A stretch of DNA of 53,107 nucleotides from an uncultured Bacteroidota bacterium. Lineage in GTDB: Bacteria > Bacteroidota > Bacteroidia > Flavobacteriales > Flavobacteriaceae. Positions 1 through 53,107 of the stretch are shown in pieces; positions within the stretch are counted from its first letter, which is position 1; every line of letters begins with the position of its first letter. The notes beneath the pieces are model-generated. The model saw nothing but the letters and a program-made list of their open reading frames with translations, searched no databases and was not told the origin of the DNA. The stretch is from contig CABXUL010000008.1 of the NCBI GenBank assembly GCA_902515395.1, positions 1 through 53,107 of the forward strand, given 5' to 3'. Position numbers and translations under genes: made by a program.

Positions 1-2213
1 ATTTGCTGACTACCTTTATTAGCCGGCAAAATAAGGTAGCCTTCAACACCTCCTGGGATTTCAACCTCCAGTGTAAAGCTATTCTCATCTTGTTTACAGC
101 TAACTATTACCTTTCCTGAGATGAAACTTGTTTTAAGCTTTGCAAAGTTTAAATCACCAATTTTTGGATGAATTTTAATTTTTTTTGCCCCTGGACTAAT
201 TGGTTCTACTCCCATCATTTTTCTTACAATAATATTAGCTGGAGCTCCACCCCATGCATGATTTAAATCCAAGTTTGGTTTGTATCTTTTGTCCCAAGCC
301 TCCATTGTAATTGTTGAGCCATATCTAATCATGTTATACCAGCTTCTTTCGGTTTTTGCTGCCATAAGTTTAATTCCGTGATTAGATGCACCATTTTCAA
401 ATAAGCTCTCCAATAAGATTTGTGAGCCATATACACTGCAGGACATTCCCCTACTACTTATATATTTAACTACTTGATCAATATTTTTTTCAGGAATTAG
501 TCCAAATGATAAGGCAAACATATTAGCGTGTTGTGATTTGTGTTCTGTATCTTGACCATCATTAATTAAACCACTTTGTGGTTCCTGAAAAGTTTTAAGA
601 TATTGTATTTTAATCCTTTCATAATATTTTTTAAAGAGTAATGCATCCTCTACTTTACCTAAATCTATTGCGATTTTTTCCATGATTTTCAAACATCCAA
701 AGAACAATGCATTAACAACTGCATTATATTTTTGGTATACATATCCATCATTCTCTCCAGGATACTCCTTTTCAGATCCAATGTAATGAGTTAAATTATC
801 AAAACCACCTGGAGGTTGAGCTTGAGGCCAATCAACTACATCTCTTAAATTATTATTTTTTCCCCAATGATTTTTATGAAGTTTTTTAAAAAAATCTTCC
901 GTTTGTTTGCCAGTTAAAGTACTTATTAATCCTGTTTCATCTGCCAAATCCAAAAGTGTTTTAATTTTTAACTCTTCATAATACTTGACAATAAATCTAT
1001 CGTCACCAGTGTAGAGATAATCATACCAAGCCATTAATATATTATAGAGAGTCCATTCTGTTGGCCAAGTGGGGTTAAATAATAAATGTTTCATACTTCC
1101 TCTTGAAATACTATACTCAGCATCAACTGCATAGTGTGACAGCTGATTGATAAAAGCGTCTGCCTCATAGGGAATCCTCTCACGATCTCCATCTACATAA
1201 TAACCGCAAAAACTTGTTGCTTTCATTGAGTATTTGCATAAATCCCATACTTGATTTAAAATTGAATCACTTGAAATGAATGATGAGGCATTTTCATCAA
1301 AAGAATAGTTTATGTCAGTTCTGATTATATCATCTTCGGTTAAATTACCTTCATAATCATCTATTTCGACATATCTGAAAGGGTATACCTCACCTATATA
1401 ATTTGGCATTTCAATCATGAATGTGTTTCTGGCTCTTTTTGGGTTATTTGGCCATTCAATTTCATACCAGTTACTTCCTTTATTTAATTTTAGTATGGTT
1501 TGATAGTATCTGATATTTTTTCCTGGTTTACTGTCAATATGGTTGTAATCTTTAATTTTCATTTCACCAACGGCAATACTAACTGAATCATTTTTAGTTG
1601 AGTTTAACCTTATTTTTAATTTGGAAAATGCAGCTTTATCGAAATCAATAAAATAGTTAGTATTATTTTTTTTTATTAATGTTGGTTTTTGTTCAGTAGC
1701 AAGAAGTGTTTCTTGAGAAAACTTTCCACTAGCATAATTTTGATCGATTACAAATGCTTTTGGTTCAGAGAATTCAGATATGAATTCCTCTTTTTCCCAA
1801 TAACGTATTTTCCAATAATATACTTTTTCAGTTTTTAATTCTTTTCCAGTGTATAATTGCGAAAAGGCAGTTGAATTTATTTTACCTGAATCCCATAAGT
1901 CACCTTTATTTTTATTTAAAAGTTTAACTGAGCTACTAACCAAAAGCTGATAGGATATTGAGTGTTTTGATCTGTCGTCTAAAACCCAATTGAAAAGAGG
2001 GGTTTTGGTTTGGATTTTTGAAATTTCATATTTATTGGTTGATAAAATTTCGTCATTAAGCATTAACTCTTGTACTTTGCCATTTAACTTAACGTGATCC
2101 GAATTTCGCAACAAATCAGTTCTTAGTTTTTTAGGTTTAACCAATTTAGATTGGCATCCTACAACTAGTAAAAAGTTTAGTAAACTAATACCTAACAAAA
2201 AAATTTTTTTCAT
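1..2213 (-). CDS. GH78-like alpha-L-rhamnosidase, lipoprotein (C-terminus beyond window)
   Basis: The frame is open from an ATG at 2213 to the left edge, about 737 codons, so the C-terminal end is missing. The N-terminus is a lipoprotein signal with lipobox VVGC (Cys20), predicting membrane attachment. Residues about 60-300 look like the Fn3/beta-sandwich modules that precede the (alpha/alpha)6 barrel of GH78. At 341-346 the sequence DGDRER, followed by IPYEAD, matches the conserved acidic region of GH78 enzymes (usually DGPQRDER), and WPTEW and GSTITMEAWD-like segments downstream also fit. The expected role is hydrolysis of terminal alpha-L-rhamnose from oligosaccharides. It is the last visible gene of the leftward block, 116 bases after the phosphoesterase gene. 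Family membership is fairly secure; the linkage cleaved is not. Confidence 0.85.
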   Translation of the reverse strand, partial: MKKIFLLGISLLNFLLVVGCQSKLVKPKKLRTDLLRNSDHVKLNGKVQELMLNDEILSTNKYEISKIQTKTPLFNWVLDDRSKHSISYQLLVSSSVKLLNKNKGDLWDSGKINSTAFSQLYTGKELKTEKVYYWKIRYWEKEEFISEFSEPKAFVIDQNYASGKFSQETLLATEQKPTLIKKNNTNYFIDFDKAAFSKLKIRLNSTKNDSVSIAVGEMKIKDYNHIDSKPGKNIRYYQTILKLNKGSNWYEIEWPNNPKRARNTFMIEMPNYIGEVYPFRYVEIDDYEGNLTEDDIIRTDINYSFDENASSFISSDSILNQVWDLCKYSMKATSFCGYYVDGDRERIPYEADAFINQLSHYAVDAEYSISRGSMKHLLFNPTWPTEWTLYNILMAWYDYLYTGDDRFIVKYYEELKIKTLLDLADETGLISTLTGKQTEDFFKKLHKNHWGKNNNLRDVVDWPQAQPPGGFDNLTHYIGSEKEYPGENDGYVYQKYNAVVNALFFGCLKIMEKIAIDLGKVEDALLFKKYYERIKIQYLKTFQEPQSGLINDGQDTEHKSQHANMFALSFGLIPEKNIDQVVKYISSRGMSCSVYGSQILLESLFENGASNHGIKLMAAKTERSWYNMIRYGSTITMEAWDKRYKPNLDLNHAWGGAPANIIVRKMMGVEPISPGAKKIKIHPKIGDLNFAKLKTSFISGKVIVSCKQDENSFTLEVEIPGGVEGYLILPANKGSQQ

Positions 2214-2329
2214 TTCAAAATAATTTTATTCTTACAAGAAGTGCAATTCATGAGCAAAATCGTGACAAGAAAAAATATGTGAAAAGATTTTGTTTTTCAA
2301 TTGGATTATGTTTGAAAAACAAACCATTT

Positions 2330-3694
2330 TTAAAAATGATTATTTAATTTATTTTTACCACCATCTTTTAATATTTGGAAGCTGTCAAAAAGCCTTCCTG
2401 TTGGTGTAAATGATTTATATTTTAATAAATCACCATCAATTGAAATATGCTGAAATAATTGTATTTGCTCTCCTGCTTTATCCCTTTTAGCTCCAAATTC
2501 GTCCCAACCTTTTTCATTTATTGAGTACATTTTTGCACCACTCACGGAAACAACATAAACAGGCCCTTTAACAATTTTGGATTTTCCATCTCTGTCCAGT
2601 TGATTTGGATTTTCATAAACAGCCCCTCTTGCATAAGTATGGTCATGACCTTGCAGGGCTAGGTCAACCTGGTATTCATCAAACAATGGCTTCCAATATT
2701 GTCTTAACTCATTATTATCTCTGCCAGTTGAAGCAGAAAAAATAGGGTGGTGGTATGTAACAACAGTCCATTTTTTATCATTTTCAGTTAAAATCTTTTT
2801 TAGCCATTTGGCCTGAAGTTTTATTTTGACATTACTATTAAGAGCTATAATTCTTAAATTAGGATAATCTACATAATAACAGGTTTCTTCCAAACTCTTT
2901 GGACCATTTATAGGTAACGAGAATTGAGGTTGCCATTGAAGAGAGAGAATTTTATTACGGCTTTGTAAACCTCTTTCAGTACTTTGGTATTCATGATTAC
3001 CAGGGACCGCAATAGCAGGAATCTCAGAATGAATAAAGCTGCCTGCGGCAAACCACTCATTCCATTCACTCTCACTGTGAGCTTTATCAACTAAATCTCC
3101 AGCATGAATAAAAAAATCAGCATCTGGAGCTACTTTGTAAGCTTTTCGAATTACTCTTGACCAAAGACTAAGTATATAATTTTGAGCATCACCAACATAT
3201 AAAAAGGATATTGGACTTTCCTTATTGTTAGCTGTTGTAAATTGATGCCATTCGCTTTTAAATTTATTATTACCTACTCGATAAGCATAAAGAGTATTTG
3301 GCTTTAGACCTTCAATTTTTACCTCAAAATAGCTCGACTCGAATCCGTCTATATTTGATCCTTCGGTATTTAATAACGATCTCTTTGCATATTGACGAAT
3401 TTTTTTTCTTCCAAATCTAGGACCATCTCCAGCAATTGCAATTTCTGAATATCCTATATTGTTTGAGGGCTTAGTTCTCCAATTGATCCCAATGGAAGTA
3501 GATGGGTCCATGGTCGCACTTAATATAACATGGTCTGGAAAATCGTCTGGTGCCGCCCATTCTTTTATAATATCACCAAGTTCATTTTTCTGTTTTTGGG
3601 AAAATAATGAGTTATGCTGAAAACAAATTAAGAAAACACCAAGGAATGATTTAATGCAGAATGAAAAAAAGTCGTGGTTTATTATGATTTTCAT
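2330..3694 (-). CDS. Purple acid phosphatase-like metallophosphoesterase
   Basis: The protein has 454 residues with an N-terminal signal segment (about 10-32). An Fn3-like purple acid phosphatase N-terminal domain spans about 50-155, and a calcineurin-like phosphoesterase domain about 160-440. The full metal-binding set is visible: VGDAQ (Asp169), GDLVD (Asp200), GNHEY (Asn233, His234), YHHP (His315, His316) and GHDHTYAR (His350, His352). Purple acid phosphatases hydrolyse phosphomonoesters with a dinuclear metal centre; here the enzyme would act outside the cytoplasm. It lies between the GH78 and PmoA-DUF1080 genes on the same strand, so it is probably part of the glycan operon rather than a general phosphate-starvation enzyme. 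Activity on a phosphate or sulfate ester of the glycan is inference. Confidence 0.88.
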   Translation of the reverse strand: MKIIINHDFFSFCIKSFLGVFLICFQHNSLFSQKQKNELGDIIKEWAAPDDFPDHVILSATMDPSTSIGINWRTKPSNNIGYSEIAIAGDGPRFGRKKIRQYAKRSLLNTEGSNIDGFESSYFEVKIEGLKPNTLYAYRVGNNKFKSEWHQFTTANNKESPISFLYVGDAQNYILSLWSRVIRKAYKVAPDADFFIHAGDLVDKAHSESEWNEWFAAGSFIHSEIPAIAVPGNHEYQSTERGLQSRNKILSLQWQPQFSLPINGPKSLEETCYYVDYPNLRIIALNSNVKIKLQAKWLKKILTENDKKWTVVTYHHPIFSASTGRDNNELRQYWKPLFDEYQVDLALQGHDHTYARGAVYENPNQLDRDGKSKIVKGPVYVVSVSGAKMYSINEKGWDEFGAKRDKAGEQIQLFQHISIDGDLLKYKSFTPTGRLFDSFQILKDGGKNKLNNHF

Positions 3695-3772
3695 ATTACC
3701 TATTTAAATAACTTGTAATCCAAGATAGTTTGTTTAGGTATTTAAACCTATTTTATAAGTAATTATCTAAAT

Positions 3773-5395
3773 TCAATAGCTAGCAATATCTATATCTTTA
3801 TACAATATTTCCATATTTCTATTTGAATGAAGCTGGATTCCAACAGGGCCATTAATGTTAGCTTCTTCAAGTTTATAATCCATTACGAAAACTCCATTAA
3901 ACCAAACTCGATACCTGTTTCCTATAGCTTCTGCTTCCATATGATTCCATTCATCCATTTTCAATATCTCTGCAACTTTTAAAGCTTCTTTAGGATATCC
4001 TTTTTTTGGAATGTAAGGCGAACCGGTCATGTCTCTTTTTAACGAACCAGAAACACCTATTTGGATTTGAGGATTAAATTCATCGCCACCTCGCATGAAA
4101 ATACCTGAATCGATATTCCCGTTTATAAATTTAAATTTAAGACGAACTCTAAAATTTTTAAATTCATCTCTCGTCCAAAGTGTTGATCCTTCTTGATCAG
4201 GTCCACTTTTAACTCTCAAATTTCCATCTACAATTGACCACCATATATTGTCATCGTTATTTACCTCACTAACTATTGTACCTTTTTTTTCACGTCTGCG
4301 AGTTTTTATTACCCAATTAGACAAATCACTTCCATCGAAATAGCTTTTATACATATCCTCTGTAAATGTGAACTCCCTTATTTTTTCAGGATCTATAACT
4401 GAGCCACTGTGAATCAACATCCTATGATTAAAAGTTGTAGATTCTCCATCATTAAGAGAAAAATTTAAAACTTCATCACCTTTAGAGAACACCTTTTGAC
4501 CCAATGGATTTGCTGAAAATAGACCATAGTCTCTCGCATGCCAATATGTTGGATAGCCTACGTTATTTGGATGGTCTATAATAGTAATTGATACAGGCTC
4601 CTCATCCATTATGCTGTATAATTTTACCCATTCTGATCTTGTACCCCAAACTTCATTTCCTTCTAGTCCTCTACTACTTAAGTAGTTTCCATTAACTCCG
4701 GTGTTATCTAAAACTTTTACCTCGGTTGGATTTCCCTGAGCATCAACAAATTTTGCTGGCTTCTTAGATGGTAATTCCATCGCACGAGTAACTCGTACTC
4801 CAAAAACTCCCTCTTTATTGTCATCAAAAGACACATCATTAAGTGCTACAAGATTTGTCTTCCTATCAATTATCCTTGTATCTCCTATTTGAGAAAAAAC
4901 AAAGACTGTAGTTTCTTCAAGAATAGGATCACCATTAGTTGTTTGCCATTCACTTTTGGTTTCTATACTACCATTTTCTTGATTTATATCAACTATTTTT
5001 GAATGAACTATTTTACCATAATTTTCGATTTTTTCTTTAGGAATAGCATCTGAATTATTCCAAAAATCAAGACCATTAACATCACCATAATTAAACCAAT
5101 GTCCCATGTGATGCGGATGATCTACTCGTTCTCCTGGCTTTGGATCAATTGGGAAACCTCTAGTTAAAGTTTTCCCACTTGAAGTTATTAATGGAAATAG
5201 AACTGGTTTTGGTAATGACTTATCATAGATATAGCTTGTAAAAAGTACCCCGTTAATTTTTACGTCAATTTTATTATTAAATGTATCGCTAATAAAAACT
5301 ACCGAGGAATTATTATCCTCGGTAGTTTTGGGTTGTCCCTCACAATAACTCATAGTAATTGAAAGGGTTGAAATTAAGAATATTGCCCTAATCAT
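3773..5395 (-). CDS. PmoA family (DUF6807) and DUF1080 fusion protein, exported
   Basis: I start the protein at 5395 (540 residues) because the hydrophobic signal (MIRAIFL...) begins there and lies 11 bases after the stop of the upstream gene; a start at 5458 would add 21 residues and overlap that gene. Residues about 30-345 match the PmoA-like DUF6807 family, with the HPHH stretch, DVNGLDFW and HPNNVGYPTYWHARDYG. Residues about 352-540 form a DUF1080 (3-keto-disaccharide hydrolase) domain with NIDSGIFMRGG and GPVGIQLHSN. DUF1080 proteins have a concanavalin-like fold, and some cleave 3-keto glycosides. The neighbour is a Tat-exported Gfo/Idh/MocA oxidoreductase, which supports an oxidation-then-cleavage role. 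The reaction of the PmoA-like part is unknown. Confidence 0.85.
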   Translation of the reverse strand: MIRAIFLISTLSITMSYCEGQPKTTEDNNSSVVFISDTFNNKIDVKINGVLFTSYIYDKSLPKPVLFPLITSSGKTLTRGFPIDPKPGERVDHPHHMGHWFNYGDVNGLDFWNNSDAIPKEKIENYGKIVHSKIVDINQENGSIETKSEWQTTNGDPILEETTVFVFSQIGDTRIIDRKTNLVALNDVSFDDNKEGVFGVRVTRAMELPSKKPAKFVDAQGNPTEVKVLDNTGVNGNYLSSRGLEGNEVWGTRSEWVKLYSIMDEEPVSITIIDHPNNVGYPTYWHARDYGLFSANPLGQKVFSKGDEVLNFSLNDGESTTFNHRMLIHSGSVIDPEKIREFTFTEDMYKSYFDGSDLSNWVIKTRRREKKGTIVSEVNNDDNIWWSIVDGNLRVKSGPDQEGSTLWTRDEFKNFRVRLKFKFINGNIDSGIFMRGGDEFNPQIQIGVSGSLKRDMTGSPYIPKKGYPKEALKVAEILKMDEWNHMEAEAIGNRYRVWFNGVFVMDYKLEEANINGPVGIQLHSNRNMEILYKDIDIASY

Positions 5396-5405
5396 TAATA
5401 TTAGT

Positions 5406-6788
5406 TTAATATTGAAACACTTTACCTCCAGCCAGTACATCTTGATTTTTTTCATCAAAAGTAGCTTTTAGTCCAGTTCTCATGGAGGCAGTAGTCATGA
5501 TATTGGCAATTGAGTGATTATAACCAACTTCAACAGGAGCATTTGTTTTCTCTCTGCTTCGTATGCACTCCATCCAATTTAACATGTGATTAGAAGTCAT
5601 ATCATCTACTCCAGTATTAGCGGATGTTACAACTTTAGTTTTAATATTGGATAAAGAAAACTCATCCAGCTGATTAGGCTTCATATTCATTGATTTTGAG
5701 TGTCGTTCAGATAGTCCACCATTTGGAGTTACTTTATTTGTCTTCATATTAAGTTCTCCACCGTTGGAATAATAGATTTCTTTTGTTCCACCCGCAGAAT
5801 TTGTAAATCTAGACGAATAAACAACTTGGAATCCAGATGAGAGATCATTTAGCGGACCATAATCAAATACAGCAGTCATAGTATCAAAATTACTTCTACC
5901 GTCCTTCCACAAATAAATTCCTCCATTTGCAGCAACACTTCTTGGATGGGCAAGACCTGAAAACCAGTGAACCGTATCTATTTGATGAGCCATCCATTGC
6001 CCAGGAATACCGGATGAGAAAGGCCAAAATAGTCGATACTCCAGGTATTTCCTTGGATCCCACTTCTCATAGGGTCGGTTCATAAGATATCTTTTCCAGT
6101 CAGTATCTGATTCTCTAATATCACTTACTTTATTTGGGTAAACTCTCCATCTTCCTGGTTGGTTAACATTCCAAGTCATCTCAACCATAACAACATCACC
6201 AAATGCTCCAGATTTAATGTATTTTTCTGCAGCATGGTAGTTCTTTCCGCTTCTTCTCTGAGATCCTACTTGAAGCACAATACCAGCATCATTTGCAGCT
6301 TTAAGTCCTACACGAGCGTCAGCCATTGTCTCAGCAAAAGGCTTTTCGACATAAACATCTTTTTTAGCATTCGCTGCCTGGACGGTATGAAGAGCATGTT
6401 GAAAATCTGCAGTAGAAATAATAACTGCATCAATTTTATTTTTATCATACATTTCTTCATTATTTCTCCAGGTTTTTATTTTATTATCTGTTTTTTCTTC
6501 AAGAAAAGCTTTTCCATCCTCTCTACGTCTGTTCCAAATATCTGAAACCCCTACGATTTGACAGTTTTGATTTTTGGCATGGTTCTGAAAAGCGGGAATT
6601 AATGACCCTTTTGCTCTACTTGAAAAACCAACAATTCCAACATTGATTCTATCATTTGAGCCAATAATTCTTCTATAACTCTCTGCGCTCATTGAGCTAG
6701 AAGATGCACTTACACCACTAATTCCTGAAATAACTCCAGCGGATAATAGTGAAGCGTCTTTGATAAATTTCCTTCTGTTTGAATGCAT
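5406..6788 (-). CDS. Gfo/Idh/MocA family oxidoreductase with Tat signal
   Basis: I choose the ATG at 6788 (460 residues), because it places a twin-arginine signal (RRKFIK, residues 5-10, then a hydrophobic stretch) at the N-terminus. The upstream ATG at 6842 would put it internally and overlap the operator at 6818. A Rossmann domain starts at about 47 (NVGIVGFSSRAKG). The family motif EKP is at 148-150, and MAHQIDTVHW (His268, His274) lies in the substrate domain. Such enzymes oxidise or reduce a sugar hydroxyl with NAD(P), and the Tat route fits export of a folded, cofactor-loaded protein. Some relatives are NAD-dependent glycosidases (GH109, GH188), but I do not see a clear GH109 signature. 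It is first in its transcription unit, followed closely by the PmoA-DUF1080 gene. Confidence 0.9.
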   Translation of the reverse strand: MHSNRRKFIKDASLLSAGVISGISGVSASSSSMSAESYRRIIGSNDRINVGIVGFSSRAKGSLIPAFQNHAKNQNCQIVGVSDIWNRRREDGKAFLEEKTDNKIKTWRNNEEMYDKNKIDAVIISTADFQHALHTVQAANAKKDVYVEKPFAETMADARVGLKAANDAGIVLQVGSQRRSGKNYHAAEKYIKSGAFGDVVMVEMTWNVNQPGRWRVYPNKVSDIRESDTDWKRYLMNRPYEKWDPRKYLEYRLFWPFSSGIPGQWMAHQIDTVHWFSGLAHPRSVAANGGIYLWKDGRSNFDTMTAVFDYGPLNDLSSGFQVVYSSRFTNSAGGTKEIYYSNGGELNMKTNKVTPNGGLSERHSKSMNMKPNQLDEFSLSNIKTKVVTSANTGVDDMTSNHMLNWMECIRSREKTNAPVEVGYNHSIANIMTTASMRTGLKATFDEKNQDVLAGGKVFQY

Positions 6789-6817
6789 TATAATAGATTT
6801 AATATTATTTAAATTAA

Positions 6818-6829
6818 GTGTGCGTACAC
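6818..6829. promoter_or_regulatory. Operator-like palindrome upstream of the Tat oxidoreductase gene
   Basis: GTGTGCGTACAC is a near-perfect dyad (one mismatched pair) with central CG, 29 bases upstream of the start at 6788. On the minus strand it is preceded by TTTTTG and followed by TAATTTAA, with 23 bases between these boxes, so the dyad would sit between the -33 and -7 elements. The same motif recurs at 11803, 13459, 36805 and 50264. Confidence 0.65.
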
Positions 6830-6912
6830 GGAGATATTTCAAAAATATGATTTTTTTTAAATTATTAATTAAGTTATTACGCCTTTTTAGTAATAATTTT
6901 AAGACTGAATTG

Positions 6913-8814
6913 CTACCTAACCTTATTATTTGTTCCCTTGTAAATATTTAATGCGTGGTTAAGCACCCTTACTACATATTTATTTGGATCATTTTTGATC
7001 ATTTCTTTGGATTTCTTTTCTAGATTTCGAACTGTAAAACTAAAATCATCTATAATCAAGGCTGATTGAAGTCTTGTCCACTCATTATCATTATCTAGGC
7101 CCTCGTCAAGTTTTTCTATTACACTACCAGTCTGGAAACCAGTTTTTAAAAGCGCTCTCGTTGCGGCTAAAGCTACATTAATTATTTTGTCTGATTCGAG
7201 TTTTTCTTGAAGAACAGAAATTGTTTTATTACTAATCTTTCGATCCATATTATACAATCCAATAGCCGCCCTATATCTAACTGCCTCGTTTGGATTATTT
7301 AAACCCTCTAATAAAACTTTTTCTTCATTTGAAGAGGAAATAATCAATAAATCATTATAAAACTTAGAATCCTCTCTTAAGATTTTATATATAGGTTTAT
7401 TTTTTGATTTTTCCCAATCACGAATAATAGCTTCGGGGATAAGCCCTACATCCAGAACTTTTTCCATCCATTGATTGTGTACCTCTCTAAGCTCGTTCAA
7501 TTTGTCTTTGTAATCTGGATTTTTTGCTAAGTCGTTAAATTCAAATGGATCCATATTTAAATCGAATAAGGATTCCTCTGGTTTATTAGGTGCAACCAGT
7601 TGTTTTGCCTCAGGACTAAGTTTTCCAGCTTTTTCAGCCTTTCGAAGTTCAGTCATTAGTGGACCACTCTCAGGTGTATTCATAAATTGAATAAAGGGTT
7701 TACTGGGCTCATAATATCTTAAATACTTGTAATCTTTTGTTCTGACTCCCCTTTGCATATCATAACGCTCATCCATTCTACCCCTTGCAATGTGAACGTG
7801 TTCAGACTCAAGGTTTAGTTCTTTTCCAAGAAAAGCCCGTCCCTGCATTGTTGAAGGAACTTTAGCATTAGCCAAATTTAGAACAGTTGGAGCAAGATCA
7901 ATAAAGCTAACCAATCTATTAATTTCACTACCAGGGTCACCAGGATAAAGGTTCTTATAGGTTTCAGGAATATAGACAATTAGGGGTACTTTAACACCTG
8001 TATCAAAAAGCCATCGTTTATGTCGAGGCAAACCAGTTCCATGATCAGAATAAAAGAAAATAATTGTATTGTTACTTTGTCCCGCATCCTCCAAATCTTG
8101 AAGTAAATTACTTATAACAATGTCCATTGTCGCAATATTATCATAATGTCTTGATAATAGTTCTCTAACCAGAGGCGTATCAGGATAATAGGGGGGAACA
8201 TCTATATCTTGAGGATTGATTCGAAGGTGTTTAGGTAGCTCTTTTGTATACTGCTCATGCTTTTGTTTACTATTAATACAACTTTCATGAGTCATTGTCA
8301 AATTAAATATTGAAAAGAAAGGTGTATCCTCTTGAGGTCTATTTTTCCAATGTGCTTGTCTACCTGAATCATCCCATATTTCTCTATTTAAATCAAAATT
8401 ATAATCCTCCTTTGTATTATTAGTACAATAGTACCCCTTACTTCTCAGCACCTCTGGATACATCAACACATCATCTGGTACCCACCCAGCTCTTTTCATC
8501 CATGGCTTTGAAGAAGACCTCATATCTAATGTTCCAAGCGAGGATGGGTACATTCCAGTAATTATCGAATTTCTTGCCGGGGCACAAACGGGAGCATTTG
8601 CAATTGCATTAATATATTTAAAACCTTTTGATGCTAGGCTATCTAATGTTGGGGTATGCGCTTTATTATCTCCATAGCAGCCTAGGTTAGGGCTTATATC
8701 TTCAACAGTTATCCAAAGAATATTTGGTGGTTTTGTATTAGTTCTTTCACAACTAAATATAACACACAGAACTAGTATGTAATTAATAAGTTTAATCTTT
8801 TTTATCAAAATCAA
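6913..8814 (-). CDS. Sulfatase (S1 type) with C-terminal HEAT-like repeats, lipoprotein
   Basis: This 633-residue lipoprotein has lipobox IFSC (Cys22). The alkaline-phosphatase-fold sulfatase domain begins at about 30 with VED (37-39) in place of the common DD metal pair. The formylglycine motif is CAPAR (Cys77 to Arg81), and a downstream YSDHG segment supplies metal ligands. Residues about 490-633 are an added helical region with repeats such as NPNEAVRYRAAIGL and NVALAATRALLKTG, resembling HEAT repeats. General similarity is to heparan N-sulfatase/arylsulfatase A enzymes that carry HEAT extensions in marine bacteria. The start overlaps the end of the preceding sulfatase gene by 23 bases, suggesting translational coupling. 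Activity requires Cys-to-formylglycine conversion by a maturase not encoded here. The target sulfate is unknown. Confidence 0.92.
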   Translation of the reverse strand: MILIKKIKLINYILVLCVIFSCERTNTKPPNILWITVEDISPNLGCYGDNKAHTPTLDSLASKGFKYINAIANAPVCAPARNSIITGMYPSSLGTLDMRSSSKPWMKRAGWVPDDVLMYPEVLRSKGYYCTNNTKEDYNFDLNREIWDDSGRQAHWKNRPQEDTPFFSIFNLTMTHESCINSKQKHEQYTKELPKHLRINPQDIDVPPYYPDTPLVRELLSRHYDNIATMDIVISNLLQDLEDAGQSNNTIIFFYSDHGTGLPRHKRWLFDTGVKVPLIVYIPETYKNLYPGDPGSEINRLVSFIDLAPTVLNLANAKVPSTMQGRAFLGKELNLESEHVHIARGRMDERYDMQRGVRTKDYKYLRYYEPSKPFIQFMNTPESGPLMTELRKAEKAGKLSPEAKQLVAPNKPEESLFDLNMDPFEFNDLAKNPDYKDKLNELREVHNQWMEKVLDVGLIPEAIIRDWEKSKNKPIYKILREDSKFYNDLLIISSSNEEKVLLEGLNNPNEAVRYRAAIGLYNMDRKISNKTISVLQEKLESDKIINVALAATRALLKTGFQTGSVIEKLDEGLDNDNEWTRLQSALIIDDFSFTVRNLEKKSKEMIKNDPNKYVVRVLNHALNIYKGTNNKVR

Positions 8815-10363
8815 ATTGTTTGGCCCAATTAAAATATTCTTTTTTTAAATATTCTGTCTTTTCTGGTTCTTTTTCTAAAAGGTCATTTTCTTCTATAGGA
8901 TCTTCTTTAAGGTTATAGAGCTCCCATTTATTTTTGTTTGAAACCAATTTCCAATTTCGATCCCTGATTGCTTTTCCATTCCTCCATTGCCAGAAAATTG
9001 GTGTTGCTCTTTCATCATTTTGGTTTTCTCCCTTTATTGCAGATAAAAAACTTTTTCCATCAGCTGGTATTATGTTTTGACCATTTAATCTCTTAGGATA
9101 TTCTACATTTAATATCTCTTGGAAGGTAGGTAAGACATCTATAAAATGTATAGGTGTACTTGCAATAATATTTTTATGTTTAATACCTTTAGGCCAAAAA
9201 GCAATTAGTGGAGTTTTAATCCCTCCTTCATGACTCCAGTTTTTGTATTCTCTGTATGGAGTGTTACTTACATTTGCCCAGCTTTTCCCTAAAGATTTCC
9301 AATTGGTTAATGTTCCAATTTCTCCTGTTCCACCACTTAGGTTTACAACCTCCCTCGAGCCTCCATTATCTGAGGCAAAAACAATAAGCGTATTATTTAA
9401 TTCCCCCTTATTCTCTAACATAGAAAGTATTTTCCCAATATTCTGATCCAGCCGATCAATCATAGCAGCATATACCTCCATTGATCTGCTTTCCTCGGCT
9501 CTCTCATCCTTGCTTAGGCTACCCCAGTCTTTGAAAGCAGGAACTGATAGTGAGGCATCTTTTGGGATAATGCCAAGTTCTTTTTGTTTTTTAAATCTAT
9601 CTTGACGAATTTTTTTATAACCTACATTGTAGTAATTTTTATATTTTTCTATATCCTCTGGCCATGCCATGAGGGGGTCATGAGGTGCTGTATAGGCGAG
9701 GTAAAGAAAAAAAGGTTTTTTCTCGTCAATCTTATTAATCCAATTAAGCGCATAATTTGTAAAAACATCGGTAGTGTAAAAATCCTTTGACTTGGGAGTA
9801 TATGGATTAAAAACCTCTCCTTCGATTACCCAATTTCTGTAGGTTGTAGGGCTTCTTTTCATCCAACCTTTTTGAGCTGGTTGACCTTCTCCAGTTCTTT
9901 TTACTCCTGGATTAAAATGATTAGATGCACCATCTAAAAGCCCACTGTAATGATCAAATCCTCTCGTAATCGGGTTTTCTATACTGTGATGTTTTCCAGA
10001 CCAAAGAGTTGTGTAGCCTGCAGATTTAAATAGTTCTCCCAGAGTTATGGCATTTTGCATTTTTAGTCTGAAGGTCTTATGATAACCGATTTGCTGAGAA
10101 TACAAACCTGTTAGAAGGCAAGCTCTTGACGGAAAACATTTAGAGGTGTTATAAGCATTAGTAAATCTAACCCCTTCAAAAGCTAAACGATCAATGTTTG
10201 GAGTTTCAATTTCACTACCATAAGCTCCTATGTCCGAGAACCCCATATCATCAACAAGTATTAAGATGACATTTGGGGGTTGTAAAGAAATAGGTGACTT
10301 ATTACATTTTGAAAAAATTAGAAGAATTAATGCAAAAGTTAGGATGCAATTTCTATAATTCAC
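8792..10363 (-). CDS. Sulfatase (S1 type, CFPSR motif), exported
   Basis: The protein has 523 residues. Its hydrophobic N-terminus ends in FSKC, so it is either a lipoprotein with an atypical lipobox or a Sec substrate. VDDMG (Asp38, Asp39) gives metal ligands, and the formylglycine motif is CFPSR (Cys76 to Arg80) followed by ACLLTG. KHH near residue 125, PHDP and ASDNGG are the usual further sulfatase elements, and the C-terminus ends with the YNLKEDPIEENDL signature common in this family. It belongs to the large arylsulfatase group seen with the SKCFPSR context. It overlaps the upstream double-DUF1080 gene by 11 bases and the downstream sulfatase by 23, so the three genes look co-translated. 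The target sulfate position is not predictable from the motif. Confidence 0.92.
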   Translation of the reverse strand: MNYRNCILTFALILLIFSKCNKSPISLQPPNVILILVDDMGFSDIGAYGSEIETPNIDRLAFEGVRFTNAYNTSKCFPSRACLLTGLYSQQIGYHKTFRLKMQNAITLGELFKSAGYTTLWSGKHHSIENPITRGFDHYSGLLDGASNHFNPGVKRTGEGQPAQKGWMKRSPTTYRNWVIEGEVFNPYTPKSKDFYTTDVFTNYALNWINKIDEKKPFFLYLAYTAPHDPLMAWPEDIEKYKNYYNVGYKKIRQDRFKKQKELGIIPKDASLSVPAFKDWGSLSKDERAEESRSMEVYAAMIDRLDQNIGKILSMLENKGELNNTLIVFASDNGGSREVVNLSGGTGEIGTLTNWKSLGKSWANVSNTPYREYKNWSHEGGIKTPLIAFWPKGIKHKNIIASTPIHFIDVLPTFQEILNVEYPKRLNGQNIIPADGKSFLSAIKGENQNDERATPIFWQWRNGKAIRDRNWKLVSNKNKWELYNLKEDPIEENDLLEKEPEKTEYLKKEYFNWAKQFDFDKKD

Positions 10364-11774
10364 GAATCTTAATATTTTTAAATTTTATATCACCTGGATG
10401 GTGATCTTGAAGTAAAATTCTTCCCTCATTTGCAACTCCAAAGCCTTTTTTATCATAAAATTTACTTTTTTTAATAAGATTTTTGAATGTTTGGGAAAAT
10501 CTGTCATATCTAACGACTAGAATATTGTTTAACCAGTGTTCTACATTTCCCCCCTCTACAATAATCCTTGCTTTATTCCATTCATTTGGTCCTTTTGATC
10601 TTAATTTATAGTTAAGAGATTTATTTTCGATAACATTTCTTTGTAATTCAGATAAGTTTTCTGAGGAAATAAGGTCATACAGTGAACCTACGGTACGGTT
10701 GCCATCAACTCCCATTTTAAAATCTTCATGGGCATCATCAAGAATTTGAAACTCTAGACCTATATTCCTCCCGTCACCGGCGTTAAGAGCATCTACAAAG
10801 TATTTAATTCCACTGTTCCCACCTTTTTGGACTTTAAAATCTAACTCCAATTCAAAATTGCTAAATTTTTCAATAGTAACAATATCACCAGATCTTTTTG
10901 GGTCTTTTTTAATCTTATGAGGATGAAAATGAATAATTCCATTTTCTAAAGTAATTCCAGATTCAGGAAAGAAATCAATTTCAGCACCCTTCCATCCCTT
11001 TGAAGTTTTTCCATCCCAAAGTAATTTCCAACCTTTTCTCTTTTCCTCAGGGGTTAATTTATTGTTTAAATAACTTATTTGTTTAGCATAAGCCATGTTG
11101 GGTGTTTTTCTAGAATCAAGATCTTCAGTAACTATTCTTATATTTTTCCACTTTATAGTTTTTCCTTCAAGCTCTTTTGCACTTATAGAATGTACCTGAA
11201 GTGCTATAAAACCTTCAGAGGTCATATCATCTACTAGATTTGAACATTGAATTCCATTAATGAAAGTTTTAATTGAATTACCAATTGCTTCAATCCTGAC
11301 CTTATTCCAGTAACCATTTCTAAATGCAGCACTTCCATTTTTATTCATCGTTAGTGGATATAACCATCCTCTTCTTCCCTCATCGTAAATTCCACCGGTC
11401 CATGCTCTTTCACTTGTATCTAGCTCCGATTGATAACCGTGAACTCTCCCGTTCCTATAACTTTTTATAGAATTTGATCTAAATTGAATACCTGAGTTTA
11501 GACCAGGTGACACGAGAACTTCAACTTCAAAAATGAAATCTGAATACTTTTTCTTTGTACACAAAAAAGTATTTGGTGTTCCAGCTCTAGAAGTACCTAC
11601 AATAGCATCACCTTCAATTCTGTATTTCGCAGTTCCATTTTTTATTTCCCATCCAGAGAGGTCTTTACCGTTGAATAGTTTTTTCCAGTCAGATTGTGCC
11701 TTAACTTCAAGAGAAAACATTATAGTTGTAATTATCAATAGTAGTTTAGTAAAAATTTTAAATTTGTCTTTCAT
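10353..11774 (-). CDS. Protein with two DUF1080 domains (3-keto-disaccharide hydrolase family)
   Basis: The start at 11774 gives 473 residues and a clean signal peptide ending near KAQ (about 27); an ATG at 11786 adds four residues and cannot be excluded. Two DUF1080 domains follow in tandem. The first, about 29-218, has WKKLFNGKDLSGWE and LNSGIQFRS. The second, about 238-473, has WKLLWDGKTSKGW, GNSGIKYF and ILLQDHHPGDIKFKNIKI. The family folds as a concanavalin-like jelly roll, and some members hydrolyse or eliminate 3-keto glycosides made by sugar dehydrogenases. This is the first gene of the leftward block, transcribed from the divergent region holding the perfect palindrome at 11801. Two domains in one chain suggest either two activities or one catalytic and one binding domain. 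Confidence 0.88.
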   Translation of the reverse strand: MKDKFKIFTKLLLIITTIMFSLEVKAQSDWKKLFNGKDLSGWEIKNGTAKYRIEGDAIVGTSRAGTPNTFLCTKKKYSDFIFEVEVLVSPGLNSGIQFRSNSIKSYRNGRVHGYQSELDTSERAWTGGIYDEGRRGWLYPLTMNKNGSAAFRNGYWNKVRIEAIGNSIKTFINGIQCSNLVDDMTSEGFIALQVHSISAKELEGKTIKWKNIRIVTEDLDSRKTPNMAYAKQISYLNNKLTPEEKRKGWKLLWDGKTSKGWKGAEIDFFPESGITLENGIIHFHPHKIKKDPKRSGDIVTIEKFSNFELELDFKVQKGGNSGIKYFVDALNAGDGRNIGLEFQILDDAHEDFKMGVDGNRTVGSLYDLISSENLSELQRNVIENKSLNYKLRSKGPNEWNKARIIVEGGNVEHWLNNILVVRYDRFSQTFKNLIKKSKFYDKKGFGVANEGRILLQDHHPGDIKFKNIKIREL

Positions 11775-11800
11775 TGTTATAACCATTAGTTATTTGAATA

Positions 11801-11816
11801 TTGTGTGCGCACACAA
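11801..11816. promoter_or_regulatory. Perfect 16-base palindromic operator in the divergent promoter region
   Basis: TTGTGTGCGCACACAA is a perfect inverted repeat with central CG. It lies between the leftward gene starting at 11774 and the rightward gene starting at 11853, so one bound regulator could control both. The core GTGTGCGCACAC (11803-11814) is the most symmetrical member of the set found in this window. Confidence 0.72.
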
Positions 11817-11852
11817 ATGTAACGTCTTAATGTTTAATCAAAAAATTATTAA

Positions 11853-13397
11853 GTGAAAATAAAACTAGTCATATTTATATCTGTAATTGTATGTAGTTGC
11901 AATACTTCTTCTAAAGAAAATCTGAACAAACCTAATATTATATTTATGATGTCTGACGATCACACAAGTCAGGCCTGGGGAATTTATGGAGGTGTTTTAG
12001 AAAAATACGTAATAAATAAAAATATAAAACGCTTAGCGGCCGAAGGAGTGGTCCTGGAAAATGCTTTCTGTACAAATTCTATTTGTGTTCCTAGCCGCGC
12101 ATCAATACTTACCGGACAATACAGTCATAAAAACCAAGTTTATACTCTAACAGATGCTCTTGAATCTGATAAACTTAACGTTGCAAAGATTTTAAGGAGT
12201 TCTGGATATCAGACTGCTTTGGTAGGTAAGTGGCACCTTAAAAAACAACCATCAGGTTTTGATTATTTCAATGTACTTCCTGGTCAGGGAAGATATAATA
12301 ATCCATTATTAAAGGATATTCACAATTGGGAGGATGGGAATAAAGGTGGAAAAGTATTCGATGGTTTTTCCTCAGATGTCATAATGGATGAGTCAATCAA
12401 ATGGTTAGATCAGCGAGATAAAGACAAACCCTTTATGTTGATGACTCATTTCAAAGCTACCCATGAGCCATTTGATTATCCTGATCGTTTTAAAAATTTA
12501 TTTGATGGGGAAACTTTACCGGAACCTGAATCTTTACTTGATTTTTATCCTGGAAAGTCAGGTAGAACCTTTGAAGGGCAAATACTTGAAATACTAACGG
12601 AACGTTGGACCAAAGCAACACAGACAAAAAGTAATAGATACCCTGGTTTACCATTTGACACCGAAGGTTTAGACTCTATTCAAATCAGAAAAAAAACATA
12701 TCAAAAATTTGTAAAAGATTTTTTGAGATGTGCAGCTGCGATTGACGATAATATTGGTAAAATGCATGATTACTTGGAGGATAACAATCTAGCAGATAAT
12801 ACGGTTATTATTTATACTGCAGACCAAGGATATTTTCTTGGTGAACACGGAATGATGGATAAAAGAATGTTTTTGGAGGAGTCCTTACGGATGCCCTTTG
12901 TAATAAAATATCCTAAAGAGATACCTGCTGGTAAAAGAATAGATGATATTATCCTAAATATTGACTTTCCTTCATTAATATTAGATTATGCAGGTGTCTC
13001 ACAACCGGATTCATTTCAAGGAAAGAGTTTCAGGTCCAATCTAATGCTTGAAACTCCTTCAGATTGGCGAAAGAATATGTACTATCGCTATTATGCCCAC
13101 GCTGAAAACCGTCCTTCTCATATGGGTATTCGAACTAATCAACATAAATTAATTTTTTACTACGGACATCCGTTGGGTTTAAAAGGTACTTATACAAAAA
13201 AAACTACTCCTCCAGCTTGGGAATATTATGACTTGGAAAATGACCCTATGGAGTTAAGTAATCAATATAATAATATTGAAAACAAGAAAATTATCTCTCA
13301 ATTAAAAAGAGATTTATTAAACTTAAGAACAAAGTTAGGCGATGAAAAAACTGACTCAGATGAGTTAAAAGTCATTCTTGAAAATCATTGGGAATAA
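11853..13397 (+). CDS. Sulfatase (S1 type, CVPSR motif), lipoprotein
   Basis: The protein has 514 residues from a GTG start at 11853; no in-frame ATG precedes the signal peptide, which has lipobox VCSC (Cys16). MMSDDHTSQAWGIYG holds the metal-binding Asp pair, and the formylglycine motif is CVPSR (Cys78 to Arg82) followed by ASILTGQYSH. GKWHL, THFKATHEPF, and ADQGYFLGEHGMMDKR supply further active-site parts. The SDDH...SICxPSRASILTG context resembles the N-acetylglucosamine-6-sulfatase-like branch (tentatively S1_11), but the sugar recognised here may differ. It is the first gene rightward from the divergent operator and is followed by about 100 bases with another promoter, so it may be a short transcription unit. 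Confidence 0.92.
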   Translation: MKIKLVIFISVIVCSCNTSSKENLNKPNIIFMMSDDHTSQAWGIYGGVLEKYVINKNIKRLAAEGVVLENAFCTNSICVPSRASILTGQYSHKNQVYTLTDALESDKLNVAKILRSSGYQTALVGKWHLKKQPSGFDYFNVLPGQGRYNNPLLKDIHNWEDGNKGGKVFDGFSSDVIMDESIKWLDQRDKDKPFMLMTHFKATHEPFDYPDRFKNLFDGETLPEPESLLDFYPGKSGRTFEGQILEILTERWTKATQTKSNRYPGLPFDTEGLDSIQIRKKTYQKFVKDFLRCAAAIDDNIGKMHDYLEDNNLADNTVIIYTADQGYFLGEHGMMDKRMFLEESLRMPFVIKYPKEIPAGKRIDDIILNIDFPSLILDYAGVSQPDSFQGKSFRSNLMLETPSDWRKNMYYRYYAHAENRPSHMGIRTNQHKLIFYYGHPLGLKGTYTKKTTPPAWEYYDLENDPMELSNQYNNIENKKIISQLKRDLLNLRTKLGDEKTDSDELKVILENHWE

Positions 13398-13446
13398 AAA
13401 TCACTTAATCAATAATAGCCTTGTACCTGTAATAATTTATATTATT

Positions 13447-13479
13447 TTTGAATTTTTAGTGTTCGAACACGTAAATTAG
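13447..13479 (+). promoter_or_regulatory. Bacteroidota-type promoter with an embedded perfect palindromic operator
   Basis: TTTG at 13447-13450 and TAAATTAG at 13472-13479 resemble the -33 (TTTG) and -7 (TAnnTTTG) elements of Bacteroidota promoters, with 21 bases between them. The spacer contains GTGTTCGAACAC (13459-13470), a perfect dyad. Binding there would block RNA polymerase, so repression relieved by an inducer is the simplest reading. The next gene starts at 13498. Confidence 0.65.
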
Positions 13480-13497
13480 AATAATTAAGTATATTAT

Positions 13498-14913
13498 ATG
13501 AAAATGATTGAAGTTAAGCCCTACCTAAATTTAGGCTTTTCGTCTATACTTTTGTTTATAACAATTAATTGTTTTGGTCAAAAGAACCTCAATAAAAAAC
13601 CAAACTTTATTGTTATTTTGACAGACGATCAGAGCTGGGTTGGAACATCTTTTTTAGCTGACCCAGGTGATCAGCGTTCTAAAAGTGATTATTACCAGAC
13701 TCCGAACATGGAACGCATGGCAAATAAGGGAATGAGAATGACAAATGGATACGCACCTGCACCCTTTTGCTCTCCCACTAGAAAAAGTATTTTAACCGGG
13801 CTTACACCTGCCAAGCATGAATATCAAAAAGATAGAAACAATTGGACTACTGTTTTTAGAAAAAGGATGACAATACCCAAGATTCTTAAATTGGCTGATT
13901 CAAATTATGTCACTGCTCATTTTGGAAAATGGGATGCTAGATATGATCAATTTACGCCTGAAGAAATGGGATATGACTTTAGTGATGGATTGACTGGGAA
14001 CAACACTGGAGGAGGTAAAAGCACATTAGATGTAAATGGGAGAGAAACTTCTTTTAAAATGGGAGATGCATGGCCTAAAACTTATGATGATCCAAAATTA
14101 ATTTTCTCACTGACTCAAAGATCAAATGACTTTATAGAGGAACAAACCAAAAAAAACAAGCCCTTTTTTATCCAGATCTCCCATTACGCTGTTCATTTGG
14201 CAATTACCTACAGTAAAAAAAACATTACTAAATATAATAAAATAGAGAAAGGCAAAAAACACGCTACCCCAGAGTTTGCTGCTATGACTGAGGACATGGA
14301 TGAGGGAATAGGAATTTTATTAGATAAAGTCTACTCGTTGGGAATTGCTGATAATACATACATAATCTTTTTATCAGATAACGGAGGAAGAACATCAATT
14401 CCGATTGGACCTGAACAAAAAATAGCTAGAAATTTTCCATTAAGAGGGGGAAAAGGGTCTATGTATGAGGGTGGACTAAGGGTACCTTTTGTAATTAGCG
14501 GACCAGGAGTTTCTAAAAACTCCTATTCTGACGTACCAGTTACTGGCTTAGATATTTTACCAACTGTAGCAAGATTAGCAGGATATCAAGGTTTATTACC
14601 GAATATTCTGGATGGAGGAAATATTCAGACTATTATTCATAACAATGGAAAAGGGAAAGTGGAGCGAAATAGTCCATATTTAATTTTTCACCAAGCTGCT
14701 AATAGAAAGCCAATATCTGCTATCCGTTTTGGGGATTATAAGTTGGTAAAAGATTGGAGATACAATAAATTAGAACTTTTTGATCTTTCTAGAGATTTAG
14801 AGGAAAAAGTTGATCTATCAAAAAAAATGCCTGACTTGGTTAAAAAATTAGATAAAGCATTGATTAAATTTTTAGAAGATTCTGATGCTGAGACAAAGCA
14901 AATCAAAACATAA
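13498..14913 (+). CDS. Sulfatase (S1 type, CSPTR motif), exported
   Basis: The 471-residue protein has a Sec signal ending near CFGQ (about 28). TDDQ (Asp43, Asp44) provides metal ligands, and the formylglycine motif CSPTR spans Cys91 to Arg95, followed by KSILTGLTPAKHE. A GKWDAR segment replaces the common GKWHLG, a notable change because the His of that motif usually contacts the sulfate region. HYAVHLA and LSDNGG are typical of the family, as is FDLSRDLEEKVDLS near the C-terminus. It is the first gene after the promoter at 13447 and is followed by the enolase-superfamily gene after nine bases, so these belong to one operon. The specific substrate is unknown. Confidence 0.92.
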   Translation: MKMIEVKPYLNLGFSSILLFITINCFGQKNLNKKPNFIVILTDDQSWVGTSFLADPGDQRSKSDYYQTPNMERMANKGMRMTNGYAPAPFCSPTRKSILTGLTPAKHEYQKDRNNWTTVFRKRMTIPKILKLADSNYVTAHFGKWDARYDQFTPEEMGYDFSDGLTGNNTGGGKSTLDVNGRETSFKMGDAWPKTYDDPKLIFSLTQRSNDFIEEQTKKNKPFFIQISHYAVHLAITYSKKNITKYNKIEKGKKHATPEFAAMTEDMDEGIGILLDKVYSLGIADNTYIIFLSDNGGRTSIPIGPEQKIARNFPLRGGKGSMYEGGLRVPFVISGPGVSKNSYSDVPVTGLDILPTVARLAGYQGLLPNILDGGNIQTIIHNNGKGKVERNSPYLIFHQAANRKPISAIRFGDYKLVKDWRYNKLELFDLSRDLEEKVDLSKKMPDLVKKLDKALIKFLEDSDAETKQIKT

Positions 14914-14922
14914 ACTTGAATA

Positions 14923-16185
14923 ATGAATAATTCTAGAAGAAAATTTATTAAACAATCAGGAAGTTTATTACCACTCCTGATTTCACCATCAATTTATTCT
15001 AATTTCAAATTAATTCATACAAAACAGATTAATATTGATCAAATCAATTTGTTTTTGATTAATGTTAACAAGGAGCGAAACTTCAGTTATGGTGTTTGGA
15101 AAAATAGGCAACATGTAATGATTAATATTAAAGGAGGAGATCATATAGGCTGGGGTGAAACAAAAGTTTCCAGTAATAAGCCCAATTTTGATATTGCTGC
15201 TTGGTCAAATGAATTTAAGAAACTCAGAGGTATGAATTTGGGTGAAGCTATTGATGAGGTAAGAAATCAATTTCTTCAAGGTAATTGGCACCCCATAATT
15301 ACAGAGGGGCTGTTAATGACCCTATATGATTTAATGGGTAAATTGGAAAACAAACCCACTGTAAAAATATGGGGCTTGAAAGGCACTAATCCAGTGCCTG
15401 CAATTTTCTGCATTTTAGAGAGAGATACTGAGTTGGTTGTTAAACAAGCAAGAATAGCATTAGATCAGAATATGCATCGTTATGTAAAGATTAAGATGTT
15501 TGGAGAACTCGATGTCGATAAAAGAAATGTTAGTGCACTTAGAAAATTTCTTGGACCTGATTCATTTATCTTAGGTGACCCTAATCGAGGGTATAGTCAT
15601 GTCGTTGGCAGAACTTCAAGGAGTAATCCAGCTAAATATTGTGGGGTGAAAGTCCTCAATAAATTATCTAAAATAATGATTTCTCTGAACGAGGCTGGAA
15701 TGGATGGAGTTGAAGATCCGGCGAGTTTAATGAAAGAGGAATTAATCTTTTTACAGGCAAATGTTGGTAAATTATCGATTGTTCCCGACAAAATTATGCG
15801 ACCGGCATCAAAAAGCATAAAATATTTTGATAAGCGGATGGGAAATTATTTTAATCTTCATCCTAATCAAATGGGAACTTTTACCGAGATTAATGAAATT
15901 TCTAAAGTTATTAAGGCTTCTAATAAGGGTATTATGATTGGAGACGGCAGTTATATTGGTGCAGCTTGTACCTTTTGGCAACAACTAGCAATTGGAAATG
16001 AAGCCTCATGGGTAGAGGCAATGGAAAAACCCCAGGAACAAGACGCCTTTTTAAAGTGTGTTGAAGAAAAAGTAACAGAGCTTAATAATGAGGGAAAAGT
16101 CGCCGCTGATTTTAAACCTGGATTCGGATTAAAAGTCAATGAAAATAAATTGCTATCCCTATCTAATAAATATTTAAAAATTTAA
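14923..16185 (+). CDS. Enolase-superfamily (mandelate racemase-like) protein with Tat-type signal
   Basis: The 420-residue protein begins with SRRKFIKQSG and a hydrophobic segment, a twin-arginine signal that is unusual for this normally cytosolic superfamily. The capping domain spans about 35-150, and a modified TIM barrel follows. Candidate catalytic residues are visible: KIK (189-191), Asp219 in GDPN, Glu264 in GVEDP, Asp289 in VPDK, His313 in NLHPN and Asp341 in GDGS. In relatives such as acid-sugar dehydratases these bind Mg2+ and abstract the proton next to a carboxylate. A role in dehydrating or epimerising a uronic or aldonic acid released from the glycan is plausible. It sits between a sulfatase and the GH92 gene with almost no spacing. 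The substrate is not predictable. Confidence 0.82.
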   Translation: MNNSRRKFIKQSGSLLPLLISPSIYSNFKLIHTKQINIDQINLFLINVNKERNFSYGVWKNRQHVMINIKGGDHIGWGETKVSSNKPNFDIAAWSNEFKKLRGMNLGEAIDEVRNQFLQGNWHPIITEGLLMTLYDLMGKLENKPTVKIWGLKGTNPVPAIFCILERDTELVVKQARIALDQNMHRYVKIKMFGELDVDKRNVSALRKFLGPDSFILGDPNRGYSHVVGRTSRSNPAKYCGVKVLNKLSKIMISLNEAGMDGVEDPASLMKEELIFLQANVGKLSIVPDKIMRPASKSIKYFDKRMGNYFNLHPNQMGTFTEINEISKVIKASNKGIMIGDGSYIGAACTFWQQLAIGNEASWVEAMEKPQEQDAFLKCVEEKVTELNNEGKVAADFKPGFGLKVNENKLLSLSNKYLKI

Positions 16186-16186
16186 A

Positions 16187-18280
16187 ATGAAAAAAATCTT
16201 ACTTTACATTCTATTGATTGGGCCATTGGTTAATGGACAACGTCCTGTCGATCTTGTCAATCCTCTTGTCGATTCTGCTAATTCGAGATGGTTCTTTTTT
16301 AGTTCTGCTACCCGTCCATTTGGAATGGTGAATTTAAGTCCTGATATGGGAACGGCTGGTGCTTGGGAATCTGGATATCGATACAATCAAAAAAAAATAA
16401 ATTTTTTCAGTCATATTCACGCTTGGCAATTATCTGGTGTACCCGTATTACCAACTACTGGTAAAATTAAGCCACACCTAGGTCCAAAAGATTATGGCTC
16501 TAATTATTCTCATGATCACGAAACGGTTGAGGCTGGCTATCACTCGGTTATTTTAGATGATTATAATATTAAGGCTGAATTGACATCCACATTAAGGGTA
16601 GGATTTCACCGTTATACCTTTCCTAAATCTGATCAAAGTGCAGTTATTTTAGATTTATCAGCTCAATTGGGACCGTCAGGAACAGATAGTGGTTATGTGA
16701 AAAAAGTTTCTAACCAACAACTTAATGGTTATGCTGTAATGGAAAAAACTAGAAGAAGACCAAAACCAACTAAGGTTTTCTTTACTATTCATTTTAATAA
16801 ACCATTTGATGCGCTTCATGCTTTTAAAGATGGGGAGCTAAAGGGAGTAGTTAAGAAATTTGAAGGTTCGAACGGGGGGGTATATCCAGTTTTTAAGACC
16901 CGGGAGGGGGAGCAGTTACTCATGAAAGTAGCTATTTCATATGTTAGTATTAAGCAAGCTGAGTTAAATCTAAATACTGAGCTACCCCATTGGGATTTTA
17001 ATGCTGTTGTTAAGGATTCTAAAAACCAGTGGAATGACTACTTAGGCAGAATTGAGATTAAAGGAAATACTAAAGAACAACAAGTTCGTTTCTATACCGA
17101 TTTGTGGCACGCACTCCAGGGGAGAAGAATAATTAGCGACGTAAACGGTAAGTACAGTGATATGACAGGAGATACACAAAGGATTGGACAAATCCCTCTA
17201 GATGTTAGTGGAAAGCCAAAGTTTAATCATTATAATTCTGATTCTTTTTGGGGAGCTCAATGGACTTTAAATACCCTATGGCATTTGGTTTACCCAAGAA
17301 TTACTGAGGAGTTCATCAATTCAATGTTATTGATGTATGATGATGGAGGTCTTATTCCTAGAGGTCCTTCAGGGGGTAATTACACCTATGTGATGACAGG
17401 TGCATCTACAACTCCTTTTATTGTAAGTGCCTACATGAAAGGGATCAGGGGCTTTGATATTGATAAAGCCTATGAGGGAATGCTCAAAAATGCTATGCCA
17501 GGTGGGATTATGAGTAAAGTAGGCTATGAGCATTACACTAACAAAGGTGGGGGAATTGAATATTATATTGATAGGGGTTATGTTCCATTTCCACTGTATG
17601 AAAAACAATATGGTTACCATCAATGTGGACCTGGAGTTACAATGGAGTATGCATACCAGGATTGGACATTGGCTCAAATGGCAAAGGCATTAGATAAAGA
17701 TAGCGATTATAAAATGCTTATCAAAAGAGCAGCTAATTATAGAAATATTTATGATTCTTCAAGTGGTTGGATGCGTGGGAGAACATTGGATGGAAATTGG
17801 ATAGAACCCTTTGACCCATTAGTTTATGAGGGCGACTACAAAGACCCACTTGGTTCAGGGTTTGTTGAGGCTACAGCCGCCGCGGCTACTTGGTTTGTTC
17901 CTCATGACTTGGCGGGACTTGCTGTATTGATGGGTGGTAAGGATATTGCTGCAAGGAGATTAAACCAGTCTTTTCTAATTGCTAAACAGCATGGATTTGT
18001 AGCTCATAACTACAGAGGAGATAATTTTGTTTCAAGTTATAGAAGAAGAGCTTTTATTAACTACGGAAATCAACCCTCTATGCAAACTGGCTATATTTTT
18101 AATTATTTTGGACAGCCATGGCAAACGCAAAAATGGGTTAGAGAAGTTATTGAAGAAGTTTACAGCGATAATGATCCCCAGCATGGCTACAGCGGTGACG
18201 AAGACCAGGGACTAATGGGGGCATTGAGTGTACTTATGAAAATCGGGCTTTTCGAGATGAAGGGGGGGGGCAGATATTAA
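16187..18280 (+). CDS. GH92-like alpha-mannosidase, main part, ended early by a poly-G frameshift
   Basis: The frame gives 697 residues with a signal peptide ending near VNGQ. GH92 features appear in order: VDLVNPLVDS and RPFGMVNLSPD at the start, a GYRYNQ...FSHIHAWQLSGVP region, SDSFWGAQWTL at about 350, CGPGVTMEYAYQDW, FVEATAAAATWFVPHD (Glu561, likely general acid) and SGDEDQG (Asp671, Asp673, likely base region). GH92 enzymes are calcium-dependent exo-alpha-mannosidases. Several motifs differ from the textbook forms, for example EATAAAATW instead of EGNAWQYTW, so specificity may differ too. The frame ends at 18280 just after nine G residues (18262-18270). With eight, it would continue to 18560 and complete the usual C-terminal domain. 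The gene follows the enolase-type gene by one base. Confidence 0.85.
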   Translation: MKKILLYILLIGPLVNGQRPVDLVNPLVDSANSRWFFFSSATRPFGMVNLSPDMGTAGAWESGYRYNQKKINFFSHIHAWQLSGVPVLPTTGKIKPHLGPKDYGSNYSHDHETVEAGYHSVILDDYNIKAELTSTLRVGFHRYTFPKSDQSAVILDLSAQLGPSGTDSGYVKKVSNQQLNGYAVMEKTRRRPKPTKVFFTIHFNKPFDALHAFKDGELKGVVKKFEGSNGGVYPVFKTREGEQLLMKVAISYVSIKQAELNLNTELPHWDFNAVVKDSKNQWNDYLGRIEIKGNTKEQQVRFYTDLWHALQGRRIISDVNGKYSDMTGDTQRIGQIPLDVSGKPKFNHYNSDSFWGAQWTLNTLWHLVYPRITEEFINSMLLMYDDGGLIPRGPSGGNYTYVMTGASTTPFIVSAYMKGIRGFDIDKAYEGMLKNAMPGGIMSKVGYEHYTNKGGGIEYYIDRGYVPFPLYEKQYGYHQCGPGVTMEYAYQDWTLAQMAKALDKDSDYKMLIKRAANYRNIYDSSSGWMRGRTLDGNWIEPFDPLVYEGDYKDPLGSGFVEATAAAATWFVPHDLAGLAVLMGGKDIAARRLNQSFLIAKQHGFVAHNYRGDNFVSSYRRRAFINYGNQPSMQTGYIFNYFGQPWQTQKWVREVIEEVYSDNDPQHGYSGDEDQGLMGALSVLMKIGLFEMKGGGRY
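18262..18270. repeat. Homopolymer tract of nine G residues causing the GH92 frameshift
   Basis: Nine consecutive G in an A+T-rich gene. Removing one G joins the upstream reading frame to the downstream frame, giving MKGGADINPAYD, which reads like the normal GH92 continuation. It may be a sequencing or assembly length error, or a slippery tract that switches the gene on and off. Confidence 0.85.
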
Positions 18281-18560
18281 CCCTGCATATGATCTTTCCA
18301 GCCCCATATTTGATCAAATTATAATTCATTTGGATAAAGACTATTATCAGGGTGGAAATTTTAAAATAGATGTTCTAAATAACAGTCCAAAAAATAAATT
18401 CATTCAAAGTGTTAAGCTAAATGGAAAACCGCTTAATCAATCTTGGTTCCATCACAACGATTTGGTAAAAGGAGGTGTTTTGGAATATGTTTTGGGGCAT
18501 GAGCCCAATTATGATTGGGCAACAGCGGATGAATTACTTCCTTTAAGTATGTCAGATTAA
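18270..18560 (+). pseudogene. C-terminal remainder of the GH92 gene in the shifted frame
   Basis: The frame downstream of the poly-G tract encodes about 96 residues beginning ADINPAYDLSSPIFDQI. These match the end of GH92 proteins, including a NPxYxxxSPxFD-like segment and SVKLNGKPLNQSWFHH. It has no signal or start of its own at the natural domain boundary; an internal ATG at 18330 exists but would begin in the middle of the domain. It should be read as part of the preceding gene. Confidence 0.82.
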
Positions 18561-18571
18561 TTGTAAAAACC

Positions 18572-19597
18572 GTGGAAAAAAAGGTTGGATTTGGAATTAT
18601 AGGTACTGGTAATATTGCTAAATTTCATGCTGACTGTATTGAAAAAATTGACAATGCTAATCTTTTAGGAGTAGTTAGCAAATCTGAAACTAGAGCTAAA
18701 GCTAAAGAAGTTTGTAAACTTTATGATTGTCCTGTTTTTTCAGAAATAGAAAGCTTGCTCAAAATTCCTGAAGTCGACATTGTTTGTATATGCAATGAAA
18801 GTGGATTACATGGAGCAACAATAACTAAAGTTGCAAAGGCAGGAAAAAATATTCTTTGTGAAAAACCATTAGAAACTACAATTGAAAGGATTGATAAAAT
18901 CGCTGCTGTGGTAAAATCCTCAGGTATAAAAATCGGTTGCGTGTTTCAAAATCGAGAAAATCCTGAATACATAAAATTGAAAAATTATTTTGATTCAGGC
19001 ATATTAGGAAAAGTTTTATTATGTCAAGCAACTATTCATTGGTATCGCCCCCCAAATTATTATAAGAATTCATGGCGAGGCACACTTTCGATGGATGGAG
19101 GAGCTGCACTAATTAACCAAGGGATCCATACTGTTGACTTAATAATTGATCTGATGGGAGAGGTTAGTGAAGTTAGTGGTTATATTGACACCCTTTATCA
19201 CAAAATTGAGGGGGAAGACATCGGAGTAGCTTCTTTTAAATTTAAAAGTGGTGCGTTAGGCACTTTATCTTTTGGAACCTCCATATATCCAGGTGAGCCA
19301 GAATCAATATCTATTTATGGAACAAAGGGAAGTATTTATTTTTCCGGAGGTAAAATTATTTCATCTACAATTGATAAAATAAATAACCATTTAATTGCCA
19401 ATAAGATAGATTTAGGCTCTGGAGCTTCTGATCCCATGGCAATTAGTGATCAACTTCATATTAGCACGATAAAAAATATGATTAATGTGATATTAAATGA
19501 TGAAAAGCCTAAAGTAGATATTTATGAAGCGAAAAAGTCGGTTACTTTGATTAATGCAATTTATCAATCAAAAGGAAATAGAATAGTAATTAATTAG
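18572..19597 (+). CDS. Gfo/Idh/MocA family oxidoreductase, cytosolic
   Basis: The 341-residue protein starts at a GTG (18572), eleven bases after the GH92 remainder, and has no signal peptide. GIIGTGNIA (8-16) is the NAD(P)-binding loop, EKP is at 97-99, and DGGAALINQGIHTVDL (His186) is the typical catalytic region of sugar dehydrogenases such as inositol or glucoside 3-dehydrogenase types. The protein should oxidise a hydroxyl of an imported mono- or disaccharide, or reduce a keto-sugar delivered from the periplasm. Pairing with the exported Gfo/Idh/MocA at 5406 suggests oxidation on one side of the membrane and reduction or further breakdown on the other (inference). Confidence 0.9.
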   Translation: MEKKVGFGIIGTGNIAKFHADCIEKIDNANLLGVVSKSETRAKAKEVCKLYDCPVFSEIESLLKIPEVDIVCICNESGLHGATITKVAKAGKNILCEKPLETTIERIDKIAAVVKSSGIKIGCVFQNRENPEYIKLKNYFDSGILGKVLLCQATIHWYRPPNYYKNSWRGTLSMDGGAALINQGIHTVDLIIDLMGEVSEVSGYIDTLYHKIEGEDIGVASFKFKSGALGTLSFGTSIYPGEPESISIYGTKGSIYFSGGKIISSTIDKINNHLIANKIDLGSGASDPMAISDQLHISTIKNMINVILNDEKPKVDIYEAKKSVTLINAIYQSKGNRIVIN

Positions 19598-19601
19598 AAA
19601 A

Positions 19602-20939
19602 ATGAAAAAAAATAAAAATATTATTGCTTGTGGAATAATTATTATTTCTCAGATATTAATTGCTTGTCAGACACATAGCAAAAAAGAAACAAAACCCAAT
19701 GTTATTTTAATAATGGCTGATGATATTGGATTTGAGTGTTTAAGTATTAATGGTAGTACCTCATACAAAACTCCAGTACTGGACTCATTGGCTAAAAATG
19801 GAGTAAATTTTAAAAGAGCACTTTCACAACCTTTATGCACCCCGTCAAGAGTTAAAATTATGACAGGAAAACATAATTATAAAAATTACGAATATTTTAC
19901 CTATTTAAATCCAAATCAAAAAACCTTTGGAAACTTATTTAAAGAAAATGGTTATAAAACTGCAATAGTAGGCAAATGGCAACTTAATGGTATTCAATAC
20001 AAGATTGATGGATTTAATGATAATAGAAGACCAAATCATTTTGGTTTTGACGAATATTGTTTATGGCAATTAACAAAACTGAAATCCGATGGTGAAAGAT
20101 TTGCTAACCCATTAATAGAGCAAAATGGAGAGTTTTTACCGAGAGATAAAGATGCTTATGGACCAGATGTTGTTTCTGATTACGCTATTGAATTTATAAA
20201 AAAGAATAAGGATAACCCCTTCTTTATTTACTATCCAATGCTTCTAGTTCATAGTCCATTTGTCCCTACCCCTGACTCGCCAGAGTGGAAATCAATTGAC
20301 ACAAGATCACAGAAAAATAACCGCTTTTTTATTGATATGGTTGAATATATGGATAAGGTGATAGGAAAAATTAGTAAGGAACTTTCTAAACAAGGGATTG
20401 CTGAAAATACTCTTATTTTATTTGTGGGTGATAACGGTACCAATGTTAATTTAGTTACTGAAACGAAAAATGGACCTGTTACAGGGGGTAAGGGAAATAC
20501 AATTACTCACGGTCATCATGTTCCAATGGTAGCTAATTGGCCAAAAAAAATCAAAAGCCCAACTCAATACAATGGTTTAATAAATATGAATGATTTTTAT
20601 GCAACTTTTTGTGATATTTTAAAAGTTAAAAATGAATCAGATGGATTAAGTTTTATGGATGTTCTAACAACAAATAATTTTTTGAAAAGAGAAATCACAA
20701 CAATTTACTATGATCCTCACCATCACTATAGATCAAATGTTTCAAAGCTCAGAAATGTTTTTACACAAAATCCGAGGTATAAATTATATAAGGATGGTCG
20801 TTTTTTTGATATGAAAAATGACATTTTAGAGACTAGCCCACTTAGTGATGAAGAATTAGATAAAGAACAAATGGTAATAAAGAAAAAGTTAGCGGTTGAA
20901 TTAGCTAAATTTCCAGAATTACCGGAGAAAAATTTTTAA
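19602..20939 (+). CDS. Sulfatase (S1 type, CTPSR motif), lipoprotein
   Basis: A lipoprotein of 445 residues, with lipobox LIAC (Cys22); it is the shortest sulfatase in the window. MADDIGF carries the metal Asp pair (about 40-41), the formylglycine motif is CTPSR (Cys79 to Arg83), and VKIMTGKHNYKNYEYF follows. A GKWQLNG segment replaces the usual GKWHLG, so the His is changed to Gln. VGDNGT appears at about 283, where most members have SDNG. These two substitutions suggest an unusual active site or specificity within the family. It starts four bases after the Gfo/Idh/MocA gene and is 14 bases ahead of the next sulfatase. Confidence 0.9.
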   Translation: MKKNKNIIACGIIIISQILIACQTHSKKETKPNVILIMADDIGFECLSINGSTSYKTPVLDSLAKNGVNFKRALSQPLCTPSRVKIMTGKHNYKNYEYFTYLNPNQKTFGNLFKENGYKTAIVGKWQLNGIQYKIDGFNDNRRPNHFGFDEYCLWQLTKLKSDGERFANPLIEQNGEFLPRDKDAYGPDVVSDYAIEFIKKNKDNPFFIYYPMLLVHSPFVPTPDSPEWKSIDTRSQKNNRFFIDMVEYMDKVIGKISKELSKQGIAENTLILFVGDNGTNVNLVTETKNGPVTGGKGNTITHGHHVPMVANWPKKIKSPTQYNGLINMNDFYATFCDILKVKNESDGLSFMDVLTTNNFLKREITTIYYDPHHHYRSNVSKLRNVFTQNPRYKLYKDGRFFDMKNDILETSPLSDEELDKEQMVIKKKLAVELAKFPELPEKNF

Positions 20940-20953
20940 AAACAACTAGATAA

Positions 20954-22612
20954 ATGTATCTAAAATCAACAATATTTTTTTTTTCATCACTATTGATTTT
21001 ATCATGTAATACTTCAATTACAAATAATCAAAAGAAACCAAATATTGTTTTCATATCTATTGACGATTTAAATGACTGGGTAGGTTTTTTAGGTTACAAA
21101 AAAGCCATTACCCCGAATATGGATAGGTTAGCCGAAAATGGTTTTTCTTTCTCCAACGCTCACTGTCCTGCTCCTATTTGCGGGCCATCTCGAACGGCAA
21201 TTCTAAGTGGTATGTATCCTGTAACTTCTGGTGTTTATGATAACAATATTAAGTTTAGCAGAGATTTACCAAATGTTATTACATTGCCCGAACACTTTAG
21301 AAAAAATGGATATAAAGTTTACGGTGTAGGGAAGTTGTTCCACGGAGGGGTATCTAATGTTCCTGAAGCAGCTTTTGATGAATACGGAGGAAGAATTGGG
21401 TCAGCTGCGCCTTTTAATTCGTCAGATTTGCACAATAGCAAACAAAATCCAAACCATGAAGTCACAATTTTAGGTAAAAAATTTCAACTTCCTATAAATG
21501 GAATGCCTGCTGATAGATATTGGAACAAAGCTCATACATTTGATTGGGGTGCAGTGGACTTACCTGACAGTTTATTTTCCGACCGTGTCAGTGTAGATTG
21601 GGCTATTGATCGACTTGATAAAATTAAAAATAAACCCTTCTTATTAACCCTAGGTTTTGAGCGTCCCCATCAGCCCCTTTTTAACCCCAAGAGGTTCCAC
21701 GAAATGTATCCACTTGATAAGGTAAGTTTGCCAGAGGTGCCAATTGACGACTTTCAAGATTTGCCCTATCGTGCAAAGCAATTGGCTTTATATCCGAAAA
21801 CTTCAGGAAGACATAAAACAGTAGTTAAATATGGGCAATGGGAGAATGCAGTGTCTTCTTATTTAGCTTCAGTCTCATTTGTTGACGAACTTATTGGAGA
21901 TGTCGTGAAAGCTCTTGAAAAAAGGGATTTAATGGAAAATACATGGATCGTGCTTTGGTCAGATCATGGCTGGCATCTTGGAGAAAAGTCTCATTGGGGA
22001 AAAGCAACAGGGTGGTATCGGAGTACGAGGGTCCCTTTTTTGCTCGTACCACCCAAAGGAAATACACAATTTAAAAGAGCTGTCAAAGTAAATAATATGG
22101 TGAACCTTCTCGATTTAGCACCTACTATGTCGGACATAGCTGGTATTCCAAAGAAAAAATCCTGGGAAGGAAGGAGTTTGATGCCAATCTTAAAACAACA
22201 AGTAAAATTATGGAAGGAAGTCACTTTGACTACTTTTTCAATTGGTTCACATACCATTTCAACTCCTGATTGGCAGATGATATCTTATTACGATGGAAGC
22301 TTTGAGATGTATGATCTGACCAATGACCCAGATCAATTCAATAATATTGCTGACCAGCCCCAAATGAACGCTGTTATCAATCAATTAAAAAAGCACATTC
22401 CAGAAGAACCTAATTGGAAATATTTTATTCGTTATGGTGATTATAAAATTTTAGTCCCCAAAAAAGGATCTATTCAGGTGTTTAATCAAATTTTAGAGGG
22501 AAAAAACGACGAGGATATTGCTAATGAGATTCCAGAATTAGTTAAAAAAATTAGTACTTATATTTATGATAATCAACCTAAAAAAAAGAAATTTTCAATT
22601 GATTCTTTATAA
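20954..22612 (+). CDS. Sulfatase, iduronate-2-sulfatase-like (S1_7-like), lipoprotein
   Basis: The 552-residue lipoprotein has lipobox ILSC (Cys18). SIDDLNDWVGFLG and AHCPAPICGPSR (formylglycine Cys76 to Arg80) are characteristic of the iduronate-2-sulfatase-like branch. GVGKLFHG, ERPHQPLFNPKRFHEMYP and WSDHGWHLGEKSHWGK match its active-site segments. In known members the target is 2-O-sulfated uronic acid or related sulfates in algal polysaccharides, which fits the lyase and GH105 genes nearby. It is paralogous to the sulfatase at 29828. The C-terminus carries about 60 extra residues after the usual DPDQFNNIA stretch. Subfamily assignment is by motif recognition only. Confidence 0.92.
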   Translation: MYLKSTIFFFSSLLILSCNTSITNNQKKPNIVFISIDDLNDWVGFLGYKKAITPNMDRLAENGFSFSNAHCPAPICGPSRTAILSGMYPVTSGVYDNNIKFSRDLPNVITLPEHFRKNGYKVYGVGKLFHGGVSNVPEAAFDEYGGRIGSAAPFNSSDLHNSKQNPNHEVTILGKKFQLPINGMPADRYWNKAHTFDWGAVDLPDSLFSDRVSVDWAIDRLDKIKNKPFLLTLGFERPHQPLFNPKRFHEMYPLDKVSLPEVPIDDFQDLPYRAKQLALYPKTSGRHKTVVKYGQWENAVSSYLASVSFVDELIGDVVKALEKRDLMENTWIVLWSDHGWHLGEKSHWGKATGWYRSTRVPFLLVPPKGNTQFKRAVKVNNMVNLLDLAPTMSDIAGIPKKKSWEGRSLMPILKQQVKLWKEVTLTTFSIGSHTISTPDWQMISYYDGSFEMYDLTNDPDQFNNIADQPQMNAVINQLKKHIPEEPNWKYFIRYGDYKILVPKKGSIQVFNQILEGKNDEDIANEIPELVKKISTYIYDNQPKKKKFSIDSL

Positions 22613-22621
22613 TTTTCACTT

Positions 22622-24031
22622 ATGTTAAAAGAAACTAATAAATCAAAATGTACTTTAATTGTGTTTACGTTGATGATCTTTTTTAACACAACTTTTGGAC
22701 AGGAAAAACCCAATATTATTTTTATCATGGCAGATGATTTAGGTTATGCTGATGTTGGGGTCTATGGACAGAAACTAATTAAAACTCCCAATATTGACCA
22801 ATTGAGTGCTGAAGGTATGAGATTCACTGATTATTACTCTGGAGCTGCTGTTTGTGCACCGGCACGAAGTGTGCTTATGACCGGTCTTCACACTGGTCAC
22901 ACACGTATTCGTGGTAATTTTGGAAAAGGAGGGGTTGTTGGGCTGGCTGGAAAACAAGGTAGGGTTCCAATCAAAGAAGAAGATTTAACTTTAGCAGAAG
23001 TTTTACAAGAAAATGGTTATATAACTGGAATGATTGGAAAATGGGGATTGGGAGAACCCAACACCTCTGGTGAACCCAATAAAAAAGGCTTTGATTTTTT
23101 CTACGGCTTTTACAACCAAAGGCGGGCTCATTCTTACTATCCTGATTATATTTGGGAGAATACCAATAAAGTTAAACTTCACGGGAATGAAAATGAACAA
23201 AATCATCAATACACCCACAATCTATTTGCAGATGAATCGGTGAACTTTATTGATAGAAATCATCAAAAACCTTTCTTCCTTTATTTACCGGTTTGTATCC
23301 CTCACAGCCGATATGAGCTTCCTGACAATGGAATTTATACTCACAAAAAGGGTTGGACTGACTTACAAAAAAAATATGCTGCTATGGTAACCCGTTTGGA
23401 TGAAACCGTAGGAAGAATCGTAAAAAGACTAGATGCGCTAGGAATTTCAGATAAAACCTATATCTTTTTTACCTCTGATAATGGCCCAGCAGAAATCGTA
23501 AACGATTGGGAAATCTTTAATAGTAATGGAATTTACAAAGGGATGAAACGCGATCCATACGAGGGGGGAATAAGAGTTCCTTTCATAGTTCGTCATCCCA
23601 AAAAAATTACCCCTGGTTCAATAAGCGATCAGGTAGGATATTTTGCTGACTTTTTCCCAACTATATTAGAATTAATTGGATTAAAAAGTGATGAGATTTT
23701 TGACGGTAATAGTATTGCTGGGGTTTTACATGGGACTAAAAAATCCACTGATGTGCCGCCACTTTACTGGGAGTTTTATGAGAAAGATGGTTGGCGAGCT
23801 ACCCGTTTTGGAAAATGGAAAGCTATTCAAAATAACCTTCACCAAAGCCACCAAGGTCCGATTGAATTATATGATTTGTATCGAGATCCCGCCGAGACTT
23901 TTGATATCAGTCAATCACATCCTCAGCTGGTAGAAAAGGCGAAAAAAATATTTAAAACGGCAAGCTTCCCTTCTGAACACTATTTTTGGAAATTTCAACA
24001 GAGAGAAGCAACAGATATTTACAATAATTAG
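22622..24031 (+). CDS. Sulfatase, arylsulfatase A-like (CAPAR motif), exported
   Basis: This 469-residue protein has a Sec signal ending near FGQ (about 27). MADDLGYADVGVYG has the metal Asp pair, the formylglycine motif is CAPAR (Cys78 to Arg82), and SVLMTGLHTGHTRIRGN follows, a context common in bacterial arylsulfatase A-like enzymes. GKWGLGEP replaces the His of GKWHLG with Gly. PVCIPHSRYE and TSDNGP are further family elements, and the C-terminus has LYDLYRDPAETFDIS. Ten bases separate its stop from the GH105-DUF1961 gene start, so desulfation and removal of the unsaturated uronic acid are probably coupled. The sulfate position is unknown. Confidence 0.92.
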   Translation: MLKETNKSKCTLIVFTLMIFFNTTFGQEKPNIIFIMADDLGYADVGVYGQKLIKTPNIDQLSAEGMRFTDYYSGAAVCAPARSVLMTGLHTGHTRIRGNFGKGGVVGLAGKQGRVPIKEEDLTLAEVLQENGYITGMIGKWGLGEPNTSGEPNKKGFDFFYGFYNQRRAHSYYPDYIWENTNKVKLHGNENEQNHQYTHNLFADESVNFIDRNHQKPFFLYLPVCIPHSRYELPDNGIYTHKKGWTDLQKKYAAMVTRLDETVGRIVKRLDALGISDKTYIFFTSDNGPAEIVNDWEIFNSNGIYKGMKRDPYEGGIRVPFIVRHPKKITPGSISDQVGYFADFFPTILELIGLKSDEIFDGNSIAGVLHGTKKSTDVPPLYWEFYEKDGWRATRFGKWKAIQNNLHQSHQGPIELYDLYRDPAETFDISQSHPQLVEKAKKIFKTASFPSEHYFWKFQQREATDIYNN

Positions 24032-24041
24032 TAAAAATTAA

Positions 24042-25874
24042 ATGAAAAAAATCCATTACTTATACAATGTCATCTTCCTTTTTTTAAGTTCTGTTATTAC
24101 AGCACAACACAATAAAGGGTCAATAAATGAGGTAGTTGAATTAATTGATAAGGTAATTAATTGGCAAAACCAGCAAACAGATCATATTAAAAAGTACACC
24201 CTAACTAACTGGCAATTTGCAACCAACTATATAGGGATGATGAAAGCTTTCAAGACCACCGGTAACTTAGCTTATCAAAACTACTTAAAAAAGATAGGTG
24301 AGGACCACAAATGGCAAACTATACCAGACATGTATCATGCTGATAAAATTGCCGTTTCGCAGGTTTATCTTGATTTATATAAACAACTGGGAGGGGAGGA
24401 GCTGATTAAAAATACTAAGTGGGTATTAGATGCTAACTTGATTAGGAATAAACCAGAACCTGACGTAAGATATAATAATAATCCCTATAAACATGAGTGG
24501 TGGAGCTGGTGTGATGCTCTTTTTATGGCACCTCCAACTTTTGCAAAAATGTATGAAATCACAGGCGATAATAAATATTTGGACTATGCTATTGAGAAAT
24601 GGTTGGTGACTACTGATTACTTATGGGATAAAAAGGAAAATTTAATATATCGTGATGATCGATATTTTGGTAAAAAAACAACTTCTGGAAAGAAAATCTT
24701 TTGGAGTAGAGGAAATGGTTGGGTTTTCGCAGGCTTAGTTCACATGTTAGAAATTATTCCAAAGGATTACCCTAAACGAAAGCTGTTAGTTGATCAATTC
24801 CAAAAAATGGCTTACAGACTTTTAGATCTTCAAGAAAGAACTACAGATGGATTATGGCGGTCTAATCTTTTAGATCCTGGAATTTTTGCGTATTTAAATC
24901 GAAAAGGGGATAAATTTATTGAAACAGCCAAAGTTGATATCCCCGAAAATAGTGGAAGTGCATTTTTTTGTTATGGTTTTGCTTGGGGTATAAATAATGG
25001 TTTATTAGAACCTAGTTTATTTGAAAAGCCTATGGTTAAATCTTGGAGTGAATTGATTAAACATGTAAATAGTGAAGGTCGTTTAGGTTATGTACAGCCA
25101 GTAGGTAAGGACCCCAAACCCTATGGGGCTGAATCATGGCAGGAGTTTGGAACAGGAGCTTTTTTGTTAGCAGCATCTGAATATATTAACTATTTAAGAA
25201 ATCCTATCAAAAAAGATTTAATTTCATTTTATAAAAGATCACTACTCTATGAAAATAATTTCTCAACTCAAAATGATTTAGATAAATGGATTCTTGAGGG
25301 AGATGCAAAAGCAATAATTAAAGATAATTGGTTGGAAATGTTTTCCCCTAATGAAAAATCACATCATGTTTTTTGGTGTCCAAAAGAATTACCTAGTAGT
25401 TTTATGGCAGAGTGGGAAATGCAAAATCTTAATACTAATGCTGGCCTTTGTATTGTCTTTTTTTCAGCAAAGGGAATTAATGGACTTGATGTAATGCATC
25501 CCAGTCAAAAAAAAAGATTTGGTGTTTTTAATCAGTACACAAAAAGTGATCTTAATAACTATCATATATCATATTATACTAATAATCCAAAAAAACCCAA
25601 TAGACCATTTGCTCATCTAAGAAAAAATAAAGGTTTTACAACAGTTCAATATGGAGAGAAAGGAATAGATGCTAATTCTAAATCTATTCACAAAATTCGA
25701 CTTGTAAAGAAAGATAATCATATATCAATGTTCATTGATGATAGAGAAATAATTAATTGGAAGGATCACGGATTAAAATATGGAGAACAGCATACAGGAG
25801 GAAAGTTTGCATTCAGACAAATGCAATGGTCACATTTTAGATATAGAAATTTTAAAGTTTGGAATATAAATTAA
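24042..25874 (+). CDS. GH105 unsaturated uronyl hydrolase fused to a DUF1961 domain
   Basis: The protein has 610 residues with a signal peptide ending near TAQ. Residues about 30-385 are a GH105 (alpha/alpha)6 barrel: WQFATNYIGM, HADKIAVSQ, WWSWCDALFMAPP (Asp158, the hydrating acid), SRGNGWVFAGL and SSGSAFF-like NSGSAFFCYGFAWGI. Such enzymes remove 4,5-unsaturated uronic acid from ends made by polysaccharide lyases. Residues about 395-610 form a DUF1961-like concanavalin-type sandwich with WLEMFSPNEKSHHVFWCP and FAFRQMQWSHFRYRNFKVW. The added domain could bind glycan or carry its own activity. It overlaps nothing and is followed after five bases by another sulfatase. Fusion of these two modules is uncommon compared with the single-domain GH105 at 47534. 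Confidence 0.88.
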   Translation: MKKIHYLYNVIFLFLSSVITAQHNKGSINEVVELIDKVINWQNQQTDHIKKYTLTNWQFATNYIGMMKAFKTTGNLAYQNYLKKIGEDHKWQTIPDMYHADKIAVSQVYLDLYKQLGGEELIKNTKWVLDANLIRNKPEPDVRYNNNPYKHEWWSWCDALFMAPPTFAKMYEITGDNKYLDYAIEKWLVTTDYLWDKKENLIYRDDRYFGKKTTSGKKIFWSRGNGWVFAGLVHMLEIIPKDYPKRKLLVDQFQKMAYRLLDLQERTTDGLWRSNLLDPGIFAYLNRKGDKFIETAKVDIPENSGSAFFCYGFAWGINNGLLEPSLFEKPMVKSWSELIKHVNSEGRLGYVQPVGKDPKPYGAESWQEFGTGAFLLAASEYINYLRNPIKKDLISFYKRSLLYENNFSTQNDLDKWILEGDAKAIIKDNWLEMFSPNEKSHHVFWCPKELPSSFMAEWEMQNLNTNAGLCIVFFSAKGINGLDVMHPSQKKRFGVFNQYTKSDLNNYHISYYTNNPKKPNRPFAHLRKNKGFTTVQYGEKGIDANSKSIHKIRLVKKDNHISMFIDDREIINWKDHGLKYGEQHTGGKFAFRQMQWSHFRYRNFKVWNIN

Positions 25875-25879
25875 TAAAT

Positions 25880-27241
25880 ATGAAAAAAAAATTTAATACT
25901 TTGATCTTTTTTTGTCTTTTAACAGCAATTATAAACGCACAAAAAAAACCAAATGTAATTATCATTTATACTGACGATCAGGCAACATTAGATGTCAATA
26001 TTTTAGGGGCTAAAGATCTTGTTTCACCTAATATGGATAAATTAATGTTAAGTGGAACCACATTTACTCAGTTCTACGCTTCTCCAGTTTGCTCTCCTTC
26101 CCGTGCATCATTATTAACTGGTAAAAACCCTCAAAGAGCAGGTGTACCTGGAAACGCAGGACAAGATTTAAGTAGAACATCTGGGCTCCCACCCTCTGAA
26201 TATACAATGGCCGAGATGTTTAAAGATAACGGTTATGCAACCTACCTGATTGGAAAATGGCATTTGGGGTATCAACCAGAAATGCGTCCAAATCAGCAAG
26301 GATTTGATTATAGCTTTGGTCATTTGGTTGGTTGTATAGATAATTATTCTCATTTCTACTATTGGGGAGGGGACAATAATTATGTAGGTGGACCAAACAG
26401 ACATGACCTATATCGAAACGATGAAGAGATTTTTTTAGATGGAGAATATTTTCCTGATTTAATGGTAAAAGAAGCTAAAAAAGTAATCGATAAAAAGTCA
26501 GAGGATCCATTTTTTATCTTTTTTGCAATGAACACCCCACACTATCCGTATCAGGGTTATGCAAAATGGATCAAATATTATAGGGATAAAGGCGTTAAGC
26601 ATCCCCGAGATCTCTACGCCGCTTTTTTAACAACCCAGGATGAAAAAATTGGAGAGTTAATTGAATTACTTGAAGACAATGAACTAAGAGAAAATACTAT
26701 TATCATATTTCAATCGGATAATGGACATTCCACTGAAACACGCGCTTATCATGGGGGAGGATTCACCGGTCCTTATCGAGGTGCAAAACAAAGTTTATTT
26801 GAAGGGGGAATTCGTGTGCCAGCTGCCATATCTTGGCCAGGTAAAATTCCATCAAATCAATTTAGAGATCAAATGAGTGTTAATGTAGATTGGATGCCTA
26901 CTTTGATCGATTTATGTGGTTTTGATATGGACACTTCTGATTTGGATGGTAAATCACTATTGCCCATAATTGAAAATGAAAATACACCCTCCAATCACGA
27001 GAAAGGTTATTGCTGGGAGTTTGGAAGAAGAGGGGATCCTACTTGGGTTGCAAGAAAGGGAAAATGGAAACTATATGCCAACCCTTATGATACTAGTAGA
27101 AGAGAGTATACTTATCCTGAAAAATTTGTACTTTTTGATTTGGAAAATGATCCCGGAGAGTCTGTTAATTTATATGATCAAAAGCCAAATATTGTTAATG
27201 AACTAAAATCATTATATAAAGCCTGGAAAAGTAAACAATGA
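25880..27241 (+). CDS. Sulfatase (S1 type, CSPSR motif), exported
   Basis: I use the ATG at 25880 (453 residues) rather than 25859, because it begins the signal peptide directly and follows the previous stop by five bases. TDDQATLDVNILG holds the metal Asp pair, the formylglycine motif is CSPSR (Cys71 to Arg75) with ASLLTGKNPQRAGVPGNAG after it, and GKWHLGYQPEMRPN, NTPHYPYQ and SDNGHSTE complete the site. The PQRxGV context resembles the arylsulfatase group often annotated near S1_16 or S1_19, tentatively. Its stop codon overlaps the start of the heparinase-like gene (ATGA), indicating translational coupling of this sulfatase with a lyase. Confidence 0.92.
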   Translation: MKKKFNTLIFFCLLTAIINAQKKPNVIIIYTDDQATLDVNILGAKDLVSPNMDKLMLSGTTFTQFYASPVCSPSRASLLTGKNPQRAGVPGNAGQDLSRTSGLPPSEYTMAEMFKDNGYATYLIGKWHLGYQPEMRPNQQGFDYSFGHLVGCIDNYSHFYYWGGDNNYVGGPNRHDLYRNDEEIFLDGEYFPDLMVKEAKKVIDKKSEDPFFIFFAMNTPHYPYQGYAKWIKYYRDKGVKHPRDLYAAFLTTQDEKIGELIELLEDNELRENTIIIFQSDNGHSTETRAYHGGGFTGPYRGAKQSLFEGGIRVPAAISWPGKIPSNQFRDQMSVNVDWMPTLIDLCGFDMDTSDLDGKSLLPIIENENTPSNHEKGYCWEFGRRGDPTWVARKGKWKLYANPYDTSRREYTYPEKFVLFDLENDPGESVNLYDQKPNIVNELKSLYKAWKSKQ

Positions 27242-29835
27242 ATTTAAAATTTATATTTTTTTCGTTTTTGTTAAGTACTATTATAATCAGTTGCCAACCC
27301 CAAAAAAAAGAAATTGATTTAGGTGGTTTGGAGCTTCCTGAAATGGTATATCCCAAGTACAGGAGATGGATGTCTCCAGATAACGGAGATCTTGCCAGAT
27401 TTAAAAGCCCTAGTCTTCAATGGCCATCAATGAATTCAAAAAAATATAACATAAGACTGGCAAGAGATAAAAATTTTACCCAAGATTTAATCTCCATAGA
27501 TAAGATTCCTTTTACAATGATTAATGTTCATCAGCCTTTAGAAAAGGGATTGTGGTTCTGGCAATTCAAATCAATTAATGGAAATTGGAGCGAAATTGCT
27601 TCTTTTAAAATTGACAATAGTTCAATTGATTTTGTTCCTCCAAGTTTCGATACCCTTTTGAATTCCATACCTAAAAGTCATCCAAGGGTATTAGTGAAAA
27701 AGGAAAATTGGGATAAAGTTAGCATAAAATCCACGTTGTATGAAGAGAGCAAAAAAATTATAGAACAAGCTGACAAAATTATTTCAAGGAGAATTCCAAG
27801 TGAGCGAGACGCTCAAATTCAATTTAAAGGAAGAGATGCATCTGAGACAGAAAAAATTAAAAAGAATTTTAGTCAAAAAGTTGGATTTGAGTTTGGAAAA
27901 TCACTTAATATTTTGACAAAAGCTTATGTGTTATCAAAAAAAGATAAATACTATACTTCAGCACTTAAGTGGATGCGTGAGGCAATAACTTGGGATCCGA
28001 GGGGATTAACTAGAATTAATGATTTTGGTGATGCAATGATAATGCAATCCCTAGCTATTTCAATTGATGTTTTTTGGGACAGATTAAGTGAAAAAGATAA
28101 ACTAGATGTATTAAATCAAATTATTACTCGTGGAGAGGGTTTTTATGATCATTGGACTGGTAATTATTCTCTTGCAAACAGAAACTCTTCTATGCATGTT
28201 TGGCAACATATACTTCATAATTTATTTCTAACCTCTATTGCTTTAATTGATGAAGTCCCAGAGGCCTCAAAATGGTTAAAATATATTTATGAGTTGTGGC
28301 TGGCACAGCATCCTAAAATGGCAGAAAATGATGGAGCCTGGTTTAATGGAACAGGATATATGAGGATGAATGTTATGACACTTCTTGATATTCCATATAA
28401 ATTAGGAGAATTTACAGGGGTTAACTTTTTTGTGGTCCCCTGGTATAGGAACTTTATCAGATGGCTTACTTATTCTTACCCCCCGGGAGCCACTAGTGAT
28501 GGATTTTGTAATGATGGAAAAAAATGGCCAATACCAAATTTAGAATATGCAGCATTTTCAGATGCTTTTGCAAGAATTACGGGAGATCAAATGGCACTTA
28601 AATACTCTAGATCAGTTCTAGCCACTCTAAAAGAAATTGATGAACCTATAATTGATCTTGGTTACACAGGTGGAGCTATTGAAAAAGTTGATCTTTCTGA
28701 TGATCTCGAGTATGCATGGTTTAGAATAACAAATGGTTATGAAATACCTTTACCTATAATTGACAATGAAAAAGAATTACCTGATGCAGAAATTTTTCCT
28801 GATGTTGGGGTAGCTTATATGAATTCAAATCGCAAAGACATTAAAAATAATCTAAGGATTTCTATAAAAAGTTCACCCATGGGGCCACTTGCTCACACCC
28901 ATGCTGAACATAATACTTTCAACATTGCATTCAAGGGTAAAAGACTATTTTATAATTCTGGTTATCGTCCCTGGATGGGTGCTCCACATACTCAGGCCTG
29001 GTATAAACATACTCAAGGACATAATGGGATTTTAGTTGATCAAAAAGGACAACTTTATGATGCAGGTGCATATGGTTTTTTACCAAGATTTATTAGAGGT
29101 AAGTCACTTTCTTATGCTGTCGGAGATGCATCACACGCATATCAGGCTCATGAATTATCAATGAAAGCTAGAAAAGACAATACCCCCAATGATATGGAAG
29201 TTGATGTTTTTAAAAGACATTATATTTTACTTAAGCCTAATATTTTTATAGTCTATGATGATTTAGAATCAAAAAGTCCAGTCGATTGGAGTTGGTTAAT
29301 TCATAATTATGATGGCTTGAAATTGAACTCGGAAAATAAAACTGTTGAGACAATCTACAAAGATAGAGGGGGCAAGGTAACCCTCTTTGGTTCAACAGAT
29401 CTAGACTATTCCGTCACTGATAAATTTTTGGTAGAGCCGAAAAACTTTATTGGTAAAAAAGATCCTTACGGAAATCTACTTACCTACAAAAATCACTGGC
29501 ATTTTAAGGCGACCTCTAAGGATAAACAGCAAAAGATGAGGTTTTTGGCTATTATTCGAGTTAGTGATAATTTAAATTACCACCCCATTGTTTTAAATAA
29601 TGATGATAAGTTTGAAATTAATGGGTGGACAATAAAGGCGAATCTTGATATTTCAACCCCTGCATATATAAATATTATTAATGATGATCTTGGTTTGAAT
29701 TTTCAATCTAATATTTCCGATGAAGATGATGTTAGTAAGTTAATCGAGATTGTCAATGGTGAAAAAATAATTAAAACGGTATCTGATAGCTATCCAGCTA
29801 GCATAATAAGTGCCTCAAAAAGAACTAATGAATAA
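27238..29835 (+). CDS. Heparinase II/III-type polysaccharide lyase with DUF4962-like N-terminus, lipoprotein
   Basis: The 865-residue lipoprotein has lipobox IISC (Cys19). Residues about 30-135 are an Fn3-like domain (WFWQFKSINGNWS). An (alpha/alpha) toroid of DUF4962 type follows to about 520, with NRNSSMHVWQH, a likely catalytic region, and ENDGAWFNGTGYMRMN. The C-terminal anti-parallel beta sheet of heparinase II/III fold contains AHTHAEHNTFNIAFKGKRLF and GHNGILVDQKGQ. Such lyases cleave the bond 4 to a uronic acid by beta-elimination. The catalytic His/Tyr pair is probably within the NRNSS...H and TGYMRMN segments. It shares four bases with the upstream sulfatase and overlaps the next by eight. 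The polysaccharide is unknown. Confidence 0.85.
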   Translation: MNLKFIFFSFLLSTIIISCQPQKKEIDLGGLELPEMVYPKYRRWMSPDNGDLARFKSPSLQWPSMNSKKYNIRLARDKNFTQDLISIDKIPFTMINVHQPLEKGLWFWQFKSINGNWSEIASFKIDNSSIDFVPPSFDTLLNSIPKSHPRVLVKKENWDKVSIKSTLYEESKKIIEQADKIISRRIPSERDAQIQFKGRDASETEKIKKNFSQKVGFEFGKSLNILTKAYVLSKKDKYYTSALKWMREAITWDPRGLTRINDFGDAMIMQSLAISIDVFWDRLSEKDKLDVLNQIITRGEGFYDHWTGNYSLANRNSSMHVWQHILHNLFLTSIALIDEVPEASKWLKYIYELWLAQHPKMAENDGAWFNGTGYMRMNVMTLLDIPYKLGEFTGVNFFVVPWYRNFIRWLTYSYPPGATSDGFCNDGKKWPIPNLEYAAFSDAFARITGDQMALKYSRSVLATLKEIDEPIIDLGYTGGAIEKVDLSDDLEYAWFRITNGYEIPLPIIDNEKELPDAEIFPDVGVAYMNSNRKDIKNNLRISIKSSPMGPLAHTHAEHNTFNIAFKGKRLFYNSGYRPWMGAPHTQAWYKHTQGHNGILVDQKGQLYDAGAYGFLPRFIRGKSLSYAVGDASHAYQAHELSMKARKDNTPNDMEVDVFKRHYILLKPNIFIVYDDLESKSPVDWSWLIHNYDGLKLNSENKTVETIYKDRGGKVTLFGSTDLDYSVTDKFLVEPKNFIGKKDPYGNLLTYKNHWHFKATSKDKQQKMRFLAIIRVSDNLNYHPIVLNNDDKFEINGWTIKANLDISTPAYINIINDDLGLNFQSNISDEDDVSKLIEIVNGEKIIKTVSDSYPASIISASKRTNE

Positions 29836-31303
29836 CCACAAACTTTTAAGCTTTATTTTTTTATTAATGCTGCTAAATACTTTTTTAGCATGTAGACCCT
29901 CTCAAACATTGAATTCATCTCCCAATGTACTGATGATTAGCATTGATGATCTTAATGATTGGATAGGAGTATTAGGAGTTAATCCAAATGTAAAAACACC
30001 AAATATAGATAGATTAGCAAAAGAGGGATTTTTGTTTTCTAATGCTCATTGTCAAGCTCCTATTTGCGGCCCATCAAGAGCATCTTTACTATCAGGTTTA
30101 AGACCATCCACAACTGGTATATACGGGCAAATAAGGGATGAGAATTTAAGAAAAGCACATCCTGTTTTAAATCAAATTAGCTTTTTACCAGAATATTTTG
30201 CAAATAACGGATACAAAACCCTTGGAGTAGGTAAAATTTTTCATGGTCATGCACCCAAAGGGGTTTTTCAAGTTTCTGGCGGAAGAATAAAAGGTTTTGG
30301 TCCAAAACCAAAAAATTTTTTTAGGTGGAGTCAAAAAGGAACATCTACTGATTGGGGAATTTTCCCTAATAAGGATAGTTTAATGTACGACTTCAACTAC
30401 GCTAATTGGGCAAAAAATGAACTTGAAAAGAATCATAATGCTCCTTTTTTTATGGCCGTTGGATTTATAAGGCCTCATGTTCCATGGTATGCTCCAAAAA
30501 AGTGGTTTGATTTATACCCCATAGAAGATATTTCTCTTCCTAAATATGACCCTGATGATTATGATGATCTGCCGCGAATTGCAAAAGATATAGCACACAG
30601 AGGAATGATGCCAACAACAGATTGGGCTATTAAAAATAGAGAGTGGAAATATATTATTCAAGCATATTTAGCATGTATTTCTTTTGTTGATCATCAAGTA
30701 GGCATAGTACTTAGTGCACTTGAAAAAAGTAAACATAAGGAAAATACAATAATTGTTTTATGGTCAGATCATGGTTATGAAATTGGAGAGAAAGGAACCT
30801 TTGGAAAGCATACCCTCTGGAGTGAGTCTACCAGAGTTCCACTAATGATTAAATTACCAGGGATGAAGGGTGGTAAAAAGATAAAAAATCCGGTAGAGCT
30901 ACTGGATTTATATCCAACTTTACTTGAAGTGACTAATCTACCAAAAAACCCCTTAAATGAAGGGAAAAGCCTTATTTCACTAATTAATGGAAAGATTGAA
31001 GATTCAGTACCAGCAATTACAACTTATGGAATGAATAATCACAGCTTAATAAATCAAACTCACCGATATATTAGATATGAGGATGGATCTGAGGAGTTGT
31101 ATAATTTAATTAATGATCCAAATGAGAGAAATAATATAGCAAATCAAGATGGCTCAAACATAATAAAAAGGAATTTTATTAGACATATTCCAAGTTTAAA
31201 TGAGCCCTGGTCACCAAGCAGTTATAATACTGTTAATGATTATTTTAAAAGAACATCAAATAGTGAGGATTTAACATTTTACAAGGATAAAAATAACCAA
31301 TAA
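29828..31303 (+). CDS. Sulfatase, iduronate-2-sulfatase-like (S1_7-like), lipoprotein
   Basis: I start at the ATG at 29828 (491 residues), where a signal with lipobox FLAC (Cys22) begins; the ATG at 29810 would add six polar residues inside the preceding gene. SIDDLNDWIGVLG and AHCQAPICGPSR (formylglycine Cys80 to Arg84) place it beside the sulfatase at 20954. GVGKIFHGHAPKG, IRPHVPWYAPKKWFDLYP and WSDHGYEIGEKGTFGKHT follow. The start overlaps the lyase stop (ATGAATAA), and its own stop overlaps the start of the PhoD-type gene by one base, so three genes are tightly coupled. The two S1_7-like paralogues may address two sulfation patterns on uronic acid or neighbouring sugars. Confidence 0.92.
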   Translation: MNNHKLLSFIFLLMLLNTFLACRPSQTLNSSPNVLMISIDDLNDWIGVLGVNPNVKTPNIDRLAKEGFLFSNAHCQAPICGPSRASLLSGLRPSTTGIYGQIRDENLRKAHPVLNQISFLPEYFANNGYKTLGVGKIFHGHAPKGVFQVSGGRIKGFGPKPKNFFRWSQKGTSTDWGIFPNKDSLMYDFNYANWAKNELEKNHNAPFFMAVGFIRPHVPWYAPKKWFDLYPIEDISLPKYDPDDYDDLPRIAKDIAHRGMMPTTDWAIKNREWKYIIQAYLACISFVDHQVGIVLSALEKSKHKENTIIVLWSDHGYEIGEKGTFGKHTLWSESTRVPLMIKLPGMKGGKKIKNPVELLDLYPTLLEVTNLPKNPLNEGKSLISLINGKIEDSVPAITTYGMNNHSLINQTHRYIRYEDGSEELYNLINDPNERNNIANQDGSNIIKRNFIRHIPSLNEPWSPSSYNTVNDYFKRTSNSEDLTFYKDKNNQ

Positions 31304-32760
31304 TGATTTTAAAAAAAGTTTTTATTATAACAGTTTTAGTAAGCTGTTTTGCTAACTCACAAATAGATAAAGGCCCTTATTTTGCAACTGGAATAAGAAT
31401 TGGAGATGTAAGTCAAAATGAAGCTATTATTTGGACTAGATTAACAAAAAATAAAATTAGAGTAAATAATGCCCCACTTCCAATTTCTCTATACGTTCAT
31501 CCTGAGACAGGAAAAAGACATTTAAGAGAAACAAGAAGAGATAAAGATGGAATGGTATATTTCCCCCAGGGTTTTGATATTAATACTGTTGAGGGTGCTG
31601 TTCCAGGTGCTGAAGGAGATGTAAAAATTAACTTCAGACAAAAAGGTTCTGAAAAATGGAATTTTACAGATTGGAGGTCAGTTTCAAAAAAAGCTAATTA
31701 CAGCATAAAATTTATTTTAACTGATCTTGAACCTGGAGTGACTTATGAGATTTTAGTTGAGGGTAGATCTAGTAATCAGCATAAGGTTTCCTCAAAAATA
31801 AAGGGAATTTTTAAGACACCTCCAGACCCTGAAATTTCGAAGAAAATAGTTTTTGCTGCTAGTACTTGTCAGGGGTACCCCGATCAAGATCTACCAGATG
31901 GATACAAAATATATCCATTTTTAGAAAGTCTTGATCTTGATTTTTTTGTACATGCTGGAGATATAGTTTACTATGACAATCTAGCAAAAAACAAAAAAAT
32001 GGCCCATTACCATTGGGATAGAATGTTCAGTTTACCAACTAATAAATCATTCCATTCAAAGGTTACAAGTTATTTTGAAAAAGATGATCACGATGCTTGG
32101 TTTAACGATAGCTATAGAGGAATTGAAACATCTTTTATGGGGAGTTTTACATTTGACCAAGGACTTGAGGTTTTTCGTCAGGAAATGCCAATCAAAGACA
32201 AAACATATAGAACATTTAGATGGGGTAAAGATCTTCAAATTTGGCTTGTTGAGGGAAGAGATTACAGAAGCCCAAACACGATGAAGGACGGCCCTAAAAA
32301 AACAATTTGGGGGAAAGATCAAATGGAGTGGTTCAAAAGCACTGTTTCAGCCTCTAATGCTACTTTTAAAATACTTATAAGTCCTACCCCTGTTATTGGC
32401 CCTGATAGACCTACTAAAAAAGATAATCATTCAAATAAGGGTTTTTTCTATGAGGGAGAGAATATCCGGAAATTTATATCCTCTCAGCCCAATATGTATG
32501 TTGTTTGTGGGGATCGACATTGGCAATATGTTTCTAAACATCGTAAATATGGAATTGTTGAGTTTTCTATTGGTCCAAACAGTATGGAACATGCAGGTGG
32601 ATGGAAACAAGATAATGTTAAGCCCGAACATCTTTACCTAAACGTAGTGGGAGGTGTAATGACGGTAACCATTGATCCTAAAGATTCTCCAAAAATAATT
32701 GTCAGGCATTATGATGTTGATGGTAATGAGTTAAATAAGTTTGTGGCTACGGCTAAATAA
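31303..32760 (+). CDS. PhoD-type metallophosphoesterase (alkaline phosphatase D-like)
   Basis: The protein has 485 residues with a signal peptide ending near ANSQ. A PhoD N-terminal beta-domain spans about 22-165 (GPYFATGIRIGDV, WTRLT), and the metallophosphatase domain follows. Metal-binding segments are HAGDIVYYDN (Asp220), EKDDHDAWFND (Asp261, Asp262, His263, Asp264) and CGDRHWQYVS (Asp404, His406). PhoD enzymes hydrolyse phosphomono- and diesters with Ca/Fe. Here the protein sits in an operon of sulfatases and lyases, overlapping the upstream gene by one base, and a second copy lies at 48724. The conserved RSPNTMKDGPKKTIWG segment, shared by both, may define a subgroup linked to glycan loci. 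Whether the ester is phosphate or sulfate is open. Confidence 0.88.
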   Translation: MILKKVFIITVLVSCFANSQIDKGPYFATGIRIGDVSQNEAIIWTRLTKNKIRVNNAPLPISLYVHPETGKRHLRETRRDKDGMVYFPQGFDINTVEGAVPGAEGDVKINFRQKGSEKWNFTDWRSVSKKANYSIKFILTDLEPGVTYEILVEGRSSNQHKVSSKIKGIFKTPPDPEISKKIVFAASTCQGYPDQDLPDGYKIYPFLESLDLDFFVHAGDIVYYDNLAKNKKMAHYHWDRMFSLPTNKSFHSKVTSYFEKDDHDAWFNDSYRGIETSFMGSFTFDQGLEVFRQEMPIKDKTYRTFRWGKDLQIWLVEGRDYRSPNTMKDGPKKTIWGKDQMEWFKSTVSASNATFKILISPTPVIGPDRPTKKDNHSNKGFFYEGENIRKFISSQPNMYVVCGDRHWQYVSKHRKYGIVEFSIGPNSMEHAGGWKQDNVKPEHLYLNVVGGVMTVTIDPKDSPKIIVRHYDVDGNELNKFVATAK

Positions 32761-32776
32761 TATAATTTATTAAAAA

Positions 32777-33532
32777 GTGAAAAATTTAATTGGAAAAGTT
32801 GCACTAGTAACAGGTGCCTCAAGAGATATTGGGAGAGCGATTAGTATATCTCTTGCTAATGCTGGAGTTAAGGTATTGGTAAATTATTATCGAGATAAAT
32901 CCATGGGTGAGGAGACAGTTAGTATTATAAAAAATAACGGGGGAGATGCTATAGCCGTTTACGCGGATGTAACAAATTCTGGGGATGTTTCAAATATGAT
33001 AAAAGAATCCCAAAAGGTTTTTGGCAATGAAGTGCATATTCTTGTTAATAATGTAGGAGGCTTATTCGCACGGAAAAAAATATCTGAAATAGATGAAAAT
33101 TTTTATTATTTATTGATGGATGTGAATTTCAAGTCAGTATTTCTTGTGACAAAAGCAATAAAGCCTATAATGCCTGAAGGAGGATCTATTGTTAATATTT
33201 CATCACAAGCCGCCAGAGATGGAGGAGGACCTGGATCATCACTATATTCAGCATCAAAAGGAGCGGTAACCAGTTATACTAGGGCTCTTGCTAGGGAATT
33301 TGGACCGGATGGAATTCGTGTTAATGCAATTACCGCTGGAATGACATCTACTCGTTTCCATGACGATTTCACTTCGGATGAGACTCGTAAAAAAGTTGCT
33401 GGTGCAACCCCTCTTAGAAGAGAAGGGAAGCCTGAGGAAATTGCAGACTTGGCCATTTACCTCGCTTCCGATAGTTCTTCTTATATTACTGGAGCCAACA
33501 TTGATATTAACGGTGGAATATTAAATAGTTAA
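32777..33532 (+). CDS. SDR family oxidoreductase (FabG-like)
   Basis: The 251-residue cytosolic protein starts at a GTG (32777). It has the classical short-chain dehydrogenase pattern: cofactor loop TGASRDIG (12-19, with Asp where Gly is common), NNVGG (91-95), and the catalytic triad Ser143, Tyr157, Lys161 in LYSASKG. The C-terminus IYLASDSSSYITGANIDINGG is typical of 3-oxoacyl-ACP reductase-like and sugar or gluconate dehydrogenases. In this setting it is more likely to reduce or oxidise a sugar-derived keto acid, such as the product of an unsaturated uronate, than to act in fatty acid synthesis. Cofactor preference cannot be settled. It lies 16 bases after the PhoD-type gene and two bases before a sulfatase. 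Confidence 0.9.
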   Translation: MKNLIGKVALVTGASRDIGRAISISLANAGVKVLVNYYRDKSMGEETVSIIKNNGGDAIAVYADVTNSGDVSNMIKESQKVFGNEVHILVNNVGGLFARKKISEIDENFYYLLMDVNFKSVFLVTKAIKPIMPEGGSIVNISSQAARDGGGPGSSLYSASKGAVTSYTRALAREFGPDGIRVNAITAGMTSTRFHDDFTSDETRKKVAGATPLRREGKPEEIADLAIYLASDSSSYITGANIDINGGILNS

Positions 33533-33534
33533 AA

Positions 33535-35049
33535 ATGTTTTTAAAAAATAAAATTTTTAAAATAACACTTTTTACATTCCTTTTTGTAATTAGTTGTGTA
33601 ACCAAAGATTTAGAACAAATTAAATCACCAAATGTGATTTATATTTTAGCCGATGATCTAGGATATGGAGATTTAGGATGCTATAATAAAAAATCAAAAA
33701 TTTTTACTCCCAATATTGATCTACTTGCATCTGAGGGAATGATGTTTACTGATATGCATTCTACTTCATCAGTTTGTACACCTACTCGCTATAGTATTAT
33801 CACTGGTGAATACGCCTGGCGAACTAGATTGAAGTCAGGAGTTTTATGGAGTTATGGACCATTAATGATCCCCGATGAAAAAGCAACAGTCTCGAAATTA
33901 TTCAAGAAAAAAAATTATAGTACTGCAGTTATTGGAAAATGGCATTTAGGGTTGGACTGGCAGCTAAAAAAATCCTATAAGCAAGCTGATATTATAACTA
34001 ATGATCTTGGTCTAATAACTGATTACAGTGAAAAAATAGTGGACTTTTCTAAAAATCCAACAAGAGGTCCTAGAAACGTTGGTTTTGATTATCATTATAT
34101 AATTCCAGCTTCTTTGGATATACCTCCTTATGTATATTTGGAAGGCGGTATGTTTACTACACCAATCAATGATTATACCGAGGGAAGTAATTTGGAAAGG
34201 GATAAAGATGGCGACTTTTGGAGACCAGGTCCCATGGCTGAGGGTTTTGAATTTTATGAGGTTTTACCAAAATTTATTAACAAGGCAAAAGATTACTTAA
34301 CCAAAGCTAAAAAGAACGACAATCCGTTTTTTTTATATTTACCACTTGCTGCACCTCACACTCCATGGGTTCCACAATCAAACTATAATGGAGTTTCAAA
34401 TGCAGGACAGTATGGGGAGTTTGTTACTATGGTTGATGATCAAGTTGGAAATCTACTTCATCACCTTAAAAACTTAGGACTTGAAGAGGATACAATTGTT
34501 GTTTTTGCAAGCGATAATGGTCCTTATTGGAAACAACCTTACATCGATGAATTTGATCATAGGGCTGCGGGAGAACTTAGGGGGATGAAAGGTGATATTT
34601 ATGATGGTGGACATCGAATTCCTCACATAGTAAGGTGGCCCGGCAAGATTAAAGCTGGAAGTAAAAACCATATTCCTAATACACTCGCAAGTTTTTATTC
34701 AACTATCGCTGATTTATTAAATTTGGATTCAACTGCAATTGATAGTTACAGTATTTTTAGTCAATTGGTTGGTGACAGTAAAAAAGAAACTTATCAACTG
34801 ATTATTCATCATACTAGTGAGGGACATTTTGCTATTAGACAGGGAGATTGGAAAATGATAGAGAAATTAGGATCGGGAGGTTTTTCTTTACCGAAAACAG
34901 TTAAACCAAAGCCTGGAGTTAGACAAGAGCGTCTTTACAACATGAGAGAAGACTTATCTGAACAAATAAATTTGGCTGAGGATTATCCAAAAATAATTAC
35001 TGATATGAAATATAAGCTCGATTCAATCAGATCAATATCAATGAATTAA
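33535..35049 (+). CDS. Sulfatase, arylsulfatase/GALNS-like (CTPTR motif), lipoprotein
   Basis: The 504-residue lipoprotein has lipobox VISC (Cys21). LADDLGYGDLGCYN has the metal Asp pair, the formylglycine motif is CTPTR (Cys81 to Arg85), and YSIITGEYAWRTRLKSGVLW follows, a context typical of the bacterial group related to galactosamine-6-sulfatase (tentatively S1_15). GKWHLGLDWQ, LAAPHTPWVPQ, and ASDNGPYWKQPYIDEFDHRA give the remaining site. Bacterial relatives commonly remove 6-O-sulfate from galactose-type sugars, but the substrate here may be another hexose. The gene starts two bases after the SDR gene and precedes the N-sulfatase-like gene by nine. Confidence 0.92.
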   Translation: MFLKNKIFKITLFTFLFVISCVTKDLEQIKSPNVIYILADDLGYGDLGCYNKKSKIFTPNIDLLASEGMMFTDMHSTSSVCTPTRYSIITGEYAWRTRLKSGVLWSYGPLMIPDEKATVSKLFKKKNYSTAVIGKWHLGLDWQLKKSYKQADIITNDLGLITDYSEKIVDFSKNPTRGPRNVGFDYHYIIPASLDIPPYVYLEGGMFTTPINDYTEGSNLERDKDGDFWRPGPMAEGFEFYEVLPKFINKAKDYLTKAKKNDNPFFLYLPLAAPHTPWVPQSNYNGVSNAGQYGEFVTMVDDQVGNLLHHLKNLGLEEDTIVVFASDNGPYWKQPYIDEFDHRAAGELRGMKGDIYDGGHRIPHIVRWPGKIKAGSKNHIPNTLASFYSTIADLLNLDSTAIDSYSIFSQLVGDSKKETYQLIIHHTSEGHFAIRQGDWKMIEKLGSGGFSLPKTVKPKPGVRQERLYNMREDLSEQINLAEDYPKIITDMKYKLDSIRSISMN

Positions 35050-35058
35050 AACAAACAG

Positions 35059-36630
35059 ATGAAAAATATCTCTACACTAAGCTTACTTTTATCAATTTTT
35101 ATAATTATTTCATGTGAGTCAAATAAAAAGAAAAATAACCGACCGAATATTTTAATTGCAATTGCGGATGATCAGTCCTATCCTCATACGGGGATTTATG
35201 GATTTTCACAAATCAATACTCCTGCTTTTGACTATGTAGCCAAAAACGGTGTTCTTTTTAATAATGCATTTGTAGCTGCTCCAGGTTGCAGTCCTTCTAG
35301 GGCTGCAATGCTTACTGGTAAAAATATTTGGGAATTAGAAGAGGCGGGAACCCATGCGAGTAATTTTCCCTCAAAATTTAAAGTTTACACTGAAGTTCTT
35401 GAAGAAAATGGATTTTTTGTTGGCTATACAGGAAAGCCATGGGGTCCAGGTAACTGGAAAATTAGTGGAAGAAAACAAAATCCTGCTGGAAAAGAGTTTA
35501 ATAAATATGGATTAAAAGAAACACCAACAAAAGGTATTCGTCCCAATGATTATACTAAAAACTTTAAAGATTTTTTAAATCAGAGAGAGGATAACCAACC
35601 TTTTGTATTTTGGTTTGGAGCTCATGAGCCACATAGAGTATATGAATATGGATCGGGAATAAGGGCTGGCAAGAGTATTAAAGATGTTGAAGTTCCAGAA
35701 TTTTTTCCTGATACAGAAATTGTTAGAAATGATATGTTGGATTATATCTTGGAGATTGAACATTTTGATAATCATCTCGAGCAAATGATCAAATATTTAG
35801 ACGAAATTGGAGAGTTAGATAATACTTTTATTCTGGTGACTGCTGATAATGGAATGCCCTTCCCATATGCTAAAGCTAATGTTCAAGAGTATGGAACCCA
35901 TGTTCCATTAGTAATCTTACTTCCTGATGGTGTAAAAAATAAAGTTGTGGATCAACCTGTTGGTTTAATCGATTTAGCACCGACTTTGATGGATTTAACC
36001 GGATTAAATGGGGCTATGGAAACTACTGGTAAAAGTTTAATTCCTATTTTAAAAAATAAAGAAAATATAAAACACAGAGACTATGTTTTGTCAGGAAGAG
36101 AAAGACATACTCATGCTAGACCAGATAATTTAGGTTACCCTGCTCGGGCAATAAGAAGTGAAGACTTTCTTCATGTTTATAATTTTTTTCCAGATTTATG
36201 GCCTGCTGGAGATCCAGTAGTAAAAAATGATGTAAATGATAAAAGGGATCAAGTTTTGGGATTCAAAACAATTTATCCTGGATACCATGATGTAGATCCG
36301 TCACCAACAAAGGATGAGATAATGAAAATAGTTGATGATAAAAACTTTAATCTAGCTTTTTCAAAGAGACCCTCAATGCAACTCTATGATATTAAAAAAG
36401 ACCCCTTTTGCATGTCAAATATTGCAGATTCCCCGGAGTATAATGAGATTTTGACCGATCTACATAATGAATTGATTAAAAGACTTAAAGAACAGGGAGA
36501 TCCAAGAGTTTCAAGCAACCCAATTTTTGATAGTTACCCTCGTTATTCAACCATGAGAAATTTTCCTGGTTTTAATAAAAGAGGGACCTATAATCCTGAT
36601 TACTTGAATTTAAAAAAATCTAGTTTTTAA
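35059..36630 (+). CDS. Sulfatase, N-sulfoglucosamine sulfohydrolase-like (S1_8-like), lipoprotein
   Basis: A lipoprotein of 523 residues, with lipobox IISC (Cys19). AIADDQSYPHTGIYG holds the metal Asp pair, the formylglycine motif is CSPSR (Cys77 to Arg81), and AAMLTGKNIWELEEAGTH follows, a context specific to the heparan N-sulfatase-like branch (S1_8). Relatives in ulvan loci act on sulfated rhamnose rather than N-sulfate, so the name should not be taken literally. GKPWGPGNW, GAHEPHRVYEYGSG, and TADNGMPFPYAKANVQEYGTH supply further active-site parts. It ends the long rightward sulfatase block; the next 228 bases are regulatory DNA before susC. Confidence 0.92.
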   Translation: MKNISTLSLLLSIFIIISCESNKKKNNRPNILIAIADDQSYPHTGIYGFSQINTPAFDYVAKNGVLFNNAFVAAPGCSPSRAAMLTGKNIWELEEAGTHASNFPSKFKVYTEVLEENGFFVGYTGKPWGPGNWKISGRKQNPAGKEFNKYGLKETPTKGIRPNDYTKNFKDFLNQREDNQPFVFWFGAHEPHRVYEYGSGIRAGKSIKDVEVPEFFPDTEIVRNDMLDYILEIEHFDNHLEQMIKYLDEIGELDNTFILVTADNGMPFPYAKANVQEYGTHVPLVILLPDGVKNKVVDQPVGLIDLAPTLMDLTGLNGAMETTGKSLIPILKNKENIKHRDYVLSGRERHTHARPDNLGYPARAIRSEDFLHVYNFFPDLWPAGDPVVKNDVNDKRDQVLGFKTIYPGYHDVDPSPTKDEIMKIVDDKNFNLAFSKRPSMQLYDIKKDPFCMSNIADSPEYNEILTDLHNELIKRLKEQGDPRVSSNPIFDSYPRYSTMRNFPGFNKRGTYNPDYLNLKKSSF

Positions 36631-36679
36631 TTTAATTAACACTATTTTTTAATATTTTGAATTATATATTTTATACAAT

Positions 36680-36691
36680 GTGTGCTTACAC
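36680..36691. promoter_or_regulatory. Secondary operator-like half-conserved palindrome upstream of susC
   Basis: GTGTGCTTACAC keeps both GTG and CAC arms but has CT instead of the central CG. It lies 125 bases upstream of the equivalent site at 36805, close to a whole number of helical turns, so two bound regulators could face each other. Confidence 0.45.
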
Positions 36692-36743
36692 GTTTAGAAT
36701 TAACGTTAAAAATGTAGACCTTTTTTTAACTAAACAAAATTTA

Positions 36744-36766
36744 AATATGGCAATTTAAACCATATT
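36744..36766. repeat. Seven-base inverted repeat between the two susC operators
   Basis: AATATGG and CCATATT are separated by nine bases. The dyad lies nearly midway between the palindromes at 36680 and 36805. It could be a binding site for another regulator or a chance A+T-rich repeat. Confidence 0.35.
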
Positions 36767-36793
36767 GTTATAGTTTATAAATAATTTGTTATA

Positions 36794-36826
36794 TTAGATC
36801 CCTCGTGTACGTGCACGATATAAATG
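36794..36826 (+). promoter_or_regulatory. Likely susC promoter with embedded operator
   Basis: The dyad GTGTACGTGCAC (36805-36816, flanked by C and G, so 14 bases with one mismatched pair) lies between TTAG at 36794 and TATAAATG at 36819. These are weak matches to the TTTG and TAnnTTTG boxes, separated by 21 bases. The susC start codon is 33 bases further on. The layout copies that at 13447. Confidence 0.55.
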
Positions 36827-36858
36827 TATTAATCAAACTAAATTAAGTAAAACTATTT

Positions 36859-39800
36859 ATGAATTGTTTTAAAACGGGTACTCTTATTGCCCTTAAAAAG
36901 AAAACCTTTTATATAAGAAATGGTCTTTTTCTGATCATGAGTTTATTCATGACTCAGTTAATGGCTCAGCAAACAGTATCTGGTTTAGTATCAGATTCTG
37001 ACGGACCTCTTCCAGGAGCAACAGTGATTGTTCAGGGAACTAATAACGGTGTATCCACCGATTTTGATGGAAACTTTTCCATTCAAGCAGACGAAGGAGA
37101 TATTCTAGAAATATCTTACGTTGGCTTTCAAACTCAAATGATTACTATTTCAGCTAATCAAGATAGCATTTCAGTTGCACTGATTAGTGACAATGAACTA
37201 GAGGAGATTGTAGTCACGGGTTATGGGACTCAGAAAAAGGTAAATCTTACCGGTGCTGTTGCAGCCGTTACAGGTGAAGTACTTCAGGATCGTCCTATTG
37301 TAAATGTAGGTGAAGGATTACAAGGTGTGATTCCTAACCTTAACATTGATATTAGGAATGGTGATCCAACAACTGCTCCAGAATTTAATATTCGTGGTTT
37401 TGAATCAATTAATGGAGGAACGCCTCTTATTTTAGTTGATAATGTACCGATGGATATAGGAAGTCTTAATCCAAATGACATTGAAAGTATCAGTGTATTG
37501 AAGGATGCATCATCTGCTGCTATTTATGGAGCAAGAGCGGCATTCGGGGTTATTCTTATTACTACCAAGAAAGGCACCACTGGAAAAGCTAAAATTTCAT
37601 TACAAAGTGAATTTGCTTGGGGTACTCCAATAATGCTAATTGACCCAATTGATGATCCATATGCATACGCAGAAGCAAGAAATATTGCAAATTTAAGAAC
37701 TAATGGAGCTGTTGCTTATGATGATGATTATATGGCAGCAGCAGCAATCTACAGAGACAATCCAACACCAGAAAATGCATGGTTTAGGGATGGAACTGAG
37801 ATCAGATACGTTGGTTACAATGACTTTGGAAATCAGTACTTAAGAAAATCTATACCTCAACAAAGGCATAACCTAAGTGTATCTGGTGCTACTGACAAAT
37901 CAAACTATTACGTGTCTCTCGGATTCTTAGAGAAAAAAGGTTGGATAAATATGGATGAGGCTAATATTGACTATGATAGATATAATGTACTAGCTAAAGT
38001 TGATTACCAGATAACTGATTGGTTAGAGATGGATACTAAGACATTATTTACTTTAGAAGAAAATGATGAGCCACACTTTTATCACTGGGACACAAATATT
38101 AATACATTCGCTAGAATGGGAGGAAGAGCAGTTGAGTTTCCAGACCTACCATACTACCTGGTCCCTGGAGATAGAGCTCAATACGAGCAGCACATTGGCC
38201 AAAGGTCTATGACCACTAGTCCTATTCCATACTTAGAACAAGGAGGAAGAGATCTTATGACTAATGCTGATATTCTTTTAACTCAAGGAGTTACTATAAA
38301 GCCAATGAAAAATTTAAAAATTAGAGCGGAATTCTCACCTAACTTTACATACGTATATAGACAAGACCAAAGATCTAAGGTTAGGGGTATTAGAATGAGT
38401 AACTCAATAGATCTATCTAATATTCAATATGTAGAAGGTTTCTCTGCTACTGACTACTTAGAGGAAAGATATGATAAGCGTTTTTATTATGTATTTAATG
38501 CCTTTGCAGATTATACTTTTGAGCCAGAGGATAGTGATCATTATTTTAAGGCAATGGTTGGTTTTAACCAAGAGAAAGGTGATAGACATTATTTAAGAGG
38601 GAAAGCTTACAGCTTAATTACACCTCAAGTTTTAAATATCAATGCTACAGTCGGTGCTCAAGAAGCATACAGTGGAGCTAGTCATGTTTCGTTGAGAGGT
38701 GCTTTTTACAGATTAAATTACATCTTCAAGGATAAATATCTTGTTGAATTAAATGGACGCTACGATGCTAGTTCAAGGTTCCCAACGGATGTTAGATATG
38801 ACTTCTTTCCTTCATTCTCAGCAGGTTGGAGAATCTCTGAAGAACCATTCGTTGCAGATTTAGCTCTTAATTGGCTTGACCAACTAAAGATTAGAGGGTC
38901 ATATGGAGAGCTTGGTAATCAGCTACTTGGAAGTGATTATTATCCTGCGATTCCAACAATGGGATCAGGTACATCGAATTACTTGCTTGCAGCTGGTAAT
39001 AGAGCTCCTTATGTTTCTCCTGCTGGTTTAGTTAGTTCAGATTTAACATGGGAAACAGTTGCTTCAACTAACTTTGGAATTGATGCAACTTTATTAGACA
39101 ACAGATTAGACGTCAGTTTTGATGTATTTACAAGAGAAACAAAAGATATGTTGATGGAGGTAGAGTATCCTCAAATATTAGGTACCTCCGCGCCTAAATC
39201 TAATGCAGCTGATCTTAAAACTACAGGTTGGGAATTATCTGCTACATGGAAAAACCAGATCGATCAAGATTGGTACTATGGAGTAACACTAGCCTTATCT
39301 GACTCACAAGCTGAAATCACTAAATATGACAATCCAACAGGCTCATTGAATGAGTATTATGTTGGACAAACAATTGGAGAGATTTGGGGTTACAGGACTG
39401 GAGGATTGTTCCAAACTGATGCTGCAGCTCAAGAAAATGACCTTTCTGCATTAGGAAACAACTGGCTTGCAGGTGATGTGAACTATTTGGATGTTAATGG
39501 TGATAAGAAAGTTACTCCTGGTAACCAGACTTTAGATGATCCAGGTGATAGAAGAATTATTGGTAATGAAAGTTTAAATTACAGGTTTGGTGTTAATCTT
39601 GACTTAAGATACAAAAACTGGACATTGAATACATTCTTCCAGGGTATCTTACAAGGAGATTACTTTCCTGATACAGGAAATTGGAGAGCTTTCTGGCCAT
39701 GGAACGCAGGACATGGAGAATGGTATTATATAACTGACTCATGGACACCTGAAAATCCTAATGCTTATTTCCCAGCACCACACATTGGATATAATGATAA

Positions 39801-40059
39801 GAAAAATTATGCCGTGAATGATCGTTATTTACAGGACGCTGCATATATAAGGTTAAAGCAGCTTACACTTAACTACAGAGTACCTCAAGATATTGTGGAT
39901 TTAATAGGATTAGCTTCATTAAATCTTTACTACTCTGGTCAAAATCTTTGGGAAGCCACAAACATGAGACCTCCACTTGATCCAGAAGTAAGACCAACTC
40001 TTACTCAGGAATATTACAAGAATAGAACTCACGCTTTCGGTGTAAAGATTGGTTTATAA
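36859..40059 (+). CDS. susC: SusC-like TonB-dependent outer-membrane transporter
   Basis: The 1066-residue protein has a signal region ending near LMAQ (about 36), and a carboxypeptidase-regulatory-like beta domain at about 40-115 (DSDGPLPGATVIVQGTNNG). A TonB-box-like EEIVVTGYGTQKK comes next, then a plug domain (about 130-245, with NIRGFESINGG, LVDNVPMD and VLKDASSAAIYGARAAFGVI) and a 22-strand beta barrel to the end. SusC proteins import oligosaccharides across the outer membrane using TonB energy, with a SusD lid. Its susD partner follows after 19 bases. Two operator-like dyads precede it, so expression is likely to be induced by the glycan. Start is the first ATG after the promoter. Confidence 0.95.
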   Translation: MNCFKTGTLIALKKKTFYIRNGLFLIMSLFMTQLMAQQTVSGLVSDSDGPLPGATVIVQGTNNGVSTDFDGNFSIQADEGDILEISYVGFQTQMITISANQDSISVALISDNELEEIVVTGYGTQKKVNLTGAVAAVTGEVLQDRPIVNVGEGLQGVIPNLNIDIRNGDPTTAPEFNIRGFESINGGTPLILVDNVPMDIGSLNPNDIESISVLKDASSAAIYGARAAFGVILITTKKGTTGKAKISLQSEFAWGTPIMLIDPIDDPYAYAEARNIANLRTNGAVAYDDDYMAAAAIYRDNPTPENAWFRDGTEIRYVGYNDFGNQYLRKSIPQQRHNLSVSGATDKSNYYVSLGFLEKKGWINMDEANIDYDRYNVLAKVDYQITDWLEMDTKTLFTLEENDEPHFYHWDTNINTFARMGGRAVEFPDLPYYLVPGDRAQYEQHIGQRSMTTSPIPYLEQGGRDLMTNADILLTQGVTIKPMKNLKIRAEFSPNFTYVYRQDQRSKVRGIRMSNSIDLSNIQYVEGFSATDYLEERYDKRFYYVFNAFADYTFEPEDSDHYFKAMVGFNQEKGDRHYLRGKAYSLITPQVLNINATVGAQEAYSGASHVSLRGAFYRLNYIFKDKYLVELNGRYDASSRFPTDVRYDFFPSFSAGWRISEEPFVADLALNWLDQLKIRGSYGELGNQLLGSDYYPAIPTMGSGTSNYLLAAGNRAPYVSPAGLVSSDLTWETVASTNFGIDATLLDNRLDVSFDVFTRETKDMLMEVEYPQILGTSAPKSNAADLKTTGWELSATWKNQIDQDWYYGVTLALSDSQAEITKYDNPTGSLNEYYVGQTIGEIWGYRTGGLFQTDAAAQENDLSALGNNWLAGDVNYLDVNGDKKVTPGNQTLDDPGDRRIIGNESLNYRFGVNLDLRYKNWTLNTFFQGILQGDYFPDTGNWRAFWPWNAGHGEWYYITDSWTPENPNAYFPAPHIGYNDKKNYAVNDRYLQDAAYIRLKQLTLNYRVPQDIVDLIGLASLNLYYSGQNLWEATNMRPPLDPEVRPTLTQEYYKNRTHAFGVKIGL

Positions 40060-40078
40060 TTTTAAAAGATTTTAAAAG

Positions 40079-41872
40079 ATGAAAAATTTAACAAAAAATA
40101 TAATCAGAAGCTTTGCAGTTCTTTTTCTATTAATTGGCTGTAATGATGAATTTCTTGAAAGATCACCGCTAGATGAAATTAGCAACTCTTCTTTTTGGAA
40201 TACAGAAAATGACTTAATGGTATATAATCATAGATTTTATGATTTGACCAAGAATGACAAGGACTACCCAATTTTAATGGGTCATGATGATGGATTTGAT
40301 AGCCATAGGATATCATATTTGCATCTTGACGGAATGTCAGATAATACATCTCCGAGACATGGTAGACACACTGCATATCAGCAAATAAGAGCTGGTAAAT
40401 ATAATGCACCTTCTTCTAGTGGTTCAAATGCTGCTGCTGGATGGTATGGTTATAAGGGTTTTGGACTTATTAGAGCTATTAATATTGGCCTTGCACAGTA
40501 TGATAAGGCAGATATTCCTGATGAGGCTAAAAATCACTATAAAGCCGAAGCGAGACTCTTTAGAGCTATGTTCTACGCTGATAAGATCAAAAATTTTGGA
40601 TCTGTTCAATGGGTGGAGAATGAGGTAACTACTGCTGATGAGGACATCCTTTACGGAACTAGAGATTCTAGAGACTTTGTTATGGGTAAGGTCATGGAAG
40701 ATTTAACTTTTGCTGCTGCTAATATCCGTGATAATAGTGATCAGCATAAATTAACTAAATCTTCAGCTTTACTGATGATGTCAAGAATTTGTTTGCTTGA
40801 GGGTACCTGGAGAAAATACCATGGCTTAGGAAATGAAACAACTTGGCTTCAAGCTGCTGCTGATGCTGCTAAACAATTAATAGATGGTGGTAAGCATAGT
40901 TTACATAAAGGTGCTGCTGGTAGGACATATAATGAGCTACATAGCACAGAAGATCTTGGAGGTAATAAAGAAGTTATTTTCTTTCAAAGATATGAGAGGG
41001 GTACAAGAACTAATCATGTTCAATCATACAATAGAGGATATAATGGAGGAGCAACCAAAGATATGGTAGAAGATTATCTTTGTTCTGATGGACTTCCTAT
41101 TAGCCTATCTCCCCTCTATAAGGGTGATGCTACATATGAGGATATATTTGTTGATAGAGATCCAAGGTTAAGACAATCTATATTACATCCTGCTGATCAA
41201 GCAATTTATAGGTATGGAAATCACGACTTTGGTGCTAATGCTTATCCTCGAATTCAGGGTATGTCCGGTGGGCTTAGAATATATACTGGATATCATATAA
41301 TTAAAGTATATAATGTTACTTCAGCTCATGCATCATATAACTCTTCAGTCACACCCGGCTTATCAATGAGATACGCTGAGGCTCTTTTGAATTATGCTGA
41401 AGCTAAAGCCGAATTAGGAAACGGATCTATTTCTCAAGCTGATCTTGATATTAGTATTAATAAATTAAGAGACAGAGATGGAATGGTTCATCTTACTAAT
41501 ACTCCTCAAATGGATCCTCGTTATGCTGATCTAGGAATTTCAGCTGCTTTAGTTGAAATCAGAAGAGAAAGACGAGTAGAATTATTTTTTGAAGGTTTCC
41601 GATATGATGATTTAAGAAGGTGGAAACAAGGTAAAAAACTTGAGAAAAAGGATTATGGTATGCGATGGGATGATGCCAATAAAAACAGAGTTGACCCAGA
41701 CGGGAAAGCAACTGTTCAAGTAGGTAGCGTTAATGGAGTGTCATATCTTGAGCCTTATAAGGGAACTGATTTTGAAACTCCTGTGTTCGATGATAGTAAA
41801 CATTATTACTGGCCATTGCCACTGAATGTTTTATCTCAGAATCCTGCTCTTGAGCAAAATCCAGGATGGTAA
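40079..41872 (+). CDS. susD: SusD-like surface glycan-binding lipoprotein (RagB/SusD family)
   Basis: This 597-residue lipoprotein has lipobox LIGC (Cys21), then FLERSPLDEISNSSFWN, the classical opening of SusD proteins. Tetratricopeptide-like helices follow, with AEARLFRAMFYADKIKNFGSVQWVE at about 155-180 as the family signature. RYAEALLNYAEAKAELG and EIRRERRVELFFEGFRYDDLRRWK near the C-terminus are also diagnostic, and the protein ends at LEQNPGW. It forms the lid on the SusC barrel and binds oligosaccharides at the cell surface. The gene is immediately downstream of susC, and a strong hairpin follows 26 bases after its stop. Confidence 0.96.
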   Translation: MKNLTKNIIRSFAVLFLLIGCNDEFLERSPLDEISNSSFWNTENDLMVYNHRFYDLTKNDKDYPILMGHDDGFDSHRISYLHLDGMSDNTSPRHGRHTAYQQIRAGKYNAPSSSGSNAAAGWYGYKGFGLIRAINIGLAQYDKADIPDEAKNHYKAEARLFRAMFYADKIKNFGSVQWVENEVTTADEDILYGTRDSRDFVMGKVMEDLTFAAANIRDNSDQHKLTKSSALLMMSRICLLEGTWRKYHGLGNETTWLQAAADAAKQLIDGGKHSLHKGAAGRTYNELHSTEDLGGNKEVIFFQRYERGTRTNHVQSYNRGYNGGATKDMVEDYLCSDGLPISLSPLYKGDATYEDIFVDRDPRLRQSILHPADQAIYRYGNHDFGANAYPRIQGMSGGLRIYTGYHIIKVYNVTSAHASYNSSVTPGLSMRYAEALLNYAEAKAELGNGSISQADLDISINKLRDRDGMVHLTNTPQMDPRYADLGISAALVEIRRERRVELFFEGFRYDDLRRWKQGKKLEKKDYGMRWDDANKNRVDPDGKATVQVGSVNGVSYLEPYKGTDFETPVFDDSKHYYWPLPLNVLSQNPALEQNPGW

Positions 41873-41897
41873 TTCTATCTTAATAATTCAATTAAAA

Positions 41898-41929
41898 ACA
41901 AAGCCATCTTAAGGATGGCTTTGTTATTT
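41898..41929 (+). terminator. Intrinsic-type hairpin terminator after susD
   Basis: ACAAAGCCATC, loop TTAAG, GATGGCTTTGT forms a perfect 11-base stem (41898-41908 with 41914-41924), followed by a T-rich stretch. Thirteen to twenty bases later a second small dyad, GCACT / AGTGC around a run of T, is visible (41935-41951). The hairpin would give partial or full termination between susD and the lyase genes, setting different expression levels. Confidence 0.75.
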
Positions 41930-42061
41930 GTAAAGCACTCTTTTTTAGTGCATTGCAGTTTTAATGATTTAAATTCCTTATTTTATTTTTTCAAAAAAAA
42001 TTTGACTTTAATTTGAATAACAAAACCCTAAGATTAATTTTTTAGGAATAAAAAAGTAAGC

Positions 42062-43993
42062 ATGAAAAATATCCAAACGATCCAAACTATTTTGATCATT
42101 GGATTATTATTAAATATTCTTTCTTGTAAAAAAGATTTTTCGAATAATGATAATCCAGCAAGTGAATTGACAAATCCTTTCACTGAAGAATTCTTAGTTA
42201 ATAATTTAAGAAAAGAGCAGCCTAGGCTAATTTTAAATTCTGAAATTGATAAAGTTCTTCGCGAAAAATTAAAATTAGATCCAGTTGTAAAAAATTTCTA
42301 TTCTGCAATTAAATTAAATGCAACTTCGGTTTTAGATGAACCATATCTTAAAAGAGAAAAAATAGGTAAGCGTCTTTTACATGTATCAAGGGAAATGCTT
42401 TATAGAATGAATATGCTGGGTATGGTTTATCATATTGATAGGGATCCTAAGATCCTTGATCGTATAAATAATGAGATTTTAGCTGTTTGCTCATTTTCTG
42501 ACTGGAATCCTTCTCATTATTTGGATGTCGGAGAAATGACTATGTCACTTGCATTTGCATTAGACTGGACAGCCGGTGATTTACCACAATCTACAATAGA
42601 CAAAGCCACTACTGCAATAATTGAAAAAGGAATCAGGCCAAGCTATGAAACCGATAAAAGATCGAATATTTGGTGGATTGATGGAAATAATAATTGGAAT
42701 CAGGTGTGTAATGGCGGAATGATAGCTGGATCTATCGCAATTGCTGAGGTTAACCCAACACTTGCTGCAAAAACTATAAAAAGATCTTTAAGCGGAATAC
42801 CTCATGCATTGGATGAGTATAAACCTGACGGAGTTTATCCAGAGGGATCAACTTACTGGGGATATGGTACAGCATTCTCTGTTGTTACAAATGCTATGCT
42901 TGAGAGTTCTTTTGGAACTGATTTTGGTCTTGGAGATTATCCTGGATTTAAGGATAGTGCTGTATTTAGACTACTTATGAATGCACCATCAGATTGGTAT
43001 TACAATTATGCAGATTGTGGAGATAAAAGAACCGATAACCCCGATGTTACACTTGCTTGGTTTGCTTCAAAATCTGGGGATGAGTTACTCTTTGAGAGAA
43101 ACAGATTTTTGCAATCCCCCCAAAAAATCGGTAGATTAAGGAGATTAAATGGAGCTGGACTTGTCTGGGTTGCCCAATATGAGAAACAAAAAGAATCTGA
43201 GTTACCAGCATCTTGGAAAGGAGAAGGAGCAAATCCAATAGCCGTTTTTACTGGTGGTTCGAATGATCCTTATTCATACTATCTTGGATGTAAGGGCGGA
43301 AGTGGTACTGTTAATCATGGAAATATGGATGCTGGTTCATTTATTTTCGAAATTAATGGTGAGAGATGGGTAACTGACCCCGGAAATCAAGCTTATCATG
43401 AATTAGAAAAAACAGGATTTGATCTTTGGAATAAAGCACAGGATAGTCAAAGATGGACATTATTAAATAAGGGGAATTTTGGTCATAGTACGATTACAAT
43501 AAATAATCAGCTTCATAAGGTTGATGGCAAAGCAACAATAGTTGATTTTAAGGAGGGAGAAAAACCAGAGGTAACTTTTGATTTAACTCCTGTTTTTGAG
43601 GGAGTTTTAAAAAGCTCCAAAAGAAAGTTTACAAAAGAATCGCCTACGTCACTTTTAATTGATGATTTCATTGAAATAAATGAATCAACAGAGACAATTA
43701 CTTGGCAATTGATAACAACGTTCGACATAGAGGTTACAGACGAGGGAGCTACAATTAGTAAGCCCGAGTATTCTTCGATTACACCCCAGAAAAAACTATT
43801 TGTAGAAAACATAAGTCATCCCAATATTTCGATGAAAGTAATATCATTGGATCCCCCTCCACTTGAGCTAGATAGAAGAATTGAAGGACTTAAAAGATTG
43901 GAATTAAATATTCCAACAGAACAAATTGATGCTGTGGAATTAGAAATTAAGGTTAGATTGAGGGGACAAAAAAATTGGCGTGCGGGATATTAA
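42062..43993 (+). CDS. Heparinase II/III-type polysaccharide lyase, lipoprotein
   Basis: The 643-residue protein is a lipoprotein (lipobox ILSC, Cys22). Residues about 55-360 form an alpha-toroid with GNNNWNQVCNGGMIAGSIAIAE and PDGVYPEGSTYWGYGTAF, where Asn, His/Tyr-type lyase residues are usually found. Residues about 370-640 are the beta-sandwich, with GGSGTVNHGNMDAGSFIFEINGERW (His near 420) and WVTDPGNQAYHELE. This is a well-known heparinase II/III-like pattern in Bacteroidota glycan loci. It would cut uronic acid linkages by beta-elimination. It is the first gene after the susD terminator, so it may have its own weak promoter in the 189-base gap, where I saw no clear boxes. It is followed by a related lyase after two bases. 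Confidence 0.87.
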   Translation: MKNIQTIQTILIIGLLLNILSCKKDFSNNDNPASELTNPFTEEFLVNNLRKEQPRLILNSEIDKVLREKLKLDPVVKNFYSAIKLNATSVLDEPYLKREKIGKRLLHVSREMLYRMNMLGMVYHIDRDPKILDRINNEILAVCSFSDWNPSHYLDVGEMTMSLAFALDWTAGDLPQSTIDKATTAIIEKGIRPSYETDKRSNIWWIDGNNNWNQVCNGGMIAGSIAIAEVNPTLAAKTIKRSLSGIPHALDEYKPDGVYPEGSTYWGYGTAFSVVTNAMLESSFGTDFGLGDYPGFKDSAVFRLLMNAPSDWYYNYADCGDKRTDNPDVTLAWFASKSGDELLFERNRFLQSPQKIGRLRRLNGAGLVWVAQYEKQKESELPASWKGEGANPIAVFTGGSNDPYSYYLGCKGGSGTVNHGNMDAGSFIFEINGERWVTDPGNQAYHELEKTGFDLWNKAQDSQRWTLLNKGNFGHSTITINNQLHKVDGKATIVDFKEGEKPEVTFDLTPVFEGVLKSSKRKFTKESPTSLLIDDFIEINESTETITWQLITTFDIEVTDEGATISKPEYSSITPQKKLFVENISHPNISMKVISLDPPPLELDRRIEGLKRLELNIPTEQIDAVELEIKVRLRGQKNWRAGY

Positions 43994-43995
43994 AT

Positions 43996-46080
43996 ATGAG
44001 CTATAACTGCAACATATATTCAATATTAGTAATTAGTTTTTTCCTTTTTTTTATTAAATCAAAGGCACAGATATCTAGTAAAGATATTTCAAGAGCCATC
44101 GATCTTAAGTCACTAGATCACCCTTATTTATATTTTAATGAATCAGAAAAAAAGGATTTAATATATAGAATAGAAAACGATAGTGAGTCAAATGATATTT
44201 TTCGAGAACTTGAGGCGAAAGCCAAAGTGTGGTTATCAATGCCCGTATATCATAATATTCCTATACAGGGAAAAAACACAAGGGCTGATTGGTCTGAACT
44301 CGATAGAAGCTCAAAATATTCTCAATATTACAGTACAAATAGAAACAATTCATTTTTGCTTGCATTTCTATACCAAATGACTGGTAATCAAAAATATGCA
44401 GATAAGGCATTTGAATTTGCAGATGCTTTTTGTGATTTGACAACATGGACTCAGAGAGCGCACGAGTTTCCAATTATTTATTCCCGTATAATGCCCTGGA
44501 ATGTTCCCGATGACCAAGTGAACTTTAATTTCGATCACTTTAATGGTGATTCTGGCAGAATTATGGCCGCCGTTTATGATTGGTTGTATCCTGCATTGAA
44601 TAGAGCTCAAAGGGACAGAATCAGAGGCGCTCTACTTGAAAAAGTTATTACAAGGGTTAGGGGAGATTATGAATTTCATTGGTGGGCAACAGCCTATCGA
44701 TGTAACTGGTGCGGAGTATGTAACTCAGGTGTCGGTTTGGCTGGACTAGCCCTTCTTAAGGAACATCCTCAACTTACTGATGTAGTTGCTGAATCCTTTA
44801 ATAGAATAAACAGTATGTTCAATGAACTTGGAATTGATGGTGGTTGGCAAGAAGGGGGGGGATATTGGAATTATGGTGTTCATACCTCAAGTTTTTTCGC
44901 AGATGCATTAAAAAGATTAACTAAAGGAAAGTTTAATTTATTTAAAAATGAAAGACTTCGTCAAAATCCAGTAACTTTCCCCTTGTATATTTCTTTGCCC
45001 GGTAATCAATCACTTAATTTTGAGGACTCTAGGGGAACTAGCCTTGTTGGAAGCCCTCATTTAATTAACAAGCTAGCCACAGAAACTAAAAGCCCGATAG
45101 CGGCATGGTACAGAAATGAGTTTTTTAATGCAGGGAACAATATATTTGATATAATTTGGCCAAACCCAAAATCTATTGGTAAACCACCAGCAAATCCTTC
45201 AATTCATTTTCGAACCCTTGACTGGTGGGTCATGAGAAGTGATTTTAAAGACTCAAATAAAGTTGTTGTAGCTGGAAAAGCAGGAATGAATGATGATCCT
45301 CATCATGGTCATCTTGATATAGGTCATTTTATCATTTATTGGAAAAATAATTATTTTATAAGAGATCTTGGTATGTCAGGATATGATGAAAAATATTTTG
45401 ATGAGGATAGATTTAATTACCCAGAGGCTAATAGTGAGGGACATAATACAATTTTTGTTAATGGAGAAGTTCAAATATCAGGTAAATATTATAAGAAGGC
45501 TTATGACTACTCAGTTGGAGGTAAAGTTATAGAATTTAGATCTTCAACTTCGAGGGATTTTGTTCTAATGAACCCTACAAACGCTTTCTCAAAGAAAGAG
45601 CTTAAACATTGGACCCGATCTGTATTATTAGAAAAACCAAATTTAACTTTGTTATTAGATAAAATTAAAGCTAATAATAAGGATGCTTACTATGAAATAA
45701 GATTCCATCCAGGTGTAGATTATCAAATTCATAAAAAATATGTTTTACTTGGTAGTGGAGAATCTAAAATGGCACTCATACCTATTACAGATATTGATTT
45801 TAATTTAATTGAGGGTAAACATGCATCGCAGATGGTTAATCCAACTCAAAATTTTAAGTGGATAAAATATTTTGATATTGAATTTAAATCTGAGAGTGAT
45901 AATGTGTCAGTTGCAACACTTATTTTACCAATAGCTAGCAAAAATGAGATTGATGAAATTTTAGAGTCAAAATCAATTTCCTCAAACCATTCCCGAGATC
46001 TTAAAATAAGTTTTATCTACAAGAATAAAACTTATCAATACGAGTATGAGCTTACTGAAAATGGTTATTCATTAAAATAG
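43996..46080 (+). CDS. Second heparinase II/III-type polysaccharide lyase, exported
   Basis: I use the ATG at 43996 (694 residues), after the previous stop, giving a signal peptide ending near SKAQ; the ATG at 43975 lies in the preceding gene. The alpha-toroid has WWATAYRCNWCGVCNSGVG and GGWQEGGGYWNYGVHTSSFF, equivalent to the NNWNQVC and PEGSTYWGYG segments of its neighbour. The beta domain has DDPHHGHLDIGHFIIYWKNN and EGHNTIFVNGEV. It is of the same fold but clearly different from the preceding lyase, so the two probably cut different linkages or substitution patterns. The gene contains a run of eight G at about 44855 that keeps the frame here. It is followed after five bases by the BNR_4 gene. 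Confidence 0.85.
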   Translation: MSYNCNIYSILVISFFLFFIKSKAQISSKDISRAIDLKSLDHPYLYFNESEKKDLIYRIENDSESNDIFRELEAKAKVWLSMPVYHNIPIQGKNTRADWSELDRSSKYSQYYSTNRNNSFLLAFLYQMTGNQKYADKAFEFADAFCDLTTWTQRAHEFPIIYSRIMPWNVPDDQVNFNFDHFNGDSGRIMAAVYDWLYPALNRAQRDRIRGALLEKVITRVRGDYEFHWWATAYRCNWCGVCNSGVGLAGLALLKEHPQLTDVVAESFNRINSMFNELGIDGGWQEGGGYWNYGVHTSSFFADALKRLTKGKFNLFKNERLRQNPVTFPLYISLPGNQSLNFEDSRGTSLVGSPHLINKLATETKSPIAAWYRNEFFNAGNNIFDIIWPNPKSIGKPPANPSIHFRTLDWWVMRSDFKDSNKVVVAGKAGMNDDPHHGHLDIGHFIIYWKNNYFIRDLGMSGYDEKYFDEDRFNYPEANSEGHNTIFVNGEVQISGKYYKKAYDYSVGGKVIEFRSSTSRDFVLMNPTNAFSKKELKHWTRSVLLEKPNLTLLLDKIKANNKDAYYEIRFHPGVDYQIHKKYVLLGSGESKMALIPITDIDFNLIEGKHASQMVNPTQNFKWIKYFDIEFKSESDNVSVATLILPIASKNEIDEILESKSISSNHSRDLKISFIYKNKTYQYEYELTENGYSLK

Positions 46081-46085
46081 CGAAT

Positions 46086-47522
46086 ATGATAAGGGTAATA
46101 ATAATTTTATTTACAGTTTTTTATTTGTCATGTGATCGAAATAAATCTGAGATTATTCTCGATGAAACTTCCAAAAAAGAAATAGTAGTTCAAAAAATTA
46201 AAATTGATTCAGTTTGGTCAGGCCATAGGGTTAAATTTTCATTATTAACGCATAAAAATCGACAATATATAGCTTATTATAATGCTAATAGAAATATGAT
46301 TGTTGGTCAAAGAGAACTTTCCAATGATAAGTTTGACCTATATCAAATGCCAGCACCAAAAAGATTGAAGAATGCAGAAGATAAAAGAGGGCGTATTTCT
46401 TCAACAGAGGTAGGTTGGGATTCTCACAATTCAATTACTATGGCAGTAGATAAAAAAGGTTATATCCATCTATCTGGAAATATGCATGTTGACTCACTAA
46501 CGTATTTTAAGAGTCAAAAACCAAATGATGTTTTTTCATTGGAACGCCAGTTCCCAATGGTTGGTCCAAACGAATTAAAGGCCACTTATCCAAAATTTAT
46601 GCTCACAAAAGAGCAGAATTTAATATTTCATTATAGGGACGGGGGCAGTGGAAATGGAAATGAAATTTACAATATATATTCCACTGAAAACAAATCTTGG
46701 ACAAGAATGCTTGATGTTCCTCTCACTGATGGCCAAGGATTAATGAATGCTTATCAATCTCAACCTGAATTAAGGGAGGATGGCTGGTATCATGTTTTTT
46801 GGGTGTGGAGAGATACACCTGACTGTTCCACCAATCATGACTTATCATATATGAAAAGTCCTGATCTTATCAATTGGTATGACGTTTTTAATAAATCAAT
46901 TAGTCTTCCTGCTACACTAGAAAATAAATCTTTAATCGTAGATCCCATTCCACCTAAAGGAGGAATAATTAATTTGGCAGCCAAACTTTGTTTTGACCAA
47001 AATAATAATCCACTTTTTGTTTACCATAAATACGACCAAAAGGGAAATCTTCAGCTATATATCGCTAATTTAAATAAAGGTGTATGGAAATATCACGTAA
47101 TAACAAATTGGGACTACCGTTGGGAGTTTTCTGGAAATGGCAGTATTAAATCTGAGTTTAGGCTACAAAATTTTGACAGAAGAGCTGATGGGTTCTTTGA
47201 GGTTGGATATTGGCATATTAAATATGGTTATGGTACAATACTTCTTAACAATGAATTAAATCCTGTTGGGAAAGTAATCAAACCCATTCAACTTTTTAAA
47301 ACATATTATGTTAGTGAAAAAAATAATAGTGAATCAAAATTAGAGGGGGATTTTCCTGGTTTAGGAATCAGAACCTCCCAAGATGATGGGAAAAAGGATG
47401 ATACCAATACACGTTTTGTTTTAAAATGGGAAACATTAGATTCGAACAGGGATAGACCAAGAGAAAAACCCTGGCCTTCACCAAGTAACTTATATTTATA
47501 TAAATTAAAATCAAACAATTAA
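46086..47522 (+). CDS. BNR_4 beta-propeller lipoprotein, PL42/GH145-like (rhamnose-glucuronate active)
   Basis: The 478-residue lipoprotein has lipobox YLSC (Cys16). It is a seven-bladed propeller candidate of the BNR_4 type, with SGHRVKFSLLTH (His47), YIAYYNANRNMIVGQR, WDSHNSITMAVDKKG (His114, Asn115), IHLSGNMHV (His128, His134) and FHYRDGGSGNG. The same pattern occurs in PL42 and GH145 proteins, which act on alpha-L-rhamnose-1,4-glucuronate, where a single His at the position of His47 is important (recalled, not searched). Ulvan lyases of PL24/PL25 share the fold. A lyase removing or cutting next to glucuronate would supply unsaturated ends to the GH105 gene that follows eleven bases later. 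The family is likely; the reaction is not certain. Confidence 0.75.
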   Translation: MIRVIIILFTVFYLSCDRNKSEIILDETSKKEIVVQKIKIDSVWSGHRVKFSLLTHKNRQYIAYYNANRNMIVGQRELSNDKFDLYQMPAPKRLKNAEDKRGRISSTEVGWDSHNSITMAVDKKGYIHLSGNMHVDSLTYFKSQKPNDVFSLERQFPMVGPNELKATYPKFMLTKEQNLIFHYRDGGSGNGNEIYNIYSTENKSWTRMLDVPLTDGQGLMNAYQSQPELREDGWYHVFWVWRDTPDCSTNHDLSYMKSPDLINWYDVFNKSISLPATLENKSLIVDPIPPKGGIINLAAKLCFDQNNNPLFVYHKYDQKGNLQLYIANLNKGVWKYHVITNWDYRWEFSGNGSIKSEFRLQNFDRRADGFFEVGYWHIKYGYGTILLNNELNPVGKVIKPIQLFKTYYVSEKNNSESKLEGDFPGLGIRTSQDDGKKDDTNTRFVLKWETLDSNRDRPREKPWPSPSNLYLYKLKSNN

Positions 47523-47533
47523 ATTAAAATCAT

Positions 47534-48682
47534 ATGAAACATACTAAACAAATCTCATTAATAATATTACTTCTATTTATATCTCCGATTTTTTCTCAGG
47601 ATATAAAACCAGAGGAGGTTAAAAAAATAATGAAAAAAGTCGCTGATTGGGAAATTCAGCACCATGATGATCTAGCGTATCGAGCTCAGAATTCTAGACT
47701 ATCAAGGGGTAAGCATGATATGTTAGATTGGACTAATGGAGCACTTTATGTTGGAATGTCAAAATGGGCTGCTATGGCTGATAGTGAAAAATATTTTGAT
47801 TGGCTCAAGGGAATTGGTGAGGATCATGATTGGAAGCTGCACATGAGAAATGGATATTATGCCAGAGTTTTCCATGCTGATGACCATACCGTTGGACAAA
47901 CATACTTTCATCTTTACAGAAAATATAAAGATGAAAAAATGATCAAACCGACTATAAATCAATTTGATTTCATACTTTATCATCCTTCTAAAACAAAAAT
48001 GGACTGGAAGTCTCCCTTTCATCAAGATAGATGGAATTGGTGTGATGCATTATTCATGTCTCCACCAGTCTGGGTTATGGCATCAAATTTAACAAGAGAC
48101 AGAAAGTACATTGATTTTATGGTTAAGGAGTGGAAGGCCACTACAAATCATTTATATGATAAAAAGGAAAATCTTTATTACAGGGATGGTTCATATTTTA
48201 ATAAGCTAGATAATGGAACAAAAATTTTCTGGGCAAGAGGAAATGGTTGGGTTTTTGCTGGTTTATCTAATGTCATGGATGAACTTGATCCAAATGATAA
48301 AGATTATCCATACTTTTTAAAATTATATAAAAAGATGGCAAAAAAGCTTTTGGAAATTCAAACTCCTCAGGGGCATTGGGCTATGAGTCTATTAGGACAA
48401 AAATTTTATCCTACGCCTGAGACAAGTGGGTCTTCATTTTTTATATATGGGCTTGCTTGGGGTATTAACAATGGCATACTAGATAAAGCAACTTATAGTC
48501 CAGCAGTAGAGCGTGGTTGGAACGCAATGGTAAGCCATGTAAATAGCGATGGAATGTTATCATATGTCCAGCCAATTGGCGCGGAACCTGGTGAGGCCTA
48601 CCCCGATAAGACTGAGGTGTATGGAGTTGGAGCATTTTTGAGCGCTGGCTCAGAAGTGTATAAATTATATGGAGGAAAGTAA
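47534..48682 (+). CDS. GH105 unsaturated uronyl hydrolase, exported
   Basis: The 382-residue protein has a signal peptide ending near IFSQ. The (alpha/alpha)6 barrel shows DWTNGALYVGM, HADDHTVGQTYFHLY, WNWCDALFMSPPVW (Asp171), ARGNGWVFAGLSNV and SGSSFFIYGLAWGINNG. These match the single-domain GH105 architecture; the paralogue at 24042 has an added C-terminal domain. The enzyme would hydrate and release the 4,5-unsaturated glucuronyl or galacturonyl residue from lyase products. Position in a lyase operon supports this. Its signal predicts action in the periplasm. The sugar to which the uronate is linked, rhamnose for example, is inferred only. Confidence 0.93.
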   Translation: MKHTKQISLIILLLFISPIFSQDIKPEEVKKIMKKVADWEIQHHDDLAYRAQNSRLSRGKHDMLDWTNGALYVGMSKWAAMADSEKYFDWLKGIGEDHDWKLHMRNGYYARVFHADDHTVGQTYFHLYRKYKDEKMIKPTINQFDFILYHPSKTKMDWKSPFHQDRWNWCDALFMSPPVWVMASNLTRDRKYIDFMVKEWKATTNHLYDKKENLYYRDGSYFNKLDNGTKIFWARGNGWVFAGLSNVMDELDPNDKDYPYFLKLYKKMAKKLLEIQTPQGHWAMSLLGQKFYPTPETSGSSFFIYGLAWGINNGILDKATYSPAVERGWNAMVSHVNSDGMLSYVQPIGAEPGEAYPDKTEVYGVGAFLSAGSEVYKLYGGK

Positions 48683-48723
48683 ATCATGAGTTAAATTTTA
48701 ATTAGATTTAACCTTATTATAGT

Positions 48724-50205
48724 ATGATAAGATATTTTTTTTTCTTCCTAACAGGTCTTTTAATTATTGGCTGTCAAAGCCCATACAAAATTGGTGGCCC
48801 ATATTTTGGAAATGGACTTAAAAATGGTTGGGCAGATCAAAACTCTATTGTAATTTGGACACGTCTAACGCAATATAAAGAGGCATATTTTGAAGGGGAA
48901 CCCTTTAAAGAAATATCTAAGGATTTAATGCTTTCTATGGCTAAAAATCCAAATATCGATTCTATATATAGTAGTCAGATCCCAAAAGGTTTAAAATTAA
49001 GTGACATGGAAGGTTATTGTCCAGGAATGGATGGAGAAGTTCAACTTCATTATTACCTAAAAAGTAGTCCAATGGAAATTATGGTTTCTGATTGGGTTGA
49101 AGTTGATAATAAAAAAGATTTTACATATCAATGGAATTTATCTGATTTAAAACCAGGAGGGTCATATGGATTAAAAATTTTCTCTAGGCAAAAGGGTGCC
49201 AAAAAAATTCAGGATAGCATTTTTGGCAGCTTTGCTTTACCAAGTGAAAAATCATCTTTACAGGCTGTGAAATTCTGTGTAGTATCATGCCACGATTTTA
49301 ATAGAAGAGACGATATTATAAACGGTCACAAAATATATCCTAGTATGGATAAAATAAAGCCTGATTTTTATATTCATACTGGGGACATAGAATATATGGA
49401 CAAACCGAATCCATATGCCATGACAGAAGAGCTTATGAGGTTCAAATGGAATCGTTTATTTTCTCTTCCTTTTCAAAGATCTTTTTATAATAAATACACT
49501 TCTTATTTCATGAAGGATGATCATGATATAGGTTTTAATGATAGTTATCCCGGAAAGGATTATGGAACTGTGCCTTTTGAGAGGGGATTGGAAATTTTTG
49601 ATTTAGAACAGTTTCCAAGTTATGAAAAAAGGTATAAAACTGTCCGCTGGGGGAAGGATTTACAGATTTGGATAGTTGAGGGCCGTAATTATCGGAGTCC
49701 AAATAATTTTGTCGATGGACCTGAGAAGACCATATGGGGTGTGGACCAAAAGAATTGGTTTTATGAAACTGTTTCAAACTCTGATGCTTTATTCAAGGTT
49801 TTAATTACTTCCTCTCCCATACTGGGTCCTGATAAGATCAATAAAAATGATAATCTCAGTAATGATAAATATGCTTACGAACAGGGAGAAATACTAGATT
49901 TTATAAAAAAGCAAAATAATTTATACATTGTCAATGGAGATAGACATTGGCAATATGTTACCCATATCGATGGAACAAATCTTTGGGAATTTGGATGTGG
50001 TGCCGGAACAGATTCTCATTCCCTCCCAACTCAGGGAGGATGGAATCGAGGAGATCCAGAGCCAGAGCATGAATTTTTGAGACTAAAAGGAGGCTTTTTA
50101 ACAGTTGAGGCCTCGCGGGCTGAAAATACATCTTCAATTTCTTTTTTTCATCACGATGTAGATGGTGAAATAGTGAATAAAAAAACTTTTTTTCATTTTA
50201 AATAA
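48724..50205 (+). CDS. PhoD-type metallophosphoesterase, lipoprotein
   Basis: The 493-residue lipoprotein (lipobox IIGC, Cys17) is a paralogue of the enzyme at 31303. It has the PhoD N-terminal domain (GPYFGNGLKNGWADQNSIV), then HTGDIEYMD, MKDDHDIGFNDSYPG, RSPNNFVDGPEKTIWG and NGDRHWQYVTHIDG as metal-binding and family segments. The shared NDSY, RSPNxxxDGPxKTIWG and SSPILGPDKINKNDNLSN-like stretches define a subgroup. It lies 41 bases after the GH105 gene and ends the lyase block; an A+T-only inverted repeat follows its stop. Its location again suggests a glycan-linked ester rather than phosphate scavenging. Confidence 0.88.
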   Translation: MIRYFFFFLTGLLIIGCQSPYKIGGPYFGNGLKNGWADQNSIVIWTRLTQYKEAYFEGEPFKEISKDLMLSMAKNPNIDSIYSSQIPKGLKLSDMEGYCPGMDGEVQLHYYLKSSPMEIMVSDWVEVDNKKDFTYQWNLSDLKPGGSYGLKIFSRQKGAKKIQDSIFGSFALPSEKSSLQAVKFCVVSCHDFNRRDDIINGHKIYPSMDKIKPDFYIHTGDIEYMDKPNPYAMTEELMRFKWNRLFSLPFQRSFYNKYTSYFMKDDHDIGFNDSYPGKDYGTVPFERGLEIFDLEQFPSYEKRYKTVRWGKDLQIWIVEGRNYRSPNNFVDGPEKTIWGVDQKNWFYETVSNSDALFKVLITSSPILGPDKINKNDNLSNDKYAYEQGEILDFIKKQNNLYIVNGDRHWQYVTHIDGTNLWEFGCGAGTDSHSLPTQGGWNRGDPEPEHEFLRLKGGFLTVEASRAENTSSISFFHHDVDGEIVNKKTFFHFK

Positions 50206-50206
50206 A

Positions 50207-50229
50207 TTAAATTTTTAACAAAAATTTAA
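50207..50229 (+). terminator. A+T-only hairpin after the PhoD-type gene, possible weak terminator
   Basis: TTAAATTTTT and AAAAATTTAA form a perfect ten-base stem with loop AAC one base after the stop codon at 50205. With no G-C pair it is a weak hairpin, so termination is uncertain. Confidence 0.4.
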
Positions 50230-50263
50230 GATTTGTATTAAAAAAGTATTAATTTCACTCCCC

Positions 50264-50275
50264 GTGTACGTGAAC
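50264..50275. promoter_or_regulatory. Operator-like palindrome upstream of the second susC gene
   Basis: GTGTACGTGAAC matches the left arm and centre of the site upstream of the first susC exactly (GTGTACGTG), with a poorer right arm (two mismatched pairs). TTTC at 50253 and TATTCATTG at 50276 could be degenerate promoter boxes around it. The gene starts 55 bases downstream. Confidence 0.5.
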
Positions 50276-50329
50276 TATTCATTGATGCACGATTATCAAA
50301 CTAATTTACAATAACTAAAAAAATAATTT

Positions 50330-53107
50330 ATGACCAAATTGACGAAGAACTATCAAAGTTCTAAAATAATAAAAACCAAAATGCATTTTTACTCTAGTAA
50401 AGCTGCTTTTTTAGTTTTTATTCTGTCCTGTTTTGTTGGTTTTTCACAACAAAATATTAGTGGTATTATTTCTGATGAAGATGGAGTTCCATTACCAGGA
50501 GTAAATGTTGTCATTAAAGGGACCAATAACGGTACCTCGGCCGACTTTGACGGTAATTATTCAATTACTGCCGATGAAGATGACACCTTGATTTTCTCTT
50601 TTGTAGGATTTTTAGATCAGGAGATAATTGTAGGAACTAATACTAATTTAAACGTAAGTCTTCAATCTGGTTTTGATGAACTTGAAGAAGTAGTCGTTAC
50701 TGGTTATGGATCTGTTAAAAAAAGAGATTTGACTGGTGCAATTGGACAAATAAAATCCGAAATTATCAACCGGGCAAATCCACTGCAAGCAGCTCAAGCA
50801 CTTCAAGGTCAAATTGCAGGGGTTAATGTTAACCGTGTAAGCGCCAGACCAGGTGAGGGTTTTAGAATAAATATTAGAGGTTTAAATAGTTTTGAAGACA
50901 CTCAGAAAAGTGGTTTTTCTTCTGACACCGACAGATTTGGAAGAGATGTAGAGAAAAAATCGCAACCACTTGTAGTTATTGACGGTGTAATCGGAGCTAA
51001 TCTAAATGATATCAATCCTAATGATATCCAAACAATGGATGTTTTAAAAGATGCTTCTTCGACAGCAGTATATGGTGCCAGAGGTGCAAATGGTGTTATT
51101 ATAGTTACAACAAAAAGAGGAACTCCGGGTAAGCCTACTTTTACTTACAATGGATACTATGGTGTAAAAGACAAAAGCCATATACCTGAAATGTGGGATG
51201 CTAAAACTTTTTATGAAATGTATAATTTTCCAAACTTTAAAAGGGGTTTTTCAGATCAAGAGGTTTATAATGTTAATAATGGTATTTCAACAAATTGGTT
51301 AGACCTTGTTACACAGAATGCAATTCAACAGAATCATAATTTTTCTGTTTCAGGAGGATCAGAATCTACCAGTTATAATGTTTCCGTGAGTAAACTCGAA
51401 GAAGAAGGTATGACAATAGGTAACTCTTATGATCGATTAGGACTTAATACTTCTCTAGAAAGTCAGTTAAATGATAGATTAAAGGTTGGCTTTACTTCTT
51501 ATGTTACTTTAAGCGAACAGGCTTGGGGTTCCAAAGAGGCAGTAAGATCAGCTATGAGGTCTAGACCAACTGGAACTCCTTATTTCAACGATATTGTTGA
51601 ACCCAATAAATTAGATACAAATTTTGGTCCTGTAGGTAATTTAGCGTTCTACATGGGAATCAATAACTCTCAAGTTATAAATCCGTTAGTTGAAATTGAT
51701 CCTGAAAATTATCAGCAACAAAGTAAATCTAATTCAATGCTGGTAAGTGCCTATTTAGACTTTGAGATTTTTAAGGGTCTGAATTTTAGGACTCAATACT
51801 CTGGATATACTTTGAACAACAGAACGGGAGAATATCAAGGTACATACACAAAACAGCAAAAAGGATCTAGGAATCCTATGGCTGCTACAGAGAATTATAA
51901 AACTTCTAACTATACTATTGATAATACCCTAACTTACAACGCTAGTTTTGGAGATCATTCCTTAAATGCAACAGCACTTCTGAGTATTTTTGAAGAGTAC
52001 GACGAATATATTCAAATAACTGTTCAAGATTTACCATACAGGTCTTTGTGGCATAATTTGGGAACTGGTGCAACTCCAACAGGATTTAATACTGATTTAG
52101 TTGAAACCGGTATCATTTCTTATATGGGGAGAGTTAATTATACGTTCAAGGATAAGTATTTATTGACTGTAACTGGAAGATATGATGGCGCATCGCAACT
52201 TTCTGAAGATAATAGATGGGCCTTTTTCCCCTCTGCTGCTCTTGGATGGAGATTGTCAGAGGAGTCATTTATCCAGGACCTTGGAGTATTTAATAATTTA
52301 AAGTTAAGAGCTAGTTATGGTGAAGTAGGTAATACTGATGCTATACCTGCTTATGCTACTCAAGCTAATATTTATCAAACTTTCTATGACTTCGACGGCT
52401 CTGCTGCATACGGATACACAATTAATTCGCTGTCAAATCAGGGATTAGTCTGGGAAAGAAGTAAAGAATTTAACCTTGGTCTTGATTTTTCACTTAGTGA
52501 TATAAAATTAAGTGGAACGCTAGAATATTATAAGAGAAATACTGTTGATTTAATTTTGGATGATAAAGTTCCTCCATCAACTGGTTTTTCAGATGTAGTT
52601 AATAATGTTGGTGAAATTGAAAATAGTGGAATAGAGTTATCGTTAAACTCCGTTAATTTAGCCACAAATGATTTCCAATGGCAGACTAACTTAACCTTTA
52701 CATCAAATAGTGATAAAGTTGTCAAATTAGCTGGAGGGTTAACAGAGGACATAGGAAATAGAAGGTTTGTTGGAGAATCTGTTAGACCTCACTATTCATA
52801 CAAATTTGATGGAATTTGGCAATTAGGAGAAGAGGCAGAGGCATCCGTTTATGGGCAAATTCCAGGACAAGTAAAAGTAAGAGACATTAATGAAGATGGT
52901 AAAATTAATGCTTCTGATAGAATGATTCTTGGTAAAGAGACTCCAGATTGGACAGCTGGTCTAAGAAACCAACTTAATTATAAAAATTGGGACATGTCCT
53001 TTTTTGTATATACCCGCCAAGGTCAAATGTTTTCAAATGCATATTTAATGGGTACCATGGGAGATATAAGTAGTGAGAGGTATAACTCATCCTCTGAATT
53101 AAATTAC
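50330..53107 (+). CDS. Second SusC-like TonB-dependent transporter (C-terminus beyond window)
   Basis: The frame is open from the ATG at 50330 to the right edge (926 codons). After a signal region ending near VGFSQ (about 41), a carboxypeptidase-regulatory-like domain (DEDGVPLPGVNVVIKGTNNG) is followed by a TonB-box-like EEVVVTGYGSVKK. A plug with NIRGLNSFEDT, VIDGVIGAN and VLKDASSTAVYGARGANGVI and most of the beta barrel follow. It differs throughout from the SusC at 36859, so it likely imports another oligosaccharide size or type. A susD gene would be expected just beyond the window. The upstream operator-like dyad suggests the same regulator. Confidence 0.94.
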   Translation, partial: MTKLTKNYQSSKIIKTKMHFYSSKAAFLVFILSCFVGFSQQNISGIISDEDGVPLPGVNVVIKGTNNGTSADFDGNYSITADEDDTLIFSFVGFLDQEIIVGTNTNLNVSLQSGFDELEEVVVTGYGSVKKRDLTGAIGQIKSEIINRANPLQAAQALQGQIAGVNVNRVSARPGEGFRINIRGLNSFEDTQKSGFSSDTDRFGRDVEKKSQPLVVIDGVIGANLNDINPNDIQTMDVLKDASSTAVYGARGANGVIIVTTKRGTPGKPTFTYNGYYGVKDKSHIPEMWDAKTFYEMYNFPNFKRGFSDQEVYNVNNGISTNWLDLVTQNAIQQNHNFSVSGGSESTSYNVSVSKLEEEGMTIGNSYDRLGLNTSLESQLNDRLKVGFTSYVTLSEQAWGSKEAVRSAMRSRPTGTPYFNDIVEPNKLDTNFGPVGNLAFYMGINNSQVINPLVEIDPENYQQQSKSNSMLVSAYLDFEIFKGLNFRTQYSGYTLNNRTGEYQGTYTKQQKGSRNPMAATENYKTSNYTIDNTLTYNASFGDHSLNATALLSIFEEYDEYIQITVQDLPYRSLWHNLGTGATPTGFNTDLVETGIISYMGRVNYTFKDKYLLTVTGRYDGASQLSEDNRWAFFPSAALGWRLSEESFIQDLGVFNNLKLRASYGEVGNTDAIPAYATQANIYQTFYDFDGSAAYGYTINSLSNQGLVWERSKEFNLGLDFSLSDIKLSGTLEYYKRNTVDLILDDKVPPSTGFSDVVNNVGEIENSGIELSLNSVNLATNDFQWQTNLTFTSNSDKVVKLAGGLTEDIGNRRFVGESVRPHYSYKFDGIWQLGEEAEASVYGQIPGQVKVRDINEDGKINASDRMILGKETPDWTAGLRNQLNYKNWDMSFFVYTRQGQMFSNAYLMGTMGDISSERYNSSSELNY

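Follow-up and report, generated by a model that had tools for sequence, protein, structure and literature searches.

Does a polysaccharide locus of the Flavobacteriaceae encode an exported module that opens glycosidic bonds by redox chemistry? The question is raised by the window analysed here, the whole stretch of 53,107 nucleotides from an uncultured Bacteroidota bacterium, for which the genome set comprises 1.67 Mb and is 68 per cent complete. Its leftward block (Table 1) contains genes for an oxidoreductase of the Gfo/Idh/MocA superfamily with a twin-arginine motif (TatGFO), for a fusion of the domains DUF6807 (PF14100) and DUF1080 (PF06439), and for a double DUF1080 protein. We propose, with a probability of roughly 0.65, that this block is one co-regulated exported module whose redox chemistry cleaves glycosidic bonds. 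The proposal builds on what is established here: the genes, their conserved association, the fusions and a common operator.

Table 1. Features of the window that bear on the proposed module (an empty cell means that no strand was assigned).
Feature	Position	Strand	Remarks
Phosphoesterase, purple-acid-phosphatase-like	2330-3694	-	PF00149, PF16656; downstream of fusion
DUF6807-DUF1080 fusion	3773-5395	-	PF14100 244.6 bits, PF06439 101.3 bits; ORF 3773-5458, likely start 5395
TatGFO, Gfo/Idh/MocA oxidoreductase	5406-6788	-	PF01408 65.6 bits; ORF 5406-6842, likely ATG start 6786-6788
Operator GTGTGCGTACAC	6818-6829		29 bp upstream of TatGFO start
HEAT-repeat sulfatase	6913-8814	-	PF00884 117.7 bits, PF13646 31.7 bits; gene 3 of double-DUF1080 operon
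Sulfatase	8792-10363	-	PF00884 187.4 bits; gene 2 of double-DUF1080 operon
Double DUF1080 protein	10353-11786	-	PF06439 x2, 276.6 bits, two stretches
Operator GTGTGCGCACAC	11803-11814		Between divergent double-DUF1080 and sulfatase genes
Operator GTGTTCGAACAC	13459-13470		Upstream of sulfatase gene at 13498
Operator-like near-site GTGTGCTTACAC	36680-36691		Upstream of SusC
Operator-like near-site GTGTACGTGCAC	36805-36816		Upstream of SusC
SusC-SusD uptake pair	36859-41872	+	PF07715/PF00593 and PF07980; same polysaccharide locus

The layout agrees in large part with the sequence-only reading of this DNA. TatGFO is followed directly by the DUF6807-DUF1080 fusion, as the Pfam matches and coordinates bear out, and the genes exist, but most of the fusion (3773-5395) lies to the left of the interval 5406-11774 to which they had been assigned. 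The tandem DUF1080 protein, placed in the same leftward block, does contain PF06439 twice, but two sulfatase genes separate it from TatGFO, so that the block divides into two operons with separate operators. Both sulfatases retain their gene order in relatives with loci long enough, the phosphoesterase gene follows the fusion gene in 14 of 15 lineage loci (L016, the remaining one, stops short of the position), and the fusion is kept as one gene in 13 relatives and as two adjacent genes in two (L022, L023). That similar operators precede both blocks was likewise read correctly, since GTGTNCGNACAC stands at 6818-6829 and 11803-11814. Only four copies were found in the 68 per cent complete genome. 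The three in the window precede TatGFO, the double-DUF1080 operon and gene 13498, and the fourth lies before the single further DUF6807 locus that the genome yielded. With at most one mismatch, the operator lies 27-35 bp 5' of the TatGFO start in 14 of 14 relatives holding the region (L018 is excluded from this count because its contig lacks that region), and several relatives have a site with at most one mismatch ahead of the double DUF1080 gene. A single gene of the LacI family (C48) turned up in the partial genome.

TatGFO is assigned to the Gfo/Idh/MocA superfamily by its PF01408 domain and twin-arginine motif, and because of this motif (NRRKFIK) it is probably exported by the Tat route. 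The RR and FI of RRKFIK are invariant in nine aligned rows, in which the lysine of an EKP motif and residues H269, D272 and H275 are invariant too, and the orthologue of the acidobacterium Granulicella tundricola matches the Pfam TAT_signal model slightly under its cut-off. The fusion and double DUF1080 proteins are, judging from their sequences, probably exported as well. In a sequence search the solved chains closest to TatGFO were 8tdf and 8tdh, titled 'Dehydrogenase'. GH109 enzymes are NAD-dependent glycosidases with the same fold as Gfo/Idh/MocA proteins; no chain named GH109 was present among the 43 solved-chain matches to TatGFO listed at E 0.001 in a single search. TatGFO scores 92 bits against a cut-off of 750 in the NCBIfam model for the BT_2158 glycoside 3-dehydrogenase (NF058561), and thus no position of attack on the sugar is assigned. 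When up to five best candidates per genome were scored, 18 of 296 Bacteroidota genomes held an orthologue, one each and all below 1e-200, with nothing else past 1e-100; by these scores TatGFO is a sharp orthologous group.

Gene co-occurrence, which had been suggested as a check, was followed here across Bacteroidota genomes and speaks for the association: DUF1080 and/or DUF6807 is near TatGFO in 16 of the 17 other genomes with an orthologue, the remaining one (L181) having TatGFO with neither partner, beside UxaC. A same-strand DUF1080 gene adjoins TatGFO in 12 of the 17, nine of them with the double form, and DUF6807 is found within about 5 kb of TatGFO, again on its strand, in six, being adjacent in five. 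TatGFO (17 genomes) and full double DUF1080 (54) occur together in 14 of 295 other genomes (p 5e-9), and TatGFO and type-A DUF6807 (14) in 9 of the 295 (p 1e-9); both p-values ignore the relatedness of the genomes, and type A was defined post hoc, with identities already seen. We had considered the double DUF1080 protein as an exclusive partner of TatGFO, but 54 of the 295 genomes carry it in full, whereas it adjoins TatGFO in nine; since most of the 54 are without TatGFO, it is not dedicated to TatGFO. Compact loci with their neighbours scanned in part are arranged as TonB receptor-DUF1080-TatGFO-DUF6807 (L024), SusCD-TatGFO-DUF1080 (L169) and SusCD-DUF1080-TatGFO (L185), and Granulicella has the order outer-membrane receptor-TatGFO-DUF6807, with no DUF1080 neighbour found for this pair. 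TIM-barrel proteins adjoin TatGFO in L171, L172 and L182. A TIM-barrel eliminase as a hidden part of the window was rejected, as a profile made from these three matched no window protein and none in L009-L024. The same profile matched a protein beside a DUF1080 gene elsewhere in the genome (L148).

Pfam now names PF06439 '3-keto-disaccharide hydrolase', and both the double protein (276.6 bits) and the fusion (101.3 bits) pass its cut-off of 26.8 bits. The DUF1080 half of the fusion was taken from the full-length model (pLDDT 67 overall), which was used for this half alone because the DUF6807 half is poor. It matched the solved enzymes 9fbe (Z 19.0, rmsd 2.4, 173 aligned), 8v31 (17.8), and 8tda and 8rr2 (both 17.6), and DUF1080 structures as a group, eliminase/hydratases included, at Z 17.3-19.0; the fold is also near that of the galectin-like 1oq1 (17.1) and of lectins (15-16). 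In the double protein, repeat 2 gives sequence matches to 8v31 (2.7e-26), 8rr2 (1.8e-24) and 8tda (2e-24). The positions E/Q-x-E/Q, R...Y, aromatic-x-N and Q-x-H are kept, by eye, in all three DUF1080 domains of the window. We propose that the DUF1080 proteins are 3-keto-glycoside eliminase/hydratases. Every DUF1080 domain of the SLKRDM subtype that we saw was either joined to DUF6807 in one protein or encoded in one gene cluster with it; the loci had been collected around these genes, so that this association with DUF6807 is not independent.

The name 'PmoA' for PF14100 is a historical label only, Pfam now using DUF6807. Subunit A of particulate methane mono-oxygenase is an integral-membrane helical protein. 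A mono-oxygenase was rejected for the window protein, the DUF6807 model being nearly all strand with two short helices and, at modest confidence, of galactose-mutarotase-like fold. The DUF6807-only model (mean pLDDT 61.5) matched galactose mutarotases in VIA at Z 14-15 over about 220-260 residues, the top match being 5cd6 (Z 15.4), titled TPR-domain containing protein; the best Foldseek E was 2.7e-5 (1ns4; TM-score 0.43, rmsd 10.4), with TM-scores of at most 0.43 among the 50 matches listed. The fold family is consistent across match rows, and we assign a galactose-mutarotase-like beta-supersandwich fold with modest confidence. Four residues are nearly invariant in 80 sequences (fusion ORF numbering from 5458): H116 (79/80), R222 (80/80), W277 (80/80) and N299 (79/80); the model is poor in this region.

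DUF6807 is probably tied to Gfo/Idh/MocA chemistry, as its neighbourhoods and fusions suggest. A Gfo/Idh/MocA gene lies within 1.5 kb, on either strand, in 20 of 29 DUF6807 loci (this genome's two left out) against none of 30 SusD control loci in the same geometry, a comparison to be read with the fact that the Gfo, DUF1080 and DUF6807 profiles were custom-built from loci including test loci, the Gfo profile drawing on the 29 DUF6807 loci and not on the 30 SusD loci. Other counts speak against the module: of 65 distinct DUF6807 ORFs, 32 (7 of 16 of type A) lack a same-strand Gfo/Idh/MocA gene in the surrounding 3 kb, and only 5 have DUF1080 there; this set was taken from 60 stretches, includes one copy from this genome (C10) and omits weaker matches, which were chiefly fragments and ORFs near 1,280 aa in length. 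The domain order of the window fusion, DUF6807-DUF1080, is reversed in L064, where a Gfo/Idh/MocA gene follows. Among four long DUF6807 ORFs in a Pfam scan, two are fused to ThuA, one to DUF7133, HEAT and cytochrome c domains, and one has no further domain. Also against the module, a DUF6807 gene on a Gemmatirosa plasmid had neither Gfo/Idh/MocA nor DUF1080 within 17 kb by our own profiles. In L169, DUF6807 is adjoined by a short-chain dehydrogenase/reductase (SDR) gene. A term search under four names found DUF6807 in three papers, with no function given in the passages retrieved, and the literature searches yielded no paper that placed it in oxidation-elimination chemistry.

The module would work as follows. 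TatGFO would cross the membrane by the Tat route with a bound nicotinamide cofactor (cofactor use is a guess) and oxidise a (desulfated) sugar at a secondary hydroxyl to give a keto group; this would acidify the neighbouring C-H so that the glycosidic bond is broken by beta-elimination, after which the keto-glycal would be hydrated and the keto sugar re-reduced by the same TatGFO. The DUF1080 domains would carry out hydration and probably elimination too, and DUF6807 might add a further step, at a guess either elimination or an anomer/epimer adjustment of the keto sugar. We infer oxidation, elimination and hydration from named relatives of these proteins, and as substrate we would guess a sulfated glycan, probably one containing uronate or rhamnose. 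The earlier view of an exported Gfo/Idh/MocA and DUF1080 oxidation-cleavage module in a sulfated-polysaccharide locus draws strong support from the neighbourhoods, the shared operator and the DUF1080 fold. As a tentative extension, somewhat doubtful in itself, DUF6807 would be a new catalytic family, a polysaccharide-lyase-like beta-supersandwich that eliminates the glycosidic bond of keto-glycosides made by a dedicated TatGFO, forming with the fused DUF1080 a bifunctional eliminase-hydratase that acts on linkages which the hydrolases of the locus leave closed.

Free or terminal sugars might instead be modified without any cutting, TatGFO oxidising them, DUF6807 acting as a mutarotase or epimerase and TatGFO re-reducing the product, so that an epimerised sugar is imported and DUF1080 mainly binds. 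The nearness of the DUF6807 models to galactose mutarotases would suit this scheme, as would TatGFO-DUF6807 pairs without adjoining DUF1080 in L171, L172, L174, L177 and Granulicella; the genomes of the four L loci, however, carry a full double DUF1080 elsewhere, TatGFO in L171 and L172 stands beside a TIM-barrel protein, a fold known for 3-keto-glycoside eliminases from passages of PMC10628242, and DUF1080 adjoins TatGFO in 12 of 17 genomes. This reading also draws on matches of the DUF1080 fold to galectin-like, lectin and CBM66 folds (Z 15-17), but DUF1080 structures outscore the galectin-like protein and lectins and the three window domains retain common conserved positions. We regard modification without cutting as unlikely.

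It is very unlikely that the genes are independent, DUF1080, DUF6807 and Gfo/Idh/MocA being merely frequent in polysaccharide loci. With 20 Gfo/Idh/MocA and nine DUF1080 matches in a 1.67 Mb genome some neighbours are to be expected, but SusD, the hallmark of such loci, had Gfo or DUF1080 neighbours in none of 30 loci in matching geometry, and DUF6807/DUF1080 fusions in both orders, the TatGFO-DUF6807 pair in two phyla and the compact receptor loci (neighbours partly scanned) argue against chance. The sequence-only reading had further joined the exported proteins to a cytosolic Gfo/Idh/MocA protein (18572) and an SDR (32777) in a wider route, which would extend the module and is compatible with it. 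Both genes belong to one rightward block of the locus, and an SDR also adjoins DUF6807 in L169; against this, no positive link was found, the relatives' loci with their 10 kb flanks ending before the matching place, the Gfo protein passes no NCBIfam cut-off, and of the best 25 models listed a single broad one, PRK07231, is passed by the SDR, with 218.5 against 215 bits. We consider this wider route improbable, if slightly less so than independent genes.

The redox module that we favour resembles several known systems. The 2024 work of Nasseri and of Kastner is said to describe a 3-keto-glycoside pathway with BT2157 and BT2158 of Bacteroides thetaiotaomicron. BT2157 and AL2 are DUF1080 (PF06439) 3-keto-glycoside eliminase/hydratases. 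Shared with the module proposed here would be a periplasmic Gfo/Idh/MocA dehydrogenase, a DUF1080 eliminase/hydratase and the oxidation-elimination-hydration logic; the window differs in that TatGFO falls below the BT_2158 model cut-off, in its double and fused DUF1080 proteins, its sulfatases and its own operator. DUF6807, present in the window module, is not known from the BT2157/BT2158 operon. The double DUF1080 protein shares its two-domain architecture with BT3469 (PDB 4jqt; E 8.5e-140, query residues 33-477), whose structure is solved and titled just putative glycosyl hydrolase. The DUF6807 model shares its fold with galactose mutarotase and PL26-type beta-supersandwich enzymes (Z 14-15), with a sequence identity of 4-14 per cent among the matches listed. 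BT2158 is also treated in passages of PMC11300592. In Caulobacter crescentus, according to passages of PMC9007349, periplasmic 3-oxidation by LacABC is followed by the DUF1080 protein CCNA_01705, an arrangement like that proposed here except that LacABC is a membrane-bound three-component dehydrogenase, unlike TatGFO; those passages do not name DUF6807. The Agrobacterium O-glycoside eliminase AtOGE, described in passages of PMC10628242, eliminates 3-keto-glycosides and recalls the TIM-barrel proteins beside TatGFO in L171, L172 and L182; the window proteins and L009-L024 contain none by profile, and DUF1080 and DUF6807 would take that step. Lac161_ORF9 of a soil metagenome clone, a PF14100 protein in passages of PMC5342196, is likewise encoded in a putative sugar-use operon, where those passages name two new beta-galactosidases and one protein of the enolase superfamily as its neighbours and mention no Gfo/Idh/MocA or DUF1080. 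Because Gfo/Idh/MocA and DUF1080 pathways of oxidation, elimination and hydration are already published (PMC9007349, PDB titles), the principle is not new, contrary to the earlier suggestion of a candidate undescribed system.

What is new is the TatGFO orthologous group with its DUF1080 and DUF6807 neighbours, the tie of DUF6807 to Gfo/Idh/MocA together with its fusions, the DUF6807 fold model, and the shared operator GTGTNCGNACAC. The analysis names a three-part set of TatGFO, DUF6807 and DUF1080, gives a concrete and testable role to a domain of unknown function, DUF6807, and suggests that a non-hydrolytic route known elsewhere on small glycosides may also be present in marine polysaccharide loci.

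The leftward block carries six genes (see table), among them a Gfo/Idh/MocA oxidoreductase with a twin-arginine motif (TatGFO, a name also used for its orthologous group), a double DUF1080 (PF06439) protein, and a DUF6807-DUF1080 fusion. The sequence-only reading had proposed an exported oxidation-cleavage module here, and export of the module proteins is predicted from their sequences. The genes match its description, although its interval (5406-11774) omits most of the fusion and skips two sulfatases; its "PmoA" domain, PF14100, is present, PmoA being merely the former name of what Pfam now calls DUF6807. The similar operators it described were borne out, with perfect copies of GTGTNCGNACAC at 6818 and 11803 and another at 13459.

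Genes of the leftward block of the window and DUF6807-ThuA fusions of other Bacteroidota
Feature	Coordinates	Setting
Double DUF1080	10353-11786	leftward block, first gene
Sulfatase	8792-10363	leftward block, second gene
Sulfatase with HEAT repeats	6913-8814	leftward block, third gene
TatGFO, Tat Gfo/Idh/MocA protein	5406-6788	leftward block, fourth gene
DUF6807-DUF1080 fusion	3773-5395	leftward block, fifth gene
Phosphoesterase	2330-3694	leftward block, sixth gene
DUF6807-ThuA fusion	L072 6081-8129	adjoins Gfo/Idh/MocA gene pair, other Bacteroidota
DUF6807-ThuA fusion	L091 5814-8078	adjoins Gfo/Idh/MocA gene pair, other Bacteroidota

The proposed module builds on what the sequences show: which genes are present, how they are fused and conserved, and the operator they share. 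The 14-base palindrome has four sites with at most two mismatches (0.6 expected), and the operator core occurs four times in the incomplete source genome (1.67 Mb, 68 per cent complete, the window being one entire contig, C8, of 53,107 bases), the reversed control zero times. When 30 half-site orderings were compared across the window plus six further stretches of the source genome, which were chosen and not random, the operator's own scored 4 and the other 29 totalled 1. The fourth operator copy, at position 12447 of contig C10, heads a sulfatase-DUF6807-Gfo-Gfo cluster that carries the sole other DUF6807 found in the incomplete genome; the operator ties the leftward block to this second DUF6807 locus. 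The mechanically called sulfatase ORF of the cluster begins 2 bases before the operator copy, and its true start must therefore be later. The last gene of this cluster (4646-10210 of the fetched locus, L077) is Gfo-like (Oxidoreduct_C).

Scanning with the fusion protein turned up 16 loci, 15 of them from one lineage, in which the gene order of the block is kept as far as the contigs reach; in L017, L019 and L021 an additional gene separates the sulfatases (GH28 in L017, the only one tested), and the fusion is split as two neighbouring genes in L022 and L023. The closely related assemblies among public genomes belong to Flavobacteriaceae and Bacteroidetes, and the titles of several sound marine. 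Of the block proteins, TatGFO is the best conserved (85-98 per cent identity in relatives), and 14/14 relatives having the region carry, 27-35 bases upstream of its start, an operator copy with no more than one mismatch. The locus outside this lineage, L024, encodes a TonB receptor, a single DUF1080, TatGFO and DUF6807; neither the operator nor a sulfatase was seen in its 9.8 kb. Its contig is filed under a Thalassobius assembly; we judge the gene content Bacteroidota-like, and the contig is possibly misbinned.

When the TatGFO alignment was searched against 296 Bacteroidota genomes, with up to five candidates scored per genome, 18 genomes gave one match each (weakest 2e-209) and no further candidate at 1e-100 or below. 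Outside the source genome, DUF1080 adjoins TatGFO on the same strand in 12/17 genomes (nine double), DUF6807 is a same-strand neighbour at up to about 5 kb in six (adjoining in five), and one or both are near TatGFO in 16, the sole exception (L181) having TatGFO beside a glucuronate isomerase. TIM-barrel AP_endonuc_2 proteins flank TatGFO in L171, L172 and L182 and are possibly eliminases replacing or supplementing DUF1080; 3-keto-glycoside eliminases with this fold are known (PMC10628242, excerpt). On contig C24 of the source genome (L148, 1716-3394), a TIM-barrel protein matching the AP_endonuc_2 profile adjoins a DUF1080 gene on the opposite strand. Granulicella tundricola, an acidobacterium, carries TatGFO (57.5 per cent) side by side with DUF6807 (49.3 per cent) after an outer-membrane receptor gene, and DUF1080 was not found at the locus; the second plasmid match, in Gemmatirosa, carries DUF6807 with neither Gfo/Idh/MocA nor DUF1080 within 17 kb. 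The solved chains nearest to TatGFO (8tdf, 8tdh) are titled dehydrogenases, and TatGFO scores 92 bits against the BT_2158 dehydrogenase model, far under its 750 cut-off; BT2158 is described as a periplasmic glycoside 3-dehydrogenase (PMC11300592, excerpt).

PF14100 is present in 39/296 genomes. With 1.5 kb flanks and one locus per genome, a Gfo/Idh/MocA ORF on either strand accompanies DUF6807 at 20/29 loci and DUF1080 at 2/29, and neither occurs at 30 SusD control loci fetched identically. When longer stretches were taken, 33 of the 65 distinct DUF6807 ORFs had a same-strand Gfo no further than 3 kb away, five had DUF1080 and three both. Type A DUF6807 comprises 16 ORFs and spans 14 other genomes; it shares 44-57 per cent identity with the domain of the window, is separate from the remainder (16-32 per cent), and has Gfo within 3 kb in 9/16 and DUF1080 in 4/16. 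TatGFO (17 genomes) and type A (14) occur together in 9/295 (p 1e-9, which ignores relatedness). A reverse-order fusion, DUF1080-DUF6807, immediately precedes a Gfo/Idh/MocA gene in L064, whose genome yielded no TatGFO orthologue in the 296-genome search. Two of four long DUF6807 ORFs scanned are fusions to ThuA, part of the thuAB trehalose genes linked to 3-ketotrehalose. A 1,280-aa ORF (L104, 3820-7662) combines DUF6807, DUF7133, HEAT repeats and a cytochrome c domain, and DUF6807 matches recur in ORFs about as long in other genomes. A soil metagenome clone carries a PF14100 gene together with an enolase-superfamily gene and the genes of two new beta-galactosidases (PMC5342196, excerpt).

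Since 79 or 80 of 80 rows, many of them close relatives, retain H116, R222, W277 and N299 (numbered on the fusion ORF), we read these residues as a putative active site of DUF6807. In Foldseek the DUF6807-only model (pLDDT 61.5, HPHH region poorly modelled) matches galactose mutarotases, with E values from 2.7e-5 and TM-scores no higher than 0.43; at Z 14-15 it matches these, PL26 rhamnogalacturonan lyase, the C-terminal domains of beta-galactosidases and a TPR protein domain. The DUF1080 domain of the fusion gives Z 17.6-19.0 to 3-keto-glycoside eliminase/hydratase and 3-keto-2-hydroxy-glucal hydratase structures (9fbe, 8v31, 8tda, 8rr2), interspersed with DUF1080 structures without stated function (17.3-18.9), and 17.1 to the galectin-like 1oq1 and 15-16 to lectins. 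The double DUF1080 protein matches 4jqt (BT3469) along its length, and by eye the three window domains have E/Q-x-E/Q, R...Y, aromatic-x-N and Q-x-H positions in common. A second redox cluster in the source genome (L146, contig C45, 143-4586) has consecutive DUF1080, Gfo/Idh/MocA, DUF1080 and Gfo/Idh/MocA genes.

Judging from these protein families, TatGFO would oxidise a sugar, DUF1080 and perhaps also DUF6807 would carry out elimination and hydration, and TatGFO would then reduce the sugar again. Genetic support for 3-oxidation paired with DUF1080 comes from Caulobacter (PMC9007349, excerpt), and the reaction principle is already published; our literature searches found no description of the TatGFO orthologous group or its DUF6807 tie, nor of the two fusion orders or a dedicated operator in a sulfated-polysaccharide locus. 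Against a module, however, the double DUF1080 occurs in 54/295 other genomes and is widespread without TatGFO, about half of the examined DUF6807 ORFs lack a Gfo neighbour (many of those lacking it being ~400-430 aa), and four TatGFO loci have DUF6807 with no neighbouring DUF1080, although a double DUF1080 is encoded elsewhere in each of these genomes. The sequence-only reading also named a cytosolic Gfo/Idh/MocA (18572) and an SDR (32777) as possible contributors to the route; the loci fetched from relatives stop short of the corresponding position.

The window forms a sulfated-polymer locus, its rightward part encoding many sulfatases, GH92, SusC, SusD, three heparinase II/III-like proteins, two GH88-type proteins and a BNR_4 protein resembling a rhamnosidase family at a score below its cut-off. 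Because GH88 and the rhamnosidase-like protein are present, uronate and rhamnose are probable components. UxaC, the glucuronate isomerase adjoining TatGFO in L181, and GH28 near double DUF1080-TatGFO in L173 each hint at a uronate substrate. The window also encodes a GH88-DUF1961 fusion (24042-25874; DUF1961 has no function in Pfam) and, besides the phosphoesterase of the block, two others (31303-32760, 48724-50205), one of the three being purple-acid-phosphatase-like and two PhoD-like. Some loci are compact and include an uptake receptor (L024, L169, L185 and Granulicella, surroundings partly scanned), which fits a module able to stand alone.
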